DNA of 64,000 bases from Polytrichum commune (Eukaryota > Streptophyta > Polytrichopsida > Polytrichales > Polytrichaceae): the NCBI GenBank assembly GCA_950295325.1, contig OX485805.1, positions 6,760,501-6,824,500 on the forward strand, given 5' to 3'. A program made the position numbers and the translations under genes. Shown piece after piece: positions 1 to 64,000 of this stretch; position 1 is the first letter of the stretch; each line of letters starts with the position of its first letter. The notes beneath the pieces were generated by a model that searched no databases, was not told the DNA's origin, and saw only the letters and a program-made list of their open reading frames with translations.

Positions 1-799
1 TAAATCCTAATCAAGGGACCTCCACGTGACATACTCCCAACATTGCTATGCAACTGCAACATTCCCCCAATGAATGCTGTGCAGAATTCTTTCAATTTGT
101 ATCAGGGAGTGTACCATGGACAGGAGGAGGTGAAGAGTCTTATATGGTTAGCCCAAGTTCCGGGTGACAACGTTTCAATAGGACAACATCACAAATTTTT
201 GAGTACCGTCTGTGGTACTGTACTTGGAGCAGGCTATGAACATAAGAGAATATGGTCTCGAAAATTGGCAGAGGAGTTCAAGACAGGAAGAAAAGACTCC
301 AAGTGTATAACTTCAGACAAAATTTCTCCAGAACACGTGCCATATGGGAACCCACATATGGGAAATGGGAAGTTAAAATATATCGTAAGCCAACATTCGT
401 GCACCTTAGCCTCTAGAGTTGGATCCTTCCAAAGTTCGCATTGCAGAGAGCCTATGCACAATCACAATCTACAATGAAATGAGAGATTACTATCCATTGA
501 ACCAAATCCTATATCAATAACAACACTATTGGTATAGAGAAATATGTCTTCATGAAGGCTTCTGCATGGGAAATCATACCCAATACATCTCTCAGAGCGC
601 AACACACAACATTGCCTCCAAACTCTCCTTTACCTACAACCAGTAAACATGTTTGAAATGGTTATTTTATTCCGACTGGCACACTTCTCCTAGAATATGG
701 TACACAAAGTTAGTATGCGATGGTTAGCAAGTCCAAATTGAGGCCATAGCCCCTTTCCTCATAATCTTTGGAGTTCATATGCATATCTTGAAGAGACGT
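1..799. other. No confident gene; flank 3' of the DDE-like gene
   Basis: An open frame of 144 codons on the plus strand (43-477) has no motif I recognise, no repeat structure and no clear splice context, so I do not call it a gene. The rest is AT-rich DNA without visible structure. It could hold the 3' UTR of the minus-strand gene that ends at 855. Confidence 0.4.
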
Positions 800-853
800 A
801 ACCAGATTAATGTCACCTATTGCTCAGTAAACCAGATTAATGTCACCTATTGC
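800..853. repeat. Short tandem duplication, two 24 bp copies
   Basis: The same 24 bases occur at 800-823 and 830-853, a period of 30 bp. They lie directly beyond the stop codon of the minus-strand DDE-like gene, so they would fall in its 3' UTR. This is probably a local slippage duplication; no function is evident. Confidence 0.8.
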
Positions 854-854
854 G

Positions 855-3800
855 TTATGAGATGACGTTGCTCCTGCAATCGAGAGCATTCAACACCACA
901 CTTCTGACTTCTGATGACATGCCATATCTTTGAAGGCCCTTCTTGGCGTATGTTGGTAGCATCAAAAAATCTGAACAAATTACGTGGTGCGAACAAGCAT
1001 AAGCTGGTCTTTCTTTGAGAATTTCATACATCACATTTGGGCCCCTTTGTCCACTGGATATTCTTGAATAGTAAAACCCTCTTATTAGCATATCACCTTT
1101 AGACCATGTATTCCCCCAATCGTCAACAAAGGTTTCAGGGTTACTATAGAGGACTCTGTCACATAGAATCAGAAAAAAAGGGTCCCCTTTTTCAACACCA
1201 TCGCACATTACAGCGACATTAAACCCAATCTCTACTTTATGTGCCTCCTCCTCAAGGTCAATGTCATCATCATCATTCTCTGCAGCTTCCAGTATATCAT
1301 CTTCGTTTTGTAAATCGATTTCCTCTTCAAGACAATCCTCTTCAATACGTTCAGCAAATCCTTCTAAAGCAACATCGGCAGTTGAGGCAGCATGGCACAG
1401 GGCATTCATTGCAACTTGTCGAACCTACAAATATACATTGACATGAGTTCATGAAAACATGGTAAGAAATTGACTCTTGGGCCCGCTTAATGAAGATTTT
1501 GGAGCCACAATGAAATAAAAGAAGGACTTGGAATAGTGTAGTATAATACCTGTGTTAAGACCTTGGGTGACAGTGTCACTAGCTTCCAGTCCTTCACGTG
1601 TGATGTTTGAAGGCATAATTGACTATTATCATCCATGCATTCTTTGCAGAAGCAAGCGAGATGTCTAACCTTCAAAAGAATGATATCCCGATGTGAAACA
1701 GATACAACAGAATGTAATGAGCGAACACCTTCGAAGTAACTGCAGTCATATTTGTGCCGGCGGTCAACATTTTCTATCAGGTGGAAGAACCGCACAACAT
1801 CTCTTCTTGCAATCCTGTAATCTTTGAGCCCATTGCATACAACTTCTTCGCTAGTTTGTCTACTCTTGCAAAATGCTACCACATCTGCAGCATTATGGAG
1901 TTTAGGAGTTTCCATCTTCATTTGTTCCTTTCGAATTGATTGTTTCAAGATAGCTCCTGCACCATCATGCACCCCTTTTCCATGTCCCGATCCAAAAAAA
2001 GACCAAACCATTTGGCAACCATTTGGAAGTACTAAATCCTCCCTGGTTCGTTGTTGATACCTGTTGCAATTTGAAAGAATTTAAGTAAGGTAATGAATTT
2101 GTAAATGATTACCACATACCCCAAGCATATACCTCTAAAAATTATTGTGCCTTGAATGAATGAAAAATAACAACAATAAGCTAAAGTATACTTACATGGC
2201 AACTTGGTACATTGTCTTCCTGGACTTAAATTGTGCAGCACAACCGTCACTCCACACAATATGTTGGTCGTACACCAAACCACGGCCTCGAAGATTTCTC
2301 CAGTGCAAGTCAAAACAGTGCCGTACAAAAAGTACATCATGATTCATATCATCAGACATGTAGTAATGATACTCTGTGATAAGTTTACTTGCGCCAGAAT
2401 TAGGATTTTGGATGTATTCTTCATTCCACCGGTAGAAAACATGCACTAGTATTGTTAGTTGAACCGAAGAGAAATGCATCTCTTGGATTTCGTTCCATTC
2501 CGCGAACGAATAATTCTCGGCGAAATCAACAACTGATACTACTGAGGAAGGCGGGAATGTGGCCAGGCACACCCGGTATTGCTCTGCTTCCCACTGAGCG
2601 ACAAAATTATGTGTGATGAACTTGGTCAATCGAGGTGTAAGGTAACTTAGGAACTGTCTAGCTAGGGTATACTTGTACTGTAATCGAAGTACTAAGTACT
2701 CTTTCCCTGCCCTTGTCTTACCACCTTTCACTTTTTGGTAACAATTCCATTGCATCAAGCTCTTGCTATCTCCACTCAACTCTAAAGGACAATTAACTAG
2801 CATATCAATGCCACATTGACCACATTGTCCCATGAGACAATCCAATTTGTGCCATCCATCTTCCGGCATAGGGCAGAGTACCGACATCCACATATCTGTC
2901 AATCCTCCAAAATGTGTTGTATGAGCTGCACAGACTCCATGTACCCCACCTTCGCAGACATCGCAAGTACATGCACAATTAACACCATGCATACCTTTTG
3001 CCGCTGATCTCATATTGTTCCAACCATGAAGTAGCTCCAAAATCTCGACATGTTGCTTGCAGGCACAAGTGTTTCTTTCTCTTAACCTTCTCACATAATA
3101 TGGTTTGAGTTGCTCAAAAGCTCTCAATCCAACTTTCAGAGATGGATGGTGCGTTTTGAACCGAACGTAGAAGTCCAACTGCAAGTGCAAATGAATGTGA
3201 GAATATGAGAGAGTAAGTATGTTTGTGGTTCACAACACATGATAGTACTTCAATAGGCTAACAAGTGACCCCAACACTTACTTAGACGGAGATTCACTTT
3301 GTCAATATACCCAAAACAAGAAAGTGCAATTTCCACTAAAGTAGACGATCAATATGAAATGAAAGTGAATATGTCACTTGATATTACAAAGCATGGTGTA
3401 GCTAGTGTTGGCCTACTCCAGCAAGTGATAGTGCAAAATGAGTAAGTGCAATTTCCACTAAAGTAGACGATCAATATGAAGTGAAAGTGAATATGTCACT
3501 TGATATTACAGAGCATGGTCTAGCTAGTGCTAGCCTACTCCAGCAAGTGATTGTGCACATTTACAATTGATAAAAAAAAATTGACTGTAAGATGTTGAAA
3601 TGGAAAGTGAGGAAATCAATCATAAAGTGCAAGTGCAACGTCTTGATTACAAGTGAAAAAACAGTGCTTGAAATTGATAGCAATATAAGGTCTAGCATGA
3701 CACGCATTTATTCATTCCGCAAGTGGAAACAAATAAATGCACATGGTGTATCAACTTTGGAAGGGTCACTATTCACAAACATTCAAGTAGATGTCCAACA

Positions 3801-4806
3801 AGAGGGTAAACGAGGAACTCATTGGCAAGTTAGGGAGTAACCTGAGATTCTTGAAGATAATGCTTCGGATGCTCATTGAACTGCCACGGTCCTGTTCTTT
3901 GGTATAGAATGTCTTTCGATATAGGGGAGATTGTTGTTGCTGTATCCCAAAAACTCATAATCTTTTGTCGATCATCTTCACTAACACGGTCATCTCTGGT
4001 TTTTCTTGGTATTCCGCCCCAAAATTTCTCGCCAACATCATCAATGTATGCCCTTCGAACTACGGCTTTCCTCAAAGCATGTCTTGTTGCTTTTAAGGTG
4101 CGTGCCAAGAACAATTGACTAGGACCATTAGTAGGGGACGCAACTGCTGATAGCAATGCATTTCTGTACATGGAATTTTCAATGGATTTGTTCGCCACCA
4201 TTTGGCTGTAGGCTTGTTGGACACTACTCACGAGTTTTAATTTTTCTTCGGTTGCTTTAGTTTCCTTCATAAAACTGGGAAGCAATCCTATGATTCGTTC
4301 GTCTTCCGCAAACCGCCTGAGCACATCTTTCTTCTCAACAACTGTAAGCCCAGTGGACCGGGAGTTTAGTCGATGCACAAGCTCCTCGGCAATTGAGGCA
4401 CACTTCCTCCACCTCCGAACACGATTATTTTCATAGGGGTTGTCAACTCCAACAATGGTAGCATTTTCAGCAATACATTGTTTTCTTTGTTCCTCACGCA
4501 TCCGTTTTTTGGATTGTATGTCATCATTTCTTGTTTTTTCTCTACACCAAATGAGCATAAAACAAGTAATATTGTTAATTTTTTGAGTTGAACTGTTACC
4601 ATCAAAACTATTGAATACTTGCTTACATGACAAAGACCATGAAGTGCCAAAATAAATTGGATATTCAAAGGGACTGAGGATATGGCAGAAGAGAAACTGT
4701 ACCTTTCAACTTCATCTTCTTGTCGATGTAGACGTTGTTCCGCTTTCTCTGCAACCAAGTCCCGTCGTTGGGCAGCAGATAGTCGTTTATTCTTGTTGTT
4801 TCCCAT
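855..4806 (-). CDS. DDE/RNase H-like transposase-derived protein, uncharacterised family, 5 exons
   Basis: Five exons join in frame: 4806-4703, 4541-3842, 3178-2196, 2060-1550 and 1424-855. All introns are GT-AG and the total is 2868 nt (955 residues plus stop). The start is the first ATG of exon 1, followed by a basic stretch (MGNNKNKRL). Visible features are a Cys/His cluster (CACKQH near residue 306, CACTCDVC near 336), VVDFAENY (Asp ~486), WSDGCAAQFKS (Asp ~579), FFGSGHGKGVHDG (Asp ~628) and an acidic stretch early in exon 5. I recognise the same order (Cys-rich block, DF.ENY, SDG..Q.K, HGKG..DG.G) from unnamed animal proteins thought to derive from transposons. The three acidic residues suggest an RNase H-like catalytic fold; that is inference. 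No terminal inverted repeats were found, so it may be a domesticated single gene or an old element. No frame lesion is seen. Confidence 0.66.
3323..3561. repeat. 122 bp direct duplication inside an intron
   Basis: Two nearly identical copies, from 3323 and from 3445, lie in the intron between exons 2 and 3 of the DDE-like gene. They differ at only a few positions, so the duplication is recent. The surrounding intron is rich in the word 'aagtg'. Confidence 0.85.
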
Positions 4807-5870
4807 TTTATGAACCCCTTCACAAGAAAACAGATGACTAAGACCTCCTTACTTAGGTGGATAATAGGAGACTCGGTGTCTAGTGAATACGGCTCAGGGC
4901 ATTCCTGGTCAAGCAACAGAGATGGAATCGCAACGAAGGTGTTGTAGATCTTGATAGTGATTGCGATTTAGGGTTTAGGGTTTCTGCAACAGCAAGAGTT
5001 CGAGCGTTGTATGGCAGTGTAGTGAATCACCTCTGGATGTTTAAGTTTAGGCCTCACAATGTATGGTTTCCTCACAAGTTTTGAGTGAAGTTGTTTTCCG
5101 ACATTAACCTTGTTATTGAGGATTTGATTCACGTACTCTAACTTCGAGCAACTCTACATGCTCCAACTCACTGTAAACCCGGGCCGCGAACAGGTTCGTA
5201 ACCGACGATCAACACTACACAAAAAGGGAGGTTTAATAAACACCTGCATGCGTTGTGCCCGCTTTGTGTATGCAGGGTTTTAGCTACCTCTTATCCAACA
5301 CGAGCAACATCAGTCCGTCGACAAGCGCCATTTGTGAACCGAATAACTTCAGCGAACGCCATCCTCTGATCCCTCGGCTCTCATGCTCTCAAGGGAATGG
5401 CACATACTCATAAAAGGATGGAATGTTCAATTCACCCACATTAGTTGTCGATGACGTCAATCCCGGTCTCCTTCAACGTTGCGACATTGACGCCGTATCA
5501 TACATCTCCCAGGCTCCAACGGCTCACCCCCAAGTTATCATTTCGGAGCTCACAAGTCTTCCGGATTTGCACTCCAGCTCTTCCGGATCGGATTTTGAAA
5601 CTCACCCCTCGATCTGCATATAGTGGGTGTCTCTACCTCGTTTTGCTCCGCTTGCCACGATTGTTGGTCGCCTCACCTCCGGTGCAGCTCCTTGGTGTAG
5701 CTCCTCCAGTGCGGCTCGTGCGGCTCCTCCGGGTCCTTAGGGTTATCACGAACCGAGTCCTTCAATATCTACATATTAAGGAGTGATTGTTCTTGTTGGT
5801 GTCACTTGCGGCAAGCAGAAGATACTTACTTAGAAGTCTCTCATCTTCGGACTCACATCAGTACTCAACT
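4807..5870. other. Upstream region of the DDE-like gene; no certain gene
   Basis: This region lies between the minus-strand gene starting at 4806 and the plus-strand repeat region. It should hold the promoter of the DDE-like gene, but I see no clear TATA box. A plus-strand frame at 5423-5623 (66 codons, starting MFNSPTLVVDDVNPG) and an overlapping frame at 5445-5786 have no recognisable motif. One of them could be an early exon of the ParB-like gene downstream, but no splice join can be proven. Confidence 0.35.
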
Positions 5871-5875
5871 TTTGG

Positions 5876-6035
5876 AGAGCCAAACCCTAGTCACAAACTT
5901 CACCGTTGGCAAAGTGAAACTCCACCCACATCAGTGCTTGGGAGAGCCCCAAACCCTAGCCACAACTTAGGACTTCAACGTCGGGAGAGTCAAACCCTAC
6001 CCATGACGGGAGAGTCAAACCCTACTCACATCATT
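5876..6035. repeat. Short minisatellite with telobox-like AAACCCTA words
   Basis: The phrase 'gggagag(t/c)c(c)aaaccctac' recurs about four times, interleaved with 'cccacatca' and 'acttcaacg'. AAACCCTA is the plant telobox word, often found near plant promoters. Here it sits within a diverged tandem repeat, so it may be coincidental. Confidence 0.55.
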
Positions 6036-6039
6036 ATTT

Positions 6040-6740
6040 GTTGACCAACCCCACCCTAAACCTAGCTCCCATTACATAGCATCCCAAGTTGGTTGCTTTT
6101 CCTCGATCCCCCGATCATCTCACTTGCATTCCTAGTGCTCCTTGCATTAGAACTAGTGGATCAAGCACTTTGTTACAACTTTGGTCCAAATTTGACTATG
6201 TAATGTTAAATTTTTTATTGCAAATATATTTTAATTTAATTTATCATGACCTCCGTGTATATGACACTATGACAATTCTACAAAAAATGAACAAAAAATA
6301 TTTAATTAACCCTTAAAATGGTACGCATAAGTATAGTTGTCAAATTTGTGTTTCATGCAGGCATTTCATACATTGAAATGAATGGTTTTGTAGATTTTTT
6401 CTATCAAATATGTGCATATAAGTATTTTCTAGGTCATCATACAAAAATTATAATTTAATATGTTGGTATGAGATTACTTATATGTCACTTTCAACCACTT
6501 GCAAATCCTGACATCTTTGCGTAGGTGTTGAAAAATGACATATAGATATTCTAAAACACATGTTTCCTTCACTTTTCTTTCGCTCATTTGATTCTTATAC
6601 AAGTGTACTATAAGAACAACATTTCTATGATCATAGAAGAATCACACTTATATTTAATAATGGTCACTTTCCAAAGGCACCTCCAAATTTACATTAAGCG
6701 GAGCACTTTTTTGGTCCACTTTACCATGCTTGCCCCCATG
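6040..6740. other. AT-rich DNA without a visible gene
   Basis: The only frames are short and have no motifs. Composition is strongly AT-rich. It could be the start of the intron that holds the adjacent repeat array, or intergenic DNA upstream of the ParB-like gene. Confidence 0.4.
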
Positions 6741-8470
6741 TAGCTTAGGTTGTGCTTAGGCCTAAATCTGAATTAAAAGTGAAATGAGTTTGGGTTATAT
6801 GTAGCATAGGTTGTGATTAGGCCTGAAATTTGAAATGTTCAAAATAGTGTGTCTCGGCCCCGAGAGACCCTAGAGAAGGTCTTAACTGGGTTGAACTATG
6901 TTTGAAATCAGTTGGGTAAGGATGTTGGTAAGGCTCATATAAGGCCTGAAATTAAATCTCTTAATGTTAGCTTTGTTCAGAATAGTGTGTCTCGGTCCCG
7001 AGACACCCTAGACAAGGGTATTAAGTGGGCTGAATTAAGTGTGAGATCAATTGGCTTAGAAGAAGCTTAGGTTGTGATTAGGCATGAATCTGATTTAAGT
7101 GTGAAGTTGGTAAGGCTCATATAAGGCCTGAAATCAAATCTCTTCATGTTAGCTTTGTTCAAAAAAGTGAGTCTCGGTCCCGAGACACCCTAGACAAGGG
7201 TATTAAGTGGGCTGTCTTAAGTTTGAAATCAATTGGGTTGTAAGTTGATAAGGTTGTGATTAGGCCTGAATCTGATTTAAGTGTGAAGTGAACTTCGGTT
7301 ATATGTAGCTTAGGTTGTGATTAGGCCTAAAATCTGATTTATGTTTGAAGTAGATAAAGCTGATATAAGGCGTGAAATCAAATTTTTGAAAGTCACATTT
7401 GTTCAAAAAAGTGTGTCTCTGTCCCGAGACACCCTAGACAAGGGTATTAAGTGGGCTGACTTCAGTGTGAAATCAATTGGTTTGAAGTTGCTTAGGTTGT
7501 GATTAGGCCTGAATCTGATTTAAGTGTGAAGTGAGTAGAGGTTATATGTAGCTTGTGTTATGATTAGGCCTGAATCTGATTTAAAGTTGAAGTGGGTAAG
7601 GCTCATATAAGGCATGAAAGCAAATCTCTTAATGTTAGCTTTGTTCAAAATAGTGTGTCTCGGTCCCGAGACACCCTTGAGAAGGGTATCAAGTGGGCTG
7701 ACTTAAGTGTGAAATCAATTGGGTTCTAAGTTGATATGGTTGTGATTAGGCATGAATCTGATTTAAGTGTGAAGTGAGTTTGGGTTATATGTAGCTTAGG
7801 TTGTGACTAGGCAAGAATCTGATTTAAGTGTGAAGTGGGTAAGGCTCATATAAGGCCTGAAAGCAAATCTCTTCATGTTAGCTTTATTCAAAATAGTGTG
7901 TCTCGGAACCGAGACACCCTAGACAAGGGTATTAAGTGGGTTGAGTTAAGTGTGAAATCAATTGGGTTTGAAGTCGATAAGGTTGTGATTAGGCCTGAAT
8001 CTGATTTAAGTGTGAAGTGAGCTTGGGTTATATGTAGCTTAGGTTGTGATTAGGCATGAATCTGATTTAAGTGTGAAGTGAGTTTGGGTTGTATGTTGCA
8101 TAGGTTGTGTGTAGGCCTAAAATCTGAATTGTTCAAAATAGTGTGTCTCGGTCCCGAGAGACCCTAGAGAAGGTCTTAACTGGGTTGAACTATGTTTGAA
8201 ATCAGTTGGGTTAGGATGTTGGTAAGGTTTTAGTTAGGCCAGAAATCAATCTTAAGTGTGAAGTGAATTTGAATTGGATGTTGGTTATAATGTGCTTAGA
8301 GTTGAAATCTGAAATTTCATTGTTGGTTAAATGATTATTGGATTGTAATTAGGCCTGAAATCTGATTTGAGTGTGAATTTGGTTTATATGCCAAGATGTT
8401 GATTACGCCAAAACATATTATTTGACTTTGAATTTAGTTTGGGTTTGGTTGTTGGGAGGGCTGTGATTAG
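6741..8470. repeat. Intronic repeat array 1: ~61 bp module with palindrome TGTCTCGGTCCCGAGACA
   Basis: A diverged module of about 61 bp ('gttgtgattaggcctgaa...gtgaagtgag...') repeats throughout. A palindromic module recurs with the 8 bp arms TGTCTCGG / CCGAGACA around a 2 bp centre, at or near 6850, 6988, 7170, 7415, 7656, 7899 and 8144. Intervals of about 183 and 244 bp are three and four modules. Some copies carry point changes (for example 7168 and 7901). The array ends just before a good acceptor at 8514, so it lies in an intron, or upstream of the first recognised exon, of the ParB-like gene. A related array fills the intron at 18.3-21.8 kb. Confidence 0.88.
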
Positions 8471-8691
8471 GCCTGACATCAAAAGTGGAAAATTAAGCAT
8501 TGGATTTTCCGCAGAGTTTGGGGGCTACCGATCTTGAAACTTACGTTTCAAATGCTATTGAAGGCATCATGGACCATGATGAGCAGAATGTTGGGGAAGA
8601 GGTAAGTACTCACTTAGTTACATAATGTGTGAATTAGTTGTACCTTATGCCATGCAGCTTTGTGTCTTAAATACATACCTGTGTTTTGTAG

Positions 8692-9334
8692 GTCGAGTGC
8701 CCCACCCCCCAGGACTCACCGGCAGCGACTCAAGCTTCAAGAGAGACTGCAATTGATCTTGACAGTTCTGATGAAGGACAGGATGAGGATGAAGATGGGC
8801 TTGGAGATAAGGATACGTTTGACGGGGATGAAGATGAATTTAGATCCCGTCAGAAATTGAATTCCGTGGCCATGATCTCTCAATTGAGAGTCAAACCTTT
8901 CAGTTCAATATTCCTTTATGTAGAATGCTTGCCATGCCTATGGTGAGGCCAACACTCTCAATTGATCTTGATAAATTAGAGCAGGAGTTTGTCCATGGGT
9001 ATAGAGAGGGCTCCTCAGTTTTTTATGTGACATTAACAAATGAAGAAGGTAAAACATAGGAGGTGTCTGAAGCTGATAAGGCATCCTGGGGTCCCATTTG
9101 GAATTCAAAAAATGAAGAATTCAATTCCTATCTTCAGTCTGTTCCGGAGTTAGCCGGTTTCAAGGATTTGATGTTCTTTGTATGTGACGGTAACCATAGG
9201 CGTCAGGCATGGTTAAATCATATTGAAAGACTTCACAAAACAGATGAGGCCTGGCATTATATGGTGGATAGCATCCTACTTGACACAAAAGGCAAAGTTG
9301 GGGTTGTTATGCAAGTGATGCATAACATCAACAA
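8692..9334 (+). pseudogene. Exon with acidic linker and ParB/sulfiredoxin-like DGNHRR motif
   Basis: The exon opens with an acidic, low-complexity stretch (DLDSSDEGQDEDEDG). The frame then shifts by one base near 8840 and continues as a folded-looking region through a TAG at 9057. The strongest signal is FFVCDGNHRRQAWLNHI (DGNHR at 9186-9200), followed by a long helix-rich stretch ending VMQVMHNINK. In ParB and sulfiredoxin folds a G.HR/DGNHR motif contributes to the nucleotide-binding site, and bacterial and phage methyltransferases are often fused to such a domain. The exon ends with 'aa|gtaagt', which joins in phase to the exon at 17424 across the nested insertion. The domain call rests on one motif plus the context of the methyltransferase downstream. 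Confidence 0.5.
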
Positions 9335-9373
9335 GTAAGTTTTGTTTATTAATTTGTATTTCTTTTATGTAAA

Positions 9374-9392
9374 ATACTTCTTGTTATACCAT
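9374..9392. repeat. Target-site duplication, left copy (19 bp)
   Basis: The 19 bases atacttcttgttataccat are identical to 17362-17380. They bracket the outer insertion. A duplication of this length fits target-primed reverse transcription better than cut-and-paste transposition or LTR integration. Confidence 0.9.
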
Positions 9393-9809
9393 GAAAACCT
9401 CTCCGAGGTAATTAAAGAAAAAGGTAACCAATACAAAACCCCGAGGGGCGAGACCCGGCACAACCGGGGGCCCCAGCCCGCAAGCCGGTGACCAAACAAA
9501 AAGGGAGAAGGGCGGGAGCCCTCTCCCTGGAAAGTCAAAGGAAAAAAACACACACAAGGCCCAAGCTACCGGGCGGGAAAGACAGGGCAGATGCCACTCG
9601 TCGCCCGAGGGATGCACCGTCACGGGGGAGGGGAAGCGCAGGCAAGAGGCGTGCAGCAATCAGCCAGGAGGGGGGAGGATGGAACCAATTCAATCGTAGG
9701 CATTGAGGAGGTCAATACCCTCCTTCGTGTGATCAAAGTCGAAGTTGAACCGGGTGCGGTTCAGATCCGCGGCCCATTCGAACATACCGAGGCACTACTA
9801 GAAAATCGA

Positions 9810-10260
9810 CAAAAAACGACTTTATTTATGACTGTTATTTGAGTCATTGAGGACTACAATGACTATTAATTTTTGTGTTATTACGGACGAGTAGTAACGG
9901 ACAGATAGTCGTTGGGGACGTGACGTGGGAATTTGGATGATATAGTCGTATAGGACAGTCGTAAACATGGACAGCGGACGTGGCAAACCGAGATGACTGG
10001 TATTTCACGTGGCATTACGTGGCATCCACGACACGACCTCACATCCAAATCATCATCTATCGTGGCATCCACGCCACAACCTCACATCCAGGTTATCATA
10101 TGACGTGGCATACACGCCACGTCATTACATCCAGGTCATTATCTGACGTAGCATGAACGCCATGTCAACAAACACGTGGCTCCCAAGTCAATTGGCCACG
10201 TCATCATAACATGTGGGCAAGTAATATAATGCCATGTGTTCATAAACATAGTTCTTGTGT
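9810..10260. repeat. CACTA left subterminal repeats
   Basis: Short words such as acgtggcat, gccacgtca and 'catccaggt/catccaaat' recur many times in both orientations across this stretch. CACTA elements typically carry such subterminal arrays as transposase-binding sites. The right subterminal region (16200-16560) carries related cacgtca/acgtcat words. Confidence 0.7.
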
Positions 10261-10269
10261 AATCATTTT

Positions 10270-10460
10270 CCAGTTGTATCCTAAACGCCTATTATGTTAC
10301 TATTGAATGACTATTGAATGACTAATATGTTACTATTGAACGACTATTTAATGACTATTATGTTGCTATTGAATGACTAGTGAACGACTATTGAATGACT
10401 GTGGAACAATTATTGAATGACTATTGAATAACTATTATGTTACTATTGAACGACTATTGA
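10270..10460. repeat. Minisatellite of 'actattgaatgactattatgtt' type inside the CACTA
   Basis: Variants of 'ctattgaatga' and 'ctattatgttactattgaacga' repeat about twelve times. The word 'tgaatgact' returns at 11261-11280. No coding sense. Confidence 0.75.
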
Positions 10461-11610
10461 CTGATTGCATACTAGTGACATGTGCACGGGTTTAGGCCAT
10501 CCATCAGCATATTGAGGCCTGGTTTACTCATTCATTAATAGGCCATCTGTCAACACATTGAGGCCCTGGTTACTCAACGACTACAAAATTGCTACTCAAC
10601 GATTTCAAAGTTGTTAATCAATACATGCCAATGACAATGAGAAATTGCGATCGTATTTGAAAAACAATACATATTTCAACTTTATTCATCTGTTCCCAAT
10701 AAAATGCGTGGGCTCAAAATTTACAATACGGAATCCCTCTATATCCTCCTTGATAAGTTCGTGGGGGGGAAAATCATGCTGCTCTCAGGTTCCTTTCATT
10801 CCAAAGTGTAGAGCCTCCCACCACATCTTTCACTAATCATTGGTCTCCGTCCTCACGTGGATATGCAAGTTTCACGTCACCTAGGTAAGCAGTGGTCACG
10901 TCCACTTTGTAGCAAAACTCCGGAATGACCTTAAAATGAAACTTATCCACACCCCCCACACCGCTGATTTTACCGATGGTCACCTTTCATCTCTTGTTTT
11001 TCGGGCTCATTATATGCACGGATTGCCCAACATTGAACTGCACCCATATACCATCCACAACACAATCAATGGCATACCTCATACAATGTAAGTATCTAAT
11101 TAGCAATGTGTCAGCAATCAGGGCTTCATGTGGTACTAACCAATGTTTTCGTTGCCTTTCAATGTCACTTCCATACATGATGAGGAAACCCACACCAAAC
11201 AATGCATACGACATTTATACGGTTCTAAAAATGTTCAAGGATAGATTGCTTAAGGACTGTTGAATGACTGCTGAATGACTGCTAAAGGGTACTCGGAACA
11301 AGGTTAGAACTGCAACAAGTTTGAGCTTTTGTTTTATGGGACATATTTGACTTATCATTAGATCTTCCAACTTAAGAACCATTTTTCACCTTGCTATCAC
11401 AGGTTGATACCTTACTACTGTATACTACGTTGTCTCAATTGAAGCTTCTCAACGGTCAGGCTTTCAGAAGTTTGATGTACGTGAAAGCTTGTCAACTCGA
11501 AATCGAGACAACAACTTGGGCCCATGTAAAGCAGGCCTAAGGTGGCTTTAATTCCTAAAACAGTAGATGTACTGACCCACCATTACTCTCCCAGCGATGA
11601 AATGTGAATT
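10461..11610. other. CACTA interior between left repeats and LEA14; no clear gene
   Basis: This part includes a duplicated phrase 'aggccatc...acattgaggc..ggttactca' near 10492-10575. Short open frames (for example plus 10976-11263) have no motif I recognise. A fragment of a captured gene is possible, but I cannot name one. It may also hold the 3' flank of the LEA14 gene, which reads toward it. Confidence 0.35.
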
Positions 11611-13229
11611 TCAAATAGACTGCAGAAACCAAGAGAAAGAAATTAGAAAAGTATACCTCCTCATCTTTGCCCTTCAGAGTTGTCTCACTAGATTTGCTGA
11701 AGGGTAAATGCATGGGTCCAAAGGGCGTGTCCACCTCGACGCTCCCTGTCATTGCATACCCAGTGCCCCTTCCTCGTATGATATCCCACAGTGCACCACC
11801 AAAGTCTTTGTGTCGGAATTTGATAGGAACTTGCAAGAATCCAGTGTCATCACCCTTCACGGTGGTTGCTTGCTCAAGATTTGCTTCACCAATGCTGACC
11901 TTGGCAAGTTGAAGATCATACTTGAATGAAATCATCCCTTTCAAAGAAATACCAACACACCAAGTCTTAGATGATATACAAATCAATTGCATCAACTGAT
12001 TCTCTCTAACTAACCAATAACATCTTCAATATACCAATCATCACTATCGGTAGTAACTCTATATGACTGATTAAAGAGGAAGAGGAAACTATTTAACATG
12101 ATATGTAACTTTGTTTGTAAGAACCAAGGATTAGACACTAAATGTGTAGATTGTACCTATGTCAAAGTGATTCATATTCTTGAGGCTTAAATGCAAGGTA
12201 GCAGCTGTCTCTTCCATAGAAAGGTGGTCCCACACCACTTTCTCCAAGTCCACATCTGGCTTGTGAGGAATAGGAATCTCGCCTCTCTTCTCCAAAGGCA
12301 AGGTGAGCCTTCCAAGAACAGGGACATCGGCAACCAATGCCACCTTCAATTCCCACCAGATATACATCACAATCAGATTGGTCAGTTTCATGAAAACTTT
12401 TGTCTAGACTACTGCATCTTATCAAAGAAGAAACAACAAGTTTGATGCAGTTTTCAAGAAACATGATAATCTACATATATGTTCCTGAAAACAGGACAAA
12501 ACCAAAGGAGAGAATCACGGAATTTCAACAACATGGTACTTAGAAAGTGTTTAAATACACAATGATATTATTATTACAAAAACCATCTTTTGTCCTTGAT
12601 TCATGAATGAGCGGATCTAATGCTTAAGTCATGAAGATGTAGGATGGCAGGAAAAATGAAACGACCAAAGCACTTTCAAGTCACCAACTCCTCCTATGAA
12701 TTTATACAATTCCAAACCACAAGAATAGGACCACCTCCAGAATTTGTAAGTCACAAACCTTTACAAGATAAGGAATAATTTGACCCGGCTCAATATCGTC
12801 AAAGGTATCCACAATGTCCTTGTAGATGAGTGTCAGAGGGATCTTGATGGTCTCTGATCCATGAGCATGAACTGTGCCAGCATCTGGAATGGTGCCTGAG
12901 CACAATTTGCGACCATCGCTGGATATGTCATAGATCATATCAAGTAGAGGAATGGGGATGGGGTTGGGGTTAGTGATGAGGACATCAATGATGACTTCGG
13001 CACGCTGTGTGTTGATGACAGGGAGATGGAAGCTTGAGATATCAGCATCAGGTTTTCCCCACCTAAAAGCTCCACCGATAGCCTTGCCAACGTCTTTGAA
13101 AAAACCAAGAACCCCACCTTCATCCTTGTCTTCCCCCTCTCCTTTATGAGAGTTCCTTGTTCCCCTGTCTTCAATATACACTTCCCTGAGGCTTTCCTCC
13201 ACATCCGTGGTGTCTCTCTGATCTTCCAT
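11611..13229 (-). CDS. LEA14-type (LEA group 2, WHy-domain) desiccation-related protein carried by a CACTA element
   Basis: Four exons join in frame: 13229-12759, 12343-12157, 11937-11657 and a 9 nt exon 11619-11611 with the stop, 948 nt or 315 residues in all. All introns are GT-AG. The start MEDQRDTTDVEESL follows an intron-like acceptor upstream. The protein shows two LEA_2/WHy repeats. The first contains EVIIDVLITNPNPIPIPLLD and SSDGRKLCSGTIPDAGTV. The second spans VLGRLTLPLEKRGEIPIP through KDFGGALWDIIRGRGTGY and VDTPFGPMHLP. Length and order match the plant two-domain LEA14-like proteins of about 325 residues. Family members are soluble beta-sandwich proteins linked to drought and desiccation tolerance. 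No frame lesion is visible, which is unusual for a transposon-captured gene. Expression cannot be judged from sequence. Confidence 0.88.
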
Positions 13230-13301
13230 AGTCCCTGAGGTTCCTCTTCTTTTCTTTCCTGCAGTTGAATAACCAATTTGATAAGCACCTACCAAAACCA
13301 C

Positions 13302-13851
13302 AATTAGTTATCATGTTGCATATCCTTCATTTCAACTCAGAGTGACATTGTGTTCTCAGAAGGATGCAAATTTATCCCTCTAACAGCACAATCATCTATA
13401 GATGTAGGTCACTACTGTAAATAGAACTACTCTGTTGGAACAAACTAAGGTATTGGTCACATTTCTGCATCCAGACATGCCAGAAACATCGACAACCTCC
13501 AAACACATCAGGCATGAACTTCCATGTTTGCGTTCAACCGCTACGGTTGAGAATGTAGTTAAAATAAACAATGAAAAAAGCCAATGGAAACTCTCTAATT
13601 CACTTCTAGGGGATTTGAATTATTGTATTTACACACACAGGGTATACAGCTGGAGATGACTACATGCAACTCACAAACGCTACATAGTCTCCAAATAACT
13701 AAGGCGCAAGTTTGAATGAAGATTCACTTTTGTCAGGAATCAGATGATTCTAAGACAAATTTTCAAGAACTTCATGTCGCATGCCAGAGAATCTTACCAA
13801 AATCGCACTCAAACTCTTCTCGAGGGTTACGATGTCGTGTGGCCCTGCTCT
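13302..13851. other. 5' flank of LEA14 inside the CACTA; no gene seen
   Basis: Short frames only (for example plus 13435-13659), without motifs. This stretch probably contains the captured 5' UTR, an upstream intron and possibly the promoter of the LEA14 copy; an acceptor-like 'ctgcag' on the minus strand lies near 13261. Confidence 0.4.
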
Positions 13852-14552
13852 GCTGCTTCTAAGCTCAAATAAGCTCTTAGTTTGAACTTAACCTAAATCA
13901 ATGAACACACAGAGTAAGAAAGCAGCAACACCTCCTCCACACTTACTTTGAGAAATCAGTGGTCCTAGAATTGATTCCATATTGTGTCAACAAGCCGGAG
14001 CTCTGCGCATGTTCCAACATGGTGTCGTCCGACAAAGCAAACTCTAATGCATCGCATTTAGCAGGGGGAGACTGGATTAAGAACCAAGTCGCAATTACAA
14101 ACTTGAAAGAAGCTGCAACACATCCTGACTGGTTGTAGATTTCGCAAAATGTAGTGAAATCAACACTCTACTACACGAAAGGAGGCTCGACTCTTTATCG
14201 TACAGCTGGATTCCACAAAGTAGCCAACTTACAGACGTGGAGAAAGACGCTTTACAACATTACAAATTGGTCGGTGCTCTTGCACCGACCAATTGAAGAA
14301 ACTACAACATTGCAGCCTAAGCTCCGAAGCTCAAATATGCTCGTAATTTGAACTTTACCAATGGCAATGAACACACAGAGTAAGAATAAGCAATAACACC
14401 TACGGACTTGATTTGAAAAACCAATGGTCCTACAGTTGCTTCCACATCCCACAAAGCAAGCTCTACTGCATCGCATTCAACAGGGGAGGGACTGGGTCTA
14501 GAACCAAGTCGCAATTGCAAACCACAAACAAAGCTGCAACACACCCGGACAG
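13852..14552. repeat. Diverged direct duplication (13852-14133 and 14318-14552) inside the CACTA
   Basis: Both halves share, in order, 'aagctcaaataagctc', 'aatgaacacacagagtaagaa', 'gcatcgcatt', 'aaccaagtcgcaatt' and 'gctgcaacac'. Divergence is moderate with several indels, so the duplication is older than the intron duplication at 3.3 kb. A short hairpin-like 'aattggtcggtgc...gcaccgaccaatt' lies at 14265-14294 between the halves. Confidence 0.75.
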
Positions 14553-15335
14553 TATTTATGAAATCATTCGCGTCGTTTTAGACAAATCTATGGAATATAC
14601 CTCAAATTAGTAAAGAAAACCCCAAAAGATGTTCAGCATGTACCCGGTTGGACTTGGACACACTTAAAACCTCGACCAATTAATGCCCAAAAATCCCCCT
14701 AAGCCACTGACCTAGTGGGTACTTTGTGCTTCGAATGAGTCCCAAAAGTCATGGAATCACATTGCCACACCTCTTTCAATATGTTCTCTCAACATCATAT
14801 TATGCGTTCATCAAACTACTTCTTACCTGGTAGCAGAGGTCAACATGATGCGATTCACCAGCCCAATATTGACTTGCAAGTATAAAACTAATTCTTGGAG
14901 ATGATGCTGGACGTGGACTTGTAATATGGCTCCAAGTCATGTGAGATTCACCCAAAAGTGTTGCTTATTAATGAACTCACACCTTGAGTATTGAATAAAA
15001 CATTCATGGATCAGTTACCTACTTGACCGGCAGTCCTCATCTCATACTTTTACAAAACTTCACAATGTAAGCAAACCTAATGTTCGAGGTTAAAACGTAA
15101 GCAAATTTGGAAAGAAAAACCTCAACATCCTTACATCGTGTGGAAGCTTTGCCTTCCGCACCCACCAATCAACAATGATTGTAAAGACAATGTTGAGACT
15201 GGAATTGTCAATGTTGAGACTGGGTTTGTGGAGATGGTCTAGCTTGATGATAACACGATCAAAAGCTTCTTGACTCCAGAAATTACTTTACTTTGAGAAC
15301 ATTTTGGTTCTTGCAGTGAATACAATTGAAGAAGC
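14553..15335. other. CACTA interior with a fragment of an ACCGGTT-type dispersed repeat
   Basis: The stretch 14575-14705 resembles 39385-39500 in the same order (atatacc, aaaccc/aaaccgg, acatgtacccggttggacttg, atgcccaaaaatc). The rest shows no gene. Both copies probably belong to one dispersed repeat family. Confidence 0.5.
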
Positions 15336-15417
15336 TTAGCTTAAACCATTATCCCCAATAACGTCAGAAATGGCAGCCAAGCATATGTACATCTCTAGTA
15401 TGGAGGATGTCAGAAAG

Positions 15418-15822
15418 TTTACCGAATATGGCCCAGCTTTAAAGATGTTGCATAAATTGGCTTTCCAGCCTTCCCTAGAACAAACTCCGTCGACCCTCCA
15501 CCAATATCCACCACCAAGACAGTCTGGTTGTAAACCGGAAGAGCCTGCAGCACTCCCTGATAGATTAAGCAATCCTCTTCCCATGACACGCATCTCAGCA
15601 TTTCGAGTCTGTGCCAAGATTTTAAAGCGCTTCATGGCAGCCAAGGCACGCTCCTCCGCATCCGGAGTGATGACACTCATATCTGGACTGCCGCTGCCAA
15701 GTCGAACATCTTCTTTTCCTGTATCAATAAGCTGAAACCGGCCTTGGTTGTCATCTCGCACAACCATCATGTGGAATGAGTTTGTGCCCATGTCCACAAC
15801 TGCATGCCAGCATCTTCTCCCC
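15418..15822 (-). pseudogene. Ppx/GppA phosphatase fragment captured in the CACTA, frameshifted
   Basis: Read on the minus strand, an acceptor-like 'aaattgcag' near 15823 is followed by HAVVDMGTNSFHMMVV, the N-terminal phosphate-binding segment of the exopolyphosphatase/guanosine pentaphosphatase family (ASKHA fold). Then come GRFQLIDTGKEDVRLGSGS and a helix ending RFKILAQTRNAEMR. The frame then changes and continues with IYQGVLQALPVYNQTVLVVD and IGGGSTEFVLGKAGKP, the second conserved nucleotide-binding segment. About 40 residues normally between the two parts are missing, so an exon or internal segment was lost. The C-terminal half of the enzyme is absent. It is a non-functional captured piece; the frame open to 15336 continues into unrelated sequence. 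Confidence 0.82.
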
Positions 15823-16200
15823 TGCAATTTAGATATGCTCTTCATCAACACACACAAAATAGGGGGAGGAAATGACTCTGTTGTTGCCACCAGTGTGAAT
15901 TATGGTCTTGCTTCATTGAGCTGTGAGTAACAGAGTTTTTTTCTACAGCTTCAACAGGTCCTACATTCTGTGCAACAAGAGGAGATTGCACTCTTCGAAT
16001 GGTTTTCGCAAACAGGGCCCATCATCCCCTGTTTCCAAACCTCCCAAGAGCTTAAACCCTAGAGGAGGCCCCGAGCCCTTAAACCCTAACAAGGGTGCTC
16101 CCGAGGGTGAAGGAGAGAGATGAAATCTCCAACGTCCACGTATGATCTCTATGTATGTTACTTGCCAACATGGCAAGTCATTGAGGTTGGAAGTCGTAGT
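15823..16200. other. CACTA interior right of the Ppx fragment
   Basis: This probably starts in the intron captured with the Ppx fragment. Around 16018-16120 a GC-richer block contains two AAACCCTA words. No gene can be supported. From 16200 the right subterminal repeats begin. Confidence 0.4.
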
Positions 16201-16617
16201 CATTTTTTTGACACGTCACTATTATCGAGAATAATGTTCATTTAATACATTCCTAATTTCCACATCATTGGAGGGACGTAAGTGCCACATCACATATTTG
16301 TGTTATTACTAAGTAATAATATACACGTAGTCGTTAAATCACAACCAGATAATGACTAATAATTAGCCAAGTCATGATATTCTATCCACGTCATACACGA
16401 ATGGATGTAGTGGATGATACATGGTAGACAAAAAAATGAGTATGTTGTACGGTCTTCAACAAAGTTCATCATAAGTCATTTAAATGACTTAACAATGACT
16501 CACATGTTGGCCACGTCACACAAACTGAGTTGGGTAGGCGTCACAGTCGTTTAATGAGTTGTTTAGGACAGCGAGTCATTGATACCATGGTTGGAATGGA
16601 CAAGGTTTCTTGTAGTG
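16201..16617. repeat. CACTA right subterminal repeats and terminal inverted repeat
   Basis: Words like gacacgtcac, cacatcat, aagtcattta and acgtcatac recur, and the element ends with gtttcttgtagtg at 16605-16617, the inverted copy of the left end. Confidence 0.75.
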
Positions 16618-16620
16618 AGG

Positions 16621-17339
16621 GTGGAGCCAGAGGTAAACACCCAAGAGGTGTCAATCATGCGAAGGCATTCCTCTTTAGAGAGAGGTCGCTCAAAAGGCAG
16701 GGCCTCTAACAATTCCTGGCGCCGATTGTCTTCGATCTCTTTCAAGAGTTCATCCACATCCTGCGAGACCTTAGCATCGAATTCGGCCGCGGTGAGGCCC
16801 AGGCGACGATGAATGAAGCGGTAAGGGTCGGGTTCCGGGGCCGTGGCCGCGGTGGCTTTGTAGCGCTCGAATGGCGAGGGTAGGGGCCGGTGAGGGAGCG
16901 TGAAGGTGACTCGATCCGCCGGTAGGTGAGTCGTGATAGGAGGCCTAGGCTGTCCCTCTGAATCTGTACGGCGATTCAGTGATGGGATGTCCCTGCGGCC
17001 AGAGGATGATGGAGGGGAGTGGGGGATCCTCACAGGGGACGAGAACGTTCCAGAAGGCGGCCCTATCGTGTCATCCTCCTCGCACCGAGCGCGGGGTCCG
17101 AATCCACATCGGACCTTTGGCCTGCTTATAGGTCGTGCTCCATAATTCCCAGGTAATCGTGTCCCGTCCACTTGAGCAGATGGAGGGAGGTGGATGGTGG
17201 GAAAGGAAGAAGGTGAATTTTCTTCCTGTGTTGTTGGTGAATCGTCCGCAATCGTGTGAGGTTCGGTGTCGTCCCCTCTGTTGTTTCTGGAAGGGTGTGA
17301 GTTTGCGGGAGCACCGTTTCTTGGGTCGGCTGGTTGCAC
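16621..17339 (-). CDS. Retroposon-borne proline-rich open frame, interrupted by the CACTA
   Basis: On the minus strand an open frame starts at the ATG at 17339 and is rich in Pro, Ser, Arg and Thr (PPSSSGRRDIPSLNRR). It then has a short ordered-looking part (RRLGLTAAEFDAKVSQDVDELL). It runs into the CACTA at 16617. If the CACTA and one AGG are removed, the same frame continues on the other side from about 9792 to a stop at 9692-9690, adding a few tens of codons. That continuity shows the frame was open when the CACTA landed. It has no domain I can name. It may be an ORF1-like nucleic-acid-binding protein, or chance openness of GC-rich sequence. Confidence 0.45.
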
Positions 17340-17361
17340 GTCCTGAGCATGGAGGTATCTG

Positions 17362-17380
17362 ATACTTCTTGTTATACCAT
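17362..17380. repeat. Target-site duplication, right copy (19 bp)
   Basis: Identical to 9374-9392. The host intron resumes here and reaches the acceptor 'ttgcag' at 17423. Confidence 0.9.
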
Positions 17381-17423
17381 TAATGTCATGTGCTAATCCG
17401 CCCTTTTTGATTGATAATTGCAG

Positions 17424-18241
17424 GCATACTGAAGACTCTCACGTCAAGACCAACTTTGTTCACACCCTTTTTAGGATTCAAAAGTATGGTCTTATGCCAA
17501 TCGAACATTATCAAGACATATTGACTCCATCAGAGATGAAGAGGTGCAAGAGAACTCAAAATGCCAAAAAAACTTGGTACACATTGAATCTTCAAGTATT
17601 CACGAACTTCATCTTCCGGGTATGATCTCTATAATATGTACTACATTGTTTTAATCACTAACATATTGTCATTATCTAAAATCAAATGATCACCTAGGTT
17701 ACAGTATACTTGGATGACTAACTAAGTCTACCCCTGTGCAGCATGAACTTGGACTTGCTGCAGATGAGGGTGTCCGACAACTTGTGGAGCAATCAGATGT
17801 AGAAGTGTCCGCCGCTGAAAAAGCAACCGCTATGAAAGTTGCTACAAAGAAAAGAGCCAAGGCACTTCATAAGAAAATGTCGAAACTAGTTGCTCTGGCA
17901 AACCCGGACTTGACGGATGGATGGCTTCGAGAGGTATAAACTCTACTCTACAAGCACATTTTTCAATCTTCATGTTCTTTAATGACCCCTGAGATTCTAA
18001 TAAATAGCTATATGTTTCACAGATTGGACGTCACTATACTCTTAACTCAATTACACCCGAGCTCAATATGAAGAAATTGCAGTTGATCGTTACTGCAAAA
18101 GCATCGGCCGCTTCTAAGGTTAAATGGTTGGAATATTTAAACTCCTCTGCATCTACACGTGAGGCCCGCAAACTGCCCCCTAAGCCCACCAACGAGGAGA
18201 AACTGGGTGCATTTCTAGCTAAGGCGTGCTTTTGGGCCGGA
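17424..18241 (+). CDS. Middle exons of the ParB-like/methyltransferase gene
   Basis: Three exons (17424-17619, 17742-17933, 18023-18241) have good splice sites and compatible phases. They encode a helix-rich region, starting HTEDSHVKTNFVHTLFRIQK, then a Lys/Ala-rich segment (KKRAKALHKKMSKLVALA) and a final part ending AFLAKACFWAG. The first part directly continues the ParB-like exon across the 8 kb intron. I do not recognise a named domain. The position after a ParB-like motif would fit the helical DNA-binding part of ParB proteins, but no helix-turn-helix signature is clear. No frame lesion is seen in these exons. Confidence 0.6.
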
Positions 18242-18279
18242 GTGAGTTAATACTTCCCAATCAATTCGTTTAATTTGTT

Positions 18280-21200
18280 TGTCTTGAGGCCTGAAAACTG
18301 TTTGGGTTATATGTTGCTTAGGTTGTGATAAGGCCTGAAATCAAATTTCTGACATTAAGATTTGGTCAACAAGGGTCTTAAGTGGGCTGAACTAAATGTG
18401 AAATCAATTGGGATAGATGTTGCTATGGTTGTGATTAGGCTTGAATGTGATATAAGTGTGAACTGAGTTTGGGATATTTTTTGCTTAGCTTGTGATGATG
18501 CCCGACAGCTGATTTCAGTGTGAAGTGAGTGATGGATAGCCTTTGGTAAGCTTGTGAATAGGCCTGAATCTGATGTGAGTGAAATTTAAGTGTCATGTTC
18601 TAAAGGTGTTTAGTAGGCCTGGAATCAAATTTCTGATAGTAAGATTTGGTCAATAAGGGGTGTCTCGGTCTTGGACCCTAGACAAGGGTCTTAATTGGGC
18701 TGAAGTAAGTGTGAAATCAATTGGGTAAGATGTTTCTATGGTTGTGATTAGGCTTGAATTTGTTTTAAGTGTCAAGTGAGTTTGGGTTATATGTTGATAA
18801 GGTTGTGATTAGGCCTAAAATCTTATTTAAGTGTCAAGTGTGTTTGGGTTATATGTTGCTTAGGTTGTGATTAAGCCTGAAATCTGGTTTATGTGTCAAG
18901 TTGTTAAGGCTGCTATTAGGCCTGAAATCAAAATTTTGAAAGTCACATTTGTTCAAAAAAGTGTGTCTCGGTCCCGAGACACCCTAGACAAGGGTATTAA
19001 GTGGGCTGACTTCAGTGTGAAATCAATTGGTTTGAAGTTGCTTAGATTGTGATTAGGCCTGAATCTGATTTAAGTGTGAAGTGAGTAGAGGTTATATGTA
19101 GCTTATGTTGTGATTAGGCCTGAATCTGATTTAAGTGTGAAGTGGGTAAGGCTCATATAAAGCCTGAAAGCAAATCTCTTAATGTTAGATTTGTTCAATA
19201 TAGTGTGTCTCGGTCCCGAGACACCCTAGGCAAGGGTATTAAGTGGGCTGACTTAAGTGTGAAATCAATTGGGTTATAAGTTGATAAGGTTGTGATTAGG
19301 CCTGAATCTGATTTAAGTGTGAAGTAAATTTGGGTTATATGTTGCTTAGGTTGTGATTAGGCCTGAAATCTGATTTAAGTTTGAAGTTGTTAAGGCTGAC
19401 ATAAGGCCTGAAATCAAATTTCTGGAAGTCATCTTTGTTCGAAAAAGTGTGTCTCGGTCCCGAGACACCCTGGACAAGGTCTTAACTGAGCTGAATTATG
19501 TGTGAAATCAGTTAGGGTAGGATGTTGGTAAGGTCTTTGTTAGGCCTGAAATCAACCTTAAGTGTCAAGTGAGTTTGAATTGGATGTTGTTAATAATGTC
19601 ATTAGGCCTTAAATCTGATTTAAGTGTGAAGTTGGAAATGCTGATATAAGGCCTGAAATCAAATTTCCCAAAGTTAGGTCTGTTCAAAATAGTATGTCTC
19701 GGTCCCGAGACACCCTAGACAAGGGTATTAAGTGGGCTGACTTCGGTGTGATATCAATTGGGTTAGAAGTTGATAAGGTTGTGATTATGCCTGAATCTGA
19801 TTTAAGTGTGAAGTGAACTTTGGTTATATGTTGCTTAGGTTGTGATTAGGCATGAAATCTGATTTAAGGGTCAAGTGAGTTTGGGTTATATGTTGCTTAG
19901 GTTGTGATTAGGCCTGAAATCTGATTTAAGTTTGAAGTTGTTAAGGCTGACATAAGGCCTGGAATGAAATTTCTGGAATTCAGCTTTGTTCATAAAAGTG
20001 TGTCTCGGTCCCGAGACACCCTAGACAAGGGTCTTATGTGGGCTGAATTAAGTGTGAAGTGATTTCAGATTAGAAGTTGATAAGGTTTTGATTAGGCGTG
20101 AATATGATATAAGTGTGAAGTGAGGTTGGGTTATATGTTGCTTAGGTTGTGTTTAGGCCTGAAATTTGAATTGTTCAAAATAGTGTGTCTCGGTCCCGAG
20201 ACACCCTGGACAAGGTATTAATTGGGCTGAATTATGTGTGAAATCAGTTAGGGTAGGATGTTGGTAAGGTATTTGTTAGGCCTGAAATCATCCTTAAGTG
20301 TGAAGTGAGTTTGAATTGGATGTTGGTAATAATGTCATTAGGCCTGAAATCTGATTTAAGTGTGAAGTTGGTAAAGCCGATATAACACCTGAAATCAAAT
20401 TTTTGAGAGTCACATCTGTTCAAAATAGTGTGTCTCGGTCCCGAGACACCCTTGACAAGGGTATTAAGTGGGCTGAATTAAGTGTGAAATCAATTGGGTT
20501 AGAAGTTGATAAGGTTGTGATTAGGCCTGAATCTGATTTAAGTGTGAAGTGAGTTTGGGTTATATGTAGTTTAGGTTGTGATTAGGCCTAAAATTGGATT
20601 TAAGTTTGAAGTAGGTAAAGCTGATATAAGGCCTGAAATCAAATTTTTGAAAATCACATTTGTTCAAAAAAGTGTGTCTCGGTCCCGAGACACCCTAGAC
20701 AAGGGTATTAAGTGGGCTGACTTAAGTGTGAGATCAATTGGGTTAGAAGTCGATAAGGTTGTGATTAGGCCTGAATCTGATTTAAGTGTGAAGTGAGTTT
20801 GGGTTATATGTAGCTTAGGTTGTGATTAGGCCTAAAATCTGATTTAAGTTTGAAGTAGGTAAAGCTGATATAAGGCCTGAAATCAAATTTTTGAAAATCA
20901 CATTTGTTCAAAAAAGTGTGTCTCGGTCCTGAGACACCCTAGACAAGGGTATTAAGTGGGCTGACTTAAGTGTGAGATCAATTGGGTTAGAAGTCGATAA
21001 GGTTGTGATTAGGCCTGAAATCTAATTTAAGTTTGAAGTTGTTAAGGCTCATTTAAGGCCTGAAATCAAATCTCTTAATATTAGCTTTATTCAAAATAGT
21101 GTGTCTCGGTCCCGAGACACCCTTGAGAAGGGTATTAAGTGGGCTGACTTAAGTGTGAAATCAATTGGGTTATAATTTGATAAGGTTGTGATTAGGCTTG

Positions 21201-21760
21201 AATCTGATTTAAGTGTGAAGTGAGTTTGGGTTATATGTTTCATAGGTTGTGATTAGGCCTGAAATTTGAATTGTTCAAAATATTGTGTCTCGGTCCCGAG
21301 ACACCCTGGACAAGGTCTTAACTGGGCTGAATTATGTGTGAAATCAGTTAGGGTAGGATGTTGGTAAGGTATTTGTTAGGCCTGAAATCAACCTTAAGTG
21401 TGAAGTGAGTTTGAATTGGATTTTGGTAATAATGTCGTTAGGCCTGAAATCAGATTTGAGTGTGAAGTTGGAAACGCTGATATAACGCCTGAAATCAAAT
21501 TTCCGAAAGTTAAGTTTGTTCAAAAAAGTGTGTCTTGCTCCCTAGATACCCTAGACAAGGGTATTAAGTGGGCTGACTTAAGTGTGAAAGCAATTGGGTT
21601 AGAAGTTGATAAGGTTGTGATTAGGCCTGAATCTGATTTAAGTGTGAAGTGAGTTTGGGTTATATGTTTCTTAGGTTGTGATTGGGCCTGAAATCATATT
21701 TGATTTTGAATTTAGTTCAGGCTAAATGTTACTTAGGTTGTGATTAGGCCTCAGCTGAAT
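18280..21760. repeat. Intronic repeat array 2: ~61 bp module, 244 bp higher-order unit, palindromes
   Basis: This is the same module as array 1, filling the intron between the exons ending 18241 and starting 21817. Palindrome starts lie at 18964, 19206, 19450, 19695, 20001, 20186, 20431, 20675, 20919, 21102 and 21286, with degenerate ones near 18657 and 21530. Intervals are about 183, 244 and 306 bp, that is 3, 4 and 5 modules of about 61 bp. The usual neighbourhood is 'gttcaaaatagtg' before and 'ccctagacaagggtattaagtgggctga' after the palindrome. Neighbouring units are often more alike than distant ones, as in tandem expansion. Open frames inside it (for example 20578-20796) are repeat shadows. 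Confidence 0.9.
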
Positions 21761-21816
21761 TGTGCATATGCGGTTATTTGAATTCGGGGAGCTTCTATTA
21801 TATTTTCTTTCCACAG

Positions 21817-22866
21817 ATATCCGAGCAGGCTTCTATTATCTATGAAGAAACAGTGCGTCAAGATAGACTGGTTATCAACTTTGAAGTACCCACCGAGCCC
21901 TTATCCTTGGTTGCATACATCGAGGATTGTAGAATGAAGTTATGGGACAATGCATTCCCCACCTTCTTTCGAGGGCAGGATGCTTTTAACAAAACTCACG
22001 AATTTCAGGGCTTCAAAGGAACTGACTTGATTGTGAGAAGAGTACTCTTTCGGTAAGATTTATCCTTCTCCAACTAGAATTCTTGTATTTGTCATATTGA
22101 TTTGGTTGTTTACATGGCATGTATTTTGATTGCAAGGTATATAACGATGAGGTTTTTTTTAACCCGCAGGTTTTTCAAGTACGAGCTCCTTGCAAAAGGA
22201 GCAATAACAAAAGAAGATCTCCCAATATTTCTCTCTACATGGCTTGACAGGTCGAACTCAACGTGCATGTTCTTTGCAAATCAGCAGCGGACGTGGTCTA
22301 CCTCGCATCTCACAGGAGGTGGATGGTACCTCGACTGTGCTCCTAGTTTCACTCCCTCCTTTGAAACTGAACTTAGGAAGTCGAGGGATGCAGTTGGTGA
22401 GTCTTGTGTTGAGATGGTTGATTTACAGGGCATTGAAGACGAGCACGAGAGGGCAAAGGCCCTCTCGCGACGTCTAGAAGAAGATAGGAAGAAAACGCTT
22501 AAGGTGAAGGAAGCTGAGGAGAAAGCGGCCCAGAAAGAGATGGCAAAACTCCACAACTCTCTGGAGAAGACTAACAAGAGGGGGAAGAAGAAGATGAACC
22601 CCCCTCCAGAGCCAGAATGTAAGAGCCCACCTGCGCCTAGTCCTACACATGACTCTGGTTCTCATGCTCCAATTCAGTCTAGAGGAACCAAACGCGATTT
22701 CTCCTATGAGCAGTTAAGCCAAGGAATCCCTGTTTTCACATCGGTTGAGGAGAATGATGGCCAAGTTGGGGAGTGGATTAAAAACTTCTCACTAGAGCAA
22801 GTCCTTGGTGGCGACACGGGCAGCTTGAGTCCATTATATGACGAGTTAAAGAGCTTCATTTCTAAG
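21817..22866 (+). CDS. ParB-like/methyltransferase gene: exons with coiled-coil and proline-rich linker
   Basis: Exons 21817-22052 and 22170-22866 join in phase inside an Arg codon. The first part looks globular (TEPLSLVAYIEDCRMKLWD), followed by FFKYELLAKGAITKEDLP and a tryptophan-rich stretch (TSHLTGGGWYLDCAPSF). Then comes a strongly charged coiled coil (EDEHERAKALSRRLEEDRKK), a Lys/Pro-rich linker and an end (KSFISK) at a GT donor. No catalytic motif is visible here. The coiled coil and linker probably separate the ParB-like part from the methyltransferase part and may drive oligomerisation. No lesion is seen in these two exons. Confidence 0.6.
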
Positions 22867-23039
22867 GTACCATACTGCTCAACAGCTTTGTTTTGTTTAT
22901 GTTTTCATTCAATTCTAATTCTCAAGCTGCGGAGTCCCATGAATGAGTTCTCAAGTTTCTTTCAATCATTCGTAGGTCATCATTCTCATTACAATGACAT
23001 CCAACACATTGCTTTGTTAGTTTGATAAATTTATTTTCA

Positions 23040-24144
23040 TGCGCAACACTCAAGTGACAAAGGCCGACGCTACAAAGGATCTGCTGCGGAAGTACCCTGT
23101 GTGGACTTGATTCTTGCAGATCTTCCAGAGGGCCTTCTTGTTCTAGGAATTTCGAATCCACCTTCGTCTATTCCCGCCTGGAACATAGAACCTGAGGATT
23201 GGTTTCAAACAATCTTTGATTTCGCAGACCATCACCTCCAAGACGATGGGGCGATAATTTTGTTCCATCCTTTTCGAATGTCTACGAAGTCAATCATTCT
23301 TGGGTACTGTTCCACGTATGGATTTGTTGTTCGCAAAGAGTGGTGGGGGATGAACAAGCTTCACCTGACGTCACCAATTAATCCAATCTTGACTGTGAGT
23401 TCATTTTATGATATGACTTATTGCTAATTTGATTGATAGCTGTATCTTATGTTATTAATCTTGTGAAACTAATCTTCCATTTCATTTGCTGGAATGTGCT
23501 TAATGATTTTTATCTTATTTCGTAAGTAAAGTAATTAACTGTTTTTGTAATCTGCAGACCATAGGGTTTGGAATAACTTTAGTTGTGAGGAGCATTCCGG
23601 AGGTGCGTGCTTCCAGATTTTCCTTTCAACATATCCCTGCACTAGACCGTCACGGGGTTGATGTGGCACGGGATGACATTCTCCAGAACTTGGTGTCAAG
23701 GGAGGATCAGTTAATGGATGGATCCACCCCTTGGCGTGGTCCTCGCGAAAAATCCCTCGCCCTTATACAGATGCTCATTCAGGCATCTTCTTCACCCGGG
23801 GATATTGTTCTAGACTGCTCTACAGCTACGGGTACGTTGAACATCTCTTCATGTTTAAGTAAATAACCGTTGACCATTTCATGCTAATTAATTTTTATGT
23901 TGTTTGAGAACTGAACTTCATTGTTTTTTGATATTGCAGGAGTTTCTATTCATGCGTGCCGCAATGTGAACCGTCACATTGCGGCATTAGAGGCTGACAA
24001 GGCAATTTTTGAAGCCTTGATCGCTCCTCTAATTCGATCTGCTTCGGCCATAGAAGTGAAATCAAGAGATGTTGTCATGTCAGAGGATCCAGATAGCGAA
24101 ATCATTGTTGTTCAGAAGATCGTGAAGAAGTCAAGATTTAGTAA
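23040..24144 (+). pseudogene. Beta-class DNA N4/N6 methyltransferase-like domain, degenerate and frameshifted
   Basis: The exon at about 23040-23394 starts TKADATKDLLRKYP (like the 'GDA...L..LP' that precedes motif IV). After a frame change of a 2 bp type near 23099 it continues DLILADLPEG, in the place of the catalytic (D/S)PPY motif IV. Then come a Rossmann-like strand (DDGAIILFHPFR) and GFVVRKEWWGMNKLH, typical of the segment after motif IV. The exon at 23558-23831 ends with PREKSLALIQMLIQASSSPG and DIVLDCSTATG. The exon at 23940-24144 continues VSIHACRNVNRHIAALEADK, together the AdoMet-binding motif I of beta-class enzymes (usually DPF.GSGT). Both catalytic PPY and the FxGxG loop are altered, so activity is doubtful even without the frameshift. 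Confidence 0.7.
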
Positions 24145-24153
24145 GTGAGTATA

Positions 24154-25200
24154 CAGTCTAACCTTGATAATGTCACCCTTGTTAATAGAACACCTTAATA
24201 TTGTCACCTAAAAGTTTGAAACCGATTTTCATAGTGTAAAACTCCCTCGTTATTATCCCTATCACCCTTGATAATGTCACTATTTTTTTTCAAAATCCGT
24301 AGTGTAAATGTGATAATATCAAGTATGGATGGATTGTATGGGTGGGCATGGGTTCGATATTATTGTTCATGGGTGAGCATGGGCTAAAGCAAAGCATATT
24401 GGGGGTCATTGAATGAGCTCTCATTCAATGCTTCGGCATAGTAGGATGCCTTGTGTAATTTCAAATTTGGTACGTGTTTCGGAGTCCAAATGCTCAATCC
24501 AAAATGGAGGAAGCAACTTTGGAATTGGGTAGACTCATCGCTGCATTAAATTTGGGTTTGGATGTTGAAGGCAAGCATGTAGAAAAGCTTTGTCCTTTGG
24601 AGTACATAAACATGGAAGGTGAAGATGATTTTGAGGTGGAATTTTCTACTGAGGAGCTTGTGCAATTAGTGCAAGATGGCGAACAGGTTCTTGATTCCAT
24701 GGAAGTGGACCCATTGATTATTGATAGCAGTGATGATGAGTCTAAAGTAGTGAAGCTAAGCGATGCACAAAAATATGCTAAAGATGTTTTGAATTTTATG
24801 GCTAGCCAAGGTTCTCAGATTTTCAGCACTCATGAGATGTTAGAAATGGAATAAATCCATGACAAACTCATTAGAATTGGTGTTGCACATTTAACATCAA
24901 CAAAACAATGTGAAATTAGAAGCTTCTTTGTCTCTAGTGAGAGGTCTTTACCTGATCTCAATGACACATTATGATGTGCTCTTGTTGTTATTCACAATTT
25001 TGAATTAGATTTTACATTAAAAAACATTGAAGTCTCGTATTTGTTATTTAAAAAAAAATTGTAATTATATTTTGATTTTCTACATATTTTTTGATAATAT
25101 CACATTATGCACAAAATGTGACATTATCAAGTATGTCACACCTTATTTATATCACACTTTTTGGTGAAACGGAGGGTGTGACATTATCAAGGTTAGGGTG
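24154..25200. mobile_element. Tigger/pogo-like (Tc1/mariner superfamily) DNA transposon, internally deleted
   Basis: Terminal inverted repeats of about 25 bp share CTAACCTTGATAATGTCAC: left from 24154 (CAGTCTAACC...), right ending 25200 (...GGTTAGGGTG). A TA target duplication flanks the element (24152-24153 and 25201-25202), as expected for this superfamily. The 1047 bp length is far short of an autonomous element. It lies in the last intron of the ParB-like gene, seven bases after the exon end at 24144, so the insertion came very close to the splice donor. Confidence 0.88.
24474..24854 (+). pseudogene. C-terminal remnant of a Tigger/CENP-B-like transposase
   Basis: The 126-codon frame ends with an acidic tail region (GEDDFEVEFSTEELVQLVQD, then VDPLIIDSSDDESKVVKLSD) and a helical end, as seen after the DDE domain of Tigger and CENP-B-like transposases. 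The DDE catalytic domain and the N-terminal CENP-B DNA-binding domains are absent, so it cannot be active. Similar sequence seems to continue past the stop at 24854 (HDKLIRIGVAHLTSTKQCEI). Confidence 0.6.
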
Positions 25201-25289
25201 TAGCTACTATTTCTACTACTAGTGATATATTTTCTTATTTGCTTTCATTTGAGGCGGTTTTATGACCATGTTGCCATTTGCATTTGCAG

Positions 25290-25581
25290 AAGCGGTAATT
25301 TGAGATACCCTAGTCACCGCCCTTTTTTTTGTGACCCTAAGTTCTATCCAAGCCCTCCAAAGTCATGGCGGCTCCCTTCATACGCAAATGACGTTGCCAA
25401 TGATTTAGCGGAAGGTTCATATCGTACATTTAGACCTAAGGAGTTGATGCTAAACGGTATAGAATATGTTGATTTAGAAGCTGTTGAGTCTGAGGATGAA
25501 GGTTCTTCAGATGCAGATAGTACAGATTCTAAAGTCTCTGTAGCATTATCTGAGCATTGTGATTTCGATTATATGTCTTAG
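25290..25581 (+). CDS. Last exon of the ParB-like/methyltransferase gene
   Basis: The acceptor 'catttgcag' at 25281-25289 joins in phase to the donor at 24144, giving FSKSGNLRYPSHRPFFCDPK. The exon continues with PPKSWRLPSYANDVANDLAE and an acidic, serine-rich tail to a stop at 25579-25581. The acidic tail mirrors the acidic N-terminus of the same protein. No domain is recognised. Confidence 0.6.
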
Positions 25582-26075
25582 TTAGAATTTTGTGTCTTAT
25601 TGCTTGTATAATAATATATTTTTGCATTTGATTGTTAATTTTCCGTTTAGTGCGGTAATCTTCATGGTTTTCCTTAGACAGTGAATTATATTTTGTAATG
25701 CCTTCTTACACTCTTACCCTAAACCATCATTCCACTCTATTATTCAATAAGACATAGAGGTAAACTACCTCATTATCCACCATAGCATCATCCATGTAAC
25801 AAAATTCAAAACAAAACCCAAAAAAAATAAAGAAATGTAGTTGTAAAAATATAGATCAAAACATGAAACAAAGACTAAGGAAAACTAAACCAAAAAATTA
25901 AAGATGATAAGTATAGAATATGAATACGTTTTTTAGAATTACAAAAAATACGAAGATAGACTAGAAGAAGAATGGAAGAATAAAAAAATCAAAAGATAGA
26001 ATGGAAGAAGAATGGAATAACCCAAAAAATGTTTGTGCCTAAAATATGGACATCATCCTATGTTTTTTGTTCAAA
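25582..26075. other. 3' flank of the ParB-like gene, A-rich
   Basis: No gene is seen. From about 25800 the plus strand is strongly A-rich, with repeated 'agaatggaagaa'. The 3' UTR and polyadenylation site of the upstream gene probably lie in the first 150 bases. Confidence 0.45.
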
Positions 26076-26640
26076 TCAAACATCAAACTCCAAGAAATCC
26101 GAGACCATATCCAAAGTGGCCACTCCCACATGAAATCTGAACCACTTGGCATGCCGAGACTCAACCTGAAACCAATGATTTGATGTCAAATTTATGGAGT
26201 CAGGTTGAATGTAGCTAAGCATGAAACCCAACATGGTATGCCTACATTCAATCTGAAACCATAAACTTGATCTCAAATCAAACAGCAAACCCCAAGGCCA
26301 ACAGACCTCGGATCCGAGGCCTTCTGCAAAGTAGCCCCTCCACTTGAAATGCCGAGACCCACCCAGAAACCACCAACTTTAAACACAATCAGAATTTAGG
26401 GGCTCAAGCCATGAGGCCTCGGATCCGAGGCCTTGTCCAAGTGGGATTTAGTCCACCTCAAATGACAACCTGTAACCATCCGAGACCCATTCCCAACCTA
26501 CAAACCTTATACCCAGTCTGAAATGATACCGCAGCCATGAGGCCTCGGATCCTACGTGGTCTCCAAGTGGGACTTAGTCCACCTCAAATGACAACCTGTA
26601 ACCATCCGAGACCCATTCCCAACCTACAAACCTTGTAATA
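26076..26640. repeat. Repeats with the palindrome GGCCTCGGATCCGAGGCC
   Basis: A perfect 18 bp palindrome lies at 26414-26431. A one-mismatch copy lies near 26306 and a broken copy near 26540. Two long, nearly identical units start at 26438 and 26564 (period 126 bp, 'caagtggga.ttagtccacctc...'). The arrangement, a palindrome then 'caagtggga.tta', resembles the intronic arrays at 6.7-8.5 and 18.3-21.8 kb, but the bases differ. Confidence 0.75.
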
Positions 26641-26809
26641 GAAGGTGCAAGCAAATACAGTATAGGTCCCTCACCCATGGTTATAGGTTCCTCAACCATG
26701 GTTATAGGTTCTTTTTGTCAATAAATATTTCAAAAGTTAGTTTTACACCGCGGTCATAGGGCATGTTTCACCACACAAAATTTCAATATTCTAGAAAACT
26801 TACCGCTCA

Positions 26810-29800
26810 CCGCTCACTGCTCACAAAATAGCTTTTCCCGGACCATAGTGACCAGAGGAGTCCGGATTCCGACCGGAGATCTGACTCAACGGGATGAGTG
26901 GGTGACCCGTACCACTTTCCGGATTGTCCCGTCCACCAGTGAGGCTACCTCTTTGGAAGGTCAGTAAAGTCCGGATCCCTTCCGGACCTTTGCCTAATCT
27001 CCCACGACTATCTCACCGGGATGTTACCCGGACATCCGGAACAATGAGGATCTCTTCCTACTTCACTCCGGAGGTGGCCTCCAACCCGGAATCCTTACTG
27101 ATCCGGACCTTCCCTTCTCCTTCCGACGGATCTGTCCGGCTACCTCTACCTTGGATTCTACTCAATCTGAGCTAACTGGGCGATCCGTACCACCATCCGG
27201 ATAGGTCCGTCTAAGGGCGGTGGGACCTCTTCAGAAGATCAGATTGGCGTAAGTCCGGATCCCTTCCGGATCTCACCCAATCTTCCCAACGGCTATCCCA
27301 CCTAGACGTTACCCAACCCACCGGATTAGTGAGGTTTCCCTCCCACTACACTCAGAGAGGATCTACAAGGCAATAACCGGATCTGATCCGGGTCTCTTCT
27401 CTCATGTCCTATCCGGAACTCCTATCCCTCATGCTCTCTCTCTCTCTCCTCCGCTAACAATCTCCGGATCATTCACACAAACATCAATCAAGAGAAGTCA
27501 AGGAGTGAGAGCAAAGGCATTTATTCGGAGTAGGAGTAATCACAATACCACAATGGAGAAGGAACCCTTCTCAAGCTCCTTATTCAGCCTTAAGTAGAGG
27601 CTCAAAATCCCTAACTACTGGGGGCAGCGGCCCAAGCAGCCGCCGCTAAGGAAAACCCTAACTACACCTGGTCTCCCGGATTTCCCGGATCAAGATCCAG
27701 GTTTTCCGCTGACACTCCCAAGGGAAAATTTTATTACTCATCTTCAAAAACTCCTAAGTCCTACTTGCCTACCTCTATTCTGCCTAACTAAACTAGTTAT
27801 TCTCCTCAACTAAGAAGAGCGGTGCTTCTTCGGAGCCGATCCCTCCTTTGAGTGACTGCCTAGCCCGCTGACGGCGGATGAGCCCCCTCCCGGCGATGCC
27901 TTCTGCAGCCGCGTGAGCATCCTTCTCATGTTCGGAGACGGGGCAACCTCGTCCGCCGAATCCGCTGCTCTCTCGGTCCGCGGTGTCCCGGTCCCTGGTG
28001 TTCCGGAAACTGTCCCTGGGGTTCCGGAAATAGCCCCCATCCGGAGGCTCCGGACCGGAGAAGGATCGCTTCCGGCGCCTTGCTCCGGATTCCGTCCGCC
28101 CGAGATCGAAGTCGTCCGCGGATCCCTGTTGGAGGCCGCCCTTGAGGGTGGCGGAGGAAAGGGACTGACCATTTGGCAGTCCTGAGGGGACGATGGCGAG
28201 GCGTGGGTCATAGGGGCCTTGCCCCTACTCGGAGTTGCCTCCCGATCAGAAGTCTGGTGCCGGATCGGCGTCCTAGCCCTATCCGGAGTCCGGGATCGAT
28301 CCGAGTTTCGCGGAACCGGGGACTGGCCTCTCCCGGATCGGACCGACCCGGTACTCTTCCTCCTCACCTGGGGAGAACGGACCTGTTCCGAAACCCTCCC
28401 GGAACTAGCCGGCTGCGAGCCGCCTCCCTGCTGGCTGGGTCCTGCAGATGTCGGCGGATTTTGCACCAGGGCCACTTCACCAACTACCTCATAGAGGGTT
28501 CCGGTTGGTGACCCAGGCGGACCCGGGTAGAGTACCCGCCGGGGTGTTGCGCTTGGTGGAACCACCCTCTGGATTTCCGCCAGGAGGTCCTTCATCGTCC
28601 GTGAGTACTTCACGAGGATGGGAAGGATCTGCCTGGCGGAAGCGGGCTCTCCGGACTCCATCATCCGGTCGTAGAGGTGCGCCTTGTTGACGATCTCCGC
28701 CGGATGCCCCACCAACTCCCGGATCGGATCCGGCTGAAGAGCACTGCCTGCTCCGCGTGGTACTTCCGGATCTCTTCGCTCTTCTTACTCAGCTCCTGAG
28801 TCATGGCCGCTACCTGCGCGGTGAGGTGAGCGTTCTCCGTCTTGGCCTGCTCCAGCTCCTTCCGGTCCGCCCTCTTTGCCAACTCTCGAAGAATATTTCC
28901 GGGCCCGCAGTCGTCCAGAGCCTGGTTCGCCCCTCGGACGATGTGCTCCAGCCGGAAGTACTGGGTTTGCAGGTCCTCCATCCCCTCCTGCATCCGCTTG
29001 AAGGGATTTTCCGGAAAGTCCCAAGCTGATAGGTCCACATTTCGCCATGTGGTCTCCCGGCTGGGTCCGGCTTCCGGATGATGGTGAGGGGGAGGGGGAA
29101 AAAGTGGCCTCGAGACGGTTGGCGGCGGGCTTCCGGGTGACGAGGGAGGTGCTTCCGGAAGGATGGGGTCGCTGGAGGTCTCCGTCTCGACGTCTCCGGC
29201 TTCCGGAAGAAGCTTGTAGGTGATCTCGTCCGCCGCTATCGTTAGCAGGTCCTCCTCCTCCGCCAAGATGCAGTCGAAGTGCTGGTAGAGGTGCAAAATA
29301 AAGGGGGAGAGGAAGGAGGGTTTCCAGCCGATGTGGGGGAGGGCCCGTCCGACTATCTCCTGGATGCTCAGGCCCCAGTTCACCAGTCGGACTCCGGACA
29401 TTGCACCAAACAGCGTATTAGCCATGGTGAGGCTAATCCGCTTCGGCTTGTCCGGGTTGAGAATGGGCAGGAGAAACTCTAACACTCTCCGCTCCCTAAT
29501 ATTCCGGCAGTTCCCAGGGTGGAATCCGTCCTTTGGATCCGCGTCCCCTCTGAACTTTCCGGCGAACAGGCCGTCGCGGCGGCCGGCCCACCCTTCGGCA
29601 ATCCCCCTGGGAAACCCGTAGACCCTGTTCCAGGTATCCGGAGTCCAATTTTCCGGATCCCTCCTCTTTGTGCCTAACCACTGATTGCCTCTCTCGAACT
29701 TAAACTCACGAAGGGTATCTTCCGCTCTGAGGTTCCAGGGTTTAGAGAGCAATCCCGCACAACCCATGACCCGGAGATCCTCCGCGAGCTCTTGCAGCTC

Positions 29801-30345
29801 TCTATCCTCCCTCGGAATTGCAGGGGTGAGGGCTTTCAGCGGAATCGGGATGGGTTCCCGCTGATCTTCTTCCCGTGCTTCCGACATTTTCCTCTTTAGC
29901 TTTCCGGCTTGCAAACTCTCTCTCCCTCTTCCGGATTCCCTCTCTTCCGTCTAATTGCTACAGAGTCCCGGCAAGCCAACTGCCGGTGACTGAAAAGTGC
30001 TGAGTCCCAGCAATCCAACTGCTGGCGGCTCGAAATGACAACAACCTCACCACTCGTTCTCTCAGCAATTTTGTCGTTTGTGAATGAGAAAAAAGTGGGA
30101 AGGAGAAGGAAGGGACTCCTAAATATCCCTCCCCTGTTACCGTTTGGATTAACGGAAAACGGTTATAACGGTTTTCCGACGGTTTTCCGACGGTCTTCCC
30201 CCAACTGTCATAAACCCGTTATAACCGCCACTTCCGGTCCGTTGGGTAATCTTGGCGCGTCCGTTACTTGGTCCGGACCAATGGTTCGGATCATGATTAC
30301 ACGGTCCACCCATCCAAATTGACGGACCGGTCATAGTACTTATTT
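26810..30345 (-). mobile_element. GC-rich CCGGA-laden element with a gag-like coding region (unclassified)
   Basis: Composition changes sharply from AT-rich to GC-rich, with very many 'tccgga' words, and changes back near 30340. The right part holds a minus-strand coding region. The left part (26896-27400) holds two diverged direct copies of a ~290 bp segment containing 'gtccggatcccttccgga'. The 5' side of the coding region has a small duplication ('gagtccc(g/a)gcaa(g/t)ccaactgc') and 'ggttttccgac' repeats. I see no reverse transcriptase, integrase, transposase, clear LTRs or target duplication. The borders are set by composition only. It may be a non-autonomous retroelement or a transposon-captured gene. 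Confidence 0.45.
27810..29887 (-). pseudogene. Gag-like or unknown coding region in two overlapping frames
   Basis: The first frame runs from an ATG at 29887 (MSEAREEDQREPIPIPLKAL) to 28661. A second frame covers 28715-27810 and continues the same kind of sequence. A one-base shift near 28720 would join them (EEIRKYHAEQAV, then EIVNKAHLYDRMMESGEPAS). The N-terminal half is globular with many tryptophans (WNLRAEDTLREF, NWTPDTWNRVYGFP, GLSIQEIVGRALPHIGW). The middle has a Pro-rich stretch and a coiled coil (ELEQAKTENAHLTAQVAAMT). The C-terminal part is very Ser/Pro/Arg-rich and disordered. The plan resembles retroelement gag-like or nuclear structural proteins of plants. The shift may be a mutation or a programmed event. 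I cannot name a family. Confidence 0.45.
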
Positions 30346-31540
30346 TAAGTCGTTTTATCGCACAAGGCGGAGTTAGAATACTCTATTTCCTAGTACAATT
30401 AATTTTAACCTTAGAGACCCTATTACCTTCAGATAAGCAAGGAAAAATACAGAAATGGAATCCGTATTTCCGTATTTCCGTCTTTCCGTCGAATTTGGAC
30501 TCCCACATATGCATGCACCAACATTCAACAAATGAAAGAAGAAAAAGAAGAAGAAGAAGACACTCCACATGTTGACACATGGTGCAATGCGAAGGTGTGG
30601 GTTGCCAAGCCATAGGCATGGTCCCTTAGTGCACAAAGTTCTCGTTTGTGTGCAAGGCTCCTTTTTTGCACCCATCACAAGCAAAAAGAAAAGCATATAA
30701 AGTCTAAAATTAATCTTGCATGTCGAAATAAAAGCGGAAATGGATAAACGCCCGTCACATGGGAAGGCAAAAAAAACCAGTCTATCAAAAGAAAGGCCCC
30801 CGCAAGCATTACCCAACAGGAATATCCCATAACTATAGACAAAAAAACGTTGTATGTCATAATATATAAGCCACGCTTCCATATCACGGTGACTTTGACA
30901 ATACGAATTAGTTTATGCACTCGTAAGTTTTATGCATCTTGTACGAGTTTTCCTTTCAATCTCTTGACCTACCCCTCGCAAATAAAATCCTATCTATAGG
31001 ATTTCCACATCCACTACACTAAGTGGGATTGACCAAGTAGAGCTTGGAGCAATATGTGCATTGAGTATTAAGAGCAATTTTTTATTTTATTTTGTTTGGT
31101 CTAGGGACAAGTTTTGCAAAGTGTTTGCAAATATTTTGTCCAAGAAAAAATTGTTTTTCATAGTAGGAATAGTTGACTTTTATGGAAATTTTAATCTTTC
31201 TTAGGTAGGGTGGTTCTATCGTTAGTGAGCAATCTAGTTAGTAAATAATTAATTTTCATTATGTTGTATCAGGTGAAGGTGTGTGCATATCTCTCTACAT
31301 AGTTGGTGTGTTTAATAGCTTGTCACTTGTTGTGACAAAAGTATAATGTTGTAGTTTAGTGTGAGCCCAAATGGGTGTGCCCACATGTGTGTTATGACCA
31401 TAAGTCATAAAAACTTAGGACATGGATTTTAATTAATAGTTCAAAAACATAAAAAAAGGGTGTTAGTGGTTAGGGTTGATTGAATTCACATTAGCTTGAT
31501 TTTTATTTTAGAAAGCATAAATGATCGGTGGAATTAGACT
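30346..31540. other. AT-rich intergenic DNA; no gene seen
   Basis: Frames here are short and motif-free. A purine run 'gaaagaagaaaaagaagaagaagaaga' lies at 30535-30560. Nothing else stands out. Confidence 0.4.
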
Positions 31541-32860
31541 TTAGAATTTGGGAAAGCTAGGAGTGCTCATGGCAAGACCAAGGAGGGTTTTAGAGTCGGG
31601 ATTAGTATCCCTTCTGGCCATTTTAGGAGGGGGTAGGGGTAGAGGATAAACCCCTGGATTCGGAGGCAGGGAGCTCTCGGGAGAGCGGGGAGCGGAGGCC
31701 AGAGTTTGCTCTGCGGCGAAAGAGATCTCTCTCTTCTCACTATTCCCCCAGGGGGATGAAGGTGACGGGGGCAGAGCCTGGTAGTTGGTAGTTGTTGTTC
31801 TTTTTGAGTGCCGACGGTAGAGCAAGGTGGGAGTAGGATATTGAGCAACAACAGGGGCGACGTGAAGTGCACATTGGGAGAACGACTGGATCAGCGGCAG
31901 TGGATCGAACCCGGCAGCAAGCTTGGAGCTCAGAGCTTATTTTTGAGCAGCTGGCATGGGGGCCATAATGAAGGGTTCTATTCGGCGGGAGAGAAAACAT
32001 TGGACCATTCTGGTAGCGCCCAAGCTTCCGCAACTAAATTGAGGTTTAGAGCAGCAGCTGCATAAATCCCAGCATTCGGGGAAGTCACTGATCATTCGGG
32101 AGTAATCGGTGGTTGAATTATGAATGAATGAGAGCGGCGCTGACTACCTCAACAGGTGGCCGATCAGATTTAGAATCAGTGGGATCTTGATGGAATGTGA
32201 CCGAAGGTTCAAATAGCCTCGGAATGCTGAGTCTTGAGCGCCGACCAGCTGCCAACACAGAGCTAAAAACCTGGCAATCCCAATGCAACCAGGGCGCAGC
32301 GGAGGAAGGAGGCAGTTAGACAGTGCGAAGCGGGGAGGCATACCAGGGACGAGGTGAGACTCTGTATTATCTGCCGAGGCCCCAGGAGAGGAAGGAGAGG
32401 CTGGCAAGAGCCAGGGTTGGGAGGAAATCTCCTGGATTTTGCGGTGGGTTCGAAGAGCGGAGAGCTGGGGGTGGGGTTTCCCAGACTCTGGAGGGGACTG
32501 ATAATTCTGAGGAGCGAATGGTATCATACTCGATCAGCACACCAGCAGTGCTCCGAGAGCCACAACCAGAAGCTGCAATGGCCATTACTGCCAAGGAGCC
32601 ACTCCCACCGAGGTTGCCTCTTGCTGATCCACTGTGGACTGTTGGATCGAATCACACTTGGCGGCCGCATTGGGAATCTGGTGAACACTCACAGTATCTG
32701 AACTGTCTCATGGGCAAGGTCTCCATTGTGAAGGGAGAGAGGGGATAGAAGTTTGAAGGATTCCAGGAAGTTGGAAAGGGGGGGGGGCAGTTAGTGCATA
32801 GGGTAGTAATTGGATGGGTTAGGAGGTTAAGTGACATATGCCTCTTGAGGTTAAGTAGAC
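31541..32860. other. GC-richer block with open frames on both strands; unidentified
   Basis: Frames are open on both strands (for example plus 32323-32748, minus 32144-32527), which is typical of GC-rich non-coding DNA. None shows a known motif or splice context. A poly-G run lies near 32780. The block may be the leader of a retroelement or an old repeat, but there is no primer-binding site or LTR pair to prove it. Confidence 0.35.
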
Positions 32861-34180
32861 ATTAGTTAGCTAGGGTGTGGGTTTGGGCATGCCACCGTGT
32901 GGGCGGTGTTGCTCAATGCCAATAGAAATTAGCCTAGGATTGTTGTGTGGTATTGGGCTTTAATGAAATGGAGTAAAGAAAGGTCATTGTGATGGCCATT
33001 TGGACTGGACATGAATTCAAGGTTAGCCTCGTTTAGCATATGTCGGGTTTAAGCTTCCCCCTGGATTACGACGCTTAAAGGGTGGGAGTTTAGGCCTCAC
33101 ATTTAGGGTATCTGTTAAGGATAGTTGTGAGTCTAAATCATGTATGGGGATCTAGTAAAACAAACCAATGATTTTTTGCAAAGACATATAAGAAAATGCA
33201 CGTGTGTTTGTACGAGTGAGGAATTTTGTTGTTAGAGATACAAACCGGGTGTATGAGTTCATATTATGTCCACAAGTAGAGGTCTACATAAAGATACCAT
33301 ATTATTATACATGAGTGCATCTAAATTGATTGTTTTTTTTTAATCAAACTAGATTATCAGGTTAACCTCGAGATGGCATCGGGAAGTAATTGAAGGTTGG
33401 ACAGACCAAGGAGGTATCCTCACTTACTCTTCACAAAATCTTTATTTGGTTCTCAAGGTTTACAAAGACATGAATCTTCTCAAAAGGTACATATTCTTCA
33501 TGTAGGCAATGTAAATTTTCAACCTTTGACTATGTACATTTCTATATATGGATGATGGAATTGTGAGTAAAATGCAAAGAAAATTTGTACTTTATATCAT
33601 CTTATTTATAAAATGATACCATATAAGTTTTATTTTATTTATTTATTTTTAAGTGTTCTTCCATTGTATGTTATTTTCATAGAAGTATTTTAGTTTTCAA
33701 TTATTTCCACTTAATCAATGAAGGATGAGTTTGTACAAATTGCATCACAAGTCAAGCGAACATTCACATTTTGATGATGATTTATTAGACTCCCAAGAAG
33801 TTCAACAGCGTGCGCCCACAAGTGCTCGAGCACGAATATATGAAAGGAAATTTAGATCATCTTCAAAAATTGGTAGGAAATGACTTGTACATATAAGACC
33901 ACATGGTGAGCCTACACATGGTTCTATGAAATGCTTTCCATGTGAGGAATTTTGTGTTAACTCGCCATGGGGGTTTGAGAGTAGGTTGCAAAAATATCTA
34001 GAATTTATCCCTACGTGACCACGAGATAAAACATGATCACAATCGTGGTGGTAGATGGGAGGCTCTTCATTTTCCTTCAACTAGTTTGGTTTCTATTACT
34101 TTCATGTATGAGCAAACAAATGTGGATAGCTTAATTTTTTTTAAATGTTCTATTTGTTTTCAATGCGCCTAAACTTTTAA
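32861..34180. other. AT-rich DNA upstream of the hAT relic
   Basis: No confident gene. It may contain more of the decayed hAT element; short fragments near 33680-33880 hint at former coding, but frames are broken. Confidence 0.3.
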
Positions 34181-34640
34181 GTCCGAAGTATTATCCAAGT
34201 GATGAAGAAGTTCGTACATGAAAGGTTGGAGAGATTGATTATAAAATTTGGATTGATGGCGGTTGAAAGTGATGAAAGTAGAGCCGAGTTGCTCAAGTTT
34301 GAAGAAACTTTGAGGCATGAATGTGAATACAAATCTTTGTATGCAGCATGGCAATTTTGTGGGGCCATTAACGAGTGGTATACCAATTTGCCACATCTCA
34401 TGAAACTTTGGCAAAAAAAATTGCTTGTCATTCCCTCAAGTATTGCAATTTGTGATAGGGGATTTTCAAAACAATATTCTATCAAAAACCACTTGCGAGC
34501 TTCATTGAAGTTGGACACTTTGGATGCTTTGATGTGAGTATCATTATGCGGGATAAAGTTGGAGGATATGGATTGGAGGGCTATATTTGAGTTATGGTGC
34601 AGCATGAGGTATCAGAGAATTCTTAGTTTGGACCAAACAT
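34181..34640 (+). pseudogene. hAT-family transposase relic (C-terminal dimerisation domain)
   Basis: The frame 34199-34537 contains NEWYTNLPHLMKLWQKKLLV and then IPSSIAICDRGFSKQYSIKN with HLRASLKLDTLDALM. This is the pattern of the hAT C-terminal dimerisation domain (W..LP.L...A..LL.IP.SS...ER.FS....I....R..L....L..L). Homology seems to continue past the stop into 'GIKLEDMDWRAIFELW', in a broken frame. The catalytic core is not recognisable. The element is dead, and its terminal repeats were not found. Confidence 0.72.
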
Positions 34641-37420
34641 TGTAAGAAGTTCATACTTCACTACATTTATCTTTTGGGAAAAAAATATGATTTGATGTTT
34701 TGAATTTTGTGTGAAAGATTAAGATTTTGTTAACCTGTCATTTGAAAGGTAGTTTTTGATGTTGTTAGTCACATTGAAAGGCAAAAGGAGAAGCAACCCG
34801 TCACATGAAAAGAAGGTGGACCCGTCAAAAAGGAACGCTGTAAGTTATGTGTATGCATTCCAAATGATAATGATGGTCACACGATCAAATTTACCAAAGA
34901 TTCATTCAAGGTTGTTATTTATGTACATTAGAGAATAAGTTGGCTCCTAGGTTTGTTAAAAAATAGTTGTAACATTTATATTATATTCCTATAACTAAGG
35001 CCCCTTGCATACATCATCCAAGGGCCATGATAGTGAATTGTGAGGGCCCTTGATGGTCCACCATAATTCGTGTCATGTCTATCTCTTGGAGGCGGGCCTG
35101 ATGCTAATTTTAGCAAACCACGAGACATTATTTATAGTATGCCATGTAGACTTTTCATCCATGATAATTTGTTAGGACCCCTAGACCTTCACCTTCTTGT
35201 GTGAAGTAAACTTGGACAGTCTCGGCCTTTTCGACCAATGATGGATATTAGAATGTAATGCTCATGCACCTTAAGTCTCGTGTGTGAAGCGGCCCTAATA
35301 TTGTTATTACAACAAGGTGCTAAGCACATGAAGCTTTGCCCCAAAAATTTAAATTGTGATTGGTTAGAATAATTTGTTCCTAGTTTATCAAGAGCATTGG
35401 AAGTGGGTGACAAAATATGGTAAAATGATAGCAATAAATATTGGATTGGGATTTGTCTCATAATATAATGTCATTTTGATTGACACTGATGGTTTCAAGA
35501 TTTGAACTTTTGGTTGATGAAGGAACGTTGATCACGATATGTGTGCTTTATGAAATGACAACATAAATTCAAGCAGTACATGTTATTGTGGTCAAATTAT
35601 GACTCTACACACTTTTGAACAGTTTGATGTTGTGTAGTTTTGCGTTGATAAAATATGATGAAATATATGATTATATGTAAAAACACAATGACAATCCCCT
35701 ATAATTGTTGCATTATAATTAACATTGTCCAAAACTTTTTTTTACACGCCTTCATTGTATTCTTGTTTTTTGTGTGGCACTTGACATACAATAGACTTCC
35801 ACGTAGACTAATAAGATGGAACTTGGACTGCCACAACAATTTTAGAGCTTTCACTCGTGTGGGTCACCAGTGAAAGGTTCCTACTAGCAGGGGCCATTTT
35901 TAGAGTTGGTTTAGCCAGTGAGAGCCACTGGATGTAACGAGTGCTGGTACTCACCATTCACTAGTGGCATGCACCAGTAAGTGTGGGTGGGCTATTATTC
36001 TATATAGTCGATTTGTGCAACACAATTTGATCCAAATATCAATCTATGATCCACTCACATGGACACATTCAGTGAAGGACAAAATTATGGGCCTAAGATG
36101 CCAATAAGAATGAAAGCGCTACACTACATATTGTATTTAGTGTCATTTACTATTTGGATCTACACAATGTCATATTTTATTATTATTGATGTGATTTATT
36201 ACCAAGTAAAGATGTTAATGTTTTGTAATGTCCAACAACCAATTTAACCTTTGTTGGCCCCAAAAGAGATATACGGTAAATATTTATAGGATTGCATAAT
36301 TTCAAATATTATAGTATGTGACACCAAATACAATATTTAGTGTAGTAACTCCAAAGCTTAACTAATCTCTAGAAGTATAGATGATGGAAATTACCAAACA
36401 ATGTCCATCAACATATATGTTGCAATTTATTCTTTTGAAATGATTATTATATACGGAATTGTAGTAGTACAATGTCAATTAAGTTTTCATATAATACTTG
36501 TATGTAATAGAGCATTTTACATTATTTCTAATGTAACTTTAACTACTCGCTATAAAAATTTAGTGGAGATGGATTACCAAATATTAGATTTTTGTTGAAT
36601 AAGACATGGATGGATGACAAGGATGATAGTTCTTATTGGTGACGGGAGAAGGTTTGAAGCTTTTGAGGTTTGGGGTTGATTACCAATGCTTCTTATGTTG
36701 CCCTTATGTCACAATTGTGATGGGTATTCTTGTCAAAGCTCATTGTTGGGCGGGGATTGTGAGGTGTTAGGGTACATTGAGCATGTTGTAGATCTCAATT
36801 CAATCGTAACGTCCAAGGAGGGACAATAGTTTCAACGTCACGTTTGGATAAATTGAAAGTTTTAGAAAGCTAGAGGATGGCACATGACTTGTGTGCAAGG
36901 ATTCTAGCTTTCCTATAAATCGTTGTGAAATTTCTAGTCAAATTGTGTGATATTTTGGTTTGTGTTCTTGAGAACACATCAAGAATGCAGAGTGACATTA
37001 TGCATGCTTGGCATCTGGTTCAACATCGTAATGTGTAAGTAATATGTTGATTTTAGGCCAAGTGGTGTACAACATGATTATGTCATAATTAATATATTGT
37101 TTCCATATAACAATATTTCTAATTAACTTTAGTATAATCTGACGTGTATAGATGAAGACATAAAAAATAATGTAATTTTCAATGTAATAAGTGGAAAATG
37201 TGTCGATATTTCAACATTTCATTGAATTTCACATAATAATTTTGCACTTGGAAACTTGTGATCCATGTGTGAGGTATTGCATTCTCGTACTTGTAGGCAC
37301 ATTAATGGCATATTACACTTCACAAAAATCGTGTAGACTATGCTTTCACGAGGCTGGGGATTCGTGGCACTCATGTATTTTCATTAGTGTAAGTTCATTC
37401 ATCTTTGTGAATGAGATGAA
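34641..37420. other. AT-rich intergenic DNA, no gene seen
   Basis: Only short, motif-free frames. A local repeat of 'ccagtgaaaggtt/ccagtgagagcc/accagtaagtg' lies at 35868-35990. No RNA gene, terminal repeat or coding signal is evident elsewhere. Confidence 0.4.
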
Positions 37421-37853
37421 CCACTTTAGACCACGGGGAGGTCACTACATTGTCAAGTTGAAAACCACGTGCGAACAAAAAAAATCTATTTCTTCTAAGT
37501 TGCATCAACAAAATGGGTCAAAATTTTATCAAAAAACATTTGTGAGTACATATACATGGTATCTATTACATAGTAAAAATTGATAACCAAATTTGATAAT
37601 TTGTTTTTTCTAGAAAACATACCGTTTCTAACTAGAATGACGCAGAATCGAACTAAACAAATTACTAGAAAAAATGGAGATGACTAAAAAATTCAAAAAA
37701 ATTCAATTTTTTTTTATCAATGGATATGTATATATAGAAAAAATATCACAATTTTTAAATTTATCTATGGCATATAATATAGGGGTAGCAAACTTTGTTC
37801 GCACGTGGTTTTCAACTTGACAATGGAGTGAACTCCCCGTGCTTTAGACACTA
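37421..37853. mobile_element. MITE-like foldback element with ~55 bp inverted ends
   Basis: The left arm (37421-37478, 'ccactttagaccacggggag' onward) and the right arm (37794-37850) are reverse complements with few mismatches, including gttttcaacttgacaat and gcacgtgg. The ~320 bp core is AT-rich and non-coding. The size and long inverted ends fit a MITE. No convincing target duplication was seen. Confidence 0.7.
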
Positions 37854-38748
37854 CCTTACGTCTTTGGCTCCTTGTCTGAAGGGTTTTAAAAATACCAAGT
37901 TTTAGTAGTTCTAAATAATCCTAATCTAATCTAATACTTAAGGCAATAATATGAAGAGTGTTAGACATAGGAAAAAATGCCTCATATAGAAGCAAGTGGG
38001 TGCATCATGCGTTGCCAATCTATCATTACTAGTCCGGTTATTTTAAAGAAATTAATATGGGTGGACGTTAAATACCCCCTTACAAACTTTTGGGGGTGTC
38101 AGATCCGGTTTGGGGCAACCCTGTAAAGAAATTTCTTAACCCGACCGAAAATTGTTGCCCATCCCGCCTAATTTCAAAAAAAAACATTGCCCTTGCATTC
38201 TTGAAGGTTGCTTGACTACAAATCCCATATTGAATGCACTTCACCTTCAAGGTCTAAAATCCAATATATATATGTGCATTTCCAATTAGCTAATAATCAA
38301 TTGATTGGGACTTCATTCCGGAAGTGAAACCATCAATCAAGCACGTAATTAACTTGGAGGTCAAAAACATTACAAAATCCTCATTAACATTGGGGTTATA
38401 ATTTTGTGACTACCCATTTAAAATTATCTTTGTCATTCTAATGATAGATTAGTACAAGTGTTCATAAGATGACCAAAATGAAACAATAAAGATAGAATAT
38501 AAAACACATAACAAAAATATTATATGGAAATCAATTATATATTTTTAGATAATATAATATGAGGTATAAATAAATGGTGTGTTATTTGGCATTAGACTTG
38601 TGGGACAATGTTATGGATGGGGTATACTCAGAAAATCATAAGTTTATGATTATAGCCTATATGAATTATTGTAATATTTTATCCTCATCACATATTGTAT
38701 AATTTTTAAAATCACATGGTGTATATTAATTATTTTCAAATAAATTTC

Positions 38749-38779
<31 letters not shown>

Positions 38780-39080
38780 TGAATTGATTTTTGAGTTCAC
38801 CAATCTACCATGAGGTGATATATATTATTATGATATATTACAAATGTTTGAGCAATCAAACATGTGCTAAATAAATGAATTATGAACAAACAACAAAATG
38901 TCTATGACAACACGTCATAATTATATGTTGCACAAGTTGATATCTTGTGATATTTATCAAAATAACCATGTGGAATTCAAATTCACATCATGGCCTTGGA
39001 AACAATTAATGGGAAGTTAGAAAATAGGCTTAGAGCATCCAAGGCCACATCATTGCCCCTTGCCAACTAATTGATATTTA
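37854..39080. other. AT-rich intergenic DNA
   Basis: No gene seen. It contains a perfect AT-only palindrome at 38751-38780, described separately. Confidence 0.4.
38751..38780. repeat. Perfect 30 bp (AAT)5/(ATT)5 palindrome
   Basis: Five AAT triplets are followed directly by five ATT triplets, giving a self-complementary 30-mer that could form a cruciform. It is likely a microsatellite by-product. Confidence 0.9.
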
Positions 39081-39264
39081 CAAAATAGCTAGTAGTTCAC
39101 AATAGCTATAAATGAAAAAATAGGTCTTACATGCCAACTCGGAGGTGTTTCACCAAAGTAAGCTCCATCCAAGCTTCTTGATGGAGTCATCCGATTTTCG
39201 TTACCATATGACTTTACTTGAGTGCCACGAATCCCCGGCCCTTTCACGAGATCATGTAGCCTAC

Positions 39265-39500
39265 ATGTAATGTTCAATGATCGGGGAGAACCGGCAGTTA
39301 GTTACAAAGGAACCGGTTGAGTTTGAGAAATAACCGGTTGAAGTTCAAGACTGCATGAAAATTATCGATCATTTTAGAGGAATTTATAGAAGAATATACC
39401 CCAATTTCATAAAGGAAAACCGGAGGATGTCAACATGTAACCGGTCGGACTTGCAAACACTAGGATCTCAACCGGTTATGCCCAAAAATCTCCCCGATCA
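39265..39500 (+). repeat. AACCGGTT-type dispersed repeat, copy 1
   Basis: Contains several accggtt words ('aaccggttgagtttgagaaataaccggttgaagttc'). It is the reverse complement of 43325-43475, and its right part is similar in direct orientation to 14575-14705 in the CACTA element. Confidence 0.65.
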
Positions 39501-41904
39501 CTGGTAATGTTCTTTAGACTTATCCGTAAATGTCAATCACAGAGGGATGAAACCGTGGGTTCGATCCTTATTTGAGGAAAAAAATTATTTTTAGCTCGTC
39601 GGCTCATCATACATCGGTACCTATTTTGAAAGTGGGGTGAAACTTTTGGGACTTTCTATTTTCACCACTCACACTTTGAGAGGGTTTTAGGATCTAAAAT
39701 AGGGTTTGTGGATGGGATCCGTTGTTCTAAATCCCTGATGGGTCTATGCAAGGGTAGCTTGGCCCACCCATCCTAGTAGGACAAGTTAATTAGAATATTG
39801 TTTTTAAATAGCCTGACACCACTCTTTGTTGATGGTTTTTTAAGCATTAAGAAAACTTGGGTGACTTTGTGTTAATTCTCATAAACTTTGGGTTTGGGAC
39901 CATACCCATGATTTCATCTCATTTACTTTACAAATAACTCTAATAGGTCCCCATATAATACCTAGTTTACGCATGTGTATACCCTGGGGGTGCGCCTTTC
40001 ATTAAAAACCAAGGACCATGTGCGTTCACAACATACACTAAACCCCCCCTACATACAAGTGACAATATGTATACATAAAAAATTACATTCATATTTAGTC
40101 ATTAACATATGTATACAAATAAGGTTTTGGATATTAATGAACTCCTATCATACGTATAATGTAAAGCCTTAGCATTCCTGGATATAGGCATCCCCCAAAT
40201 GTAACTCATAAGCATCTAAGTCTACAATGTATGTCATAGAGGCTAATGCTTTTATTTTTTCTATATCTATCATCAAATGATTTGTAAGATCGTAAGTCCA
40301 CTTATTGTTGGTTCCTTTTTGATTACCAACACAAACCAATTTCCATGCTTGATCCAATTTGTTGCACACATCGGAGGTTTACCAATGATACGAAAATGAT
40401 TGGGAATCAACACCTTCACAATTTTGATGCCGCCTATGATTTAATGATGGCATCAACCACCCGCAACCACCTAGATCAACCACAAAGAACCGCCATAAAG
40501 AAGCGCCGGCCGTTCCTCTTGCAACCCTATGCAAGAAGTGGCCTTGTTCTAAGCTCAACCACCCTTGCCTCTTCCATACATACATGGATGAGATAAGGAC
40601 ATGAGAAAATGATTCATCTTGGTTTCATCCAATATTAAATACTTATCCCATCGAGTCTAGTGACCCTATCATACAATTACAAATGTTATATATTTCTAGA
40701 GGTCCTCCATACATGTACAAAATACAAGTTCTAATTTGTTTAGCATGTGTATATGTAGTACACAAAAGTTCAGATTAATACTCTTTATGTGCACTCATGC
40801 ATACTCATACGTGTCATGAAAGATGCACCCCCTGGGGTGTATACCAAACATGAAGCTAAGTGGACACCCCAGGAGCCACTTGTTTATATTGATAAGGATC
40901 AACAACAAGGTTGCATGGGTGGTGAACACAATTGCTTTTCCAAAATTTCAAAAACCATGGCAAGATGTCAACATGGTGGCCCCCCTATGATTGAGCAACA
41001 TGGCCATGATGGACAACTTATAAGGGCAACATGAAGGAAATGTAGTTTTTATTTATTTTTTAATATGGGGGGGGGGGAGCAAGGATGTGCCCACAAACTA
41101 GAAGGGTAGTGACCCTTGTTGTAGCACTTCAAAAGATGAGGGGCTAATGGGGAGATTGTGAATATTGTAACCCAATAAAGATTGCGAAGCCAATAGGGAA
41201 CTAAAAGCCAATGGGAAGGGGACTAATTAAGACATGGGGTACGCTTTGAAGGTGGCCACCTTGATTAGCCCATAGTTTTGCCCAAAGGCATAAAAGGCAT
41301 TTAAGGTTTTTCATCTTAAGAATTTAAAAGTAGATGAAGTTCACATGTAGAACAATTGCATGGTTGGTCGTGCTCTCATTGAGTTGTTCGGTGATTTCAA
41401 CAACTCGTGATTGCACCTACAATGGTGGACAAACTGCATGTACAATGTTTTGTGGATGTTGTAATTATTTTGGACCATTAGACGACCAACATCAATCACA
41501 TTTGCACCTTTAGTCTACGGATACAACACTTTATATGTTTTCTCTTTTCTTTGAAAATTTTCATTATATTTTGTTTACTAAATTATAATACAACATTTTT
41601 GCTATCAATATAAAGTTAGACTTAGCAATATGATTTTAGCGAAACATATTCATGTTCATATGCCTTTGTATAGGTATTTATGTTTGTGCAATCTTATCTC
41701 CCATTAATTCCAATAGGTTATGGGTCCACCATACAAGTGAAGTGCCTAGAGATTTGATTGCATTTGAGGTTATGGAGTGGATCTTGAGAAGTTGGCGCTA
41801 CGGAGTGTTGGAGGTGTCCGAGGGTGCATTTTGTTGTTGTAAGTATTTATTTGTTTTAATTTTTGCTTGAATGTATGTTTGATGCAAGAGCATGTGATTT
41901 GAGT
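39501..41904. other. Intergenic DNA with a weak inverted repeat
   Basis: Imperfect inverted arms 39971-40000 and 40815-40850 share 'gtatacccc(t)gggggtgc...tttcat'. They could bound an old ~880 bp element. A poly-G run lies at 41068-41078. Frames within (minus 40169-40369, plus 40789-41034) show no motifs. Confidence 0.4.
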
Positions 41905-43250
41905 TTTTTGAGTGTTGAGAGATTTATTTGAGAGATTTGGAGGTGCACTCCACGTGTCCAAATTGCATATGAATTTGCTCTCGGTGAGCAAGCTTATGTT
42001 GAACTATATCAAAGTCAAATTTAATCTAAAGTTCCTCTTGGGCAAAAAAAATTCCTCTTGCAGGCCTCTAAAAAAAAATCAGAATAATGGTTGACAGAGC
42101 AACGTCTGTACATATGCATTATAGTTTGACAAGAGTTTGACTAATCCATGTGATTGTAATTATCGATTAGCAAGAAACAATGTGGCAATCCATATGCACT
42201 CGTTGACTAAAAAAGCACTACATTCGTTTTGCACTAGAAGAATCAAGATTCACCCAATTCCACCAAGTTTTTTCCTGGAAGTCTATTGGCCATCTATTGT
42301 CAAATCTTGCAATGGTGAAGCCATTGCGATTGCGCTACGTTAATGCAACTTGTATAAAATCAATTTTGTGAAGGTACACAAAGCGGAATCGGCTAACTTG
42401 GTGCAATCTCCAACGGGAGATGATGCGCTAGAGCTTTGGCACCGCCGTCTTGGCTGTTTGAACGTAAAGGATATTCATATTCTCCAAAACACAGTGAGTG
42501 GTATGAACCTTGGCAATTTTTCTTACCCCATAGCCCTGTTGTTTTGTGAAGCGTGCATCGAAGACAAACAACATAGGGCTGCATTTTTTAACGAGGTGGG
42601 AGATGAGTGACAAACTTTTGGATATTGTGCATTCCGATGTTTGTAGCCCCATGAAGATTACATCCATGGGCGGTGCAAGGTATTTGATAACCTTCATTGA
42701 TGATTTTTTTAAGAAAGATGTGGTTGTATGAGTTGAATCCAAATGGGATTGCTTTGAGAAGTTCAAAGAATTCAAGGCACTCGTAGAGACGCAATCGGAG
42801 TACAAAATCAAAACGTTTTAGTTAGATAATGACGGGATATCTTTTCTCCAAGGTATTCAACCAATTTTTAAAGAATCATGGTATCGAGAAACAAACTTCT
42901 ACCTCGCATAGGCCTCAATAAAATGGAGTGGCAGAGCGTGCAAATTTAATCATCGTGGAGATGGAAATGAACATGTTTCATGCTTAAAAGCTCAACAAAT
43001 CATTTTGCGTGGAAGCGGTGATCAATGCGGTTTACACACGAAACCGTTGTTGGATTTCATTACACATGAAGAAACGTGGAGCAGAAGGAGGCCTTACATT
43101 GCATACATGTGTGTGTTTGGGTGCGTCACCTATGCAATGGTGCTAGATGAACAAAATGATAAGTTCGATGCAAAGGGCATAAAATGTTTGTTTTTTGAAT
43201 TATTGTCAGGGATCAAAGGCCTATATGCTAATGTATTTACAAACTAAATA
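41905..43250 (+). pseudogene. Ty1/copia retrotransposon relic (protease end, GAG-pre-integrase, integrase)
   Basis: Broken frames read in copia order. ALHVSKLHMNLLSVSKL (near 41945) matches the segment after the protease. ALELWHRRLGCLNVKDIHIL with FCEACIEDKQHRAAF (42428-42590) is the zinc-binding GAG-pre-integrase region. LLDIVHSDVCSPMKITSMGG with RYLITFIDDF (42610-42710) is the start of the integrase core. The integrase end follows at 43000-43250 (RPYIAYMCVFGCVTYAMV, KGIKCLFFELLSGIKG). Stops and frameshifts are frequent and no reverse transcriptase or LTR is seen. It is an old, inactive fragment. Confidence 0.82.
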
Positions 43251-43324
43251 ATCATGAAAAGTAAAGAAGTGGTATTCATGGAGATTCACATGTGTGTACC
43301 AGTGCCCGGCAACACCTTCCAGTT

Positions 43325-43475
43325 TTCCTTTATTAAATTGAGGTATATTCCATAGATTCCTCTACAACGGTCGGTGAATTTCCTGAAGTCTTGGAACTTC
43401 AACTAGTTATTTCTCAAACTCAACCGGTTCATATGTGATTAGCAGCAGCTGGTTCCCCCCGTTCATTGGTCTGTA
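43325..43475 (-). repeat. AACCGGTT-type dispersed repeat, copy 2 (inverted)
   Basis: Reverse complement of 39265-39430: 'gttttcctttattaaattgaggtatattc...ttatttctcaaactcaaccggttc'. The two copies face each other across the copia relic. Confidence 0.65.
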
Positions 43476-45206
43476 CCATGTGATAATCGATCCTGTCACT
43501 GCATAGTTCCAAATTCGGGCCCGTTCAAGGAGACCATGCATGTTACACTCCACCGCCAATATATGTTCTTCTTGACGATTTTATCGGTGATTGTTCACAA
43601 CCAAACAACTTGACTTCTACCAAGTTCTTATTGGCTTGATTCACCCACGAGGCGAGCAAGGTTGTTTTTTGCAAATGTTATGCATTTTTGAGGGATGGAT
43701 AATGACCCACCATGATTCTTCTGTTGTCTCCATGCTATAAATATGAAATTTGTGTGTGTCAAACTTGGACAATGCTTAGAATCCACCTTCCAACAAATTT
43801 AAGGATTTGTAACCCAACTCGTGTAATGACGGATCTTCATTATGTGTTGTGGGTCGGTGGTACTCCACTTGAATCTATTGGAAATGAAAACTAGAAGTTA
43901 CAAAATATGGTCGAGACAAAGCTCTTACCACCCGAACCAGTTTAGCATATGTCTCATCTCCAAAATGCAATATGAGCAATTGACCTTCATGACAATCAAT
44001 CCATTGCGACACGGCCATACAGTGGGGGACAATTACTAGCAGGCTCAACGTAATGGTCATCCTTGTCGAACTACTCACGAACCTCCCCATTGCCCAAAAG
44101 CACAACCTTTGATGCAAGAACATCTACATGACTTTGTGGCCCAAAACCATGCATCAAAGTGAGGGGGCTATCTCGATGAATGCTTGTCAAAACTAAACGA
44201 ACATATGTCCAATAGCCTATCCAAGTTCCCTATCGAGGGCTAAATGGTCCACCAACATCCACTACCCCCAAACCATCCCAACATTGTAGGAAGCCCGATA
44301 TGCCTTGTAGTATATCCTCCACGTTTTTCATAGATATTAGTTTGCAAGGTTTGGGCTCCACATCTGGTGACATCATCTTTCCCTCCTTGTCAATACTCCA
44401 AACAAGAAGCCCTCTAGTGGACTCCAATCTTGCATCATGCACTATAGCTTGTATTGCGTGGCCGGAGTACCACCATTACACATGTAAAACTAAAATTATT
44501 AAGCCTTCGTGTGCCCAATCAGACGTGTGGTCCACTTTGAAGATATGGTTCCATAAATGTTTTGAAGATTGATACCTCCTCAATCATATGTGGGATGATA
44601 GGAATGTTGTCCAAATCCATGTGTGACTTCATTGAAAGTGGGATTATTGGGAAATTTTGATGCAATTTCATGTTCCACTACCCTAAACATGCATCGACAT
44701 CATAATGCGTGTGACCCACTAATAGAAAAAATACAAACACCTCCTTGAAAATTGCCTTTCGCAACTAGCAAAGACCAATAGGCCAACACAAACAAGTTTA
44801 ATTGATGTGTAGCTTAAGACTCGATCCCAACCATATGCGCATCCCAACTGCACTTCAATGTTTCGCATTCAACACACCGAGCAAACTTGTCACTACGTTT
44901 TTTATAATGTAGTCATTGAAGTTTGCTCTCTTACTCGCGCTCAATTTGGACAACGAATGGGCTCCAAACCATCCTTCTCACCAACTACATTTACATTCAA
45001 CAAGGGGTCAATCTATTTCGTTTCCATGAGAAGAAATATTTTCACAACCTTGTCCCCCGTTGAGAGTGTAAATGTTTTGTGTGGCATCACGTCAACAAAA
45101 GACACAATCATGGTGAATGTGGGGAATATCCTGGAATACTACGTGGAATAATGTCAATCCCACATAACAAGCGTGTGTATATGAATAAGGTTATGCTTCT
45201 TCAAGG

Positions 45207-45240
<34 letters not shown>

Positions 45241-47640
45241 GTTATTGTTATTGTTACTAAAGGTTAAGAAAGCTTACATCAATGGTTTCAACTACTATTC
45301 ATCATTATAATATACGGATGGTGACTTGGATTCGCGTACATTTTGTAGAGTTGATCTAGATCATTACCCTAAACCTTTACAGTTGTATGACAATGGAGGT
45401 GTACCTCCCTTCAAGTGAATCTTCACTCAAACATTTCGTAAGACTTGACATTAGAATGTAAATCCTTATTATTGCGGTTAGCATTGGCTTTGTACTAGGC
45501 TCCAATAATATGATTCACACCAATTTCAAACCCATAAATTTGAAAATAACGATATTAGGACTTTGTGAGGCTTGAAAAAGTTGCATATATATGTTCTACA
45601 ATGAACTCCCTATGTTCTTCAAGGTTTGAAGGTCTAAGGTTTTTTTGGACATAAACGATGATCTTCAACACAAGGGTTCTAAATGTCAAATATCTATAGG
45701 TGGGATTTTTTTTTGAAATAACCTATGGAAAAAATCCATATATGGGGAAGTATTGGAAATAACCCAATAGGCGCAAACCCTAATCTTGAGGTTCTGTGGC
45801 TTAGAGAAAAACATCCTTATGGGTTGAAATTATCTTGAAAGGTCGCACTTGTGGAATGGAGGGATCAATATTTGATGATTTCAATTTTGAGAATCATACA
45901 ATAATAATATAAAATATAAATAACATGTAATAGTGTATATCGTGGTCAACCTATATTGAGCCCAATATGTTATGAGACTGACAAACAAATTCGGCAATAC
46001 ATGAAAAATATTCTACAAATGAAAAGACATTTGTAGGGAATTATTGTGATTTAAATTCTCATTCAAAATTTATGTTTTACTTGGATAAATAAAAATAAAA
46101 ATGAATAGATTGCCGAATTATGTTTGGTCATGGTTTGCAAAATTGTCTAATAACACAATTGCCTAGGTACAAATTAATAGTAAGAAAAAATCCAAAGTCC
46201 CATGGAAACTCCTTGGACATTTAAGTGTTAAGAAATATGTTTTGGAATCCTTTGTAATTTCCTTCAAAAAACAATTTCTCCATTGTAGTTATATGTACAT
46301 TTTTGCTAGTGTATACATTCTACAAGTCCCCAACTATTGATGATGTAGTAAGTTAGGGTTGACCAAGATTGATTGACTCTATAGATGCCCTCTTCAAATT
46401 TACATGTAGATCAACTACTGCACACCCACTCTCCAAATTAATGGTTGCGGAACTACAACCACAAGGAGCTTTGGGCAATTTAGCACCTAGGAACATGTGG
46501 TAAAACCAATGACTCCTTGGGAATAGGCCTCAATGCCATTAGGTGACATGAATAGATTTTGTTTTTGCAATGTCACCCAATAAAGACACAAGTTGCACCA
46601 CATTACCTGGTACAAAACATGGGCTTGTTTCAAAATTGAGTTTCACACAAATCCTACTTGTGCCACAATGAAATGTCAAAATTGACCTAACTCATAGCAC
46701 AAGTTATTACACACTTGACATGACCTAACCTTTGCGTCCAAACCCAATATTTTTGGGGGTCAAACTCATGTTGATGTCAATAACCCTAGGACCTTGTTTG
46801 GACTAGTAATATTGACATTATATTACTAAAAGTATATGTAAGGGAAAATTTCTTTGCATCACATCATTATGATACTACGAGTTGTTTGATGGGGCTCCTT
46901 ATTAGTGGGAATGATTCCCGAATAGTGGCCACATTCAATTTGAATGTGGAAGATAGTCAGGTTGGCAAGGTGTGCGACAACTACTTGGCATGCCGTCTAA
47001 ATGATGTTATGTGATCACCCAATGTTGTAGGTTACGACTTGATTTAATTCACCTATTTGCAGTCATCATGCTCGTTGTCCCATGTTTGTTCAGAGATATT
47101 TGTTATGACAATTTCACATTCATCCAAGATTCAATCCATATTATAATCAACCTTTGATGAAATTTGATCACATAACCATGCAAATCTATAATAGGAAGTG
47201 CTTGACCCATAGGCGTTTCTAGATTAACTTAGGTTTTATGAAAACCAATGATAGAACTCAAAATCTAGAATAATTCACCAGAACCAACATTTTTCCTTAC
47301 ATCAACACATATCCCATGAGTTAATAGTCACGTTCCCACGTGGCATCTATTTTTAACTATGTTGATTACCCCAATTAGTGCATGTGCTACTAATTATTAG
47401 ATCACTCACTATTTTGCCAAATCCCTAGATCAATTAAGGGTTGGAATGTTTTATTGAGTGATATTAAATTGATGAAGACATGCTCATTTACTACACACTT
47501 CAAGAAAATTAGTGTGCGCTCTAAGGTGCTTGTAGAGTGATCAAAATGATTATATGCAAACACATGCTTATCAATGAACAGTGCCAAGATAAATATGTTG
47601 GGTACTTTGCTATGAATAATATATTTAGTAAATAGTGCCA
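43476..47640. other. Intergenic or decayed repeat DNA; no gene recognised
   Basis: Frames such as minus 44230-44442 and plus 44858-45151 are motif-free. An (ATT)n microsatellite lies at 45208-45240. The rest has no structure I can support. Confidence 0.4.
45208..45258. repeat. (ATT)11 microsatellite with GTTATT tail
   Basis: Eleven ATT triplets (45208-45240) are followed by two to three GTTATT hexamers. Confidence 0.95.
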
Positions 47641-49119
47641 AGATGAACAATGCTTCCCAAATCTTTTGGTGGCACTTATTTTATAACGTAAAGAAATGTA
47701 GTATCACCTTCGCTAATTTCCCACCTGCACTAATTTCCCACACGCACTATCAACACTCCCTCACTATATATGATATTCAGTGTAGTAGCTTCAAGGCTTT
47801 AAACACTGGCCTCTATCTCAACAATATTCTCCAACACTAACCCATGTTGGAGCTTCTCGGAGCTTCTTCAAGTGAATGAGTTAACGAGGAGGACTTATGT
47901 GGAGAACTTGAAAGCTAGGAAAAATTACTTATATTAATGTTTACATCTTCCAACTCAAATGCAAGAATCAAGGAGTAATGTAGGTTACGATTTCCAAAGC
48001 TTGAGGCAGTGAATCCTGCAATAGAAAGAGTGGAAACAAAATACACTGGAACTCGTGGAATGGGCCGGTGTCACATATTATACGAAATTCCTTCATATAT
48101 TCTACACACTTGATAAGATTTGTCAGATTCCTCAACTTGGGCAGTTGGTGACTGGAACTCAACATTAGAATTGTGGGTGGGGTTATGTGACAATAGCAAT
48201 CTCCCAAGATTATTCAAATTGTGGATACCTGAATGGTTGCAGTCCAACGTTCAGTCCATAAAACCATACCACACAACAGGAAGAAGAAACTCACACAAAG
48301 CCAAGTGCCCGTGCAAATCCGCCATCAAGCACCCAATGAAGTTCAATTTCACGCAACCCTATATTTCCAGGTGAAAAAGAGCATATTCCGAACTATAAAA
48401 GTCAAAATAAAAGATTTTGTCGTTTTTTCATGGATGAAAGCATCAGAATCGTCCCCCAAAATAATATTTTTTATATGAATGTGTTCATATATGGACGAAA
48501 AATGCAATATCATCCATATGTGGCTTCATCAATCCAATGTTGTCGTCATCTTGACTTTCTTGAAAATGTGAAAACAAAAGGCACTAATTCCACGAGGTGC
48601 CACATGATAACATGATAGTAGCCAACCTACAACTAAAATAACAAAGACCCATAATTGATCCCATAATTTGAACTCAGTTGCAATCCTCATTCTTGTTGAT
48701 CTTGAATTGCATGTCAAGAATCTTCACCATGCATTCAAATGCCTCAATAATCCTTCTTGACACAAAATTGACCTATATGCCTTTAGTTCATGTGAACATC
48801 GGGGGTAGCTTTTTCATGTCAAAGCAAAGAACATCTCCATAAATATTTAAAAACCTCCTTGAGCCTAAAGCGATCCTTACATTTTAACCACAAGGTGGCC
48901 CTAGAACCCAAATATTCATTTGAAACATTCCATCACAAATATGCGCATGGTCGGAAGAGGTTATAGCCGAGGTTAGTGGGCACTTGGTTTATGAATGTTA
49001 GTCGGTGTATTTTCATGGTATCCAACATACTACTTGACCGGAAGAGATTCATCGGCTAGAGTTGAGGAGAAATTTTAACAAGGATTAGCCATATTTCTCT
49101 AGGTCACATGTTACGACGA
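47641..49119. other. Intergenic DNA; no gene recognised
   Basis: Several short frames on both strands (48120-48374, 48233-48478) lack motifs and splice context. Confidence 0.4.
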
Positions 49120-49777
49120 CTAACAACAAAATTTGTGAATCAATTTTGTAATACACCTACATGGCTTTGCTAGGCCTTCCGTTGCACAGAGGAAACAAGA
49201 TATAGTAGCCCGGTGGTGCCATGTTTGAGTTTGGTGGACATTTGGTGTAACGTGCAAGGCATGTGCAAAAGGGCCTACGTTGGGAATTCTAATTTTCTTC
49301 ATGTCAGCAATCCTTTTTATAAGTGTAACATGTTGCCTGGACAGCTCTAGGTCCCCCACTGCTTTCTCAGTTTCTTCTAAAAGCTGGATAGGAGACATTT
49401 TCACAAATTCACACACCCTATCTTGGGGAAGAAACTGCAGCATTGCACAACACAGAATAACACCATTTTCCATATTGTGATAAAAGCATCAGAAAGATCC
49501 TCAGAAGTAACTTCAAACGATTTAATTTCACTGTCTGTAGGCAGTGATCATTACAAGGCCGCTTCCCCAGCGTAGATGATTCCGGGGCCCTAATAAACCA
49601 CCTTACAGACCTTCTTAGTTCTAAAAAGGAACTCAGTAACATCTCAATCGTCTGTGCCATCAAGTTTATAAAAGAGAAAGTGATGTAATCCAGGAACATA
49701 TCTGGGTCAGGTTGTTCACTTGAATATGGAAATGTGCAACAACATCTTGGACTTCTCTCTATGATGCCGAATGACAT
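49120..49777 (-). pseudogene. Possible fragment of a cellular gene, unidentified
   Basis: Two overlapping minus-strand frames (49473-49120 and 49777-49418) read as helical protein. The most protein-like piece is FVKMSPIQLLEETEKAVGDL followed by ELSRQHVTLIKRIADMKKI, an amphipathic helix pair. I cannot assign a family. It may be an exon or a decayed retrocopy; codon sense drops beyond it on both sides. Confidence 0.3.
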
Positions 49778-50026
49778 ATTCTATCCTCTGCAACAAGATA
49801 CAAATTGTTCCAAGTTCCATACCCAAACCCAAAGTAAACAAGCTCAGTTATATAAACATCAAAGTTCTTAATAGATTTCTTCATTTCCAGGATTACAAGC
49901 AAGGTAATGGCATGCTCAGTATACCTTCAATTGTCCATTCTGACTTGTCCTGCTTGTTGGTCTTGCGTGTGATTGATATCTGTTTATTGGGATGATGTTC
50001 ATCTTGCAAGTTAATTTTAATCCATC

Positions 50027-50233
50027 ATGAATCCTCACTTCGCTTCACATAGTCCCCGATACTTGATGCTCGGCCAAGCAATTGCCTACAACAAACCGAC
50101 CTCGAGAGCAAGCTTCCCACAAGCGGCCATGGCCGGGGTCCCGGAGGATAACGAAACCCTAACCCCAGAAAGTGGCGTGGCCACCTCACAGGCCGGCATT
50201 GCGGGAAAGGCCTATAAGCCTCCTCCTCGATGA
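50027..50233 (+). other. GC-rich island with a 68-codon open frame
   Basis: From about 50085 to 50225 the DNA is GC-rich in an otherwise AT-rich region, open on both strands, and holds an AAACCCTAA word. The plus frame ends GIAGKAYKPPPR. It could be a small inserted fragment of a gene or transposon leader. No family recognised. Confidence 0.3.
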
Positions 50234-53217
50234 ATTGAACTAGAACTCCACTCTTAAGATGGGTATGTGATGTGCAAGCTTTTACATGAACAAAACTAGG
50301 CCAAGACAAGGAGATCTCTAGCTCTTTGAAGCATAGGGGAAGAGCCTATGAAAGTAGACAAGAGGGGAACAAATTCATTTCTCTCCATGTTGTTTGCTCT
50401 CAAGTCCCTCTCCATAACTCATTGTTTGGTCGCATGTGCCACATAAACTCCTCTAGACTTGCATATCTACTAGATCTCCAAAACTTGAGAAAATTGTATT
50501 TCTAGATGCTCAAGTGGAGTTTGAGGCACTTGGGTTTGTTGCATCTAAGAGCATATGAAAGAAGAAGAAAAGCTTGAAGGATTTTTTGTTGCTTTAACTT
50601 TGAAGCATTTCAAAGCAACCTTAGCAACTCATTAATTACAGAAAGTTGAATTAAGATGGTGAAATTCTTAATGAAATTGGAAGTTTAGAGAGTTATGCAA
50701 ATTGACAATGGAAAGATAAAACTAGCTCAACATGCTTCTAGCCTAAAAAGAAACCAAATTTTCTTGTTTTATCCACTATGAACCAAATCTCATCCATAAT
50801 AAATCAAATCTTGTCCATAGTGATTGAATTTCCATTCGCGTTTCCAATGAACCAACATTACTTTTGACACACCCTCCAAATGTACTCATACTCCAAGAGA
50901 TTATTCATTCTAATTTTTGTTAGGGTATTTTACAAAAAGTAGAACTCCCCTAGCTTCTAGTTTTTGAAGCATTTTGAATATGCTTTCAGCAAAAATAAGA
51001 TTTGGAGATAAAAAGTAATCCATATTATGGGTTTGAATTTTGAAGCACCTAGCTTTGTTTCACCTTAAAATAGAGAATCTCAAATTATATTTTGAAGTTT
51101 TGAATTTGAGGCATTGGAAACAACCCATAGCAACTATTAAGTTCTCATAGGAACTAGGGTTGAGTCAGCAAAATTCCTTCATAAGCTACAACTTGTTAGA
51201 ATTTCATAATTGGTGTGCAATTTAGAACTCAACAATCGTGCATTTGGCATGGAAACACTTCCACTTCATATTGTGGAGGCTAAACTAGCATCGGAGATAT
51301 AATTGCACATGCAATTTTGTGCTAAAAATTATTTGCTTGAGGCAAGGACCTCTAAGGATGGGCTAAAAACGTGCAACCCATTTAAAAACATTAAGAAAAT
51401 CCAAGATAAAAGGTCAAGGTTTCGACCACATGTCTTGTTAGCCTATTCTTCCTAGTTATGAGTTTTGTGGCCTTTTAGTGGCTCATGTAATTATGATGCA
51501 ACCTAGAAGATTTCATAATTGTTGGAATTATTCTTGATAAGTTGAAGGTATTTGCATCAACCTTGAAGAATTTGGAGTTTGGCTTTTTGACATGCTCGTT
51601 GTTAAGAGTTGTTGCTTAAGATCGGTTCTTAAGAGTTTTCCAATATTGTTTTGTCTTTGCATGTGATTTGTTAACTTGCACTCCATCCAACTCTACAAAA
51701 TATTGTGGGTTGTGAGAGTCATACATTATCATGAGATAATTGTGGTGACAATTCTTTCAGTAGGGGCGTTTCATATGTGAAAGATCTCATAACCTTTGCT
51801 CTCTTGCAAGACTTGACATCTTCAATTCCCCTCAACCAAGCGGAAACAATTTAGATTTGGTTTATGAATTGTTAGTCCATGGAAACTTGAGATCGTCAAG
51901 CTTTTAAATTCTTATGGTAATGGCTATTTACTTTGATATTTTGTCATGAGCATTTTGATAGCTTTAATTTCATCTTTCTTTTGAGATTCCTGTAAAGAGA
52001 AAGAAGTTTTATAATTTTTCAAAATTGAAGCTCCCAAAATTGATTTTGGAATCTAAAATTCAATAGTTTTGAAAACCAAGGTTTTTTACATGTAAAATCA
52101 ACATGCTTAATGCAGTTCAACATATAAGCATTCCACATAAGATTCAAATAGAGAATATTTTCAAATTGTTTACCTCTTTGGTAGAAGTCTATTTTTCAGA
52201 GCATGATATTTGATGATTTATGGTTTATTTTATTGATTAAAATAATAAAATAAACCTTGAAAGTGCATTCGTGATATGATGCAAGGAAATGATGCTCAAG
52301 GAGTGTAAGGCCCATGTACACTAAGAATCGAGTTGATTGAACACCACCCTTGAGATAGTGCACATGTGATGTGAAAGCCTATGTGGAAATGCAACTAAGC
52401 TAAGATATAGAGAATTTCAATTCTTTGAGGGATGAATTCGGATTGAAGTTGTTTGTAGAGGTTATTATTATGCTTCTGCCACAAATTGAGTTCAAATTGT
52501 CCTTGATATCTCTCCTTGCTACGAGGTTCGTGAAGGATAAATTACAATAAATCACAACAAATCATAGATGTTGTTGCAAAGATGCCACACTCAACCCTAC
52601 AACAATGTGCATTCTGCAAAGTTACTGTAACTAAATCAACTTTTGGTTACTGCACATCAACTCATCCTTGTTGTCGTATACCGCGTATTGGATGGTGTAC
52701 ATTGAAGGAATGAGAGCCATCCATGAAATTTTCTAAATACATTTACATAGATAGTTTTTGAATTTGAAGCTACTCTTCATTAGTAAACTCATTGCTATTG
52801 TTCATTGTGAAGGTTTGGAAGTCCGTTAACCATTGTGGAAATTCCTATGATAAATGGGTGAATGTTGTGCCTCTTGCAAATTAACCACTATAAAAGGTGC
52901 ATGAGGGAATTCAAGAAAACCCAACGTTACAAGGACTCGTGAGTTGTTGGGTGACAAACTTTGAAGCAATTCACAAAAGGCACCATCAATTTGAGATACC
53001 TTCACTAGAAACTGCCACCCTCAATGTAGCTTACTTATTGTCCAAACCTTCAGGTCCTTTGATTTGACTAGATGATACACATTCATTTGGCTCTGCCCAA
53101 ACACAAGTCTTTGGAAATTTGAAGTTTAAATTCCCGCCATGTTCTTTTACATCACTTTTCATCACCCTCTCCACATTCCACTAGCCCCTCTTCTATACCT
53201 CATTGTGCACTTATAAT
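50234..53217. other. Long AT-rich intergenic stretch
   Basis: No open frame of note, no RNA gene, no terminal repeats seen. Composition is uniform and AT-rich. Confidence 0.45.
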
Positions 53218-53712
53218 TTGAGCAAATTATGTTTGTGTCACGAGCTTTGTGACAAAACCATTAGCATTGTAGAGTCGCACACATGTAGGATGATGATGTT
53301 CAACTAGGACTTCCCTTCCTTCCATCGAACTCACATGAATCCTCCCAAGAACAAGGTTCATATAGCATTTGGTTTCATATAGCTAATTTTGGATAAATAT
53401 GTGGACATTTCATGTAGATAGTAGTACATAGTATATCATGCATGTCAATAATTGATCAATCTAAATTGTCACCTCACAAGACACAATCCACTTGTTAGTG
53501 GCAAATGCAAAATACTCTCACCATGAACAAACTCTACCTATCAAGTAAGGCAATACATATTTTACTTGCGTCATTGGCTCGGTGACATAATCGTTTCACA
53601 TAGTGAACGCACATGTGAGATGCTCATGTTTAGCAATGACTTCCCTTTTCTTCCACTCACATGAATCTTTCATGAACAAAGTTTGTTGCATTTGCTTCCA
53701 TATACCTAAATC
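53218..53712. repeat. Diverged direct repeat (53218-53392 and 53555-53712)
   Basis: Shared order in both copies: 'gtgacaaaacc/gtgacataatc', 'gcacacatgt', 'gatgatgttca/gatgctcatgt', 'gacttccctt', 'ctcacatgaatc', 'gaacaa(g/a)gtt', 'catttg(g/c)tt'. No coding sense. Confidence 0.6.
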
Positions 53713-53753
53713 AACAAAATATTGTAGAGAACCTATGTATAAGCACAAAGGTA

Positions 53754-54122
53754 TTGAATGTAACTGAGATGGAAACTTTTCTCTCTACACCCACTTCTTG
53801 TAGGATATGCGACATGCAATTACTACAAGGTAATTCACAAATTCTATTCATGCCTGAAACCATTTGGCTCATAATTTTCAGAGCTCAAATGAATCTTATT
53901 CATTATCAAAGTGAAGATTCTTGTGCGCATGAAGAAGTCATCCAAGTGCCCATGAAGATTCAAAGTGCTCATAAAAAAACTACAAACTTTTGGCATATGG
54001 AGTATGAATCATTTGCACTTTTGCATTCCACAAAATTGGAACTACGTGAGACAACGTTAGTTTTTGGAGGAGCATTCTTATGGTGCAACTACACGTACCA
54101 TCCAAGTTTCAAGAGAGAGTAA
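53754..54122 (+). other. 122-codon open frame of unknown nature
   Basis: The frame starts MNVTEMETFLSTPTSCRICD and has no recognisable domain. In an AT-rich region 122 codons is longer than expected by chance, but no splice or promoter context supports it. It may be a remnant of a transposon or of an older gene. Confidence 0.25.
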
Positions 54123-54599
54123 ACACATATAAATATAAGGGGTTGCTAGCAAGTGAGGTTGATATTATGCAGTTCCAATGAAAGAATGAGATACACCAAC
54201 AATTATTATGCTAGAAAAACACAAGATAAATTTAATGTAAGTAGATTATCATACTTTCATGGTTCAAGAATTTGACGTATAATCCAAAAGGAAAGAGAAT
54301 TGGAATTATTGCAGCCTAACAGAAGATCTCCAATCTACGTACGTGAAAACAAATGTGAAGCAAACCCATGCTAAGTGTAGCAACAATACCAAAATTAATG
54401 TATTCTTGTTATAGCTAATGGGTAGGAAGAGGATTAATTTTTATTTTAAAAACCAACGACCAATACACATGGACATACTACTTAGTTATTTCGGCTTACT
54501 TGTGCCGTATCTGTCCCACAATATCTAAAATGTCAAGAGTTGCCACATGGATATGCAGAAATAAAAACAGCTTTGTGACCTCAATACATGGTCTTCACT

Positions 54600-55335
54600 C
54601 ATGTAGGCCACCAAGGACCTTAGGTCATCTAACATCCTAGCTCTCGTATTAAAGAGAGACGTGACTTTGTCTCTCCAAAAAAGAGGTCCCCAAGTCACTC
54701 ATGTAATGTTGCCAAACTTGACCACCCGTTGAAATTGACCTATCTCGATAAAATGAGATGTCCACATCCTTCAGGTAAAGTTGACAAACTCTACCATTCA
54801 ACACGTAAACTTATGACACGGAAATGAGGTTTCCAAGTCCCTTAGGTACCATGGTGAAGCTCCAACATCCCTACAACTAAGCTATGTCCAAGCAATAAAG
54901 TTTCCAAGTCTCAACCGTAGGTTTCTCAAGGAAGTACGATTTTCAAGTCCCCCATGTAATGTTGTCAAGCTCAAACATCCATACAACCAAAGGTATTGCG
55001 TCAAGCGAGTCCCCCATGTAGTGTTGTCAACCTTAAACATGCATTCAAATGAAAGCATGTCAAGCACTTAAAGAAGTAAGGATATAAAGGAAATGAAGGA
55101 AGTAATAACCAAAGACGTGATTTTTTCTTTTTCAATAGGAAATTAGATTTTCAAATCCCTCCGATAACGTTGTCAATCTTGAAAATTCAAAGCAATCAAA
55201 CTTTAGCAATGAAGTGAGGTTTCCAAGTCCCTCAAGTCATATTGTCAAGCTCGAACAATCCCATATATCAAGCACCGTCAAAGAAGTGAGGTTTCCAAAC
55301 AACTACGGTATAATTGTCAACCTCAAAAATGCTCA
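54600..55335 (-). pseudogene. Decayed leucine-rich repeats downstream of the array
   Basis: Diverged 72 bp units remain recognisable on the minus strand: plus-strand words 'aagtccctcaggta', 'ttgtcaagctcaaacatcc' and 'gaggtttccaagt' recur with many changes and indels. Frames are broken; one fragment reads CLSLTTLHGGLENRTSLRNL. This is the old tail of the LRR array, outside the homogenised core. Confidence 0.75.
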
Positions 55336-57072
55336 TTAATTAAGCTTCATGAAATCCGGGAGGTGTCCAAGTCCTTCAAGTAATGTTACCAAGCTTGAAC
55401 ATCCCCCGAAATGAAGCTCCATCAAAGAACTGGCCTTTCCAAGTCCCTCAGGTAATGTTGTCAAGCTCCAACAATCACGCAAATTAAGCTTCGTTAAAGA
55501 AGTGAGGTTTCCAAGTCCCTTGGGTAATGTTGTCAAACTTGAACATCCCCCCAAATCAATCTCCGTCAAAGAAGTGAGGTTTCCAAGTCCCTCGGGTAAT
55601 GTTGTCAAGCTCCAACAATCACGCAAATTAAGCTTCGTTAGAGAAGTGAGGTTTCCAAATCCCTCGGGTAATGTTGTCAACCTCCAACAATCACGCAAAT
55701 TAAGCTTCGTTAAAGAAGTGAGGTTTCCAAGTCCCTTGGGTAATGTTGTCAAGCTTGAACATCCCCGCAAATCAATCTTCGTCAAAGAAGAGAGGTTTCC
55801 AAGCCCTTCGGGTAATGTTGTCAAGCTTGAACATCCCCACAAATGAATCTCTGTCAAAGAAGTGAGGTTTCCAAGGCCTTCAGGTAATGTTGTCAAGCTT
55901 GAACATCCCACCAAATCAATCACCGTCAAAGAAGTGAGGTTTCCAAGGCCTTCGGGTAATGTTGTCAAGCTTGAACATCCCCCCAAATCAATCACCGTCA
56001 AAGAAGTGAGGATTCCAAGGCCTTCGGGTAATGTTGTCAAGCTTGAACATCCCCCCAAATCAATCACCGTCAAAGAAGTGAGGTTTCCAAGTCCCTTGGG
56101 TAATGTTGTCAAGCTTGAAAATCCCCACAAATCAATCTTCGTCAAAGAAGTGAGGTTTTCAAGTCCCTCGGGTAATGTTGTCAAGCTTGAACATCCCCCC
56201 AAATCAATCACCGTAAAAGAAGTGAGGTTTCCAAGCCCCTCGGGTAATGTTGTCAAACTTGAACATCCCCCCAAATCAATCACCGTAAAAGAAGTGAGGT
56301 TTCCAAGCCCCTCGGGTAATGTTGTCAAACTTGAACATCCCCCCAAATCAATCACCGTCAAAGAAGTGAGGATTCCAAGGCCTTCGGGTAATGTTGTCAA
56401 GCTTGAAAATCCCCCCAAATCAATCTTCGTCAAAGAAATGAGGTTTCCAAGTCCCTTGGGTAATGTTGTCAAGCTTGAACATCCCCCCAAATCAATCACC
56501 GTCAAAGAAGTGAGGTTTCCAAGGCCTTCGGGTAATGTTGTCAAACTTGAACATCCCCCCAAATCAATCACCGTCAAAGAAGTGAGGTTTCCAAGTCCCT
56601 CGGGTAATGTTGTCAAGCTTGAAAATCCCCCCAAATCAATCTTCGTCAAAGAAATGAGGTTTCCAAGTCCCTTGGGTAATGTTGTCAAGCTTGAACATCC
56701 CCCCAAATCAATCACCGTCAAAGAAGTGAGGTTTCCAAGTCCCTTGGGTAATGTTGTCAAGCTTGAACATCCCCGCAAATCAATCTTCGTCAAAGAAGAG
56801 AGGTTTCCAAGCCCTTCGGGTAATGTTGTCAAGCTTGAACATCCCCACAAATGAATCTCTGTCAAAGAAGTGAGGTTTCCAAGGCCTTCGGGTAATGTTG
56901 TCAAGCTTGTACATCCCCCCAAATCAATCACCGTCAAAGAAGTGAGGTTTCCAAGGCCTTCGGGTAATGTTGTCAAGCTTGAACATCCCCCCAAATCAAT
57001 CACCGTCAAAGAAGTGAGGTTTCCAAGTCCCTCGGGTAATGTTGTCAAGCTTGAAAATCCCCCCCAAATCAA
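55336..57072 (-). pseudogene. Distal part of the LRR array, cut off by nonsense and frameshift
   Basis: About 24 near-identical LRRs of 24 residues (LTTLPEGLGNLTSLTVIDLG type) continue the array in another frame and end GLGHLPDFMKLN before a stop at 55336. They are separated from the upstream coding sequence by a TGA at 57127-57125 and by a seven-C run at 57059-57065, where sister units have six C. With both lesions undone in principle the array would be about 57 repeats long. As it stands this part is untranslated. The end could be the true C-terminus of the ancestral protein. Confidence 0.8.
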
Positions 57073-59560
57073 TCTTCGTCAAAGAAGTGAGGTTTCCAAG
57101 TCCCTTGGGTAATGTTGTCAAGCTTCAACATCCCCACAAATCAATTTCCGTCAAAGAAGTGAGGTTTCTAAGTTCCTCGGGTAATGTTGTCAAGCTTGAA
57201 CATCCCCCCAAATCAATCTCCGTCAAAGAAGTGAGGTTTCCAAGTCCCTTGGGTAATGTTGTCAAGCTTGAACATCCCCCCAAATCAATCTCCGTCAAAG
57301 AACTGAGGTTTCCAAGTCCCTCGGGTAATGTTGTCAAGCTTGAACATCCCCACAAATGAATCTCTGTCAAAGAAGTGAGGTTTCCAAGGCCTTCGGGTAA
57401 TGTTGTCAAGCTTGTACATCCCCCCAAATCAATCACCGTCAAAGAAGTGAGGTTTCCAAGGCCTTCGGGTAATGTTGTCAAGCTTGAACATCCCCCCAAA
57501 TCAATCACCGTCAAAGAAGTGAGGTTTCCAAGTCCCTCGGGTAATGTTGTCAAGCTTGAACATCCCCACAAATGAATCTTTGTCAAAGAAGTGAGGTTTC
57601 CAAGGCCTTCGGGTAATGTTGTCAAGCTTGTACATCCCCCCAAATCAATCACCGTCAAAGAAGTGAGGTTTCCAAGGCCCTCGGGTAATGTTGTCAAGCT
57701 TGAACATCCCCCCAAATCAATCACCGTCAAAGAAGTGAGGTTTCCAAGTCCCTTGGGTAATGTTGTCAACCTCCAACAATCACACAAATTAAGCTTCGTC
57801 AAAGAAGAGAGGTTTCCAAGCCCTTCGGGTAATGTTGTCAAGCTTGAACATCCCCACAAATGAATCTTTGTCAAAGAAGTGAGGTTTCCAAGCCCTTCGG
57901 GTAATGTTGTCAAGCTTGTACATCCCCCCAAATCAATCACCGTCAAAGAACTGAGGTTTCCAAGTCCCTCGGGTAATGTTGTCAAGCTTGAACATCCCCA
58001 CAAATGAATCTCTGTCAAAGAAGTGAGGTTTCCAAGGCCTTCGGGTAATGTTGTCAAGCTTGTACATCCCCCCAAATCAATCACCGTCAAAGAAGTGAGG
58101 TTTCCAAGGCCTTCGGGTAATGTTGTCAAGCTTGAACATCCCCCCAAATCAATCACCGTCAAAGAAGTGAGGTTTCCAAGTCCCTCGGGTAATGTTGTCA
58201 AGCTTGAACATCCCCACAAATGAATCTTTGTCAAAGAAGTGATGTTTCGAAGGCCTTCGGGTAATGTTGTCAAGCTTGTACATCCCCCCAAATCAATCAC
58301 CGTCAAAGAAGTGAGGTTTCCAAGGCCCTCGGGTAATGTTGTCAAGCTTGAACATCCCCCCAAATCAATCACCGTCAAAGAAGTGAGGTTTCCAAGTCCC
58401 TCGGGCAATGTTGTCAAGCTCCAACAATAACGCAAATTAAGCTTCGTTAAAGAAGTGAGGTTTCCAAATCCCTCGGGTAATGCTGTCAAGCTTGAACATG
58501 CCCCCAAATCAATCTCCGTCAAAGAAGTGAGGTTTCCAAGTCCCTCGGGTAATGTCAAGCTTGAACATCCCCCCAAATCAATCTTCGTCAAAGAACTGAG
58601 GTTTCCAAGTCCCTCAGGTAATGTTGTCAAGCTTGAACATCCCCCCAAATCAATCACCGTCAATGAAGTGAGGTTTCCAAGTCCCTTGGATAATGTTGTC
58701 AAGCTTGAACATCCCCGCAAATCAATCTTCGTCAAAGAAGAGAGGTTTCCAAGCCCTTCGGATAATGTTGTCAAGCTTGAACATCTCCACAAATGAATCT
58801 TCGTCAAAGAAATGAGGTTTCCAAGGCCTTCGGGTAATGTTGTCAAGCTTGTACATCCCCCCAAATCAATCACCGTCAAAGAAGTGAGGTTTCCAAGGCC
58901 TTCGGGTAATGTTGTCAAGCTTGAACATCCCCCCAAATCAATCACCGTCAAAGAAGTGAGGTTTCCAAGTCCCTTGGGTAATGTTGTCAACCTCCAACAA
59001 TCACGCAAATTAAGCTTCGTCAAAGAAGAGAGGTTTCCAAGCCCTTCGGGTAATGTTGTCAAGCTTGAACATCCCCACAAATCAATCACCGTCAAAGAAG
59101 TGAGGTTTCCAAGTCCCTTGGGTAATGTTGTCAACCTCCAACAATCACGCAAATTAAGCTTCGTTAAAGAAGTGAGGTTTCCAAGTCCCTTGGGTAATGT
59201 TGTCAAGCTTGAACATCCCCACAAATCAATTTCCGTCAAAGAAGTGAGGTTTCCAAGTCCCTCTGGTAATGTTGTCAAGCTTGAACAAGCACGCAAATTA
59301 AGCTTTGTCAAAGAAGTCAGGTTTCCAAGTCCCTTGGGTAATGTTGTCAAGCTTGAACATTCCCTTAAATCAATCTTTGTCAAAGAAGTGAGGTTTCCAA
59401 GTTCCTCAGGTAATGTTGTTAACCTCCAACACCTAGTCAAATTCAAGTGTGTCAAGGAAGTCAAGTTTCCAAGTCCCTCATCCAATGCTTCGATGTTTCC
59501 CATTCCCTCTATATTAAAGCTTTTCAAAGAATGCAATTCCCACAGTTCCTTAGGAAGTTG
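55336..59560 (-). repeat. 72 bp LRR-coding tandem array with 216 bp higher-order units
   Basis: The unit is 72 bp (24 residues). Many units are identical or nearly so, and blocks of three recur exactly every 216 bp (for example starting at 57375, 57591, 58023 and 58239). The pattern points to recent unequal crossing-over or gene conversion. Because the unit is a multiple of three, one antisense frame is also open, which makes spurious plus-strand frames (RFPSPSGNVVKLEHPPKSI). Confidence 0.95.
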
Positions 59561-62500
59561 TTGAAAGTTTCCATTTATAAAAATGGCCTTCAATTGACAT
59601 AAATGTTCTTGGCTGTTTAAATGAGGATCTTTGAATAGTCGGAAGTCGGTTGATGTATTGTTGGTATCATCTTGAATTGCCAATAGTCGAAGATTGCTTA
59701 GATCCAAGTCTAAACAATAGTTTTGACCTTGTAAATGGCACTCCAAACTTTTATACAATATACCTTCAACTTTCTTGGTGCCCTGCTTTGCAAGATGTAA
59801 AAATTATATAAAAAACTAACAAAGTCTCAATACAATCATATAAAATGTTTTGCAAAAATATGGAATAAAGAAAATCATTGCAATAATTAGACAAGAATCT
59901 AAATTCTTTATGAACAACTTGACCATCATAAACATTTAACTAATGGTCCAAGAAAATCCAAATCGAATTACACACTTTGTTTGCATAGACTTTACAACAT
60001 GGAACACGCAATGAAAAAAAAGAATCATTCATTACATTCGTACCTCCTTTATGGATTGAGTTGAAGAACTCAAGTCCACGCTCCGAACTCGAGTGCCCAA
60101 GTATTCTCCATCCTTTTCCACAATCATTCGTCCCATGTCACGTAGTTGGTCGTGCATTTCTATGTCTCCATATTTGTCAACATTTACCAATGACCGCTCG
60201 ATCAACATATTGAAGGATTGTCTTGGGGGGATATCATTCATGGTCCACACGTGCAAGGCTCTATCTATTGACATGCCTTGAGGCCACACATCCTTGCAAA
60301 AGAAGAATGCTATGTCCAAAAACATATTTTTTTCATCCATTCCCAATCCATCAAAGCTTATCTTCAATGTGCTCCAAAGCTTCGTGTCTTCAAATTCTTC
60401 GTCACCATCCAAACATCTTCCCCTTTTCATTCTTCGTAATGCTCGTTCCCAACATCGCAACCTCCATTTATCCCGCAAAAATGCACCCAATACTCCTAGG
60501 CTTAAAGGCAAGCCGTTGCAAGCTTCCACTATTCTTCCTCCTATATCACAAAATCCAATTGGTAAAGAACCTCCGGACCCACATGAATGAAGAATAAAAA
60601 GCTCTTTTGCTGCATTTCCATCCAATGTCTCAACATCTATTTTGCCATTCTCTTCCACACGGTGTTTAATCTTGTCCCAATGGCGGGTTGTCATAATCAA
60701 TGTGATGCCCACGTTGTCCCTCAAAATATCCGGACGGAGAACTTCATCTAGTTGATCTTCATCCTTTATGTCGTCCAATATTATGATAACCTTCTTACCA
60801 TCCATGAATTCCTTCACCTTGTTTTGTGCATCCACCAATTTTTTTGGCAAGCTTTCAGGATCTTCTCCAAACTCTTTGAACATGTCACATACAATTCCAA
60901 GTGAATCACTTCTATTCTTCAAGTCTTTGGCAAAATATGATGCATTGTATGTGGACTTCAATTCATGAAATATGTGATTTGCCAATGTAGTTTTCCCAAT
61001 TCCACCCATGCCAATGACACCCAAAATCCTCACTTCCTTGAGACGATCCTTGACTTTTGTAAGGTTTCGTTCAAGACCAACCACCATGTTGTTCACTTGC
61101 ATGGTTGATTCATTCACCTACATAAATAGCGCATGCAATAAGAACATAATTCTCATTCAAAATCACACCCTCAAAGACCTGCATTTAATCCAAATCAATA
61201 GAAATAACAAGCTATAATTAGACTAGGAAACACCAAAATATTACTTACCTCTCTAACATGTTTCTCCTTGACCTTCTTTGCCTTCTCAATTCTTGATTCC
61301 TTTTGGAGCGTGGCTCCATCGTTTTTAAACTCGGGATGTAGGCTTGTCGAATATGATCCTCTCAAAAACTTTTTCTTCAAATCAATCAATTTTTCACAAA
61401 TTTTCGAAAATGTCGGCCTTCGTAAAGGATCCTCCACCCAACATTCCTCGATCAACCTCATAAGCTCTTCACAATTCATTGGCAATTGCGGCCTCTCAAA
61501 TTCCTTAATTTTTTCCAAAATGTCTTTACATTTCACAAGACTCCCAAATGGAGCACTTCGTGACAAGATCTCTGAACATGTCATAGCAAACGACCATACA
61601 TCAGCTTGAAATAGACTTGCATGAGGTTCAAGCTTTTGATCAATTATCTCCGGTGCCATGTATCTAAGTGTACCAACACGATAGCACGTTTTTCCCTTGG
61701 GAACTTTGCTTGGAACCTCAACATTGGAAGTACCATAGTCAACCAACTTGACCAAATATCGCCTAGAATTCAATTTTCCTCCTTCGATGGAATTGGGTCT
61801 CATGAGCACATTGTCCGGCTTCAAATCAAGATGGGCAACATGCATGTCATGAAGATAACACATGCCACTTGCAATTTGATGCATGATATCAATTGCAAGA
61901 AGATATGATAACGGTTTGGACTGCTTCTCCAACATGCCACTCAAGCTCATGTCCATGAACTCCATCACCAAATACAAATTCTCCAAAGGAACTTCAAGTG
62001 TTGAATATTCAACACTTGGTGAATTCCCAAGAGTCGAAGAACACAACTCGTCTATGCTCCCACCAAGTCCACAATATATAAATTTGATGAGATTTGGATG
62101 GCTCAAGCCTGCCAAAATACCAACCTCTTTGCGGTCATTTTTTATTCTATCTGAAACTGGCAAAATACCAACCTCTTTGTGGACATTTTCGGAAGTTCCA
62201 TCTGGAATTGGCAAAATTTTTGTTGCACATTTAAATCCCAACCACATTGATTCATACACAACACCAAATCCTCCTTCCCCAATTTGTTTCAAAAGTTTTG
62301 GTTTCAATGAATCAATGACAATTGGAACCTTCACACTGCTGAGTTCTCCACCCTCAAGTTGCGAGTCCCCCAATCTTTGCCATAAATAGTCTCTGCATTC
62401 ATATTTGCTACCATCTTTGAGACTTTCTTGAAGAATTTTTTCGTCGTCCTCAATTTCTTTCAAGGTCGGCATGTCTAGATCAATGGTAGACATGACATGT

Positions 62501-63027
62501 TGCGACTGTGGATGGCTTGTTGAATGCATCTCAAGTATCACATCCCAACAACACCTCAAATCGGACACAAGTTCTCGAAAAGCCTCCTTGTTATTTATTT
62601 GCAATGCAATTGCTTGACTTCGATTTTGATTTCCACATTCACTCATCACAACTCCGAATTTTTGTGTAATGCAACATAGCTCCTCAATTGCAACACCGAG
62701 CTCTTGGACCTCACTATTGGATCTGATCATCTCCCGAACACATACTTCGACTTCTTTAATCTTGGTGAGAAGATGCTTACATTGCTTCTTGTTCAATACT
62801 TCATTTCCATTTGAAATCCCTTCAAGTCTACGTATTTCTTCCTCTTGCCATTGCAGTAAACCTCTAACATCATATTTCTCAATGGTTCCTCTTTGCTGTA
62901 AATCTCCAACATCATGTTTGTCAATGGTTCTTCTTTGCCGACATGTCCAAAACATCATAAAGCAAGTTCCAATAAAATCCCAAAATCTTGATAGTTGCTC
63001 AAAAAACAATTCGAAAAGCTTCGCCAT
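57125..63027 (-). CDS. Kinase / NB-ARC / LRR resistance protein (PNL class) with MLKL/RPW8-like N-terminus
   Basis: Three exons join in phase: 63027-61249, 61117-60044 and 59782-57125. I chose the start MAKLFELFF for its better context and because a possible acceptor lies just upstream of the longer frame at 63138. Residues 1-30 are a hydrophobic amphipathic helix. Residues ~55-175 are a helical bundle like the HeLo/RPW8/MLKL domain. Residues ~245-555 are a kinase: GEGGFGVVY, Lys 270, HLDLKPDN (399-406), DYG (430-432), APE (458-460). It is non-RD, with DYG for DFG, but keeps the key Lys and both Asp. The NB-ARC follows: GMGGIGKTT, VIIILDDI, TTR, CNGLPLSLG, MFLDIAFFF, MHD. Then come about 33 LRRs. 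The TGA at 57127-57125 truncates the array, giving about 1836 residues. It would be an intracellular immune receptor. Confidence 0.85.
60044..61117 (-). CDS. NB-ARC exon of the resistance gene
   Basis: The exon codes 358 residues between a GT-AG acceptor (ending 61118) and the donor at 60043. Motifs by exon residue: P-loop 36-44, kinase 2 (VIIILDDI) 110-117, RNBS-B (LIMTTR) 140-145, GLPL 202-205, RNBS-D (MFLDIAFFF) 265-273 and MHD 321-323. LDD with Asp ending kinase 2 is more typical of TIR-type than CC-type NLRs in flowering plants, though the N-terminal partner here is a kinase. All nucleotide-binding residues are intact, so the switch could work. Confidence 0.92.
61249..63027 (-). CDS. N-terminal helical bundle plus protein kinase exon of the resistance gene
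   Basis: One long exon encodes the N-terminal bundle (NKKQCKHLLTKIKEVEVCVR and following helices), a linker and the kinase. A 42 bp duplication makes RRTIDKHDVGDLQQ / RGTIEKYDVRGLLQ. A 48 bp tandem duplication (from 62113 and 62161) repeats KEVGIL(P/A) between the beta-3 Lys and helix C, so two candidate helix-C Glu residues exist. The kinase is most like plant Tyr-kinase-like/Raf-type domains. In plants and animals MLKL proteins pair such a bundle with a (pseudo)kinase to permeabilise membranes, so the same output is possible here; that is inference. Confidence 0.8.
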
Positions 63028-63138
63028 GATGAAATATTTCCTAGAAAACCATATTGTCTCGATCGCCAACAAGTGTCCAAAGAAATGGTAATCAACGTGG
63101 TTCCAACCATATAAAGTGGTCACTCCATCTGCAAACAT

Positions 63139-64000
63139 CCATGTAACAAAAAGTCATAGTGACAACCACTTTACATCTCCACAACTACAAATTTACATTG
63201 ACATAGGTACATACAAATTGTCATTAATGTAACCAATAATAAATGCAAGCATATAAATCTAGTTAATTGTGGCCCCAAATGCTCTCTTATTAGCAGCATG
63301 TCAAACACGACAAGAGCACCATCCCTTTTGTTTCCTATACACATGTATTTTTTGAGTATTTAGATAGGGGCTAACATGCTCAAATTCATTATTATTCCAA
63401 AATACTCCCCAATCCCTAAATATATAACATTTAATTAAGATCATGGAAGTACAAATTCAATACACTTTACACCACATAAGTGTAGTATATTTCATAAACT
63501 TCATTGCTTCATTCATCAACTGAGTAAGTGCACAACATGAATAACTACACAATGGTCCCCTGAGACAAGAATTAAGTTCTAGATTAAATTCAAGAATAAA
63601 AATTATACTTTATGATATTTTTAGTCAATGAAAAATAAGGCGAACTTATCGACTCGACATGTCCCATAGGCTCCTCCGAATCAACTTATAAGGCACTTGT
63701 TGCTAAAAATGGATGGTCACCCAAATGCAAGTCGTCAAGTGCTAGGAAGCAACACTCCATTCAATCTCCCTATCAAAAACTTCAAGCAACCTCTTGAAAA
63801 TAAATACTCTCAAATGTACAAATTCATGATTTTAGTTAAATTAAATATTTATACTCCTATTTTTGTCCCGGTAATCAACACATATTGTCATCTTTGTGCT
63901 TAGTTCAATGGAGATTGACTTTGGATGCAGTGAAGATGAGAGGTATAAAATTACCTTGAATGTCTTCAAAATTTGAAGATTACAACACTCTGTTCATCAA
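63139..64000. promoter_or_regulatory. 5' flank of the resistance gene
   Basis: No protein gene is seen. On the minus strand a donor-like 'attcaag|gtaatt' near 63957-63951 and an acceptor-like 'tttgcag' near 63133-63127 suggest a 5' UTR exon running off the window end and an intron of about 0.8 kb. The promoter would then lie outside. The plus frame 63697-63903 has no motif. Confidence 0.4.

Follow-up and report, generated by a model that had tools for sequence, protein, structure and literature searches.

A decayed DNA transposon with a ParB-like/methyltransferase accessory gene and palindrome arrays in a land-plant-type genome

Transposons of brown, green and red algae carry similar ParB-methyltransferase proteins: the brown-alga element Sola1-1_Ec32, for example, has an accessory gene with ParB and N4/N6 methyltransferase parts, and the function proposed for such genes is to bind the element that carries them and to mark it (PMC12477816). 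The part of that paper available to us names no target site for this binding. The VANC protein of VANDAL elements is also transposon-encoded and sequence-specific, with targets that are often tandem repeats varying between related elements (abstract of PMC5735166), and fungal DNA transposons of different lineages carry TET/JBP dioxygenases (PMC12730594, available part).

Here we describe the same gene plan in a land-plant-type genome. The N-terminal exon of the accessory gene occurs at no fewer than 346 places (union of three genome lists that each end at 150 rows, using 65 of the 150 rows of one list and judging the others by eye to be already-counted places), both halves of the gene are under selection, a change in the active site is held across lineages, and there is a candidate target site. 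The transposon-borne ParB-methyltransferase plan is already known from algae, and the palindrome arrays are a new handle on its mechanism: because a candidate target site is found, a single protein and a single 20-bp DNA would suffice to test the binding and marking proposed for the algae. Compared by description with Sola1-1_Ec32, this locus differs by its land-plant-type genome, its ends and 10-bp duplications, its changed motif IV and its palindrome arrays, of which the available part of PMC12477816 makes no mention. The likeness to VANC is likewise one of description, and the abstract of PMC5735166 calls VANC neither a ParB nor a methyltransferase; the TET/JBP elements also have a DNA-modification gene on a transposon, but it encodes a dioxygenase and not a methyltransferase-like protein (PMC12730594, available part). 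Beside these two groups of elements, the locus bears on transposon escape from silencing in plants.

A large DNA transposon, decayed in this copy, lies in the window (the whole stretch of 64,000 nucleotides that was analysed). Its two genes, one transposase-like and one accessory, diverge from each other (Table 1). The whole element spans G000:C3:6739448-6787339, i.e., 47.9 kb including nested insertions, when oriented with the ParB-methyltransferase gene on the plus strand, and its ends are inverted repeats. The terminal pattern (at most 3 mismatches) was found at 107 places in the genome and at none in the control. All ten elements read at both ends, including the 48-kb element of the window, have perfect 10-bp target duplications; in copy K18, 9 of the 10 bases match. 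Recent copies exist: 13 places, the query's own included, are 100% identical over 197 aa, and loci L041 and L062 agree at 98.8% over 6.2 kb.

Table 1. Features of the transposon copy, in positions of the window.
Feature	Positions	Strand	Basis or remark
Transposon part within the window	1..26839	+	terminal repeats and identical 10-bp duplication GGACCATAGT on both sides
Tandem array upstream of exon 2	6854..8157	.	palindromes of type GTGTCTCGGNNCCGAGACAC; 6 sites with core TCGGNNCCGA
Exon 2 as matched	8901..9334	+	match to other copies; ParB-like motif DGNHRRQAW; in-frame stop 9057-9059
Intron enlarged by other DNA	9335..17423	.	8.1 kb; minus-strand LEA_2 and Ppx-GppA pieces, minisatellites
Exon 3	17424..17619	+	match to other copies
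Exon 4	17742..17933	+	match to other copies
Exon 5	18008..18241	+	match to other copies
Second tandem array, exon 5-6 intron	18408..21751	.	10 palindrome sites at 18968-21290
Exon 6	21817..22052	+	match to other copies
Exon 7	22170..22869	+	acceptor at 22170; tblastn match 22171-22869
Exon 8, methyltransferase motif IV region	23047..23394	+	match to other copies; DLILADLPEG replacing DPPY
Exon 9, ending in motif I (SPGDIVLDCSTATG)	23558..23831	+	match to other copies
Exon 10, VSIHACRNVNRHIAALEAD, remainder of SAM-binding region	23940..24144	+	match to other copies
Exon 11, C-terminus	25290..25575	+	match to other copies; stop codon 25579-25581
Two 3' palindromes	26308..26433	.	CCTCGGATCCGAGG core at 26308; AGGCCTCGGATCCGAGGCCT core at 26419
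Right terminal inverted repeat	26807..26839	-	terminal-repeat comparison
Target-site duplication GGACCATAGT, right copy, 10 bp	26840..26849	.	locus L019

The accessory gene has eleven exons in other copies, ten of which (e2-e11) match the window at 8901-25575; exon 1 was searched for in the window and not found, and the junction computed between exons 7 and 8 of the window copy is doubtful. Intron positions, with GT-AG ends, are common to the copies, and the joined protein has 1,124-1,127 aa in copies B5 and D45. An earlier note on this DNA had placed a ParB-like motif and a methyltransferase domain in one gene, and they do belong together: among the 150 listed ParB-like exons, 87 are followed on the same strand, at a distance of no more than 20 kb, by a methyltransferase match (upstream 0, opposite strand 1), against a random mean of 0.7 and a maximum of 5, and other copies join both parts in one eleven-exon gene. 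At the 51 places of the young family (rows at 85% identity or more, some shorter matches being left out), the methyltransferase is downstream at 47 and a listed transposase is divergent and upstream at 13, with the other orientation at 0. Among the motifs singled out in the note, FFVCDGNHRRQAW (9174-9212), DLILADLPEG (23104-23133) and SPGDIVLDCSTATG (23792-23833, the following VS coming from the next exon across the intron 23832-23939) are present, whereas ADATKDLL (23063-23086) is in a different frame from DLILADLPEG and outside the conserved protein, whose sequence at that point is SDKGRRYKGSAAEVPCV. Between subfamilies, purifying selection acts on the gene: the dN/dS of all exons is 0.10-0.18 among W, B5 and D45 and 0.82-0.94 among near-identical copies; that of the B5-D45 methyltransferase part alone is 0.45, at very low divergence.

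The N-terminal half carries a G[ND]HRxxAW box that resembles the ParB/Srx box, [DE]GxHRxxA. Its residues G, H, R, A and W are identical in 12 of 12 rows, and L054 has K preceding G. The ParB-like motif named in the note is present. A ParB assignment by homology was rejected: Pfam (ParB_N), PHROGs, PDB profiles, HHalign and HMMER gave no significant ParB match for this half, and a profile search of the kind proposed in the earlier note recovered N6_N4_Mtase and no ParB domain. The PHROG ParB-like family matched weakly in 4 of 10 members (best E 0.039), one of the comparisons listed only shuffled sequences, with true ParB proteins scoring no better, and comparisons with phage ParB-methyltransferase fusions, the L044 proteins and E. 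coli YbdM gave no significant link. The AlphaFold model of this part (mean pLDDT 46.8, pTM 0.36) is too poor to judge the fold. The ParB identity of the N-terminal half rests on the motif, and a DNA-binding domain is possible.

The introns of the gene hold palindrome arrays, mostly with the core TCGGNNCCGA. There are 18 sites in the window element and 0 in the remaining 37 kb of the window (shuffle mean 0). One palindrome type occurs at 997 places in the genome (reversed control 0); all 50 of its listed places lie within 15 kb of an accessory gene, where 2% were expected, in a comparison that did not use five C1 rows of 43-47% identity, nor some further C1 rows. Of the 50 listed GTTTCGG sites, 12 have none of the compared places within 15 kb. 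The palindrome type follows the class of the N-terminal half in 14 of the 15 site-bearing copies of two classes (Fisher p 0.002, in a table that omits G2 and the distant lineages), and it does so also in copies with the methyltransferase half of the other class (D45, to which K18, E30 and H3 are close). The exception is B5, whose N-terminus is of class 2 and whose half sites are GTGTCTCGG, one being perfect. No site was found in 3.6 kb of the class-2 stretches L064, L065 and L068, nor in 10 and 7 kb of L40 and L054; L38 and L39 are without the core, and A4 and L063 additionally carry GCCTCGG-type sites. The candidate palindromes of differing arms include GTGTCTCGGNNCCGAGACAC and GTTTCGGNNCCGAAAC. 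Systems of the ParB-parS type have cognate palindromic sites near the gene. Here, candidate palindromic sites are concentrated at the accessory genes, and they may be binding sites of the accessory protein. Since the arrays adjoin exon 2, shared descent and repeat homogenisation could also give the class association without binding.

We slightly favour a joint explanation in which the N-terminal half of the accessory protein binds the palindromes of its own element and the methyltransferase-like half acts there. The N-terminal half would sit on the arrays as ParB does on parS or VANC on the VANDAL tandem repeats, the SAM-binding half would act at the arrays on or against host DNA marking, and the element would either escape silencing or be marked for its own transposase. 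A doubtful alternative is that the palindromes are RNA hairpins or satellite repeats travelling with the element, the N-terminal half being no DNA binder. The arrays would indeed be transcribed along with the introns, no profile test bore out ParB homology, and some lineages have no such site in the stretch read, but the core recurs in lineages with differing arms, which satellite drift alone would not predict.

Sequence profiles place the C-terminal half among the beta-class DNA amino-methyltransferase domains. Pfam N6_N4_Mtase matches it at 4.8e-8, and the cut-off of 26.7 bits is reached in 3 of 5 joined copies (window 33.6, L39 37.2, L006 26.7), L41 (23.6) and G2 (25.9) being just under it. 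The order motif IV then motif I, from which the note had derived the beta class, is borne out within one domain by the family profile, which finds CcrM at E 1.8e-5 with the whole domain covered (profile columns 40-235 on CcrM 30-231), and by HHalign against phage ParB-methyltransferase fusions (188 columns, probability 97%, E 7e-11, two profiles compared). These fusions (L043 on a small contig of the same assembly; L045, L046, L048-L051) are alike in the methyltransferase half and differ in having DPPY in their consensus and single open frames; L043 matches ParB_N at 5.7e-10 and L048 is annotated ParB-like. Their close relatives were found at 3 loci in viral contigs and in 9 phage records; a search of prokaryote genomes returned none. 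Methyltransferases of the CcrM/DpnA type (PDB 6pbd, 5hfj) share the order IV to I, but their DPPY is replaced in the transposon protein. Both AlphaFold models are poor (pLDDT 46.8 and 45.3), and Foldseek with the poor methyltransferase model gave weak matches, including METTL3 and CcrM, none at E 0.001; these matches carry no weight here.

The catalytic motif IV of beta-class amino-methyltransferases is [DNS]PP[YFW], and their chemistry needs PP[YFW]. The altered PPY seen in the window extends to the family: [DNS]PP[YFW], and with it DPPY, occurs in 0 of 15 aligned sequences, all of which have D-[LIQ]-[PL]-[EK] instead (DLPE, DIPE, DLPK, DQPE, DILE), while among further copies L040 and L055 read DLPE and L038 reads NIPE. 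Because motif IV is changed, the methyltransferase-like half is probably not a standard amino-methyltransferase. An active N6-adenine or N4-cytosine methyltransferase with an unusual motif IV, putting a bacterial-type mark on the element, would agree with the first Asp of the motif being kept in 15 of 15 aligned sequences, with the family character retained around motif I, with selection across exons 8-10 (dN/dS 0.15 for B5-W and for D45-W) and with the self-modification proposed for the algal relatives (PMC12477816, available part); the replacement of DPPY throughout, and the NIPE of L038, nevertheless make it unlikely. Self-recognition through the palindromes, our preferred reading, can be extended more tentatively, with less than even confidence: a phage-type ParB-methyltransferase fusion may have become the means by which a eukaryotic transposon recognises itself. 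The protein would read a parS-like palindrome that keeps its core and varies its arms along with the N-terminal half, and the methyltransferase half, minus the amino-methyltransferase chemistry, would be a SAM- or base-reading switch against host silencing.

The transposase-like match lies outside the window, at C3:6741469 on the minus strand, and diverges from the accessory gene. In the algal elements the accessory gene and the transposase are on opposite strands. The same holds here at 63 of the 150 listed ParB-like places, whose closest listed transposase (within 15 kb) lies upstream and diverges (other arrangements, 4 of 150). A transposase frame of 2,527 aa is at least partly an artefact of N stretches, and a Pfam search of the transposase pieces gave no match. 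Mutator-like transposons have target duplications of 8-11 bp, and the 10-bp duplications (10 of 10) with inverted ends are a trait of this kind. The MULE transposase domain PF10551 was not found by Pfam or by HHalign (probability 0.3% against six PF10551-positive frames from the same genome), and the element is therefore not filed as a MULE. A direct role of the accessory protein in transposition, catalytic or structural, as a second transposase subunit that binds internal and subterminal repeats and has no epigenetic role, is quite unlikely. The protein is kept with the transposase in many copies, its gene is selected between subfamilies, and two of the window palindromes are near the 3' end of the element; against this, 16 of the 18 sites of the window element are internal, in or before introns and not subterminal, M58 (a transposase without a listed ParB-like place nearby, in a stretch that is partly N) has no site, and 9.3 kb on the transposase side of K18 are likewise free of sites.

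A spliced host gene, to which the GT-AG introns at shared positions would point, is refuted for the window copy by its multi-copy nature (at least 150 copies), terminal repeats, target duplication and in-frame stop; a domesticated relative in single copy may exist elsewhere. The earlier note had left the choice between a spliced moss gene and part of a mobile unit, and it is the mobile unit that stands, with its divergent transposase, terminal repeats and target duplications; the gene is a multi-copy transposon accessory gene, not a host gene, and its copy in the window is broken by the in-frame stop. That stop, the 8.1-kb intron with its LEA_2 and Ppx-GppA pieces, and the enclosing transposon had been missed by the note. 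The same exon 2-3 intron is only 89-108 bp long in copies D45, A4 and C6.

The ParB-like and methyltransferase halves lie 14 kb apart in the window, which raises the question of whether they belong together. Separate searches of the genome of the window (408 Mb; the window is C3:6760501-6824500), one for the ParB-like exon and one for the methyltransferase exon, found at least 150 places each. Of the 150 ParB-like places listed, 87 are followed by a methyltransferase place on the same strand no more than 20 kb away (median 5.8 kb), none has one upstream and one has it on the opposite strand, whereas randomised places gave a mean of 0.7 pairings (maximum 5). Together with the shared exon order, this makes the two halves one gene, as the earlier note had held. 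The three peptide strings that carry its claim are in the window (see the table); ADATKDLL is in a different frame, outside the protein. For 21 listed ParB-like places at 43-47% identity there was no partner among the methyltransferase matches listed. The exon order is the same in the four loci read among them: it is kept into the motif I region in L039, L040 (with an internal stop) and L041, and only as far as a motif IV remnant in L038. Further lineages match through exon 9 (L052, L053 and L054, the last with stops) or exon 8 (L055). Including two more searches with distant members, the N-terminal exon occurs at at least 346 places.

Comparison of 14 loci gave an eleven-exon gene. The names of copies used here are W (the window element), A4 (L004+L009), B5 (L005+L007), C6 (L006+L008), D45 (L010+L011), E30 (L012+L013), F1 (L001), G2 (L002), H3 (L003), K18 (L014-L016), L38-L41 (L038-L041), L62 (L062) and M58 (L017, a transposase stretch), with minus-strand copies turned. 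D45 and B5 have no stop in any of the eleven exon matches, which when joined encode 1,127 and 1,124 aa, respectively. We used a script to look for GT-AG borders close to the limits of each match while keeping the frame consistent. In W, A4, B5, C6 and D45 it placed 42 of 48 junctions, at corresponding positions; the exon 7-8 junction of W is doubtful.

Coordinates of features in the window and in the copies compared
Feature	Location	Strand	Remark
Window element	C3:6739448 to C3:6787339		flanked on both sides by GGACCATAGT
Long open frames	window 855-4705	minus	four without Pfam match over cut-off
In-frame stop	window 9057-9059
FFVCDGNHRRQAW	window 9174-9212
Host-like pieces in exon 2-3 intron	window 11555-13307 and 15336-15899	minus	LEA_2 (3e-14, 7.5e-11); Ppx-GppA piece, weak (4.8e-4)
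DLILADLPEG	window 23104-23133
SPGDIVLDCSTATG	window 23792-23833
Right end of similarity	W 26839; K18 21122; G2 7863		one common point
Adjoining domains	window 55336-63153	minus	Pkinase (3.9e-38), NB-ARC (1.2e-28), very regular LRR array
Heptamer repeats 3' of gene	L039 2334-2370 (turned 7631-7667); L040 6771-6825		TCTCCGC, CTCACTG

The methyltransferase half matches Pfam N6_N4_Mtase in the window copy (E 4.8e-8), L39 (3.9e-9) and L006 (6.7e-6), and slightly below the cut-off in L41 (5.5e-5) and G2 (1.1e-5). The family profile finds CcrM at 1.8e-5 with the whole domain covered, and HHalign against seven phage ParB-methyltransferase fusions gives a probability of 97% over 188 columns (E 7e-11 for a single comparison). 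Where CcrM has aDpPYnl, the transposon family has aDlPEgl at the same columns. DPPY is missing in all 15 aligned sequences, and motif IV reads D-[LI]-P-[EK]-[GN] in 13 of them, with DQPE in G2 and DILE in A4; in L038 it is NIPE.

Since the methyltransferase half is detected by HHalign, Pfam and PDB profiles, the ParB link is the weaker one. Of the ParB fusion proposed in the earlier note, the motif stands: the box G[ND]HRxxAW is conserved in 12/12 aligned sequences. Homology is not supported: PDB profiles, Pfam for each member, and HHalign and HMMER with shuffled controls gave no significant ParB match for the N-terminal half, and PHROGs gave a ParB-like family for 4/10 members (best E 0.039). 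We use the name ParB-like for the N-terminal half solely on account of its motif and its analogy to the algal proteins. A genome-wide Pfam ParB_N search found four places, all on small contigs. The small contigs with ParB_N genes (C10, C12 and C23) are probably assembly contaminants: the genes read on C12 (L043) and C23 (L044) are of bacterial or phage type, and one of them fuses ParB to a methyltransferase with DPPYG.

The gene belongs to a transposon that also has, upstream and on the other strand, a transposase-like gene. At 63 of the 150 listed ParB-like places, the closest transposase place listed within 15 kb is found upstream in divergent orientation, with 4 in other arrangements (random control: total 1.85, maximum 7). 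The transposase-like frame comprises a zinc-binding-like region, FKGFMADSAQANWN, an intron, then CNLAESIHNKW and a CxC-CxH end that by eye appears SWIM-like. In the window element the transposase match is outside the window, at a distance of 28 kb on the upstream side of the ParB-like exon. Similarity between copies stops on the right at a common point, and the sequence at this end recurs in inverted form at the left end. The 33-bp end pattern occurs at 107 places at up to 3 mismatches (reversed pattern, 0). All ten elements with both ends read have a perfect 10-bp target duplication, and an eleventh, K18, matches at 9/10 bases. Inverted ends and a duplication of this length recall Mutator elements. 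We did not assign the element to the MULEs because its transposase pieces match no Pfam family, nor six PF10551 proteins of the same genome. Heptamer repeats in L039 and L040, which belong to distant families, resemble the GCTCACC run adjoining the right end of the window family. The open frames near the start of the window may belong to a second mobile element, nested within the transposon.

The window copy is interrupted by an in-frame stop, and its exon 2-3 intron is 8.1 kb long, against about 0.1 kb; the LEA_2 and Ppx-GppA pieces within this intron are captured or inserted host gene pieces. Other copies are young: in the L041 family, a 197-aa query is matched without a difference at 13 places (its own place counted), and two copies are 98.8% identical across 6.2 kb. 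The right end is similar in this family (CGCTCGCATACTAACTTTCCCC) and in the window family (CGCTCGCAAAATAGCTTTTCCC). At 51 ParB-like places of the L041 family the methyltransferase is downstream in 47, most often at 2.4 to 2.5 kb, and a listed transposase is divergent upstream in 13 and in another orientation in none.

Nei-Gojobori dN/dS over all exons is 0.10 (B5-W), 0.18 (D45-W), 0.13 (B5-D45), 0.33 (C6-B5) and 0.27 (A4-C6). By part, B5-W and D45-W give 0.06 and 0.11 (ParB-like), 0.06 and 0.19 (middle), and 0.15 and 0.15 (methyltransferase). Near-identical copies give 0.82 (D45-K18) and 0.94 (D45-E30), or 0.54 to 1.56 by part; silent sites are saturated in pairs with G2 and in most distant pairs. 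These ratios point to selection between lineages and near-neutrality once inserted, a pattern usual for a transposon protein required for spread. B5 and D45 are close in the methyltransferase part (dN/dS 0.45 at dS 0.04) but saturated at dS in the ParB-like part, so the halves have been exchanged between subfamilies.

The element also carries tandem palindrome arrays upstream of exon 2 and within introns. Counting TCGGNNCCGA with at least two further palindromic bases, we found 18 sites in W, none in the remainder of the window, and 19 (C6), 17 (E30), 16 (L62), 11 (F1), 10 (K18), 9 (D45), 6 (A4), 5 (H3), 3 (B5, L055) or 2 (L41, L052, L053, and G2 with one past its right end) in other copies. 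There were none in L38, L39, L40, L054 and M58; dinucleotide shuffles averaged 0 everywhere except M58 (0.05). In L38 and L39 there are instead near-palindromes of the GGGTGCCGTAAACGACACCC type, 4 and 6 of them respectively, within an array of 94-95 bp.

The palindrome arms vary (GTGTCTCGG, GTTTCGG, GAGGCCTCGG, CTGTCGG, GGGTTTCGG, GTGGTCGG). GTGTCTCGGNNCCGAGACAC occurs at 997 places genome-wide (reversed control, 0), and the 50 matches listed, all on C1, each have a ParB-like or methyltransferase place no more than 15 kb away, which is true of 2% of C1; 36 are near a listed ParB-like exon, always at least 84% identical to that of the window (class 1). GTTTCGGNNCCGAAAC occurs at 405 places (control, 3); among the matches listed, 38/50 are near such places and 33 have a ParB-like exon nearby, at 72-78% identity. 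The first palindrome type is in 9/9 class-1 copies (W, F1, D45, E30, H3, K18, L069-L071). Among six copies of the second N-terminal class with sites, TTTCGG-type sites are in A4, C6, L063, L066 and L067 (A4 and L063 also have GCCTCGG-type sites, and L067 GGGTTCGG), and B5, whose half sites are GTGTCTCGG, is the exception; no site was found in three additional class-2 stretches. Palindrome type follows N-terminal class (Fisher p 0.002, uncorrected for relatedness between copies).

On the best reading, the accessory protein would recognise the palindrome arrays of its own element, and its SAM-fold half would alter the host marking of that DNA. The gene, the transposon unit, the selection, the motif change and the palindromes are observed, while the recognition and its effect are inferred. 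A working model is VANC of the Arabidopsis VANDALs, whose targets, according to PMC5735166, are often tandem repeats differing between related elements. PMC12477816 describes an Ectocarpus element, Sola1-1, in which a 1,104-aa protein with ParB-like and N4/N6 methyltransferase parts is encoded on the strand opposite to the transposase; it also refers to cases from green and red algae. PMC12704722 is a survey of ParB folds that notes N6_N4 methyltransferase fusions in phages; its main text has no word starting transpos, plant, moss or algae. We found no moss or land-plant case in a literature where subscription papers are little represented.

Elsewhere in the window, the adjoining Pkinase, NB-ARC and LRR matches have the look of a resistance gene of the kinase-NB-LRR class, which is known from mosses.
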